Source: an uncultured Methanobrevibacter sp.
GTDB taxonomy: Archaea; Methanobacteriota; Methanobacteria; Methanobacteriales; Methanobacteriaceae
NCBI RefSeq assembly: GCF_946408925.1
Contig: NZ_CAMJUE010000015.1
Span: forward strand, 1 to 36,049
DNA length: 36,049 nt
Direction of reading: 5' to 3'
Program-made: the position numbers and the translations under genes
Notes under the pieces: generated by a model
Databases searched by the model: none
Told to the model about the DNA's origin: nothing
The model's input: the letters and a program-made list of their open reading frames with translations, nothing else
Shown: positions 1 through 36,049 of the stretch, one piece after another
Position numbering within the stretch: position 1 is the stretch's first letter
Layout: each line of letters starts with the position of its first letter

Positions 1-153
1 AATAGAATTAAGAAGAAATAAAAATAAATTCATCAGTTAAATTTTTTACACTAACCATTTCGAGTCTTGAAATTAAAACAGAGAAACATGTCAGAAATGA
101 GGTTTTAAATCTTAAAGGAAAATCTGATATTATTTTTAATGGAGTTATTTCAA

Positions 154-1239
154 TCATTTCAGACTTAAAGTCAATGTCACATCCCCTGAACCTAAAATAT
201 TTCTCAATTCATTGGCTGTAACTTTCTGTACCTTACCTAATCTTGTATATTCCCATGAGTTGGACCTGTAAAACAGAGAAATCTGATTTCCATCATACAA
301 TACAATATCTCCAGGAGAAGTGGAAATGTATTTGTCACTTGCAGGAAGTGAGAATCCCAGGTATCCGACCTTTTCAAATCCTCCATATTCATCAGCATTA
401 ATTTTAATGTTTCCTTTTTTCAACTTGTTGAAGAGTTCATCAGCGGCCTTATTATTCGACAGCCTAACATCCAATGTGTGTCCATTGACTTTTAGCTTGA
501 TATGTTTATCACCATCAACCGTTTTAATGCTGCTTTTTGCAGAAGCCTTCCTGATTTTGGAGGTGGCCTTAACATTGACTGTGACCTTATGGATTCCTTT
601 CTTCAGATTTTTAGTGTTGATACTTACAGCTCCATCCCTATTGGTTTTAAGAGAATACTTATGATATTTTTTTCCAGTGTAGACTTTCATTAAAACTCGT
701 ATTCCTTTCATTGCTTTATTTGATTCCTTATTTTTAATGAATACTTTGAATTTCTTATTTTTCTTATAATCATGAGTTATTTTTGGAGCGGAAATTTTTA
801 ATTTTGCCTTTGAGATTTTAACAGTGGTTGTTTTGGTTTTGGTAGAATATTTTTTGGCATCTTTAACAGTGACGATAATTTTATGTTTGCCTATGCTTAA
901 TTTTGACGCGGAATATTTGGCGATTCCGTTAGAATCACTAGTCAAAGATACTTTCTTATATTTTTTACCGGTGTAAACCTTTAAAAGCAGTTTAACATTG
1001 CTTAAGGGTTTATTGGTTTTGCTGTCGACCGCCTTAACTTTAAAATTCTTGCCTGAATCGTAAGTGGTGGATAACTTTTCGGGAACTAAAACAATGGAGT
1101 GAGGTCTCTCGAGATTATCATCATGACTCAATGACATGTCGCTTGAATTGCCATTTTCTTCAGCACAAACTGCCGAAATGGTTAAAAAACATGACATTAT
1201 CATTATCAGCAAGATATATTTTTTATTAAATATTTTCAT
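154..1239 (-). CDS. Secreted Ig-repeat protein with C-terminal cyclophilin-like domain
   Basis: This 361-residue protein starts with a classical signal peptide: lysines near residues 6-7, a hydrophobic core at about 8-24, and likely cleavage after Ala26. Two Ig-like beta-sandwich repeats follow, at about 48-145 and 148-240. Each carries the near-identical stretch KVYTGKKY, so they arose by internal duplication. Both are very lysine-rich, as is usual in Methanobrevibacter adhesin-like proteins. The last ~115 residues (from about 247) match the small bacterial cyclophilin-like fold (Cyclophil_like family): a start like IKLKVNGHTLDV, a central GDIVLYDGNQISLFY, and a closing LGSGDVTLTL. It is therefore a surface or secreted protein, and its ligand is unknown. 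It lies 43 bases downstream of purA, separated by T-runs on the coding strand that could end the purA transcript. The signal peptide and repeats are seen directly. The cyclophilin-like call rests on recognising the family pattern. Confidence 0.75.
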   Translation of the reverse strand: MKIFNKKYILLIMIMSCFLTISAVCAEENGNSSDMSLSHDDNLERPHSIVLVPEKLSTTYDSGKNFKVKAVDSKTNKPLSNVKLLLKVYTGKKYKKVSLTSDSNGIAKYSASKLSIGKHKIIVTVKDAKKYSTKTKTTTVKISKAKLKISAPKITHDYKKNKKFKVFIKNKESNKAMKGIRVLMKVYTGKKYHKYSLKTNRDGAVSINTKNLKKGIHKVTVNVKATSKIRKASAKSSIKTVDGDKHIKLKVNGHTLDVRLSNNKAADELFNKLKKGNIKINADEYGGFEKVGYLGFSLPASDKYISTSPGDIVLYDGNQISLFYRSNSWEYTRLGKVQKVTANELRNILGSGDVTLTLSLK

Positions 1240-1282
1240 GTTAATTTAATTCCTAAAATGTAAAAAAATAGTTAAAAAAGAA

Positions 1283-2302
1283 TTATAATAATTCTTTTCT
1301 TAAATCGATTGTGTCCTTAAGGTCAGGCCCGGTTGAAATAATAGTTACCGGAACACCTGTTTCGGTTTGAATATCTTCAATGAACTTTTTAGTTTCAGCA
1401 GATAACTCATCATAGTCCTGTACACGTGCACAGTCAAACAGCCTGTCAACACAGGTCAATGCAATTTGTGTTGCACCGTTGATTCTGCAGGATTCCTTTG
1501 CAAGTTCCATGTCAAAATAACCAATTCTTCTGCGCCTTCCGGTCACTACACCATATTCTTCAAGACCTTTGCTTTCTGCCTCTTCCTGTGTCATTTCGGT
1601 TGGGAACGGTCCTTCTCCAACACGGGAAATATAAGACTTGAATACATTGATGACTTCATCTACTTTAGTTGGTCCGACACCGACATCCGCCGCAAAAGTT
1701 GATGCTGTGGTGTCTTTACTTGTTACGAATGGATAGGTTCCATAGTAAAGTGAAAGAGCAAAACCTTGTGATCCTTCAATGAATACATCTTCACCATTAT
1801 CAATTGCCTCATTTACTGCAACGGACACATCGGTGATGTATTCCTCAAGTTCCGGTGAGTCTTTTGCAAGTCCGATTGTTCTCAGTACCCTGTCTGAATT
1901 TGCAGGCCCACATCCGGAACCTGTACTTCCAATCTTTTTGGCAAGGTGTTCTGAAGCCTTATCTCTTGACAGGTGGTCTTCAGTGATGATTGCACATCTT
2001 GGATCCACACACATTCTTTCTTTAATGTTATATTTTTTTAAGTTTTCAAATTCATTAAACAGTACATCAGGATTTACTAAAACTCCTGCTCCAATCATGA
2101 GTTTAGCATCGGTATGTACGAAACCGGATGGGGTTAATCTTAAACCGTATTTTTCTCCGTTAAATTCAACAGAGTGTCCTGCATTTGGTCCAACACCTGC
2201 ACGAGCGATTATATTTGGTTTATCATTGTCACAAAGGTAAGTAATACATTTTCCTTTACCTTCATCACCCCATGCTCCTCCAACTAAAATACTACAAGTC
2301 AT
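1283..2302 (-). CDS. purA: Adenylosuccinate synthetase
   Basis: PurA makes adenylosuccinate from IMP, aspartate and GTP, the first committed step of AMP synthesis, in the cytoplasm. The N-terminal GTP-binding loop [11 protein letters not shown] (residues about 8-18) is diagnostic. It is followed by the IMP-site stretch around [12 protein letters not shown], the switch-like [20 protein letters not shown], and the arginine-rich [11 protein letters not shown]. At 339 residues it is the short archaeal form, about 90 residues shorter than bacterial PurA. The ATG is preceded by AAGGAG with seven bases of spacing. It is transcribed alone, divergent from the histidine kinase gene. T-runs directly after the stop suggest termination before the downstream surface-protein gene. 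Confidence 0.97.
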
Positions 2303-2337
2303 CTAATAACTCCTTAAATATCAATATCTGAAAATTA

Positions 2338-2351
2338 ATGAAAATTTTCAT
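2338..2351. repeat. 14-bp perfect palindrome upstream of purA
   Basis: ATGAAAATTTTCAT is perfectly self-complementary. It lies 36 bases upstream of the purA ATG, near where its transcription should start. It could be an operator for purine control, but short AT-rich palindromes also arise by chance in DNA of this composition. Confidence 0.25.
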
Positions 2352-2395
2352 AACACTATTATTATATCATTAATTATTAAAAAGCTTTTGGAATA

Positions 2396-2403
2396 TTATA
2401 AAT
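2396..2403 (+). promoter_or_regulatory. Probable TATA box for the histidine kinase module
   Basis: TTATAAAT lies about 54 bases before the ATG at 2454. Transcription would start near 2426, leaving a short leader that contains the AGGT ribosome-binding site at 2444-2447. This is inferred from position and base composition only. Confidence 0.4.
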
Positions 2404-2453
2404 ATTATATCGAATAAAAATTTATACATATTTAAACTATTCAGGTAATTCAT

Positions 2454-4355
2454 ATGCATATTGAAAAACATTACAGAGAACTCGAAGATGTTGAAGAACT
2501 GCATATTTATAATATTAATAAAATTAACCTAGTCGAACAGGGAGCCCCGCAAGTTAAAAAACCTGAAAAAGTTCGGTTTAGCAATATTATGAAGCATGTA
2601 CCTTCAGACATTAATGTATTCCTGCCTGTCGATGATGGTGAAGACTACATCGTTGAAAGAATTGGATGGAATTTACTAGAAAGAACCAATATGAAACTGG
2701 AAGATGTTGAAGGAAGACTCTTAAGTCAGCTCTCACCATTTTACTATGAACACTTTAAGGATGCATTCAAAGAAGTTTATGAAACTAAAAAAACCAAAAA
2801 TATGAGAGTTTACTATCATATCAGCGACAAGGTCCACAGTCTTGCCAACATCAACATCCTTATTGACGAAGAAGAAATTTATGCAATTTCTGATTTTAAA
2901 AATACCGTTGAGGAATATAAAAGTCTCGAAGAACAGCAGCTTGAAGAGGAAGAAAACAAGGCAAATCTAATTGAATACTTTTCACAAACCGGAAGCTATT
3001 ATAAGACCCGTGGAGAGTTTACATGGACTCCCGGCATTTACAATATCATAAATCGTACCAGCGAACCGCAGGATCGCTATTACAACATCATTTTTGATTT
3101 GGTAATCCCGGAAGACCGCCCATTGGTTGAAGAACTGCTCCAGACAATGAGTCCTGAAACAGACACCTATGAAAATATCATCAGAATCAAGACCCCCGGC
3201 GGAAAAATCAAGTTTCTGGATACGTATTTATATTCCAAATTTGATGAAAACGGTGAGGAAATCAGCCATTACGGTTTGTTCAAGGATGTCAGTGTGGATT
3301 CACATAAGCACATGACACGACCGATTGATTTCATGCTGAACGGATTTAAACATAACTCCAAATTATCACTTTTAATCGAACCTTTAAGCAAACGCTATGA
3401 ATTCAGTGAGGGATTCTATGCAATGATTGAAGTTTCAAAACAGGACTATATCCACAGCACAGAAATTCTGGAAAATATTGTTGAAGAAAGTGCACGTGAA
3501 AACCTTTTAAAACTGATTCGTGGAGAAATCACTGAAGTAAATCAGATATTTACATATAATGTTAATGGAAAAGAGGAACACCAGAAAATCTGTGAACTGT
3601 TTATTGAAAGATTCAATTACGGTAACAAACAGCACAGTATCGGATTTTTAACAGACATCACAATTCCACGCCAAAAGCAGCAGGAACTGGCGAAATCCAA
3701 TGCCGATAAAAACATTCTGATTAAAGAAGTTCACCACAGGGTTAAAAACAACCTGCAGGTTTTAAACAGTTTCCTGAACCTGGAACGCCGTGCATATAAA
3801 GACAATCCAAAACTTATTCTGGACAATATGCAGGCACGTTTAGCCTCACTGGCCCTTTTGCATGAAAAGACCTATAATACCGAAGATTTCGTTAACATCA
3901 ATCTTAATGATTACATGCAGGACCAGGATGAAACCTTAAAAACACTGTTTGTTGCAAAACATATTGACTTTACAACAGACATTGATCCTAGAATTCATTT
4001 ATCAATTGAAGTTATTACTCCATTGTTACTTATTGTTGATGAATTGACAATGAATGCAATAAAGCATGCATTTCCAGATGAAAATATGCCCAACAAAACA
4101 ATTTCAAAAGAAATTAGGCTCATTGATGACAACATTTGCGAATTCATCCTACAAGATAATGGAGTTGGACTTGGAAGTCCTGAAACTCTAATCAATCACA
4201 ATTTGGGATGGGAAATTGTGAACAATTTAACAAGACAGATTAATGGAAAGATAGAAATTTTAGACTGCGATGTGGGAACAGGATTTAGATTAATATTCCC
4301 AACAAGTTTTGAATATTCACTTGAAGAGTATCAAGAAAATGAGGAGGAGGTGTGA
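2454..4355 (+). CDS. Soluble PAS-domain sensor histidine kinase (HisKA_2 type), copy 1
   Basis: A 633-residue kinase without transmembrane segments, so a cytoplasmic sensor. The order is an N-terminal PAS-like region (about 35-150), a PAS/PAC domain (about 168-280), a third PAS-like domain (about 289-402) ending in GFLTDIT, a short helical linker, a HisKA_2 dimerisation/phosphoacceptor motif EVHHRVKNNLQ (His427/His428, the second aligning with the phosphorylated His), and a HATPase_c domain. The ATPase domain has the N box DELTMNAIKHAFP (about 524-537), DNGVGLG (about 568), and an atypical second glycine motif LGWEIVNN where this family usually has LGLxLV. It shares its architecture and much of its sequence with the next gene. 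The stop codon overlaps that gene's start region, implying translational coupling. The signal it senses is unknown. The likely phosphate acceptor is the receiver at 6325. Confidence 0.9.
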   Translation: MHIEKHYRELEDVEELHIYNINKINLVEQGAPQVKKPEKVRFSNIMKHVPSDINVFLPVDDGEDYIVERIGWNLLERTNMKLEDVEGRLLSQLSPFYYEHFKDAFKEVYETKKTKNMRVYYHISDKVHSLANINILIDEEEIYAISDFKNTVEEYKSLEEQQLEEEENKANLIEYFSQTGSYYKTRGEFTWTPGIYNIINRTSEPQDRYYNIIFDLVIPEDRPLVEELLQTMSPETDTYENIIRIKTPGGKIKFLDTYLYSKFDENGEEISHYGLFKDVSVDSHKHMTRPIDFMLNGFKHNSKLSLLIEPLSKRYEFSEGFYAMIEVSKQDYIHSTEILENIVEESARENLLKLIRGEITEVNQIFTYNVNGKEEHQKICELFIERFNYGNKQHSIGFLTDITIPRQKQQELAKSNADKNILIKEVHHRVKNNLQVLNSFLNLERRAYKDNPKLILDNMQARLASLALLHEKTYNTEDFVNINLNDYMQDQDETLKTLFVAKHIDFTTDIDPRIHLSIEVITPLLLIVDELTMNAIKHAFPDENMPNKTISKEIRLIDDNICEFILQDNGVGLGSPETLINHNLGWEIVNNLTRQINGKIEILDCDVGTGFRLIFPTSFEYSLEEYQENEEEV

Positions 4356-4357
4356 AT

Positions 4358-6229
4358 ATGAAAATACATAAGGAGTATAGGAAATTAGAGCACATGGAGG
4401 AGGTCAGCATTTATGATGTTTACGAAAGCGAATTATATCAGCCGGCTGAGAAAAAATATGAGCTTGAAAAAATTCCTTTCCAAAAGATTATGAGCAACAT
4501 ATCAACAGACATAAATATTTTCATCCCATTTAGAGATGGAAATGACTTTATCATACATGGACTTGGATCAAATGTGCTTGAAAGGGGAAAAATAAGACAA
4601 GATGATGTTACCGGAAGATTATTGAGTGAATGTTCCCCGATGTTTCATAAACTTTTATATGAATCCCTGTTTGAAGTGTATAAAACCCATGAAGATAAAT
4701 ACATGAGATTTTTATATTATCAAAAGGATAAATTAGCACGTCTTACCAATGTTAAAATCATGTTTGAAATGGGAAGAGTATTTGTTTTAACAGACCACAA
4801 AGAAACAAACGAAAATACTTTCGTCATACCCGATGAAAAACGTGATGAGGATAAGGCCAATTTGATCGAATATTTCTCACAGACCGGAAGCTACTATAAA
4901 GTAAATGGAAAATATGCCTGGACACAGGGAATTTACAATATCATCAACCGTCAAAGGGAAGACACAGATGAAGATTACAATATCGTGTTTGAATTGGCAA
5001 TTCCCGAAGACAAGCCGTTAGTTGAAAAAATATTGAAATTGATGGACAGCGGCAAATCAACTTATGATGGTATTTTAAGAATTAAAACAGATGACGGCCA
5101 ATTAAAATATTTGGAAATCAATCTTTATGCTAAATTTGATAAAAATGGAGAATTATTGAGCCGTTATGGATTAATCAAAGATGTAACAAGAGATCAATCC
5201 GATCAAATCACACGCCCAGTCGATTTCCTGTTAAACGGTTTTAAAAACAGCAACAAACTGGCATTACTCATTGAACCTTTAAACCAAAAGCAATATGAAT
5301 ATAGTGCAGGATTTTACACCATAGTTGGAGAGGACAAGGAAACATACTCCAACAGACGTGCAATCATTGAAAACATTGTGGAACCGGAAACCGTTGAAAA
5401 CTTTAAAAAACTATTTAATCGTGAAATACATGAACTGGACGAAACTTTCACATACATGGTTAAAGGAGACCCGAACAACACAAAAACCTGCAATATAACC
5501 ATTGAAGTGTTTGAATTTGGTTCAGAGGAACACAGTATCGGATTTTTAACAGACATAACTGAAGATAGGGTTAAACAAAAGGAACTTGAAATAGCAAACG
5601 AACATCAAAAAGTTTTAATTAAAGAAGTTCACCACAGAGTTAAAAACAATCTGCAAATTCTAAACAGTTTCCTAAACCTTGAAAAAAGAGCATATAAAGA
5701 CAAACCAAATATCATTATAGACCATATGCAATCAAGATTGTCATCATTAGCGATATTGCATGAAAAAACATACAATACTACAGATTTCCAAAATATTAAC
5801 TTGGAAAGCTATATTAAAGACCAAGACGCCCAGCTTAGAACATTAATAGGTTTAAGGGACGGTATCGAATTTGAGTCACATGTTGACAGCACATTAAATC
5901 TGTCAATAGAAATTATCACACCTCTATTGCTGGTGATTGATGAATTGACAATGAATGCGATAAAGCATGCATTCCCAGATAAAACAAGACCAAACAAGAA
6001 GATTATAAAAGACATACAGATAATTGATGAGCACACAGCCCAGTTAACACTTAAGGACAATGGTGTAGGTATAAAAAATGCAAAGGACATATCTGCCAAT
6101 TTAGGATGTGAAATCATCAAAAATTTAACTAAACAGTTGGATGGAAGAATAGAACTGATGCACCCTGAAATTGGAACAGAATATAAATTAACTTTCCCTA
6201 CAACAATGGAACATACAATAAGTAAGTAA
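4358..6229 (+). CDS. Soluble PAS-domain sensor histidine kinase (HisKA_2 type), copy 2
   Basis: A paralogue of the preceding kinase with the same layout: an N-terminal PAS-like region, a PAS/PAC domain, a third PAS-like domain ending in GFLTDIT, HisKA_2 EVHHRVKNNLQ (His425/His426 from this start), then HATPase_c with DELTMNAIKHAFP and DNGVGIK. The second glycine motif reads LGCEII. There is no membrane segment. I chose the ATG at 4358 over an in-frame GTG at 4352 for two reasons. The GTG sits inside the ribosome-binding site GGAGGTG. The ATG start also aligns residue for residue with the start of copy 1 (MKIHKEYRKLE against MHIEKHYRELE). The PAS regions differ more than the catalytic core, suggesting different inputs feeding a shared output. 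Heterodimerisation is possible but is inference. Confidence 0.9.
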   Translation: MKIHKEYRKLEHMEEVSIYDVYESELYQPAEKKYELEKIPFQKIMSNISTDINIFIPFRDGNDFIIHGLGSNVLERGKIRQDDVTGRLLSECSPMFHKLLYESLFEVYKTHEDKYMRFLYYQKDKLARLTNVKIMFEMGRVFVLTDHKETNENTFVIPDEKRDEDKANLIEYFSQTGSYYKVNGKYAWTQGIYNIINRQREDTDEDYNIVFELAIPEDKPLVEKILKLMDSGKSTYDGILRIKTDDGQLKYLEINLYAKFDKNGELLSRYGLIKDVTRDQSDQITRPVDFLLNGFKNSNKLALLIEPLNQKQYEYSAGFYTIVGEDKETYSNRRAIIENIVEPETVENFKKLFNREIHELDETFTYMVKGDPNNTKTCNITIEVFEFGSEEHSIGFLTDITEDRVKQKELEIANEHQKVLIKEVHHRVKNNLQILNSFLNLEKRAYKDKPNIIIDHMQSRLSSLAILHEKTYNTTDFQNINLESYIKDQDAQLRTLIGLRDGIEFESHVDSTLNLSIEIITPLLLVIDELTMNAIKHAFPDKTRPNKKIIKDIQIIDEHTAQLTLKDNGVGIKNAKDISANLGCEIIKNLTKQLDGRIELMHPEIGTEYKLTFPTTMEHTISK

Positions 6230-6255
6230 TTGTTTATGACAAAACAAACGAATTA

Positions 6256-6315
6256 AACTATATATATAATTATATACAAATGTTTTAATGCTAGAAAAAT
6301 TAGATAAGATGTGGA
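6256..6315 (+). promoter_or_regulatory. Promoter and ribosome-binding site of the response regulator
   Basis: The 95-base gap after the second kinase holds a long TATA-like tract (TATATATAAT around 6260-6270) and GTGGAG at 6310-6315, nine bases before the ATG at 6325. The receiver gene therefore probably has its own promoter in addition to read-through from the kinases. Confidence 0.5.
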
Positions 6316-6324
6316 GATTGTAAA

Positions 6325-6735
6325 ATGAATGAAAGAATACTCGTTGTAGAAGACGAAGCAATTACAGCATTAGATTTAAAATACAGTTTAGAAGAATTAG
6401 GATATGAAGTAATTGACACAGTTGATACCGGACAAGCAGCTATTGACACCGCTGCAGAAAAAACCCCTGATGTAGTTTTAATGGACATTAAATTAAAAGG
6501 AGACATGGAAGGAATTGAAGCAGCAGAAGTAATTTCAGAATGGGACATACCAATTATATATTTAACTGCAAACACAGACACAGATACCTTTGAAAAATCA
6601 AATGTAAAAGGATCTTACGGATTTGTTTCTAAACCATACGACATCAACAAACTAGACAAAACCCTTAAAATTACAATCAACAGAGCTAAATTAGAGCAAA
6701 AAAAATTAAATGATGCTAGCGGGTTTACAGAATAA
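6325..6735 (+). CDS. Stand-alone response regulator receiver domain
   Basis: A 136-residue CheY-like receiver with all the catalytic residues: the acidic pair Glu9-Asp10 in ILVVEDE, phospho-acceptor Asp54 in LMDIKL, switch Thr81 in IYLTAN, and Lys103 in SKPY. The sequence after Asp54 (IKLKGDMEGIEAA) is the form common in methanogen receivers partnered with HisKA_2 kinases. There is no DNA-binding or enzymatic output domain. It must act by protein contact, as a phosphate relay, or as a phosphate sink. It follows the two kinases and lies seven bases before the receiver-like/glycosyltransferase fusion, so the glycosyltransferase is an obvious candidate target. That link is inference. Confidence 0.93.
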   Translation: MNERILVVEDEAITALDLKYSLEELGYEVIDTVDTGQAAIDTAAEKTPDVVLMDIKLKGDMEGIEAAEVISEWDIPIIYLTANTDTDTFEKSNVKGSYGFVSKPYDINKLDKTLKITINRAKLEQKKLNDASGFTE

Positions 6736-6742
6736 GATTTAA

Positions 6743-8488
6743 ATGACGGAATTAGAATTAATCACTGGAAAACCCAAAATCTTTACAATAAGCTCTGATG
6801 AAATTTCCCTGTCTTTAATAAAAGAATATGTTGAAGACTATGAATATGAATTTGCAGGCAGTGCATATGAAAAGGAAGATATTTTCAAAAAAATAGACGA
6901 AATATCTCCTAACCTCATTTTTTTAGACACAGAAATTGAAAATGTAAATTTAGAAAATTTAGCTGAAGATTTAGAACTTTTTAACGTTCCAGTATTGCTT
7001 ATTGTTGGAGAACTTTTTGATGAGACAATCGACAAGTTATTAATGAGCAATCCATTTGGATATCTGCTTAAACCAATAGAAGATGGGGAACTGCAAAGGT
7101 CAATGGCAGTTGCTATTAAAAAACATGAACAGAATATCATCAATGTAAAAACCGCCCAAGCCAAAATCCAGGAAAAAAACACAGAATTGGTTATTGAAAA
7201 GTCAGATTCAAGTTTTCTTTTAATTTTATGTGTTGCATTAATCATAATGGCAATTTTAACTAGAAATGCAACCTGGCTTCAATGGGTGCTTTTAATTCCA
7301 ACTGTAGCAATGCTTATAAACTCATTTTGCAGTATTAAAAAGCAAAAAGAAGTCACCCCTTATGCTGAAGAGGATTTACCATTCATAAGCATTTTTATAC
7401 CTGCACATAACGAAGAAAACACAATAGAATCAACAGTCAGAAGTGTCTGCAACTCAGAATATTACAAAGATGAAGATTATAATTACGAAGTAATTGTTAT
7501 TAATGACGGATCTACAGACAATACCGGTGAAATCTTAGCTGAATTAAAAAAAGATCTTCCACAGCTTAAAATTGTTACAAGACATCCTCCACGTTCAGGA
7601 AAAGGAAAAGGATTTGTTTTAAATGATGCACTGACCTTATCCCAAGGAGAGATAATTGGTGTTTTCGATGCAGATACACAAATCAAAACAGATTATTTGA
7701 CAACAATCGTACAATATCTGAATGGTGATATTGACGGAGTACAATCAAGAGTTAAAATGTTTAACCGTAATGAAAACTATCTGGCACGTATGCAACATGT
7801 GGAATTTGCAAGTTTTGGAAATACGCTAACTGCTAAAGACAATCTTGGAAGTACCGGATTTTTAGGTGGAAACGGACAATTCGTTAAAAAAGATGCTATC
7901 ATCAATTGCGGACGATGGGACGGATTTGCAGTTACTGAAGATTTAAATCTGGCTATTAAAATCATTCTTCAAGGTGGAAAAATACGATACTGCGGAGAAT
8001 GTGCAGTTTACCAGGAAGCAGTTACAGATTGGAGGGCATTTTTCAGGCAAAGAGTAAGGTGGGCGATTGGTAATTTTGAAACATTATTTATTTACCTGCC
8101 CCAGATTTTAAGGGCAAACATATCAATTCCAAAGAAATTTAATGTAATAGAGCACATTTCATTTTACAGTTTTAATCTGTTAATATTTTTTGGATTTTTA
8201 GTTACCATTCTAAATGCGATTTCATGGTTCATTTTCCATAATGTCACAATAATCAGAATGGAAGCGCCATTTATTGTAGGATTTTTATCCGTTATCTCAT
8301 TTTTCCCAGGAATCATAATTGCCCTTTCAAGAGATAAACCCTCCGCACAAGAATTTCTTAAAGATTTGATAAAATATTATATTTACTGTTTCCATTTAAT
8401 TCCATTGTTTTTCCTGACAATGAAAACAATGATGACAAGAAAAGAACGAAAATGGTCAAAAACTGAGCATAAAGGAGGTAAAAAATGA
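6743..8488 (+). CDS. Receiver-like domain fused to membrane GT2 glycosyltransferase
   Basis: A 581-residue fusion. Residues about 11-125 form a receiver-like domain that keeps the phospho-acceptor position Asp62 (LIFLDTE) and Lys110 (LLKPIE). The acidic pair is replaced by Ser17-Ser18 and the switch Thr by Val88, so it is probably a pseudo-receiver. After a charged helix come two membrane segments (about 155-172 and 177-195). Then a GT2 catalytic domain carries the full processive signature: Asp in INDGSTD (about 251-258), DAD (about 308-310), TED (about 396) and QRVRW (about 435-439). Three further membrane segments follow (about 473-498, 509-530 and 545-560). This is the layout of cellulose-, hyaluronan- or poly-GlcNAc-type synthases that polymerise a sugar and pass it through the membrane. 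The sugar cannot be read from sequence. No PilZ domain is visible. Confidence 0.9.
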   Translation: MTELELITGKPKIFTISSDEISLSLIKEYVEDYEYEFAGSAYEKEDIFKKIDEISPNLIFLDTEIENVNLENLAEDLELFNVPVLLIVGELFDETIDKLLMSNPFGYLLKPIEDGELQRSMAVAIKKHEQNIINVKTAQAKIQEKNTELVIEKSDSSFLLILCVALIIMAILTRNATWLQWVLLIPTVAMLINSFCSIKKQKEVTPYAEEDLPFISIFIPAHNEENTIESTVRSVCNSEYYKDEDYNYEVIVINDGSTDNTGEILAELKKDLPQLKIVTRHPPRSGKGKGFVLNDALTLSQGEIIGVFDADTQIKTDYLTTIVQYLNGDIDGVQSRVKMFNRNENYLARMQHVEFASFGNTLTAKDNLGSTGFLGGNGQFVKKDAIINCGRWDGFAVTEDLNLAIKIILQGGKIRYCGECAVYQEAVTDWRAFFRQRVRWAIGNFETLFIYLPQILRANISIPKKFNVIEHISFYSFNLLIFFGFLVTILNAISWFIFHNVTIIRMEAPFIVGFLSVISFFPGIIIALSRDKPSAQEFLKDLIKYYIYCFHLIPLFFLTMKTMMTRKERKWSKTEHKGGKK

Positions 8489-9114
8489 GACGGGAAGATA
8501 AGATACATGGAATACTGCTCATCATACTTATTATTTTTATTGCATCAAACATCAATGGAATCAATAGTTTTTTAAGTGTTCAGACAGATAAAACAATTGA
8601 TTTTGGACATAGTGTAACAGTTGTTCCGCAATCATGGAACACAACTGAAGAATTAAACCAAACCAATCAATCCAAAACTCCTCATGCGATTACTAACGAA
8701 TATGTATACATTGACCATTGGGATGACTGGCCTGAAGACCATATTACTTCAATCTCGGAAGCGAAATTTAGAGCAATGGAAGATGGAGGATATAAAGTTT
8801 TGAAAAACGACAATTCCACACTTAGTGGAGTTAAAGTTTCAAAACAGTATTTCTCAAATCCTTCAAGAAATAATGATAAAGTTTGGAATCATATTGGTGT
8901 GAGTTATGTATTCCCTAAAGAGGATACAAATTATGCAATACAGGTTCATTACTTCACAAGCCATGATTACAACAACTCCACTTTTATAAAAGAGGTTGAT
9001 GACCGTATTGAAGATGATATGAGCAACATCCATAACAATGAATTCAATGGATTCATATCAGCTGTGCAACATATCTACGAGATAATCATGCACAACCTGA
9101 ATAGACATCAATAA
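8485..9114 (+). CDS. Small membrane-anchored extracellular protein linked to the GT2 synthase
   Basis: 209 residues. An N-terminal hydrophobic helix (about 8-28, ILLIILIIFIASNI) is preceded by basic residues and followed by a hydrophilic domain with many Asn-x-Thr/Ser sequons, so the bulk should face outside. The domain begins with a strand and VVPQSWNTTEE and later has a Gly-Tyr-Lys/Ser-Gly-Val-Lys pattern. This is weakly reminiscent of PsbP/DcrB-like extracellular domains of methanogens. No catalytic motif is visible. The ATG overlaps the synthase stop (ATGA) and has AAAGGAGGT upstream, so it is translated with the glycosyltransferase. It probably acts at the cell surface on or beside the synthase. 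The specific function is unknown. Confidence 0.75.
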   Translation: MRREDKIHGILLIILIIFIASNINGINSFLSVQTDKTIDFGHSVTVVPQSWNTTEELNQTNQSKTPHAITNEYVYIDHWDDWPEDHITSISEAKFRAMEDGGYKVLKNDNSTLSGVKVSKQYFSNPSRNNDKVWNHIGVSYVFPKEDTNYAIQVHYFTSHDYNNSTFIKEVDDRIEDDMSNIHNNEFNGFISAVQHIYEIIMHNLNRHQ

Positions 9115-9115
9115 T

Positions 9116-9154
9116 TAATAGATATTTGAAAAAAAAGTAATTAAATATCTATTA
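9116..9154. terminator. Hairpin between convergent genes
   Basis: A 12-bp inverted repeat (TAATAGATATTT at 9116-9127 pairing with 9143-9154) surrounds a 15-base A-rich loop just after the stop at 9114. A T-run follows at 9163-9167. A third partial copy of the arm occurs at 9167-9175. Its place between convergent genes suggests a bidirectional transcription end. Confidence 0.5.
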
Positions 9155-9193
9155 AACTTATATTTTTAATAGATACTAGATTAATGAGCTAAA

Positions 9194-9787
9194 TTATTTT
9201 TTGGGATACATCAACGGATGATTTTCACACATCGGATCTTTAATAAGGTTTCTTTTCAAATGATAATTTAAAAAATAAAGCATCCATTCATTAGAAAGTT
9301 CCCTTAAAGAAGCATCGTCAAGCCGTTCAAATGGAGTGAAAAAGTCCATCTGGTTTGCACCAACGACAAATGCAAGTTCCTCTGTTTCAACCAGCATGAA
9401 AAAGTCATTGCGAATATTATGTATATTGAAATCTTCAACCAAGGAAACAGTTTTTTCACTTTTAAAATTATAAAAAAATGTATTCAAATATTCAAAATCA
9501 ATGAATTTAATATCTTTAATCTTAAAAAACACTTCTTCACTAAGCAATTGATGGTCATAATTATATTTTGATAAAAAATCAATATCCCAGATATTATTGT
9601 AGAAAACAGTGAAAAATGAATCCCCCGCAAAGCGCACAGTCAATGACATTTCCTCATTTGATTTGGGTTTTCCAAGCTCCACATCTTTAAATTCTATATA
9701 AATTGAATCATGAGCAATTTCTATTAAAGTCCATTTTCCTGAATTGATTATCACATCACGTATTAATTTTAAAGATCTTACATTCAT
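9194..9787 (-). CDS. Hypothetical protein, last gene of the dapL operon
   Basis: A 197-residue soluble protein with no signal peptide or membrane segment. I do not recognise a family. It is rich in aromatic and acidic residues and looks like a mixed alpha/beta domain. The ending is His/Asn/Pro-rich (CENHPLMYPKK). The start ATG overlaps the stop of the gene before it, and its ribosome-binding site AGGTG lies in that gene's last codons, so translation is coupled. As the fourth gene behind dapL it probably works with the two genes in front of it. Confidence 0.7.
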   Translation of the reverse strand: MNVRSLKLIRDVIINSGKWTLIEIAHDSIYIEFKDVELGKPKSNEEMSLTVRFAGDSFFTVFYNNIWDIDFLSKYNYDHQLLSEEVFFKIKDIKFIDFEYLNTFFYNFKSEKTVSLVEDFNIHNIRNDFFMLVETEELAFVVGANQMDFFTPFERLDDASLRELSNEWMLYFLNYHLKRNLIKDPMCENHPLMYPKK

Positions 9788-10389
9788 TTTAACACCTGAT
9801 TTTTAGTAAAAACATTATATGCCCCTTCAATTTCATATTCTTTTTTATCATCATAGGATTTATCCCATATAAATGGATTAATTTCAATTTGGTTGTTAAT
9901 ACTTTCATCCCAAATAACCGTGAAAGATTCATCTTTTAAAGTTTCAGAAACGATTTTACCTATCTCTAATGCTTTCGATTCGTTATTTTCAAAATCTCCA
10001 AAGGTGATTTTTAATTTTTTTTCAAAAATTGCATCTTCAACATCCTCGAAAGTATAAAAACAAAATCCCTGAGCATCAAACTTATTATTTAACAAGTGCA
10101 CCTGCAATTCAAAAGCATCCCCAACTCCTTCCCGGATATCATAACCGCAATTATGAATGGCGACAATTCCATCTGAAGAAAGTTTAGCAAAAGCTCTTTC
10201 GAGTTTAGAGAAGTTTTCATTTGAAGAGTCATTTAAAGAGATATTGAATTGGGAAAAATCTATTTCCTCATCAATAAACTGATCTTCCAATATCTCAACT
10301 ATTTCTTCAGCACTAAAAAATCCTGATTTAGTGAGCAAATCAATCATGAAATCAATTTCATCCATCAAATCAGGATCAATATTACTCAT
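9784..10389 (-). CDS. DUF6891-like protein
   Basis: 201 residues, cytoplasmic. The N-terminal helix pair (DLLTKSGFFSAEEIVEIL) and the later GFCFYTFEDVEDAI, followed by a leucine- or isoleucine-rich strand, TFGDF and FTVIWDESINNQIEI, match the pattern I associate with DUF6891: a 'can read a residue against a date/flag' type domain of unknown function in bacteria. The biochemical role is unknown. It overlaps both neighbours by four bases (ATGA type), a sign of a co-translated set. Family assignment is from memory of the motif pattern and needs a profile search. Confidence 0.65.
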   Translation of the reverse strand: MSNIDPDLMDEIDFMIDLLTKSGFFSAEEIVEILEDQFIDEEIDFSQFNISLNDSSNENFSKLERAFAKLSSDGIVAIHNCGYDIREGVGDAFELQVHLLNNKFDAQGFCFYTFEDVEDAIFEKKLKITFGDFENNESKALEIGKIVSETLKDESFTVIWDESINNQIEINPFIWDKSYDDKKEYEIEGAYNVFTKNQVLK

Positions 10390-11078
10390 TGTTCATCTTC
10401 TCCAAACATTATAATACGTGTTACATTACCCCTTTCGGTAAAACCTGCCATAACTCTGCTTTCACCAATTTTTGCAAGTGCAAAATCATCATGAGGTTTG
10501 AAGCCGTATCCTTTAAGTTTAGTGTAAGATTCAAATGCAATTTTAGGATAAATATTAAAATTCTTTTGGAAAGTGTAAAAGGTGTCCCTGAATTTTTTAA
10601 CTGAATTATTTTCCTTAACCAAGTCTGATTTGATTAATACAAAAATATCCAAACCTTCTTCGGAAACCCCGTAATATCCATCCATGCCCAAAATGCCTAT
10701 TGCAGTCATTGCCAAGGTATGACAGTCATTGAAATCTGCATGTAAAAGTGGTGAGGTAAATTCAAGAATATCATATTCTTCACCAATTGATTTAATTTCA
10801 TTTGCAGATTTGATTAAGTCTTTTCCAAAAATATCTTCATTATCCCAAGCCCATGACCACTGTTTGGAGTCTTGCATGTAAAATCCTAAAATTTGAACCG
10901 GCAATTCAAAATCTCCAAAGGACACTATACCTTTTTCAATATCTAAATCACCAATGCTTTCACCAATTAATTCTGATATATTTTCTTGCTTGTCTAAAGC
11001 TAAAGCACCATATTTTGATAATAATATTTTAAAAGAATCTCCCTTTTCAATTTCAACTGGTTTCTCTATTATTTTCAA
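10386..11078 (-). CDS. DUF6882-like protein (TTG start)
   Basis: 230 residues, cytoplasmic. The central QWSWAWDNEDIFGKDLI, followed by a helix and a later FNDCHTLAMTAIGILG, matches the DUF6882 pattern (a WxWAWxN signature). Its function is unknown. The first codon is TTG, set six bases after the ribosome-binding site AGGTG. That site overlaps the stop codon of dapL, so dapL and this gene are co-transcribed. No in-frame ATG gives a credible alternative start. The next gene begins within its stop codon. Confidence 0.7.
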   Translation of the reverse strand: MKIIEKPVEIEKGDSFKILLSKYGALALDKQENISELIGESIGDLDIEKGIVSFGDFELPVQILGFYMQDSKQWSWAWDNEDIFGKDLIKSANEIKSIGEEYDILEFTSPLLHADFNDCHTLAMTAIGILGMDGYYGVSEEGLDIFVLIKSDLVKENNSVKKFRDTFYTFQKNFNIYPKIAFESYTKLKGYGFKPHDDFALAKIGESRVMAGFTERGNVTRIIMFGEDEQ

Positions 11079-11087
11079 TTATAACAC

Positions 11088-12323
11088 CTAAAATTTTAAA
11101 TTTGAAATTCTGTCCATTGCCTCTTTGGTATTTTCCAAGGTATTGAATGCAGTTAATCTTAAATAACCTTCACCACTTGGACCAAATCCTGAACCTGGAG
11201 TTCCAACAACATTAGCTTCATTTAATAATATATCAAAGAAATCCCAAGAGTCCATGTTATTTGGAGTTTTAACCCAGATATATGGTGAGCTTACACCACC
11301 ATAAACCTCTAATCCGATGTCGGTTAAACTTTCACGAATTATTTTCGCATTTTCCATATAATAATCAACAACTTCTTTAATCTGTTTTTGACCTTCAGGA
11401 GAATAAGTTGCTTCGGCAGCTCTTTGAACCGGATAGGAGGCCCCATTAAATTTGGTTGTTTGTCTTCTGTTCCATAATGGATTGATTTCAACTTCATTAC
11501 CTTCAGAATCGAATCCTTTTAATTCTTTTGGCACAACAGTATATGCACAACGGGTTCCTGTGAAACCTGCTGTTTTTGAAAAGCTTTTGAATTCAATAGC
11601 AACTTCTTTTGCCCCTTCAATTTCATAAATTGAGTGAGGTACATTTTCTTCATTAATGAATACTTCATAAGCTGCATCAAATAAGATTACTGCATTATTT
11701 TCACGAGCATAATCAACAAATACTTTAAGCTGGTCTTTAGTTAATGTGGTACCTGTAGGATTGTTTGGATAACATAAATAGATTATATCAACAGGTTCTG
11801 ATGGCAATTCAGGAGTGAAATCATTTTCAGCATTGCATTTAAGATAAGTTAAACCTTCATACATTCCGTCATCACCCATCTCACCGGTTCTTCCGGCCAT
11901 TACATTAGTATCCACATATACGGTATATACCGGATCAGTTACAGCGATTTTATTATCAATTCCAAAAATTTCCTGAATATTACCGGTGTCACATTTAGCA
12001 CCGTCACTGATGAACACTTCGGAAGTATCAAGATCTATTCCATATTTGTTATAATCATTTTTGATAATTGCTTCAGCTAAAAATCCGTATCCCTGTTCAG
12101 GACCATATCCCATGAAAGTTTCACCGCTGCCCATTTCATCAACTGCATTTCTAAATGCTTCAACAACAGCAGGGACTAATGGTTTTGTCACATCCCCGAT
12201 ACCCATTTTGATAATATCTGCATCAGGATGGTTCTTTACGAATTCTTGTTCTCTTCTGGCCACCTCTACAAAAAGATAGCTGCTTTTTAATTTTAGATAA
12301 TTCTCATTGATTTTAACAACCAT
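11088..12323 (-). CDS. dapL: LL-diaminopimelate aminotransferase
   Basis: DapL transfers an amino group from glutamate to tetrahydrodipicolinate, giving LL-diaminopimelate in one step of lysine synthesis. It is the route known for Methanobacteriales. The 411-residue fold-type I PLP enzyme shows NPTGTTLT, the PLP lysine Lys250 in [14 protein letters not shown], and the N-terminal [10 protein letters not shown] typical of the DapL subgroup. [16 protein letters not shown] lies near the end. The ATG follows GAGGT with six bases of spacing. It heads an operon with three poorly known genes. TATA-like sequence lies at about 12350-12378. Confidence 0.95.
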
Positions 12324-12629
12324 GATTAAACCTCATAAATATTAATCTAATTTATATTATATTTTTGAAATATATAAAATGAATGATTGTTAAAAAATTA
12401 CCATTAAGCAAAAAATTATTTAAAAATATACCATTTAACCATATCATTGATAAAAAATATAACTCTATTAAAAAACCTTATTATTGGAAATTATTTATCC
12501 CTAATAGTTTATACGTGATGTCTTTAATTAAAGCAAGTCCCATTATTCTTGATTACTCCAACATGAAAATATTTAAATTAATGAATAGGACATAAATATA
12601 TATAGACTAAATAAGGGTTGGGAAAAACT
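12324..12629. other. AT-rich intergenic region between divergent genes
   Basis: About 300 bases between dapL (minus) and the acidic membrane protein (plus). It holds TATA-like tracts for dapL near 12350-12378 and, at 12594-12605, AAATATATATAG for the plus-strand gene. A 70-codon open frame at 12383-12595 lacks a ribosome-binding site and is not credible. I see no RNA gene or repeat. Confidence 0.6.
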
Positions 12630-14087
12630 ATGAATATGATAACCATTTTAATTTGGATTACTATTGCAATAATCGCTGCAATAGCTATAATAACAGTTAA
12701 ACTATATTTTAAAGGCGATGAACTAGAACACGAAGAAGGATCAATACTTCCAAATACAGAAGATCTTAATAAAGCGTTGAATATTGGAAAAAATAAAATT
12801 ACTTCAAAAAATAATAGTCAAACAACAAATGCCCCACGTAGTTTATCTCCAAATATGCCTCAGCATAACAACAACCACAACTTATTTAGAAAAAATCTTG
12901 GAACTGAAAGCAAAAATGAAGCATATATTGTTCCTGAAGTTAAAAATGACAACTTACAAAATTATGAATACGAATCTCAAAATCAAGTTTTAATAAATTA
13001 TGATAATACTGTTGAAAAATTTCAAGAACCAATTAAACAAAACCAGATGGATATTATGACTCAAAATAACAACGAATCAAGTGAATTAAAAGATTTATTT
13101 ACTATTGATGAATTAATCAAAGAATCTAAAAGAAAAGACACTGAAAGAGAAAAAGAATCACAGAAAATTAAAAAAGATGAAGAAGATGAGGAATTAATTG
13201 AAATAAAAGAAAGTATTAAAAATAAAACCCCTGAACCATTAATTGAAGAAGTTATTGATGAAAATAACGAAGAAAAGATTAGTGATATAATCGGTGATGA
13301 GAAGGACACTGTTAAAAGTGAAACACCTTCAGTTGCTTCACAAAAAGATATTGATGAAGCAATATCAACAGCTTCAAAAGAAACTGAAGAGACCGTTGAA
13401 AGCATTTCTGAAGATAGAGACATCACTGATGCACTATTGAATCCTGAAAAAGAAGAAATATCAGAACCAACTCTTAAAACACCTAATAAAGTTGTTGAAA
13501 CTACTGATTACAAATTAGGAGCATCCATTGATGAATCTGACTTATTTAAGGATGAAGAAGATGACATAATGGACTTGGATTATAGAAAAGATTTGGACAA
13601 AGTTAAAAATAAAATCACCAGCTCCAAATTATTCCAGGATGTTAAAGAAAAACTCAATCCCGAACCTGTTGAAGAACCTCCTATGACTGAGGAACTTCAA
13701 AATGAGTATATAAGAAACGTTAATGAATATGAATATGAACCAATAATCAATGAAACACATGTAGACATTGATGATGGAACATATGAAGATTATCACAACC
13801 AAAAATTAAGGCAAGAAAACACAAGACGTGTGTTTAATTTGGCTAAAAATACACCGGAAACTCAACCCGACATGGGAGAAATAAAAAGTAAACCTGCAAT
13901 GGACAATATTAAAATCAATATAAACAACAATGAGGTCGTGCTTAAAAAAGGAGATGAAATTATCTTCAATCATGATGGTGAAACATACTCAAGTCAAGTT
14001 TATGCCATCAGAGGAGATGACATATCCGTCAGATACAGACGCAAAGACATTACCATCAAACCTAGTGATGTGAAAAAGATATACTAA
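12630..14087 (+). CDS. Single-pass membrane protein with long acidic region and C-terminal beta domain
   Basis: About 485 residues. One strong hydrophobic helix lies at residues 3-25 (ITILIWITIAIIAAIAII). Then come about 370 residues of low-complexity, Glu/Asp/Lys/Asn-rich sequence, predicted disordered with coiled-coil stretches (for example around ESKRKDTEREKESQKIKKDE). The last ~65 residues form a compact beta-rich domain (NNEVVLKKGDEIIFNHDGE ... ISVRYRRKDITIKPSDVKKIY) that resembles a small SH3/KOW-like barrel. No family is recognised. An upstream in-frame TTG at 12618 is unlikely, because the TATA box at about 12594-12605 places the transcript start near 12625. ATG 12630 (or 12636) would then be nearly leaderless. 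A cell-surface or division-scaffold role is possible but unproven. Confidence 0.8.
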   Translation: MNMITILIWITIAIIAAIAIITVKLYFKGDELEHEEGSILPNTEDLNKALNIGKNKITSKNNSQTTNAPRSLSPNMPQHNNNHNLFRKNLGTESKNEAYIVPEVKNDNLQNYEYESQNQVLINYDNTVEKFQEPIKQNQMDIMTQNNNESSELKDLFTIDELIKESKRKDTEREKESQKIKKDEEDEELIEIKESIKNKTPEPLIEEVIDENNEEKISDIIGDEKDTVKSETPSVASQKDIDEAISTASKETEETVESISEDRDITDALLNPEKEEISEPTLKTPNKVVETTDYKLGASIDESDLFKDEEDDIMDLDYRKDLDKVKNKITSSKLFQDVKEKLNPEPVEEPPMTEELQNEYIRNVNEYEYEPIINETHVDIDDGTYEDYHNQKLRQENTRRVFNLAKNTPETQPDMGEIKSKPAMDNIKININNNEVVLKKGDEIIFNHDGETYSSQVYAIRGDDISVRYRRKDITIKPSDVKKIY

Positions 14088-14101
14088 TTATCTTTAAACA
14101 T

Positions 14102-14215
14102 TACTCTTTTTTTATATTTTAATTCATTAAAAACCATACCATTTACTATTTGTTTATTACTTTTTGAATGTTGCCAAGCATTATGAATTATAGTAATTGA
14201 CTAAAAAAAAAGAGT
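14102..14215. terminator. Paired T-run terminators between convergent genes
   Basis: TACTCTTTTTTT at 14102-14113 terminates plus-strand transcripts, and its exact reverse complement (14204-14215) gives a T-run for minus-strand transcripts. The two form a 12-bp inverted repeat about 90 bases apart. Archaeal RNA polymerase terminates at such U-runs. Further A/T runs at about 14244-14252 may add a second minus-strand signal. Confidence 0.5.
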
Positions 14216-14267
14216 AGGGTAAAATACTAAAAATTTTATGCATTAAAAAAAAAGGAATGAAAATAAA

Positions 14268-14726
14268 TCATTCATGATTTATTCTATATTCACCATCTTC
14301 AACAATGTATTTAGGTACGCTGATTTTTAAGGATCTGATGATATTTAAATAAAAATCATCCAATTCCCTATCGGCATATGGGTATGTGAATTCAAATATA
14401 TAGAGATTACTATCCTTCACATATAAAAATTCATTACGTCTAATTTGAGTTTCGCCATCTGAAAAACTTGAAATGATCATATAGTAAATATCGTCATTTA
14501 TTGGAATAAAATCAGAATGAATAAGATTGATTCTATCATTATCCTTTAAGTTTTTCTCAATATCAGCACGGATTTCAGGCAAACCTGTGAGAGTGGGAGT
14601 TGTTGAAAACTTAATGGACATTGGAATTTTGGTATTCACTAAGTACAATTCCGTAAACTCATCTTTTGCATTAATCGGTTCAAAGTCTTTGGGCATTTGA
14701 AGAGATGAAAAACCGTTTGTAAACAT
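14268..14726 (-). CDS. Small DcrB/PsbP-like protein downstream of gltX
   Basis: About 152 residues, cytoplasmic as read, with no signal peptide. The pattern GFSSLQMPKDFEPI at the start, a long alternating-strand middle, and a final FYLNIIRSLKI resemble the DcrB/DUF1795-type fold found in many prokaryotes. Its function is unknown. An in-frame GTG at 14741 lies inside the ribosome-binding site AGGTGA, so ATG 14726 (or GTG 14732) is the likely start. The gltX stop codon overlaps that same ribosome-binding site, so the gene is read as the second cistron after gltX. Confidence 0.65.
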   Translation of the reverse strand: MFTNGFSSLQMPKDFEPINAKDEFTELYLVNTKIPMSIKFSTTPTLTGLPEIRADIEKNLKDNDRINLIHSDFIPINDDIYYMIISSFSDGETQIRRNEFLYVKDSNLYIFEFTYPYADRELDDFYLNIIRSLKISVPKYIVEDGEYRINHE

Positions 14727-14741
14727 AGTCACCTGAATCAC

Positions 14742-16412
14742 CTATTTATGTGCGAAGTAGAATATTAATTCATCGTCGGTTATTTCGTCAAGACGTGCAA
14801 AACCAACTCTTTCGAATTGAACAATATCTCCAACTTTTAATTCTTTAAGTGCAGATTCACCAAGACCTGTTTTGATTGAAGCGTCATCCATTACAATTTT
14901 TACATTAACATTTTCCTCAACAGGCACCCATTGAATGATTCTTGCTTTTAGTTCACGTGCTTCTTCAAAAGAAGCTGAATGGTATGTTACATCATCACCA
15001 TCAACCATGACATTAACTGCATCCATCAACCTGAATATGCCATTGTTGATATCGGATTTTGCAATATAAGCTTTTCCATCAAATGACAGATGACGATTTC
15101 CCCTGTCCTCATGGTCTGCATGCAGCGGTCTTTCGATATCCATTTTACCGTCTGAATAACCTGCAACTTCGATTAATTGAGGGTCTTCACAGAAGAAATA
15201 CCTATTTGCAATAGGCTCTAAAAAATTACGGTTTTGACCGTATATCTTTTTCCAGCTGATTGCGGAATCGGCCATTTTGACGCCTATTTCAATGATTAAA
15301 TCATAAATGGTTTTAGGCTGAATTCCCCTTCTTGCAATGGCTCTTAAAGTACCAAGTCTAGGGTCATCCCATCCTGAGTAAATGCCGTTTTCAATTCCCT
15401 CTTTTGCTTTTGAGGTACTGAGTGCAATATCCTCCATTTTTAATCTTCCATAGTGAATGTATTCAGGCACTTCCCATCCCATATGGTCATAGAGGTATTT
15501 TTGTTTCTCAGTATTTGCAAGATGGTCTTTTCCTCTAAGAACATGAGTCAAACCCATCAAATGATCATCAACAGCAACTGAAAAGTTCATCATAGGATAA
15601 ATTCTATATTTTGTACCTAAACGAGGGTGTTCTTCATCAACCAATCTCATTGCAACCCAATCACGAATTGCAGGGTTTTTATGATTAATATCGGTTTTTA
15701 CCCTTAACACTGCTTCTCCAGCTTCCATAGTATCGAATTTTTCCCATAATTCAAGATTTTCTTCAACACTGTTGTCCCTACATGGACAAGCCTTGCAATT
15801 ATCTTTAAGCTCTTTAAATGTTGCACCGTCACAGGTACACATGTAGGCTGCTCCTTTTTCAATTAATTGACGAGCATAATCATAGTAAATTTCAAATCTG
15901 TCTGATTGATAAATTATCTCATCAGGATTTACACCTAACCACTCCAAATCTTCAGGAATCATTTCATATGCAGGTTCAAATACCCTTTTTGGATCTGTGT
16001 CCTCAATCCTTAAAATCAACTTACCGTTATGTCTTTTGACATATTCGGCATTTGGAACTGCCGCTCTGGAATGGCCAATATGCAACGGTCCACTTGGATT
16101 TGGAGCAAATCTCAATACAATGTTTTCATGAGTTCCAGGAAGTTCCTGAAGACCTGTTTCTTTTACTTTAGGTTTTTTCTCCTGAACTTCAACGCCATAT
16201 TTTTCCATTTCACTGGCTTGCTGTTCAAGTGATAATGCATTGACTTTTGCCACAATTTTACCAGACATTGGACCGATTTCTTTAGCTCTGCTTCTAAGTT
16301 CCGGTTCATTAGACATGATTGAACCCATTACCGCACCGGGATTTGCAGACCCCTTATGTTTAGCAGCATTGAGCAGAGCATGTTTATAGATAATTTCTTC
16401 TAAATCATTCAT
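14742..16412 (-). CDS. gltX: Glutamyl-tRNA synthetase (archaeal type)
   Basis: Charges tRNA with glutamate. Archaeal enzymes of this type are usually non-discriminating and supply Glu-tRNA(Gln) to the GatDE amidotransferase. The 556-residue protein has an archaeal N-terminal helical extension (about 1-95). The class I HIGH motif follows as FAPNPSGPLHIGHSRA, then a Cys cluster MCTCDGAT...CKACPC that could bind zinc. The KMSKS-equivalent is ALSTSK, and the anticodon-binding part is an archaeal/eukaryotic GlnRS-like beta-barrel C-terminus. The start ATG is preceded by GTGATGATTAA. It is divergent from the aldo/keto reductase gene and shares its transcript with the small DcrB-like gene. Confidence 0.97.
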   Translation of the reverse strand: MNDLEEIIYKHALLNAAKHKGSANPGAVMGSIMSNEPELRSRAKEIGPMSGKIVAKVNALSLEQQASEMEKYGVEVQEKKPKVKETGLQELPGTHENIVLRFAPNPSGPLHIGHSRAAVPNAEYVKRHNGKLILRIEDTDPKRVFEPAYEMIPEDLEWLGVNPDEIIYQSDRFEIYYDYARQLIEKGAAYMCTCDGATFKELKDNCKACPCRDNSVEENLELWEKFDTMEAGEAVLRVKTDINHKNPAIRDWVAMRLVDEEHPRLGTKYRIYPMMNFSVAVDDHLMGLTHVLRGKDHLANTEKQKYLYDHMGWEVPEYIHYGRLKMEDIALSTSKAKEGIENGIYSGWDDPRLGTLRAIARRGIQPKTIYDLIIEIGVKMADSAISWKKIYGQNRNFLEPIANRYFFCEDPQLIEVAGYSDGKMDIERPLHADHEDRGNRHLSFDGKAYIAKSDINNGIFRLMDAVNVMVDGDDVTYHSASFEEARELKARIIQWVPVEENVNVKIVMDDASIKTGLGESALKELKVGDIVQFERVGFARLDEITDDELIFYFAHK

Positions 16413-16473
16413 TTAATCATCACAATTATAATTCTATAATAAAAATAAGTAATTATTATTTATCTAATTGGAG

Positions 16474-16482
16474 ATATATAAA
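16474..16482 (+). promoter_or_regulatory. TATA box of the aldo/keto reductase cassette
   Basis: ATATATAAA centred near 16478 is about 25 bases before the ATG at 16502. No ribosome-binding site lies between them. The start codon and the transcript start probably coincide, giving a leaderless messenger. Confidence 0.5.
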
Positions 16483-16501
16483 CATTAAGAATTAAATAGG
16501 C

Positions 16502-17524
16502 ATGAATAAAATGAGACTTGGAAAAACTAACCTTGAAGTTAATAAAAATGGATTTGGTGCATTGCCGATTCAAAGATGCAATATGGACAAGGCGGTAGAA
16601 ATACTCAAAAAAGCATATGAAAATGGAATAAACTTTTATGACACTGCTCATTTTTATACTGACAGTGAGGAAAAAATGGGAAATGCATTTGAGGACATAC
16701 CTCGTGAAGACATATATCTTGCAAGCAAAACCGCAGCTGAGACTCCTGAAGATTTTTGGAGCGATTTAAAAACTTCACTTAAAAGTTTAAAAACAGATTA
16801 TCTTGATTTATACCAATTTCACAACATTTCATTTGTTCCCAAAAAAGATGATGAACTATTCAAAGCAATGCTTGAAGCAAAAGAAAAGGGAATGATAAGA
16901 CATATTGGAATCACAACACATAAGATTACATTTGCCCATGAAGCCGTCGAAAGCGGACTTTATGAAACTTTACAGTATCCATTTTCATATTTGAGTGGAA
17001 ATGAAGAAATTGAACTGGTTGAAAAATGTGAAAAATTTGATGTAGGTTTTATCGCCATGAAAGCAATGGGCGGCGGATTGATAACCAATTCAAAAGCAAG
17101 TTTTGCATTTCTGAACCAATTTGACAATGTCCTGCCAATTTGGGGAATTCAAAAAATATCTGAACTTGATGAATTTTTATCATACGATGACAATACCATT
17201 TTAAACGATGAGTTGAAATCAGAAATCGAAAATGACAAAAAAGAGTTGGGTGAAGACTTCTGTAGAGGATGCGCTTACTGCATGCCATGTCCGGAAGGAA
17301 TTAAAATCAGCACATGTGCAAGAATGTCCCTTTGGATTAGGCGTTTTCCAACAGAACCTAATTTAGATAAAAAAACACAAAAAATAATGGAGGACACAAA
17401 AGACTGCATCGAGTGTTATGCTTGTGTAGACAATTGTCCATATGAATTAGACATTCCCAGACTTTTAAAAGAAAATTATGAAGACTATCAGAACGTATTA
17501 ACCGGAAAAACAATAATCAAATGA
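16502..17524 (+). CDS. Aldo/keto reductase with C-terminal 4Fe-4S ferredoxin domain
   Basis: 340 residues. Residues 1-255 form the TIM barrel of the aldo/keto reductase superfamily: LGKTNLEV start, catalytic Asp/Tyr in NFYDTAHFYTDSEE, Lys in ASKTAAE, His in YQFHNIS, and the phosphate-binding region near the MKAMGGG stretch. The C-terminus carries two cysteine groups, CRGCAYCMPCP (about 258-268) and CIECYACVDNCP (about 303-314). This fits the ferredoxin-like tail of the subgroup that transfers electrons through Fe-S clusters rather than using NAD(P)H alone. The substrate is unknown. It is the first gene of a three-gene cassette, and its stop overlaps the next start (ATGA). Confidence 0.9.
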   Translation: MNKMRLGKTNLEVNKNGFGALPIQRCNMDKAVEILKKAYENGINFYDTAHFYTDSEEKMGNAFEDIPREDIYLASKTAAETPEDFWSDLKTSLKSLKTDYLDLYQFHNISFVPKKDDELFKAMLEAKEKGMIRHIGITTHKITFAHEAVESGLYETLQYPFSYLSGNEEIELVEKCEKFDVGFIAMKAMGGGLITNSKASFAFLNQFDNVLPIWGIQKISELDEFLSYDDNTILNDELKSEIENDKKELGEDFCRGCAYCMPCPEGIKISTCARMSLWIRRFPTEPNLDKKTQKIMEDTKDCIECYACVDNCPYELDIPRLLKENYEDYQNVLTGKTIIK

Positions 17525-17967
17525 AATCAATTATCACAAATGAAAAAGATGAACGATTCCTTAAGCTGGTTCGGGAATTGGATAACGGATATTATCAGCG
17601 CATAGGAAAAGATTTGTCAAAATATAATGAGTACAACAGTCTTGAAATCCCCCATGTGGTGATTTTACTTATTGACTCTGGAAAAAATGTTGCATGTGCC
17701 AGTTATAGAGTTTTAAGCAAAGACAGTGTTGAGTTTAAAAGAGTGTATGTTAAAAAGGATTACCGAAGAAAGGGAATTGCATTCAAACTCATTGAAAGAT
17801 TGGAGAGGGATGTGATTGAAAAAGGTTTCAGATATTCATATATTGTAACCGGTAAAAACAATACTCCCGCAATTGGATTATATGAAAAATTGAATTACCA
17901 TATTATTCCAAATATTAAAGGGTTTGAAGATGATAAAAGAATTATTTCAATGAAAAAAGAGTTTTAA
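17521..17967 (+). CDS. GNAT-family N-acetyltransferase
   Basis: 148 residues with a complete GNAT core. A strand VEFKRVYVKKDYRRKGIAFK gives the acetyl-CoA pyrophosphate loop R-x2-G-x-A (residues about 80-90), followed by a helix and the closing YIVTGKNNTPAIGLYEKLNY. It should transfer an acyl group from acetyl-CoA to an amine. The acceptor is not predictable. The ATG overlaps the aldo/keto reductase stop, so the two are translationally coupled, and the methyltransferase follows eight bases later. A joint role in modifying a small molecule or peptide is inference. Confidence 0.88.
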   Translation: MKSIITNEKDERFLKLVRELDNGYYQRIGKDLSKYNEYNSLEIPHVVILLIDSGKNVACASYRVLSKDSVEFKRVYVKKDYRRKGIAFKLIERLERDVIEKGFRYSYIVTGKNNTPAIGLYEKLNYHIIPNIKGFEDDKRIISMKKEF

Positions 17968-17975
17968 GTGATAAT

Positions 17976-18791
17976 ATGAAACAATGTATTGAGAATCCGA
18001 ATGAAGTGGACTGGACAGGTTACTGGAGTGAAAAACTGTCAAACAAAAAAGACAAGGATTGGGATAAAGCCGCACCAGGATTTTTTAAGCGCACACGCAA
18101 GGAGGATTATCAGGAAGCACTATTTGACAAGCTGACACTTGATGAAAACGATACCGTTCTTGATGTGGGCTGCGGAGAGGGATCCATCACCATCCCATTA
18201 GCTAAAAAGGTTAAAAAAGTTGTGGGAGTAGATTCATCCCCAAAAATGTTGGAATACCTTGAAAAAAGAGCAGGTGAAAACAACATCAACAATATCGAAA
18301 CCATTTTAAAGCCAATTGAAGAAATCCGATATGATGAAATTGGAGATTTTGATGTTGTGGTTTGTTCAAGGTCACTGAACGGCATCATACCAATTGAAGA
18401 GGTATTATGTGAATTGGACAAGATAGCCAACAAATATGTTTTCATTACTATTTTTGGTCCTGAAAACAAAAAAATCGAAAAGGACTTTGACAGAGAGTTG
18501 GGGATAAAAACTGAGGATTTTCCGGATTACAATTATCTGTTTAACATTCTCTTTAATATGGGAATCTATGCAAATGTCGAAAGATTTGATTTGAACAATT
18601 ATAGAGAGTATGGAAGCATTGAAGAAGCAATGGATAATGGAAAGTTCCGCCTAGATTTATATTCAGATGAGCAAAAAGAGTTATTAAGAAAATATTTGGA
18701 GAGAATACTTACCTTTGAAGATGGGAAGTATTTCAATGTTAAGGATAAGGCGGACTGGATAATGATTTGGTGGAAAAAATTGAAATCATAA
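17976..18791 (+). CDS. SAM-dependent methyltransferase
   Basis: 271 residues, a class I Rossmann methyltransferase. Motif I is VLDVGCGEG at residues 61-69. The acidic residue of motif II is in VVGVDSSPKMLEYLEKR. Later strands are DFDVVVCSRSLNGI and KYVFITIFG. The N-terminal WTGYWSEKLSNK and the C-terminal WIMIWWKK are shared with archaeal and bacterial class I methyltransferases of unknown target found near corrinoid or metal-uptake genes. No such genes are in this window. GTGATAAT precedes the ATG. It is the last gene of the reductase-acetyltransferase-methyltransferase cassette. Confidence 0.85.
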   Translation: MKQCIENPNEVDWTGYWSEKLSNKKDKDWDKAAPGFFKRTRKEDYQEALFDKLTLDENDTVLDVGCGEGSITIPLAKKVKKVVGVDSSPKMLEYLEKRAGENNINNIETILKPIEEIRYDEIGDFDVVVCSRSLNGIIPIEEVLCELDKIANKYVFITIFGPENKKIEKDFDRELGIKTEDFPDYNYLFNILFNMGIYANVERFDLNNYREYGSIEEAMDNGKFRLDLYSDEQKELLRKYLERILTFEDGKYFNVKDKADWIMIWWKKLKS

Positions 18792-19173
18792 TTGGTCGAA
18801 ATATCCAATGATTTGAAACCACCATTTACTTAAAATAATCATCAATTATTCATATATAAATGGCGAAAAGTAATTAAAATATTAATCATTAATGTTATTT
18901 AAATAATATCAATATCAAAAAAATATTATTTGATTTATGAGATATAGATGAATCAATGAAATTTATGAAAAATTAGTGAAGTTGATTATTTTACTTCTTC
19001 AAATTGTTTCGGCTGACACCAGATAACTGACAAACATGATTACAGGACAATTAATCACATTCAAAAAATATAATTGCAAGCAATACAATGCCGACCATCC
19101 AAAATTAGCTTTTTAAAAAGATAAAATTATTATCAAGTGAAAAATCACCCAATAATAATTTTTTAAAATGAAT
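18792..19173. other. Gene-free stretch between convergent operons
   Basis: 382 bases. A 9-bp inverted repeat (AAATAATAT at 18900-18908 with ATATTATTT about 13 bases later) may end the plus-strand cassette. The rest is AT-rich, apart from a slightly more GC-rich patch near 19005-19035. No open frame has a start and ribosome-binding site, and no tRNA or repeat array is visible. It could be the eroded remains of a lost gene, but I cannot show that. Confidence 0.5.
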
Positions 19174-19503
19174 TTAATCTGATTTAATCATAGTTAAAAT
19201 CATTTTATAAGGACTGTTTACAGCCTGAAGTGCATGAGGTTCATTTGCAGGCATGATGATTATTTCACCTGCTTTGACAGTGTTTTTAACACCGGAAATT
19301 GTGATTTCTGCTTCACCATCTATTACTTGAACCATTGCATCAAAAGGAGCGGAGTGTTCAGACAATCCCTGACCCTGATCAAAGGCAAAGAATGTTACGG
19401 TTCCAAGCTCTTTTTTGATAACCTCACGACTTACAACAGTGTCGTCCTGATATTCAACTAAAGTTTGGATATTCAAAGCTTTTGCTTTAATATCTTCACT
19501 CAT
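19174..19503 (-). CDS. Small cupin-domain protein
   Basis: 109 residues forming one cupin barrel. Motif 1 is reduced (GLSEHSAPFDAMVQVIDG, one His and no Glu). Motif 2 has PANEPHAL, so a bound metal would have few ligands. The start ATG at 19503 is preferred over an in-frame GTG at 19515, because the GTG lies within the ribosome-binding site GGGTGA at the end of hcp. Small cupins of this kind are often found beside hcp. It may bind a small reactive ligand or stabilise Hcp, but that is inference. Confidence 0.85.
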   Translation of the reverse strand: MSEDIKAKALNIQTLVEYQDDTVVSREVIKKELGTVTFFAFDQGQGLSEHSAPFDAMVQVIDGEAEITISGVKNTVKAGEIIIMPANEPHALQAVNSPYKMILTMIKSD

Positions 19504-19507
19504 ATGC

Positions 19508-20815
19508 TTATTCACCCATAATTGTTTTAATATCTGCTATTGCATCCCCAGTTGTTGGAGTTAAATTGTAGTTTTCAACCAACACACTTATGATGTCATC
19601 GTTACACCATGCAGGGAGCACAGGTCCAAGCCACATGTCGGTTTTTCCAAGGTATAATAATGCCCAGAGAACAGCAGCTGCCTTTTGTTCCATCCATGAA
19701 AGGACAATTGTTAATGGCAATTCATTTAATTCCATGTCGAATAGGTCGCATAATGCCAATGCCACATCAACTGCTACGATAGTGTCGTTACATTGACCTA
19801 CATCGAGCAGTCTTGGGATTCCTTCAATATCGCCTAAGTCAAGGTCGTTGAATTTGTATTTACCGCATGCAAGTGTTAGGATAACAGTGTCCTGAGGTAA
19901 GTTTTGCACGAATTCTCTGTAGTAGTCGTTGTGTTTTGCTGCTTTGTCACATCCGCCCACTACGAAGAACCTTCTGATTTTTCCTTCTTCAACTAATTTT
20001 TTGATAGCGTCAGCATGCTCAACGATAGCTCCTGCACTCCAACCGGTTGTGATTGTGGTTAATTCTTCAGGTTCTAATGATCCCAGAGATTTTGCGCATT
20101 CAATAACTTCTGAGAAGTCATAGTCTTCTACGGTTTTTACTCCTTCAAGTTTAGCCACATCCATTGTGAACATTCTTTCCTTGTATGCGTCAAGTGCCGG
20201 CAATACACAGTTACTGGTTCCGACAATTGCTGCATTGTATTTTTTAAAGACAGTTCTTTGATCGTGCCATGCTCCACCTAATTGACCTGCCAGATTTTCA
20301 TATTTGTTGAGTCCAGGGTATCCGTGTGCAGGCAGCATTTCTGAGTGTGTGTAGACTTTAATGTCAGTTCCTTCAACTTGTTTTAATAATTCTTCCAATG
20401 CTTTTAAGTCGTGACCTGTTACAATGATTGCTGGTCCTTCCTGTGCACCTACTTTCACTTCCACTGGTTGCGGTTCGCCGTATGCTTCGATGTGTGCGTC
20501 TTTAAGCAATCTCATTACGTCTACACTGACTTTACCTGCTTCTAATGCAAGTGCAACTAAGTCGTTTACGTCAAAGTTAACATTAGTTAATGTGGTGTAT
20601 AATCCTTTGGTTAAGAATGCATCTATTTTAGGGTCTTTTTTACCTAAAACATTTGCATTGTAGTTGTAAGCACTGATTCCTTTCATAGTAAAGATTAAGT
20701 TATCCTGTAATCTTGCTACTGTTGGTTTTTTACCACAAACTCCACTTACAGTACATCCTGTACCTTTAGCGGTTTGGGAACATTGATAACAAAACATATC
20801 TAATCCGTCTGCCAT
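19508..20815 (-). CDS. hcp: Hybrid-cluster protein (class III), hydroxylamine/NO detoxification
   Basis: Hcp reduces hydroxylamine in vitro and is linked to nitric-oxide stress defence in anaerobes. The N-terminal Fe-S cluster ligands are Cys9, Cys12, Cys21 and Cys27 (CYQC...C...C). The hybrid-cluster ligands are visible as His135 in VTGHDLKAL, Glu159 in [13 protein letters not shown], and cysteines in [22 protein letters not shown] and VGQCND. Glu/Lys in LSWMEQKA completes the set. At 435 residues it is about 100 shorter than the D. vulgaris protein, as expected for class III enzymes, which lack part of the N-terminal helical domain. AGAGGT precedes the ATG. It is followed directly by the cupin and is divergent from the TrmB-type regulator. 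Confidence 0.95.
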
Positions 20816-20860
20816 AATAATAACCTCTTTTTTAGTTATAATTATAAGTTGATTTGAAGC

Positions 20861-20869
20861 ATATATAAA
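20861..20869 (-). promoter_or_regulatory. TATA box of hcp
   Basis: Read on the minus strand, TTTATATAT lies about 50 bases before the hcp ATG. The transcript would start near 20839, with a 24-base leader containing AGAGGT. Confidence 0.5.
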
Positions 20870-20872
20870 TAT

Positions 20873-20904
20873 TTTGTCACTTTACAAGGGTAAAAAGTAA
20901 CAAA
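20873..20904. promoter_or_regulatory. Candidate operator between hcp and the TrmB-type regulator
   Basis: An imperfect inverted repeat: TTTGTCACTTTAC at 20873-20885 against GTAAAAAGTAACAAA at 20890-20904, which pair apart from one mismatch and a two-base bulge. It sits exactly between the two divergent TATA boxes, overlapping where TFB would bind for both. A protein bound there could repress hcp and trmB together. The regulator at 20935 is the natural candidate. Confidence 0.55.
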
Positions 20905-20913
20905 CATATATAT
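20904..20913 (+). promoter_or_regulatory. TATA box of the TrmB-type regulator gene
   Basis: ACATATATAT centred near 20909 is 26 bases before the ATG at 20935, and no ribosome-binding site lies between them, so the transcript is probably leaderless. Confidence 0.5.
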
Positions 20914-20934
20914 CTTAGCACAATAATAATTATT

Positions 20935-21711
20935 ATGGATGAAAATATAGTTACACTAAAAGGAATCGGACTTACAATGTATGAGGCACAGGCCTATGTA
21001 ACCTTAACCTCTTTAATATCATCGACCGCATCAGAGATATCTGAAGAATCCCAAATCCCCAGAAGTAAAATATATGATGTGTTGAAGGAACTTTCCAAAA
21101 AGAATTTCATTGAAATTGAAGACGGACGGCCGTTAACATACACTGTCAAATCACCTGTAGAAGTTTTAACACGTGAAAAGGAAAGACTGAATTCTGAAAT
21201 CGACGACACCATAACAAGATTGACAAATATCTATGAAAACGGCATGAGCCAGGTTCGAGCGCCTATATGGAGAATATACGGTGTTGAAAAAATTATATCA
21301 CAAGAGCTCGAAATCATTAAAAGGGCAAAAAATTCCATAAACATGAGAATAGGATTTTTATTTGAAGGGGAAGGTGAAAGCCTGGTGAAAGCCCTGAAAA
21401 ACAGAAATGACCTGCGGATAAACATTCTCGCATCTCCGACATGCTACATCAATGATGATGAATTTGACATAATATCACTATTTGAAGATGCAGACATCCA
21501 AATTCAAAAAGCCGACATCCCATTTGTAAAATTGATAATATCAGATTCAAAAGAGATGATGCACACATATACCAAATTCAGCGAGGATAAACGCAACGTA
21601 ATACCTGAAACCGCCATCGGAATATGGAACAAATACGAAGACATTGCTAAAAACTATGATGACAGGTTTATAAATCAGCTGAAAAAATTAAAAAAGAAGA
21701 ATAAAAATTAA
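20935..21711 (+). CDS. TrmB-family transcriptional regulator
   Basis: 258 residues. Residues about 1-75 form the winged helix-turn-helix of the TrmB family (LKGIGLTMYEAQAYVTL, then a recognition helix near SQIPRSKIYDVLKEL). A coiled-coil linker (about 80-105) and a C-terminal TrmB effector domain of PLD-like fold (about 110-245) follow. These proteins bind operators near the TATA/BRE and respond to small molecules. It is divergent from hcp-cupin, with a palindrome midway between the promoters, so it most likely controls those genes and itself. The inducer could be NO, hydroxylamine or a redox signal, which is inference from the hcp link. Confidence 0.88.
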   Translation: MDENIVTLKGIGLTMYEAQAYVTLTSLISSTASEISEESQIPRSKIYDVLKELSKKNFIEIEDGRPLTYTVKSPVEVLTREKERLNSEIDDTITRLTNIYENGMSQVRAPIWRIYGVEKIISQELEIIKRAKNSINMRIGFLFEGEGESLVKALKNRNDLRINILASPTCYINDDEFDIISLFEDADIQIQKADIPFVKLIISDSKEMMHTYTKFSEDKRNVIPETAIGIWNKYEDIAKNYDDRFINQLKKLKKKNKN

Positions 21712-21713
21712 AT

Positions 21714-23246
21714 TCAAACTTTAATTTTTAATTTCTTGAAATTAATATATTTGGTTAATCCCCATCTAAACATCACAACACCTTTTGCTCCGCCATTTTT
21801 GGCTGCTTTGGCATCATTAAACAAAGATTTGTAGGACAATTTCTTAATATTTGAATCTGAATGATAAGTCTGAAGACCTGTCCAGATTAAAGATCCTTTA
21901 CTTTTTTTAACGAAAGCCTTTGTGGTTTTCTTAATCCACTTTGAGGATGCATGATAATTGCCCTTATAAATCATTGGAACAATTACATCCAGATATTTAG
22001 ATAATGTAGGAACATCTTGACCGTAATATCGTTTCATATCATTTGGTTCAGGCATAACAGCTGCTGAGACTATAATATTTGGATTTATCTTTCTAACTTC
22101 GCTACATGCCTTTTTGGTGAAGTAATTTATTGCACTGACAGCATTCTTATACTTATGTGCAGTTCCGGGAAATCTCAAGTAATCAAAATGAATTCCGTCA
22201 ACCTGCTTTATGGAAGCATAATATTTTACTTGCTCAATTATCTTATTCATGTGCTTATAATTGTAAACACCTTTTTTGCTACAAGGCTTAATGAATTTAC
22301 CCTTATAGAATACTGAAATCCATATATGAACTTTCATACCATATTTATGAGCCTTATTAATCCATTTTACAACGGTGCTTTTACCGTATTTATCAAATAC
22401 AGTGTGTAAAAGGAATATGTGTTTTGTTCCAAGTTTATAAAGCTTTTTTAAATTGACTTTCTTCATATCCCATTTGTTAACCCAATATCCATTTCCGACG
22501 GTTAATTTTTCCTTAACATTTAAGCTGTATGAACCTGAAGTGGCCACATACTTACCGTTGCCGGCAAATGAATATGTTACGGCATAAGTTCCTTTTTTAA
22601 GTTTTAAATAAAATGTTGCAATACCTTTCGAATTAGTTTTTGCGTTGTAAGTTTTTCCACCAACTTTGATTGTCACTATCTGATTTGCAACTGTTCTTCC
22701 ATAAATGTCAACCAGTTTTAGTTGAAACATGGACTTTAAACCTTCACGATACGTGATGTCCTTATCATATACATTCAGATAAGTAACCAGATTAGATTTT
22801 ACCGTAAGTGTTGATGTTCCATTTGAGGAAGTGTAATTTTCATCCCCGTCAAAGGAATAACTAACAGTATAAACGCCAACTTTAAGTTTGAAATTTATAC
22901 TTGCATGTCCATAGGAATTGGTTGTTCTATTATAAGCAACATTGTTTAATATTATTTTAATATTTTTATTGGCTAAAGCAGTTCCATTAGAAATTAAAGT
23001 CACTGTAAAGTCATCATCATAATCAACATAAGATACTTTGTCTTCAGCCACAATATCTGTTGATGAGATATTTTCCACATCATCAATCTCCAAATCAGTT
23101 CCATTAGCTAAAACATGGTTTTCACTCACGGAAGTTAAATTATCGCAAGTTACATTTTCACTTGCAGAAATTGATGAAATAGTTAAAAACAATGTTAAAA
23201 GAATAATAAAACAAAAAAATATTTTATTTTTCATGTTAACAACCAT
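21714..23246 (-). CDS. Secreted Ig-repeat protein with GHL10-like TIM-barrel domain
   Basis: 510 residues from the first ATG (23246), or 506 from 23234. A TATA box at 23267-23275 puts the transcript start at about 23245, so the first ATG would be leaderless. Order: signal peptide (hydrophobic core IFFCFIILLTLFLTI, cleavage likely after ISA), a short linker, two Ig-like repeats (about 60-155 and 160-245, the second with GTYAVTYSFAGNGKY), then a TIM-barrel domain (about 250-510). The barrel shows KHIFLLHTVFDKYG, AHKYGMKVHIWISVFYKG, VDGIHFDYLRFPG and LDVIVPMIYKGNYHA. This is the pattern of the glycosyl hydrolase-like family GHL10, where the Asp/Tyr/Arg after 'HF' lies in the putative active site. 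It probably acts on cell-wall or surface glycans. The substrate is unknown. Confidence 0.85.
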   Translation of the reverse strand: MVVNMKNKIFFCFIILLTLFLTISSISASENVTCDNLTSVSENHVLANGTDLEIDDVENISSTDIVAEDKVSYVDYDDDFTVTLISNGTALANKNIKIILNNVAYNRTTNSYGHASINFKLKVGVYTVSYSFDGDENYTSSNGTSTLTVKSNLVTYLNVYDKDITYREGLKSMFQLKLVDIYGRTVANQIVTIKVGGKTYNAKTNSKGIATFYLKLKKGTYAVTYSFAGNGKYVATSGSYSLNVKEKLTVGNGYWVNKWDMKKVNLKKLYKLGTKHIFLLHTVFDKYGKSTVVKWINKAHKYGMKVHIWISVFYKGKFIKPCSKKGVYNYKHMNKIIEQVKYYASIKQVDGIHFDYLRFPGTAHKYKNAVSAINYFTKKACSEVRKINPNIIVSAAVMPEPNDMKRYYGQDVPTLSKYLDVIVPMIYKGNYHASSKWIKKTTKAFVKKSKGSLIWTGLQTYHSDSNIKKLSYKSLFNDAKAAKNGGAKGVVMFRWGLTKYINFKKLKIKV

Positions 23247-23266
23247 TTAAGACTTATAATATCAAA

Positions 23267-23275
23267 ATATATAAA
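23267..23275 (-). promoter_or_regulatory. TATA box of the Ig/GHL protein
   Basis: TTTATATAT on the minus strand is centred about 25 bases before the first ATG (23246). No ribosome-binding site is seen before that ATG. Confidence 0.45.
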
Positions 23276-23282
23276 TGTTTGT

Positions 23283-24068
23283 CTACATGAATTTCTCTTC
23301 AAATTCAGTGAAAACATCCAAAAGAATATCATCCAAGAGATTAATGGATTTGTAAGAGATATCTTTAGGAATTTCCCAGTAAGCCGATGCTATACTTCCA
23401 GCAATTGCAGCCAATGTATCAGCATCACCGCCAAGTGAAACGGCATTCCTAATTGTATCTTCAAAACTGTCAGCCTCTAAAAAACATACTATAGACTCAG
23501 GAACACTTCCCTGACATGAAACATCAAAATCATAGAAAGGTCTGATTCCATCTATCGTAAAAGACAAATCATAGCCATAATTTTTTTCAATGTGGCTCTT
23601 GATTCTTTCTTTGGAGGAACCTGTCCTTGCAAGATAAATTGCATCGCATGTTGCAAGAGCTCCCTTAATGCCTTCGGGATGATTATGAGTTACAACTGCG
23701 GAAGTTTTTGCAAGTTCCTGTGCCATTTCTAGTGATTCTGCTGCCCATGCACATGGTGAAACTCTCATCGCAGATCCGTTTCCCCAACTTTCGTAGGGTT
23801 GAGGAGATTCCTGCATCAGCCAGTGTATGAATCTTCCACCATAACCTGCATTAGGATATAAATTTCCGAAATATTGCAGATTGCTAATTAAAACATTTTT
23901 GGAAGACATATCCTCACATAGCCAATTTGCAATTGCAATTGTCATTACAGTATCGTCTGTAAAAATTGACCTTGTAGAAAATAATTCAAAATCTTTTGTT
24001 TTGATTGGCCTGTTTTCATAAACAGAACCTATTATATCGCCAGCAATAGCGCCCAAAATTCCTTTCAT
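23283..24068 (-). CDS. ADP-ribosylglycohydrolase (DraG/ARH family)
   Basis: 261 residues. Removes ADP-ribose from modified proteins or related ADP-ribosyl compounds. The family signatures are present: the N-terminal GAIAGDIIGSVYE, the metal-binding SIFTDDTVMTIA (Thr-Asp-Asp, about 35-42), GNGSAMRVSP, and the second metal site SLGGDADTLAAIAGSIASAYW near residues 205-225. No ADP-ribosyltransferase (DraT-like) is in this window, so its partner is elsewhere or its substrate differs. No ribosome-binding site precedes the ATG. A TATA-like TTTAATAA at about 24091-24099 fits a leaderless start. Confidence 0.92.
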   Translation of the reverse strand: MKGILGAIAGDIIGSVYENRPIKTKDFELFSTRSIFTDDTVMTIAIANWLCEDMSSKNVLISNLQYFGNLYPNAGYGGRFIHWLMQESPQPYESWGNGSAMRVSPCAWAAESLEMAQELAKTSAVVTHNHPEGIKGALATCDAIYLARTGSSKERIKSHIEKNYGYDLSFTIDGIRPFYDFDVSCQGSVPESIVCFLEADSFEDTIRNAVSLGGDADTLAAIAGSIASAYWEIPKDISYKSINLLDDILLDVFTEFEEKFM

Positions 24069-24090
24069 ATTAATATTTATGTTTAAATTG

Positions 24091-24099
24091 TTATTAAAT
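24091..24099 (-). promoter_or_regulatory. Possible TATA box of the ADP-ribosylglycohydrolase gene
   Basis: Minus-strand ATTTAATAA is centred 27 bases before the start codon. With no ribosome-binding site after it, the transcript is probably leaderless. The box is weaker than the other TATA boxes of this window. Confidence 0.35.
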
Positions 24100-24116
24100 T
24101 TTATTGTCCTGACCTT

Positions 24117-24178
24117 GAAAAATTGTTCCCATAATGAAATATTGATTTAACTTAGTAAAATTGTTCCAAATATGAAAA
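24117..24178. repeat. Direct repeat of ~20 bases, two copies
   Basis: AAAATTGTTCC(C/A)(A)TAATGAAA-like copies begin at about 24119 and 24157, roughly 38 bases apart, with 17 or so matching positions. They lie upstream of the ADP-ribosylglycohydrolase promoter and could be paired regulator sites. Confidence 0.3.
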
Positions 24179-24387
24179 ATTGTAGTCAAATCAAAGAAAA
24201 AAGATATATATGATGAGTACAATAGATAATTCTGATAATACTGTGTATTATCATTAAACACAGAAATTTCTATAAGGTATTATCCAGAATCATTAAAAAA
24301 AACCGCTTCCTTGTACAAACAAACCTGTTACTTTGAATATAGAAATTTCGACTACTTGAAAACAAACATAAAAACTGTATTAATACC

Positions 24388-24419
24388 AAAAAATGATTCC
24401 AGATTATTTCTGGAATCAT
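24388..24419 (-). terminator. Intrinsic-type terminator of the idsA operon
   Basis: On the minus strand, 24 bases after the idsA stop, an 11-bp perfect stem (24393-24403 with 24409-24419, loop of five) is followed by a run of six T. This is the form of a factor-independent terminator and closes the long housekeeping run. Confidence 0.65.
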
Positions 24420-24442
24420 AATAATTTTAAAAAAATGAAAGA

Positions 24443-25423
24443 TTAAGCACTTCTTTCAAGTACAAAATCTGCAATATCTGCAAGTATCTGTTTAGATTCA
24501 GAATCATCCAATATATCAAGGACTTCTTTTGCTTTAACTACTGATTCATGTGCCAGATTACGTGCATATTCAATAGCACCACAATCGGTTAAAATTTCAA
24601 CAGCTTCATCAATCTCTTCTTGAGAATTGTTTTCAGCTTTTAAGATTTCAAGCAATCTGCCTGAATCGTCACTAGCCAAACCTTTAATTGCAATGATTGT
24701 CATCTTACCTTTGCCAATGTCTGACCCGATAGGTTTTCCCAATGTTTCCTCATCAGCTGCGATATCAAGATAATCATCCTGGATTTGGAATGCAAGTCCA
24801 ATCAGCCTACCATATTCATACATTGCTGAAATAACATCCTGTGATGCACCACCCATAATCGCACCAGCTTTTGTAGCAGCTGCAATTAATGCACCGGTTT
24901 TTTTGAAAATCATTTCCATGTATTCATCTTCAGACACATCAAATCTTTCTTCAAAGCCCATATCCAATGCCTGACCTTCACAGATTTTAACACAGGCATC
25001 TGCAACTGTTGCAAGGGCATTGTTGTTTTGCTCGAAACTGGTTCCTTCAGAACCGATGATTATTTCAAATGCCTTTGAAAATAAGGTGTCTCCGGCAAGA
25101 ATAGCAACATCATCTCCCCATACCTTATGAACAGACGGCATTCCTCTTCTCATATCATCCTGGTCCATAATATCATCGTGAATTAATGAAAATGTATGGA
25201 TCAATTCAATTGCAGCACCTGCCTTAAGTGCGGATTCGCGTTTTCCCCCAACAGCTTCAGCAGTGATTAGTGTTAAAGCCGGCCTTAACATTTTACCTCC
25301 AGCTCTTGTAAGATACACTGATGCTTCTGCAAGATTATCTGGAGTAATTGTTGCCAATTCTTCTTCGATTGTTTTTGTAATATCTCCGGAATAGTTTCCA
25401 AGTACTTCTTTTACATCACTCAT
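24443..25423 (-). CDS. idsA: Geranylgeranyl/farnesyl diphosphate synthase
   Basis: Condenses IPP with DMAPP and its products to give FPP and GGPP, the precursors of archaeal ether-lipid chains. 326 residues, all-helical prenyltransferase fold. The first aspartate-rich motif is [15 protein letters not shown] (about 82-96) and the second is [12 protein letters not shown] (about 216-227). Phe five residues before the first DD is the size-limiting position used by archaeal type I GGPP synthases. GAGGG precedes the ATG. It is the last gene of the mvk-ipk-fni-rnj-idsA set, 12 bases after rnj. Confidence 0.95.
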
Positions 25424-25435
25424 TAAAATCCCTCT

Positions 25436-26779
25436 TTAACTTTTAAAAACTTGTGCTTGAGCATTTCTTAAAATATGAATGTCATATCCAATTCTGTATC
25501 CTTCCTCTTCAGCAAGTTCAGCGTAAGCCGCAAGCATTGATAAGTCTCCGTGTGCCGGTATAATATGCTGTGGTTTCAGCATTCTTAAAAATTCCCTATG
25601 ATCTTCTCTTCCAGCGTGTCCGGAAACGTGAGCATTAGGATAAATTCTTGCACCTTTTAGTTTTAATCTCCTTTCCATAATATGTCTGTTAGCAGCATTT
25701 GTTGGGTTTGGAATAATAGGTGCTGAAATAATAACATTATCTCCTTTTTTAATGTTGAATGGAGTTCTGCCGTTTGCAATTCTTGGAAGCAATGCATCAG
25801 GTTCACCCTGGTGACCTGTAGTTACAAGCAAGTAATTTGCACGGTCTTCATCGGCTTTCATTAAAGCCTTGTTAACTGCTTTTGGAGATCCGTAAATACT
25901 TGCATTTTTAGGCAAATTCAAGATTCCCAATTTCTGCGCAATGCCGCAAAATCTCTCCATTGAACGGCCTAAGAAAAATATTTCTCTGTGGCTTTTTTTA
26001 GCGATATCAGCGATAGCCTGAACACGTTCCACATGAGATGAAAATGTGGTAACAATCATACCTGTTTTTTCATGCAGAGGTCCTCTCATTACATCTTCCA
26101 AAATATTTTTTGCAATTCTTTCTGAATGTGTTTTAACTTCATCAAAGTTTTTAGCATTTGTTGTTTCAACTATCAATGCAAGTACACCTTTTCTTCCCAA
26201 TTCTTTCAGTCTTTTGTAATCAGGCGGAGGTGATACTTTTTGATGATTATCAAATTTAAAATCCAATGCATATACGATAACACCTTCTGAAGTGTGCAAT
26301 ACAGGAAATACCGCCTGAGGGATACTGTGTGTTGACTGTACAAATTCCAATGTTATGTCATTTGAAAGTTTTACCTTACTTCCAGGGTTTAAAACCTTAA
26401 TTGGATTTGTTACCTTGAATTTGCGTTCCCCTTTAATTTGTTTTTCTATTAAAGCAGCAGTATAAGGTGTTCCGATTAATGGTGCATCATACCTGTGTGC
26501 CAATTTAGCAACTGCACCGATGTGGTCCAAGTGACCGTGAGAGAAAACTATTCCTTTTACTTTACCGTCAACATCCTTCATTAATGTATCGTCAGGAATA
26601 ACTCCTCTTTCTATTAAATCTAAACTATGCATTCTGTCGATATCAGTGTCCTCGTGCATGCTGATCCTATCCAGGTGAATTCCCATATCAAAAATAACAA
26701 CATCATCACCTATGCGAACAGCAGTCATGTTTTTCCCGACTTCCTGATATCCACCAATAGCGATAATTTCTACGCTCAT
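25436..26779 (-). CDS. rnj: Archaeal ribonuclease J
   Basis: 447 residues of the metallo-beta-lactamase/beta-CASP superfamily. The zinc motif HxHxDH is FSHGHLDHIGAVAKL (about 79-93), followed by STHSIPQAV, the beta-CASP core (TTFSSHVERVQAIADIA), and the C-terminal SGHAGREDHREFLRML and PAHGD metal motifs. Known archaeal relatives (the aRNase J group) are 5'-to-3' exoribonucleases. KH domains of the aCPSF1 type are absent, which excludes the CPSF-like group. AAGGAG precedes the ATG. Its place inside the isoprenoid cluster is a conserved but functionally unexplained feature of these methanogens. Confidence 0.92.
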   Translation of the reverse strand: MSVEIIAIGGYQEVGKNMTAVRIGDDVVIFDMGIHLDRISMHEDTDIDRMHSLDLIERGVIPDDTLMKDVDGKVKGIVFSHGHLDHIGAVAKLAHRYDAPLIGTPYTAALIEKQIKGERKFKVTNPIKVLNPGSKVKLSNDITLEFVQSTHSIPQAVFPVLHTSEGVIVYALDFKFDNHQKVSPPPDYKRLKELGRKGVLALIVETTNAKNFDEVKTHSERIAKNILEDVMRGPLHEKTGMIVTTFSSHVERVQAIADIAKKSHREIFFLGRSMERFCGIAQKLGILNLPKNASIYGSPKAVNKALMKADEDRANYLLVTTGHQGEPDALLPRIANGRTPFNIKKGDNVIISAPIIPNPTNAANRHIMERRLKLKGARIYPNAHVSGHAGREDHREFLRMLKPQHIIPAHGDLSMLAAYAELAEEEGYRIGYDIHILRNAQAQVFKS

Positions 26780-26782
26780 GTT

Positions 26783-27829
26783 TTATCTCCTTGAATAACT
26801 CTTTGTGTTAATACCTCTTTCATTTAACCATTCCCTTGTTTTTCCGCGAATGACTAAATTAGATTGTTTCAATTCTTCAATATTATTTGCTCCAACTAAA
26901 AACATAGCAATTCTTAGTGAGTCATTAAATCTATTAATAAATGTGTTTAAAGCTTCCTGAGAAGCGGAATTTTTTAAGAAAGGTAATGCCATACCAACAG
27001 CGTCGGCTCCAAGAGCAATTGCCTTTGCAGCTTCAAGACCTGTTCTTATACCTCCGGAAGATATGACCGGAACATTAACTGCATTTGTAACCTCAACAGT
27101 TGAAATTGCAGTTGGAATGCCCCAATCCCAGAATATTTCTCCCAGGTATCTGTCTTCTGCCCTGTATGTTTCAACGGCAGCCCAGCTTGTTCCTCCAGCA
27201 CCTTCAATATCAATAAAATCAACACCTGCATCGACCAGTATTTTGGCGGATTCTGCAGATATTCCGCAACCTGTTTCCTTTGCAAGAACAGGAATATCAA
27301 CGGTGTCGGTAATTTGAGCAATCAAATCGGCATATCCTCTTGCATCTAAATCACCTTCAGGCTGAATGGATTCTTGAAGAGGATTTAGATGAATTGCCAA
27401 TATATCCGCATCCAATATCTCAACTGCCTTTTGGGCAAGATTTAATTGGGGTGCTCCTATGTTTCCAACAAGCAAACAGTCAGGTGCATTTTCACGAACA
27501 ACACTATATGTATCTGCAAGTTCAGGATGTTCGCAGGCTGCTCTTTGAGATCCAACACCCAAAGCAATTCCATTGTTTTCAGCAGCAATTGCCAATTGTT
27601 TGTTGACTTCACGAGCTGCAGGATGACCTCCTGTAATAGCTGTAATAAATAAAGGTGATTCTAATTTTTTACCAAAAACTTCAGTTGACAAGTCAATGTC
27701 ATTCTTATCAATTTCAGGCAAAACATTATGGATTAACTCAATGTCTTCAAATCCGGTAGTTTTGCTTTTAAACTCAACATCATAATTTTCACAAATTAAT
27801 AAATGCTCTAACTTTCTATCTGAAATCAT
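26783..27829 (-). CDS. fni: Type 2 isopentenyl-diphosphate delta-isomerase
   Basis: Interconverts IPP and DMAPP using FMN and NADPH, as found in archaea and many Firmicutes. 348 residues, TIM barrel. The FMN/phosphate-binding stretches are visible: [71 protein letters not shown], and [25 protein letters not shown] (phosphate loop near residue 263). GGGGA precedes the ATG. It lies between ipk and rnj with gaps of three bases each, so all are in one operon. Confidence 0.95.
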
Positions 27830-27832
27830 TTG

Positions 27833-28633
27833 TTAATTTCCCCTTGAAATTATTGTTCCTTTAACTTCTTTATTTTCTAGTACCTTGAAAATATTATCTT
27901 CAACTTCAGCATTTATTATTTTAGATTCAATTCCTAAATCTGCTAAAAATAAAAGTTCTTTAATCTTTCCAACCATACCGCCAGTTACATCCACGTTTGT
28001 TGTTCCTTCCAAAGTGTCCAAATCTTCAAGTGATGTGAATTTATCAAAAAATAGTGCGTCATCATGTGTTTTAGGATTTTTATTGTAAACTCCGTCAACA
28101 TCAGTTCCCAGGATAACTCTTTTGGGATTTAAATTTTTAGCCAAGTACTGGATTAACTGATCACCGGAAATAACGCAAAACTCCAGTTCATTATCCAACA
28201 CAACATCACCATAAATAACTGGAATGAAACCTTTTTCAAGATAATTTTTAAATAAAACCAAATTTCCGTCAGTTATTCTTTTATTTGTGGCAGTGATAAA
28301 ACTAGATGCTGGAGTTGCAATTACAGGCAATCCTTCATTTATAAATGCCTCACAAATATGCATATTTAATTTTTTTACTTCATTTTGAATTTCACAGAAA
28401 CCCAGTCTTTTTTGAGGATATTCTGATTTGTCAAACCTCTCCCCGATTTTATGTTTTTTCGCAGGAGGATGTCCAAAGGAACCGGCTCCATGAACAATGA
28501 CCAACTGTTTTGGAGAATTATCCATTGAAGATCTTATTTCTGATGCAATTCTTTTAAGGCTTAAATCATCAACTTCACTTTCTGTTGAATCTTTATTGGT
28601 TAAAATACTTCCGCCAATTTTTAAAATAATCAT
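27833..28633 (-). CDS. ipk: Isopentenyl phosphate kinase
   Basis: Phosphorylates isopentenyl phosphate to IPP, the last step of the archaeal mevalonate route. 266 residues in the amino-acid-kinase fold: the nucleotide loop IILKIGGSILTNK (about 2-14) and the conserved VHGAGSFGHPPAKKH with the catalytic His at the end of GAGSFGH. The GTDVDGVYNKNPKT loop and VDVTGGMVGKIKEL follow. GTGAT precedes the ATG. It is directly downstream of mevalonate kinase. Neither a phosphomevalonate decarboxylase nor a dehydratase is in this window, so those steps are coded elsewhere. Confidence 0.95.
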   Translation of the reverse strand: MIILKIGGSILTNKDSTESEVDDLSLKRIASEIRSSMDNSPKQLVIVHGAGSFGHPPAKKHKIGERFDKSEYPQKRLGFCEIQNEVKKLNMHICEAFINEGLPVIATPASSFITATNKRITDGNLVLFKNYLEKGFIPVIYGDVVLDNELEFCVISGDQLIQYLAKNLNPKRVILGTDVDGVYNKNPKTHDDALFFDKFTSLEDLDTLEGTTNVDVTGGMVGKIKELLFLADLGIESKIINAEVEDNIFKVLENKEVKGTIISRGN

Positions 28634-28637
28634 TAAA

Positions 28638-29600
28638 TCACTTATAAACCCTTGAAGAAACTCCTTTTCGAGTGAATCTGATTTTTAAAATATTATCATC
28701 ACGGCCTATAGCCTGGGCAACTTCATCAACTTTTCCCTGGCAAAGTGCAATAATACTTCCCCCACCACCTGCACCAGTTGTTTTAGCACCAATAGCTCCT
28801 GCTTCTCTTGCATTATATACCATACGGGATAATTCCAATGTGTTTACTCCTAAAACATCTAAAAATCCATGATTAATATTCATCAACTCACCAATTTTAG
28901 CAAAATCCCTTTTTAAAATAGCTTGTTTTGCATAATTGGTTAAATTGCCCATTGAAGTTATGACAGGATTGATAATTTTAGGATTCCTATTTTTAAGATT
29001 TTTAACATATTTAACCATTTTTCCAGTGTTTCCGTGCTTTGTAGTATAACCTACAACAAAAGGAACATTGAAATTAACATTAAAGTGTTCAACTTTCTTA
29101 TTTCTTGACAAATAGACAAGCCCACCATAAGTAGAAACTAAAGTGTCAAGGGGACTTGCAACTCCCTGAACCGCCTGCTCAACCATGTGAGCATCATGTG
29201 CAAGAGATTGCTTGTTAAAACGAATATTATGATATCTGTATAATGCAGCAAGAGTAGCTACTGTAACTGCTGCGGATGATCCGAGACCTGAGCCTATTGG
29301 AACATTAGAGTTTAAAGTAATGTCAATAGGAGTATGGTCGTGAACTCGATAAAGAGACTCTAAAATATACCTAATAATACCTGGTTTTCCTTTAAGTAAA
29401 ACATATTTTTTATATTGTGAAATTAATTCAGCTTCAAAACCTATATCGGGAGCTCTAAAAATAGTTTTACCATTTTCTGATGGTTTTATTGTTACATAAG
29501 CTCTTTTATTGACTGCTCCTGCTATAGCAGGTTCACCATATACTACAGAATGTTCACCGAACAGTATTGTTTTTGCGGGAGCAGAGGCCTTAGCTATCAT
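28638..29600 (-). CDS. mvk: Mevalonate kinase
   Basis: Phosphorylates mevalonate to mevalonate-5-phosphate, the first kinase step of archaeal isoprenoid synthesis. 320 residues, GHMP kinase: substrate region APAKTILFGEHSVVYGEPA, ATP-binding PIGSGLGSSAAVTVATLAA (about 105-120), and the closing GAKTTGAGGGGSIIALC. The signature loops are intact. AGGTGT precedes the ATG. It is followed within five bases by ipk and lies ten bases after the MEMO gene, so the isoprenoid set is continuous with the ribosomal transcript. Confidence 0.95.
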   Translation of the reverse strand: MIAKASAPAKTILFGEHSVVYGEPAIAGAVNKRAYVTIKPSENGKTIFRAPDIGFEAELISQYKKYVLLKGKPGIIRYILESLYRVHDHTPIDITLNSNVPIGSGLGSSAAVTVATLAALYRYHNIRFNKQSLAHDAHMVEQAVQGVASPLDTLVSTYGGLVYLSRNKKVEHFNVNFNVPFVVGYTTKHGNTGKMVKYVKNLKNRNPKIINPVITSMGNLTNYAKQAILKRDFAKIGELMNINHGFLDVLGVNTLELSRMVYNAREAGAIGAKTTGAGGGGSIIALCQGKVDEVAQAIGRDDNILKIRFTRKGVSSRVYK

Positions 29601-29609
29601 AAATACACC

Positions 29610-30458
29610 TTATTTAAAAATACCTGAAGCATAACCTACAACTGATGTAAAATCACCTGTAACATCTCCACTAGTTCCATAAGCTAAAATTTCACTAGTG
29701 TCCTTACCGCATCTCTTAGAAAGAGACATTGCAGCCATCACAGGAGCATAACCACACATTGTAATATTGTACTGAACAACTTCTTCAAAAAGTTTGAACT
29801 CATTCATTTCACTAATATCTTCAAGGACAAAACCATCAACCTTATTTGCCTTTTCTTGATTGTTAAAATGAGACAGATCAGTGCTTGCAATAACTGAATA
29901 AGATTTATTTAACTTATTAGCTGCTTCAAAAATAGCATTTGACAAGTCATTTGAAGTTACAAAAGTCTGTGTTCCCATAGTAATTGGAACTATTTTAAAA
30001 TCAGCTGAAAAATATTGTAGGAAAGGTAGTTGAACTTCAATACTGTGTTCCCGAATGTGAGCCGCAAAATCAGCAGATGCAATATCGGAACATTCAATAA
30101 TAGCGTCTGCAAATTCCCCGTCGACTTCCACATTGCCTAATGGAGTAATCCACTCACCTTCATTAAATACAGAAATTTCACTACCAAATCCTGTATGGTT
30201 AGGACTTATTATAATAAAAACTTCAGGAAAACCATTTTTAACGATTTCACAATAGCCATGTGAGGCTATTGGACCAGAATATTGATAACCTGCATGAGGA
30301 ACCATAACATTGACAGGATAATCTTTCCCATCAAATGAATCAAGCTTTGGCACATAGCCAACGCCAGCTTCATCTAAAAAGCAACTTTTTATAAGTTCTT
30401 TTAACTTCTCTGGATCATTTGGATAAAATGCTCCAGCCACTGCAGGTTGTCTTAACAT
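29610..30458 (-). CDS. MEMO1-family protein (AmmeMemoRadiSam system protein B)
   Basis: 282 residues. Shows the family signatures: RQPAVAGAFYPNDPEKLKEL at the N-terminus, VMVPHAGYQYSGPIASHGY with the first metal-like His, ISPNHTGFG, REHSIEVQLPFLQYF, and STDLSHFNNQ. The three histidines resemble those of extradiol dioxygenases and of human MEMO1. The biochemical role in archaea is not established. AMMECR1-type and radical-SAM partners, which give the system its name, are not in this window. It lies between rps2 and mvk in the operon, and GTGAG precedes the ATG. Confidence 0.9.
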   Translation of the reverse strand: MLRQPAVAGAFYPNDPEKLKELIKSCFLDEAGVGYVPKLDSFDGKDYPVNVMVPHAGYQYSGPIASHGYCEIVKNGFPEVFIIISPNHTGFGSEISVFNEGEWITPLGNVEVDGEFADAIIECSDIASADFAAHIREHSIEVQLPFLQYFSADFKIVPITMGTQTFVTSNDLSNAIFEAANKLNKSYSVIASTDLSHFNNQEKANKVDGFVLEDISEMNEFKLFEEVVQYNITMCGYAPVMAAMSLSKRCGKDTSEILAYGTSGDVTGDFTSVVGYASGIFK

Positions 30459-30467
30459 TTAACTCAC

Positions 30468-31070
30468 TTAAAATTTAAGTTCAAATTCTGTTGCATCAAT
30501 ATCAAGGTCACCGTCTTCTGGGATGTCTCCTCTTTCTCTTAAGATTTGTCTTGCAAGTAACCAGTAAACTAAAGCGATAGCTTTTCTACCTTTGTTGTTT
30601 ACAGGTACAGCAATGTCAACAAAACTGAGTAAGTTTTCAGTATCACATAATGCAATAACTGGAATACCGTTTTGTTTGGATTCTAATATTGCTTGAGCGT
30701 CTGATCTTGGGTCAGTTACAACGATAATTTTTGGTTCAATGAATTTAGCGTAATTTGGGTTTGTTAAGGTACCTGGGATGAATCTTCCAGGAATGGTTTT
30801 AGCACCGGTTAATTCTCCGAATTTTTTAACAGGAGCCTGACCGTATTGACGGGTTGCTACTACTAAAATGTCTTCTGGGTCGTATTTTGCAAGTAATTTT
30901 GCGATTTGTCTGATTCTTTCATCAGTTTTTTGAATATCTAATACATATAAACCATCGGATCTTACTCTGAATATGTATTTTTCCATGTCACTAGTTTTTT
31001 GCTGGGTACCGATGTGTAATCCAGCAGCTAAATAATTATCTAAGTCTATTAAAAGTTCTTCATTAACCAT
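30468..31070 (-). CDS. rps2: Small-subunit ribosomal protein uS2
   Basis: 200 residues, the archaeal form. Diagnostic are the N-terminal [64 protein letters not shown] and [23 protein letters not shown]. The acidic end ([14 protein letters not shown]) is also typical. The ribosome-binding site TAGGTGA is strong. It follows a ferredoxin gene. Confidence 0.97.
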
Positions 31071-31085
31071 ATTTTCACCTACAAT

Positions 31086-31280
31086 TTAAAAATCATCTTC
31101 AATTTGAATACATTCATTTGGACAAACGTCCATACATACTTCACAATAACTACATTCTTCAGGATTATTGATTGTAATTTTATCTCCTTCAAGAACTAAC
31201 ACTTCCATTGGGCAAACATCAGCACATTCTGCACAGTCTGCACCATCACATTTATCGTAATCAAGAATTACTTTTGACAT
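31086..31280 (-). CDS. Small 2[4Fe-4S] ferredoxin
   Basis: 64 residues. Two cluster motifs: CDGADCAECADVCP (C-x4-C-x2-C-x3-CP, so one longer spacing) and CSYCEVCMDVCP (standard C-x2-C-x2-C-x3-CP). It is a soluble low-potential electron carrier. AAAGGAG precedes the ATG. It is coded between eno and rps2, an arrangement I recall as conserved in Methanobacteriales. The extra residues between the first two cysteines could change the redox potential of one cluster. Confidence 0.93.
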   Translation of the reverse strand: MSKVILDYDKCDGADCAECADVCPMEVLVLEGDKITINNPEECSYCEVCMDVCPNECIQIEDDF

Positions 31281-31292
31281 AATTTCTCTCCT

Positions 31293-32543
31293 TTAATTTT
31301 TAAATTTGCCCATTTTTGAATTTGGAAGTTTTTCTTCTATGCGGATAAGCTCATTTAATTTAGCTATTCTTTCCCCTCCGATTGCGCCGGTTTTAATTAA
31401 TGGTGAATTAAAACCAACTGCAAGATGGGCAATAGTATCATCAGTAGTTTCACCGGAACGGTGAGAAACAACAGGCACAATATCATTTTCCTTTGCCAGT
31501 TTTACTGTAGCATAAGTATCAGATAAACAGCCTATCTGATTAGGTTTGATAATGATTGCATTAGCGGCATTCATTTCAATTCCTTTAGCTAATAATTCTT
31601 TATTAGTTGTGAATAAATCATCTCCACAAATGAGACATTTATCTCCAACTTTTGAAGTTAATTGAGCGAAACCTTCAAAGTCAGATTCATCAAATGGGTC
31701 TTCTACATAAAACATATTGTAAGTATCGATAATATCTTTTACGAAATCTATTTGATCTCCGGTATCCCTTTTGATACCGTCATGAGCATAAACATATTTT
31801 TGCTCATTTGCATCCCATAATTCAGATGCGGCCATATCTAAAGCAGGTCGGATTTCAATACCTATTTCATCACCAACTTCCTCACATGCCTGAGCCTGAA
31901 TTTCTAAAGCATCAGAGTTTGTTATGTTTGGCACCCATCCTCCTTCATCGCCTTTACCTCCGGTAAAAGCAGAATCTTTAGATTGGATTAATTCTTTTAA
32001 TTTTTTATGAATAGAAGCATTAGCAAAAATCCCATCAACCATATTTGTAACACCTATCGGAACAACAAGGAATTCCTGTATATCCGGAGCATTAACACCT
32101 GCATGAGCACCACCATTCATCATATTACCTAATGGATATGGCAATTCATTTGCGAAATTACCTCCTATATACTGGTAAAGTGGCATATTATAAGATGATG
32201 CGGCAGCTTTAGTGCATGCCATGGAAATAGCAACGGCAGTATTGCCTCCAATAGCGGCCAAATTATCAGTGCCATCAATTTCTTTCAGTACTTCATCAAT
32301 TGTAGCGATATCACATGCGTCCATTCCAATAAGTTCAGAAGCTATCAAATCTTCCATTTCACTTACTACAATATCAACTCCCCCTTCAGGGAATGATACT
32401 ACCTCTCTTGATCCAGTACTTGCTCCACTTGGTGCAGCGGCTCTACCAAAACCATTCCAAGTGATAACATCCACTTCTATGGTTGGATTACCTCTGCTGT
32501 CCAAAATCTTACGAACTTGGACGTCTTCTATTATACTATCCAA
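31293..32543 (-). CDS. eno: Enolase (TTG start)
   Basis: Interconverts 2-phosphoglycerate and phosphoenolpyruvate in gluconeogenesis/glycolysis. 416 residues with the family signatures: [41 protein letters not shown], the metal ligands in [10 protein letters not shown] and [25 protein letters not shown] with the catalytic Lys, and [11 protein letters not shown]. The first codon is TTG, placed five T bases after a strong GAGGTG, and no nearer ATG fits. A TATA-like box at 32585-32594 suggests its own promoter in the otherwise continuous gene run. Confidence 0.96.
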
Positions 32544-32584
32544 AAAAACACCTCAGTGTCATTTAATTTATTACCAATAAAAAC

Positions 32585-32594
32585 CTATATTTTG
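32585..32594 (-). promoter_or_regulatory. Probable TATA box of eno
   Basis: Minus-strand CAAAATATAG is about 46 bases before the TTG start, leaving a leader of about 20 bases that holds GAGGTG. The 132-base gap between rpoK and eno is the largest in this run and a likely internal promoter. Confidence 0.4.
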
Positions 32595-32675
32595 AAAAAA
32601 TCAGTAAGTTTCTTTATAGAGTTATATTGGTATTTACTATTTTTTTTAAATAATTTGGAGAAAAATAGAAAGAAT

Positions 32676-32858
32676 CTATTCATCTCTAATAACATCTAAT
32701 GGTAAAACTCCAGCTTTGAGCTCCTCATAAGCTATGTCAATTGGATCTAAGGAATCGGTAATATCCACTAAAGGCCTTGCTCCCATAGATATTTGAATTG
32801 CTCTAGCTCCGAGAAGCCTAGCTTTCTCAAACCTTGTTAATTTTTTATTAGCATCCAT
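32676..32858 (-). CDS. rpoK: RNA polymerase subunit K (Rpo6)
   Basis: 60 residues. Archaeal counterpart of eukaryotic RPB6 and bacterial omega; helps assemble and stabilise the polymerase. The sequence [21 protein letters not shown] is diagnostic, followed by [21 protein letters not shown] chose the ATG at 32858. An upstream in-frame GTG (32873) falls inside the ribosome-binding site GTGGAAG, and the family starts at MDANK-like positions. It lies after rpoN with a 72-base gap that contains an AT-only palindrome. Confidence 0.95.
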
Positions 32859-32900
32859 AAATATTACTTCCACTTTTTAGGCATATATTTTACCAAGATT

Positions 32901-32916
32901 TATTTTTTAAAAAATA
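32901..32916. repeat. 16-bp AT-only palindrome between rpoN and rpoK
   Basis: TATTTTTTAAAAAATA is perfectly self-complementary. On the minus strand it gives a T6 run just after rpoN and could attenuate transcription there. A TATA-like sequence (ATATATGC region, about 32881-32888) next to it may serve as a promoter for rpoK. Confidence 0.3.
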
Positions 32917-32930
32917 TCCCTACAAATTGT

Positions 32931-33101
32931 CTATTCCCAGGTTTCCACATGGGAAATTAACATTCTTCTACAACAGTATCTAGTTAAACCTAAATCATCT
33001 AAAACATCTTTAGATTTTTCACCAGCTGCAACTCTTTTATTATATTCATCAAAGTAAGCTGATACAGGTTTTCCGCAACTTAAGCATCTTATAGGAATCA
33101 T
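32931..33101 (-). CDS. rpoN: RNA polymerase subunit N (Rpo10)
   Basis: 56 residues, a small zinc-binding subunit equivalent to eukaryotic RPB10. The reverse strand translates from ATG at 33101 as [20 protein letters not shown] and ends ...HVETWE before TAG. The zinc ligands are the Cys-x2-Cys of RCLSC (Cys6, Cys9) and the adjacent pair RYCCRRM (Cys43, Cys44), exactly as in the family. GATGAT precedes the start. It lies between rps9 and rpoK, the standard archaeal order. Confidence 0.96.
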
Positions 33102-33145
33102 TTATATCATCTTTTTAATTTAAATAAAATATAAAAGTACAGAAT

Positions 33146-33547
33146 TTATCTGTAACTTTTTTGTTTACGTGCTCTTGCTCCAGGACCACCGTATTTTTTA
33201 GGTTCTGAACGTCTTGGGTCACCTACTAACATGGTTCTGTCGTAGTGTGTGAATTTTTCTTTTAAATCCATATCCTGAGACCATTGTACGAGTCCTTTAG
33301 CAATTACCATACGTGCAGCTTCAGCTTGACCCATTACTCCTCCACCAATAACATGGATATTAATATCCACTTCATTAGCTAAGTCTCCAGCTAAGGTTAA
33401 TGGTTCTTGTAATTTTAAGTTAGCAAGCTCAGGAGAATAAAGTTCTAAAGGAACTTTGTTGATTCTTACTTTACCAGTTCCTTCTTGAACAGTACCTCTT
33501 GCGATAGCTGTTTTACGTTTTCCACTTGTATGAATAACTTTAACCAT
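33146..33547 (-). CDS. rps9: Small-subunit ribosomal protein uS9
   Basis: 133 residues from ATG at 33547 ([20 protein letters not shown]). An in-frame GTG six bases upstream is not needed. The C-terminal [14 protein letters not shown] is the universal S9 tail that reaches the P site. It sits between rpl13 and rpoN. Confidence 0.97.
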
Positions 33548-33565
33548 AATCACACATCCATTTAT

Positions 33566-33991
33566 CTAAAAGGTAGCTCCTAAAAGTTTGGAGATTTCTC
33601 CTAATTCGATACCTTTTTTAATATTTTTGTATTCTGCGTCAGGAACTGCGGTGAGTTCAGCATCAGCATATTCAGCAGGCACTCCTACGAAAGCTTTTAA
33701 GCCTTTGAATGCTGTTTTACCTTTGGATTTTTTGAAAGGTAACATTCCTCTTACAGTTCTTCTGAATATATCATCTGGTCTTCTAGGATATTTAGGACCT
33801 AAGTCACGAGGGTTGGAAATACTTGCCCTGTCAACTCTTTGTTTGTATTTAGCATAAGCCCAATCCTTGTTACCAGTTAACATAATTTTTTCAGCGTTGA
33901 GAATTACAACTTCTTCGCCTTCTAAAAGATTTTTACTAGTTATACTAGCTAATCTTCCTAAAACGCATCCTTCTCCATCTATAATCATCAT
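33566..33991 (-). CDS. rpl13: Large-subunit ribosomal protein uL13
   Basis: 141 residues from ATG 33991. A farther ATG at 34000 would abut the ribosome-binding site AGGAG (34001-34005) with no spacing, so the inner start ([16 protein letters not shown]) is more likely. Diagnostic: [31 protein letters not shown] and the C-terminal KLLGATF. Its ribosome-binding site overlaps the stop of rpl18e. Confidence 0.95.
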
Positions 33992-34003
33992 AACACACAT
34001 CTC

Positions 34004-34369
34004 CTATTCCATAATCCTGATGTTTGATCCTTTAGGATTACTTTCCATAATTTCATCAATTGAGATGCATTCTCCACCAGCAGCTTCGATTTTTTCTTGT
34101 GCTTTAGCTGAGAATTTTAATGCTACAACATCCACTTTGTTTTCTAAATCACCGTTTGATAAAACTTTACCAGGTACTAAAATAGTTTCATCCGCTTTAG
34201 CATGTCTTGCAATATCAGACAAATTTACTTCAGCGGTCCTTCTGTTAGACCTTTCAAGTCTTTGTGCAACATCTCTCCAAATAGCTGCATCTTCACTTCT
34301 TGATTGTTCATAAAGTTTATTAATAAGTTCAATAAGGTTAGGATTTGTTTTTACTACTTTCTTAACCAT
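34004..34369 (-). CDS. rpl18e: Large-subunit ribosomal protein eL18
   Basis: 121 residues of the archaeal/eukaryotic L18e family: TNPNLIELINKLYEQS, WRDVAQRLERSNRR, and the IVPGKVLSNGDL-like stretch ILVPGKVLSNGDLENKVD. There is no bacterial counterpart. The ATG overlaps the last base of the rpoD stop codon, so the two genes are translationally coupled. Confidence 0.97.
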   Translation of the reverse strand: MVKKVVKTNPNLIELINKLYEQSRSEDAAIWRDVAQRLERSNRRTAEVNLSDIARHAKADETILVPGKVLSNGDLENKVDVVALKFSAKAQEKIEAAGGECISIDEIMESNPKGSNIRIME

Positions 34370-35172
34370 TATTTACTTCCTCCTTCTTCACTAAATCTGA
34401 TAAACTTATCTGCTTTTTCACCTAATACGTCACATGCTTTTAATAAAACTTCTTTAGGAGGCATTGCTCCATCAGTTTCGATTCTGAATATAAAATCATT
34501 AGGACGGAATCCTACTTGAATGTAACCGTTGTCTGAAGCTCTCACACAACTTTTACACATTGCACAGTCTTCAATGTCTAAGATTTTAATTTTTTTAGAT
34601 CTTCTATCTGATTTTAATATACCTCTAGGACAAGCTTGTGCACAATCGTAATCAATCTCAACATCCTCATTGAATGTTATTTCAGGATATTGTTTATATG
34701 CACATACAGTTGTTGGCATCCATTTTGCATGTTCTTTTCCATATCCAACTTTTGCAACTGCTTCAATGTTAATTTCTTCCCCTTCTTTAAGTTTTACTAA
34801 AGGTATTGTGTCGTATACTGGTTTAATTTTTGAGTCTGAAGATATTAAATCCTTAGAATAAACAACTTTAGGTCCCACTTCATTTAAGGAAAACATGATT
34901 CCGTTATCATACACATCCCAGTCATCATCTTCAGGTAATGACATGCCTTCGAGTGCATCCAAGTCAGAAACCAAAGGAGTTAAACCAAGCCTATGAGCAA
35001 GCACCTCATTGAACATTGCAGAATCATTTCTGATAATATTTACATCTTCAATTGCTATTTTTGGAACACTGACCATTGCAGTCCTTCTTATAGCATTGAT
35101 GAAAGGCACTTCTGCATCACGAACAATGAAAACCATTTCATTATCGCTTTGACTTTTAACTTCTATCTCCAT
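34369..35172 (-). CDS. rpoD: RNA polymerase subunit D (Rpo3) with one Fe-S cluster site
   Basis: 267 residues, the archaeal equivalent of eukaryotic RPB3 and bacterial alpha, forming the assembly platform with subunit L. N-terminal and C-terminal parts give the alpha-like dimerisation fold (VPFINAIRRTAMVSVPKIAIEDV; VLAHRLGLTPLVSD). A ferredoxin-like insert at about 165-215 carries CAQACP and CAMCKSC. In ferredoxin numbering the second group supplies three ligands and the CP of the first supplies the fourth. That is enough for one [4Fe-4S] cluster but not two. It precedes rpl18e with a one-base overlap. Confidence 0.97.
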   Translation of the reverse strand: MEIEVKSQSDNEMVFIVRDAEVPFINAIRRTAMVSVPKIAIEDVNIIRNDSAMFNEVLAHRLGLTPLVSDLDALEGMSLPEDDDWDVYDNGIMFSLNEVGPKVVYSKDLISSDSKIKPVYDTIPLVKLKEGEEINIEAVAKVGYGKEHAKWMPTTVCAYKQYPEITFNEDVEIDYDCAQACPRGILKSDRRSKKIKILDIEDCAMCKSCVRASDNGYIQVGFRPNDFIFRIETDGAMPPKEVLLKACDVLGEKADKFIRFSEEGGSK

Positions 35173-35187
35173 ATCAAACCCTTCCGC

Positions 35188-35580
35188 TTAAACTCTTCTT
35201 CCTCTTTTACCACCAGGTCTTCCAGTACCATCGTGAGGAATAGGAGTAATATCTTCGATTTTTCCTATTTTGATTCCAGCTCTTGCTAAAGCACGAATAG
35301 TTGCTTGTGCACCAGGTCCTGGACTTCTTGGTCCATTTCCACCAGGAGCTCTTACTTTAATATGTAATCCAACAAATCCTTTTTCTTTAGCATCATCAGC
35401 TATTCTAGTTGCTGCAGCCATTGCTGCGAATGGTGAAGCTTGTTGTCTGTCTGCACGAACAACTTTTCCACCAGACCATTGAGAAATAGTTTCAGCACCA
35501 GTAATATCTGTTACAGTAATAATAGTGTTGTTAAATGATGAGTAAATATTAGCTATACCCCATTTTTCATCTTTTGCCAT
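35188..35580 (-). CDS. rps11: Small-subunit ribosomal protein uS11
   Basis: 130 residues: [60 protein letters not shown] and the highly basic end [11 protein letters not shown], all standard for archaeal S11 (platform of the 30S subunit). It lies between rps4 and rpoD, the usual archaeal alpha-operon order. Confidence 0.98.
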
Positions 35581-35591
35581 AGTTACACCTT

Positions 35592-36049
35592 TTATTCTTC
35601 TGTATTAGCTTTGTTATCTTTACCTTTGTTGTACTCTTCAATTTGTTTTGCTACAGGTGAAGAGCGGTAAAAGCCGATTTCATCTTCTTGACCATCTAAT
35701 ACTACATAACTTGGTGAATTGATTTTTTTACCATTTAAAGCTATGTGACCGTGTACAACAAACATTCTTGCTTCTTTAGGAGTACGAGCTAAACCTTTTT
35801 TGTACACAATAGTTTGTAATCTTCTTCTTAAGATATCTTCCACGTTTAAATCTAAGATATCTTCAAGAGCTGCACCTTCAGGCAAAACACCGGTTCTAGC
35901 TAAGTGTCCTAATAATTCTAATTTTTCTTTAACCATCTGATCAGTACCGAAACCAAGTAAGTATCTTGCTTCCCTACTGTATCTTCTAACTAAAGTATCA
36001 GCTTTCCAAATTTCTTTTTTGTTTTTTAAGCCGTATTTAGTCATTAATT
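35592..36049 (-). CDS. rps4: Small-subunit ribosomal protein uS4 (partial, cut by window edge)
   Basis: The readable part is about 150 residues from [20 protein letters not shown] to the acidic/basic tail [12 protein letters not shown]. It includes the S4 RNA-binding domain ([20 protein letters not shown]). Archaeal S4 normally has about 25-30 more residues before this point (a basic stretch followed by L-x-KYGLKNK). The frame stays open through base 36049, so the methionine at 36044 is an internal residue and the true start lies beyond the window. It is not a truncated gene. Confidence 0.95.

Follow-up and report, generated by a model that had tools for sequence, protein, structure and literature searches.

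The locus and its genomic setting

We consider a window of 36,049 nucleotides, the whole stretch of DNA that was analysed, which is contig C15 of an incomplete Methanobrevibacter genome (2.3 Mb, 88% complete). The initial annotation had placed five genes on one strand at 2454-9114, and all five open reading frames (ORFs) are found there, all on the forward strand. The features of the locus are as follows.

2454..4355, +: HK1, a soluble PAS-HisKA_2-HATPase_c histidine kinase of 633 aa (ORF, Pfam, hydropathy)
4352..6229, +: HK2, the tandem paralogue of HK1, 625 aa, with a GTG start (ORF, Pfam, hydropathy)
6258..6271, +: AT-rich, TATA-like stretch between HK2 and REC, seen in 14 relatives too
6325..6735, +: REC, a stand-alone receiver of 136 aa (Response_reg, Pfam 4.5e-22)
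6743..8488, +: pseudo-receiver/GT2 membrane synthase of 581 aa (ORF, Pfam, model, VIA-align)
6776..7117, +: pseudo-receiver domain of the synthase, residues 12-125, REC2 by position (sequence, model)
7082..7336, +: predicted helix 114-173 (alpha5 continuing as TM1) and helix 177-198 (TM2) (model, hydropathy)
7343..8449, +: GT2 catalytic and membrane core (D255, DAD309, TED398, QRVRW436)
8450..8485, +: C-terminal tail of the synthase with invariant W571, K573, T574, H576 and G578 (alignment, VIA-align)
8485..9114, +: anchored, probably extracellular protein of 209 aa (one TM segment at 7-25 by hydropathy, six N-x-S/T sites)

The genes had been described as joined by overlaps or very short gaps. 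This is the case for HK1/HK2 and GT2/anchored protein, which overlap by 4 nt each, and for REC/GT2 with a gap of 7 nt, but not for HK2/REC, where the gap is 95 nt. The TATA-like stretch in this gap is a possible promoter of REC, the GT2 gene and the anchored protein, in DNA that is itself AT-rich. We considered whether REC and GT2 of the window might be joined in frame or by read-through, and dropped the idea, given the 7-nt gap and the different frames; the two genes share a frame in 2 of the 7 loci checked.

The module is flanked by purA on one side and by three genes and then dapL on the other, all four of the latter on the opposite strand. The same order between purA and dapL is found again in other genomes, so the arrangement is more than chance. 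The loci on named contigs that match the window synthase, in a scan with close patterns only, are all from Methanobrevibacter, several of them from goat or roe deer gut. The three genes next to dapL (9194-11078, -; DUF6891, DUF6882 and one without a Pfam family) separate it from the module in 15/15 of the named-contig loci. Elsewhere in the window are a Big/cyclophilin-like protein (157-1239, -) and a protein with Big and DUF4015, a putative glycosyl hydrolase (21717-23246, -).

Kinases and receiver

HK1 and HK2 are 51% identical. Both contain HisKA_2 (Pfam 3e-17 and 2e-16, respectively) together with PAS_3 and HATPase_c, the HATPase_c of HK1 scoring 24.7 bits, slightly below the cut-off of 26.4. 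The HHRVKNN, NAIKHA and DNGVG boxes are present in both proteins, and hydropathy gives no transmembrane segment in either. The reading of the pair as two soluble HisKA_2 kinases with their H and N/G boxes is thus borne out, and so is that of REC as a receiver with all catalytic residues: E9, D10, D54, T81 and K103 make up the complete set of a single-domain response regulator.

Structure of the synthase

The synthase combines a GT2 part (PF00535/PF13641 at 4e-28 and 5.5e-27) with a receiver-like part that matches PF00072 at 3.6e-6, scoring 27.6 bits where 30.2 are required, a threshold that some orthologues exceed. The model predicts a receiver-like beta-alpha order at the N-terminus. The acidic pocket of this domain is not intact, however: Ser-Ser replaces the acidic pair and Val replaces Thr (SSDVK instead of EDDTK). 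For this reason we file the domain as a pseudo-receiver and not as a response regulator of its own. Asp62 and Lys110 are retained, and the domain may therefore have a residual function of its own. By its PF13641-type output, its receiver-like domain and its descent shared with fused orthologues, the protein as a whole belongs with the REC-GT2 response regulators of the MTH_548 family. PilZ is not among its Pfam matches.

The next question is "what kind of glycosyltransferase is it?" The claim of a processive polymer synthase holds in so far as the D, D, D, QxxRW motif set is complete, and the model contains a GT2-membrane core fold. The best match by VIA-align is nevertheless the archaeal mannosyltransferase PcManGT of Pyrobaculum calidifontis (6yv7), in rows that span model residues 171-568 and so hardly cover the receiver part. 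Since the fold is common to polymer synthases and PcManGT, motif set and fold together do not decide whether a polymer is made. It is a serious possibility, to which we give somewhat less than even weight, that the regulation is the same but the enzyme transfers a single sugar, or a small number of them, to a lipid carrier or membrane lipid, in glycolipid or N-glycan assembly. Several observations speak against this version. Foldseek ranks BcsA chains first (E 1.6e-18, against 2.2e-15 for PcManGT). Among curated sequence models, that of the PNAG synthase PgaC/IcaA scores best (9.5e-40), although its 136.8 bits are far under the NCBIfam equivalog cut-off of 422.3, and membership of that family was dropped. 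The invariant tail lies beyond the PcManGT alignment, at what we take to be the start of the BcsA gating loop, which makes it a gating-loop candidate by position. PcManGT differs further in lacking space for a receiver, since its residue 2 already aligns with model residue 172. The title of the PcManGT paper ties that enzyme to N-glycan biosynthesis and a minimal cellulose-synthase-like fold. The product of the synthase would be a cell-surface or lipid-linked glycan.

The anchored protein

The last gene had been called a small extracellular anchored protein, which agrees with 209 aa and a single TM segment; the extracellular side is probable. No Pfam family matches it above threshold, PDB sequences searched with a profile at E 1 yield nothing, and the AlphaFold2 model, built from 24 close rows, has a pLDDT of 48.4. 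It occurs in 40 of the 150 genomes of the order searched, 38 of which have the synthase, the other two having a GT2 remnant (G046) and a fragment of the anchored protein (G031). With profiles built for this analysis, it adjoins 31/32 of the loci in which receiver and synthase are separate genes (split loci, below) and 5/17 of those in which they are fused. From gene overlap and co-occurrence, it would be a partner of the synthase.

In G046, a single contig of 1,853,160 bases, the anchored protein (locus L077, 8259-8873) alone is intact, beside purA and a short GT2 remnant, and the genome has zero receiver or HisKA_2 matches. The module seems to have been lost there.

Fused relatives and the split

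We turn our attention to the relatives of the synthase, which were searched in 150 genomes of Methanobacteriales (151 in the phylum search), the protein search listing the best 120 of 6404 matches. They are present in many genera of the order. Outside the lineage of the window the synthase is often longer, at 706-801 aa, with two receivers at the N-terminus; this REC1-REC2-GT2 architecture is found in 17 of the 52 distinct GT2 domains, and the residue set is complete in both receivers of all 17 except L053 and L054. The window synthase is 38-40% identical to the deepest fused forms over about 570 aa.

In a tree of the GT domain, a single clade (31 rows, 95/93) unites L043 with the split forms, and every fused form falls outside it, as do L055 (one REC), L073 (no receiver found) and L076. 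L043 is itself split, its full locus, L086, having a separate REC of 137 aa. This tree omits L013, at a contig edge, labels L043, L073 and L076 as "other" and includes L069 and L070 as outgroup. The simplest reading of these sequences is that a single split turned the fusion into a separate REC and a REC-like/GT2 protein.

Which receiver became which? Of the 20 stand-alone RECs in the receiver tree, the 16 cognate ones share a group with REC1 domains, seven in all, from the nearest fusions (23 rows, 91/93, short of a star). The four outside the group (L049_alone1, L052_alone0, L056_alone1 and L086_aloneB) are extra receivers of their loci. This tree, in which 15 split rows represent the rest and L013, L073 and L076 are omitted, is weak, with 17/67 inner branches open and the bootstrap not settled. 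A K-L/I-N-x-A-x-G-F tail ends both the cognate stand-alone RECs and the grouped REC1 domains. From the grouping and the common tail, the best reading of the window REC is a REC1 that has become independent, with the receiver-like domain as REC2.

The two receivers have fared differently since. The internal receiver has the full residue set in 0/30 split forms (the phospho-Asp column holds Asp in 25 and Ser in 5), whereas the nearest separate REC (stand-alone RECs being counted if below 170 aa and within 3 kb) has all five residues in 29/30; the N-terminus of the thirtieth, at L056, was missed by the ORF call. In four ortholog pairs, dN/dS is 0.02-0.09 for the pseudo-receiver; the corresponding ranges are 0.01-0.05 (REC) and 0.03-0.05 (GT core), dS being close to saturation. 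The pseudo-receiver is under purifying selection and not drifting freely. One phosphorylatable partner and one contact-only partner are what a hetero-contact between receivers predicts.

The loss of the residue set in all the split forms would also suit a pseudo-receiver that is a leftover dimerisation or folding module with no regulatory role, on a constitutive synthase, as would L073, a family member that sits on a long branch and shows no receiver. We hold this to be quite improbable, because such a remnant accords poorly with the purifying selection, with the beta-alpha order and the alpha5-TM1 helix in the model, and with the co-inheritance of the kinases and an intact REC.

Several loci depart from the usual forms. 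The fused protein is kept in G017, with Thr changed to Ala in REC1 and a damaged pocket in REC2; no kinase is found in that genome, and its single HATPase_c match is a 563-aa frame. Frames of 563-599 aa with HATPase_c, this one included, are presumably topoisomerase VI. The G017 protein could reflect either decay or a kinase-free use. L071 (G041, 6966-16760) is a decaying locus: the GT2 is in two pieces in different frames, the HK1 counterpart is broken into pieces that have another ORF between them, and REC and the HK2 counterpart are open. At L048 (G085, 1-7231), the genes beyond HK1-HK2-REC lie on the opposite strand and encode a small HisKA_2 kinase, the anchored protein and, in place of the split synthase, a fused REC-REC-GT2 paralogue, as if one version of the synthase had replaced the other. 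L086 (G069, 130-9823) has HK-REC-HK-REC-synthase-anchored protein in series, its synthase being 1396 aa with a long N-terminal extension.

Gene neighbourhoods

Neighbours were counted with one row per distinct GT2 domain, the best flank being kept (52 rows). With profiles built for this analysis, a HisKA_2-type kinase lies within 2 kb in 29/32 split loci, the exceptions being L013 (contig edge), L083 and L084, and in 6/17 fused loci. The expectation that such fusions always neighbour HisKA_2 kinases and a stand-alone receiver fails if taken literally. The 17 fused orthologues have their receiver in cis, and 11 of them have no HisKA_2-type kinase within 2 kb; among the split loci, those of G065 and G078 have no HK1 or HK2 beside REC-GT2, both genomes having other HisKA_2 kinases elsewhere, and one further locus is cut by a contig end.

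At L046, L047, L048 and L050, fused paralogues occur with a HisKA_2-type protein of 200-206 aa beside the anchored protein. These proteins are too short for a PAS region; the one at L046 has a Pfam match to HisKA_2 and none to HATPase_c at E 0.001.

Receivers and kinases across genomes

We surveyed PF00072 over 67 genomes of the genus, many of them incomplete, a search that strongly degenerate receivers could escape. A genome is counted as having the synthase on a strong match (2.0e-128 or better), fragmented or broken genes included (G041, G058, G064, G066). Receivers are found in 35/67 genomes, namely in every one of the 33 that have the synthase and in G073 and G081; none is found in 32 of the 34 without it. 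The receivers of G073 and G081 are on contigs that also bear GGDEF, and are perhaps foreign. Every receiver detected is at the synthase locus in 28 of the 33, and receivers are also elsewhere in five (G054, G059, G064, G065, G066). Among 21 further genomes, from related genera and deeper, every detected receiver is at the synthase locus in 9/9 synthase-bearing relatives, and 6/6 relatives without the synthase have no receiver, while G031, with its fragment of the anchored protein, has two. The locus-only pattern fails in five Methanobacterium-like or deeper genomes, which have 4-25 receivers.

HisKA_2 follows the synthase as well, in 33/33 genomes with it and 4/34 without (Fisher 5e-15, a test that ignores phylogeny). 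One of these four, G094, has an HK1-HK2 pair cut by a contig end. G040, 99% complete, has two HisKA_2 kinases and no receiver domain found. The repertoire is clearest in G043, a single contig, with three HisKA_2 kinases, two of them at this locus, and two receiver domains, both at this locus, one with the full residue set and one a pseudo-receiver.

PilZ is found in 0/67 genomes of the genus and GGDEF in 5/67. A link of the module to c-di-GMP was dropped on these counts, which fit the suggestion of an archaeal alternative to c-di-GMP/PilZ control.

The gene order could also reflect shared expression only, with REC serving as a phosphate sink or acting on another protein. Stand-alone RECs are expected to engage in various protein contacts, according to the parts of Galperin et al. 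2018 available to us (PMC5847659), and the TATA-like stretch before REC permits separate expression. A sink, on the other hand, requires a second active receiver, and none is found in most of these genomes; as for another target, relatives have the receiver built into the synthase chain itself, and REC groups with REC1. We therefore consider this unlikely.

Model of the circuit

Combining these observations, we propose as the probable reading a kinase-receiver circuit with a single enzyme output, from HK1 and HK2 through REC and the pseudo-receiver to the GT2 core and a glycan. HK1, HK2 and a remote paralogue, HK3, would act as cytoplasmic PAS-HisKA_2 kinases that phosphorylate Asp54 of REC. 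Phospho-REC would then bind the N-terminal pseudo-receiver of the synthase, once REC2, repeating a contact that REC1 would have made when both belonged to a single polypeptide. The change would travel along the alpha5 helix into TM1 and then to the GT2 core, and the synthase, with its anchored partner outside, would make the cell-surface or lipid-linked glycan. We infer the sign of the effect along with the phosphotransfer, the binding, the helix transmission, the anchored-protein partnership and the product.

The original proposal, control of the synthase by the receiver via the fused receiver-like domain, finds good support in the REC1-REC2-GT2 fusions, a split that fits one event and the lack of any other detected receiver in most synthase genomes of this group, the contact itself being presumed. 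Together with the loss of the REC2 pocket under continued selection and the absence of PilZ, they make the pseudo-receiver the most likely target of phospho-REC.

Relation to known systems

The fusions themselves are known. In the portions available to us, Galperin et al. 2018 (PMC5847659) table REC-BcsA and REC-REC-BcsA for 13 Methanobacteriaceae proteins, name MTH_548, and report the REC-GT2 fusion only in three genera of that family; most archaeal response regulators, they state, lack bacterial-type DNA-binding outputs, with signalling inferred mainly via protein contacts. The MTH_548 type has the same PF13641 GT2 with fused receivers in the same archaeal family. As far as that type is described there, the window differs from it in that REC1 is a separate gene, the REC2 pocket is lost, and kinases and an anchored protein are attached; those portions give no neighbourhood, split or mechanism of the fusion.

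The closest mechanistic likeness is EpsW/EpsZ of Myxococcus xanthus (PMC12802240). In the sections available to us, a single-domain receiver, once phosphorylated, stimulates a glycan enzyme of the membrane post-translationally, direct contact being suggested, which is like the action that we propose for REC. The target there is an unrelated phosphoglycosyl transferase, under a chemosensory kinase in a bacterium; here it is a GT2 and not a large monotopic phosphoglycosyl transferase. Those sections describe no ancestral fusion or pseudo-receiver for EpsW/EpsZ. BcsA and other c-di-GMP-controlled synthases differ from the window synthase, in which no PilZ is found and the receiver-like input is N-terminal.

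In the open-licence literature, supplementary tables excepted, we find neither the split nor the pseudo-receiver described, nor the clustering with kinases and an anchored protein, nor the pattern of a single output; going by the accessible parts of the sources above, these appear to be new.

For Methanobrevibacter-type methanogens at large, we lean slightly towards a two-component signalling that has been reduced to one output after the split, with several soluble kinases acting on one receiver and, through a pseudo-receiver, on one glycan synthase. The partner of the receiver can be named here from natural fusions, and genomes as simple as that of G043 would allow the entire pathway to be tested by reconstitution. 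If the reading is true, this would be a whole-genome, single-output phospho-relay that acts on an enzyme and not on genes, and a c-di-GMP-independent route to the control of a glycan enzyme in gut methanogens.
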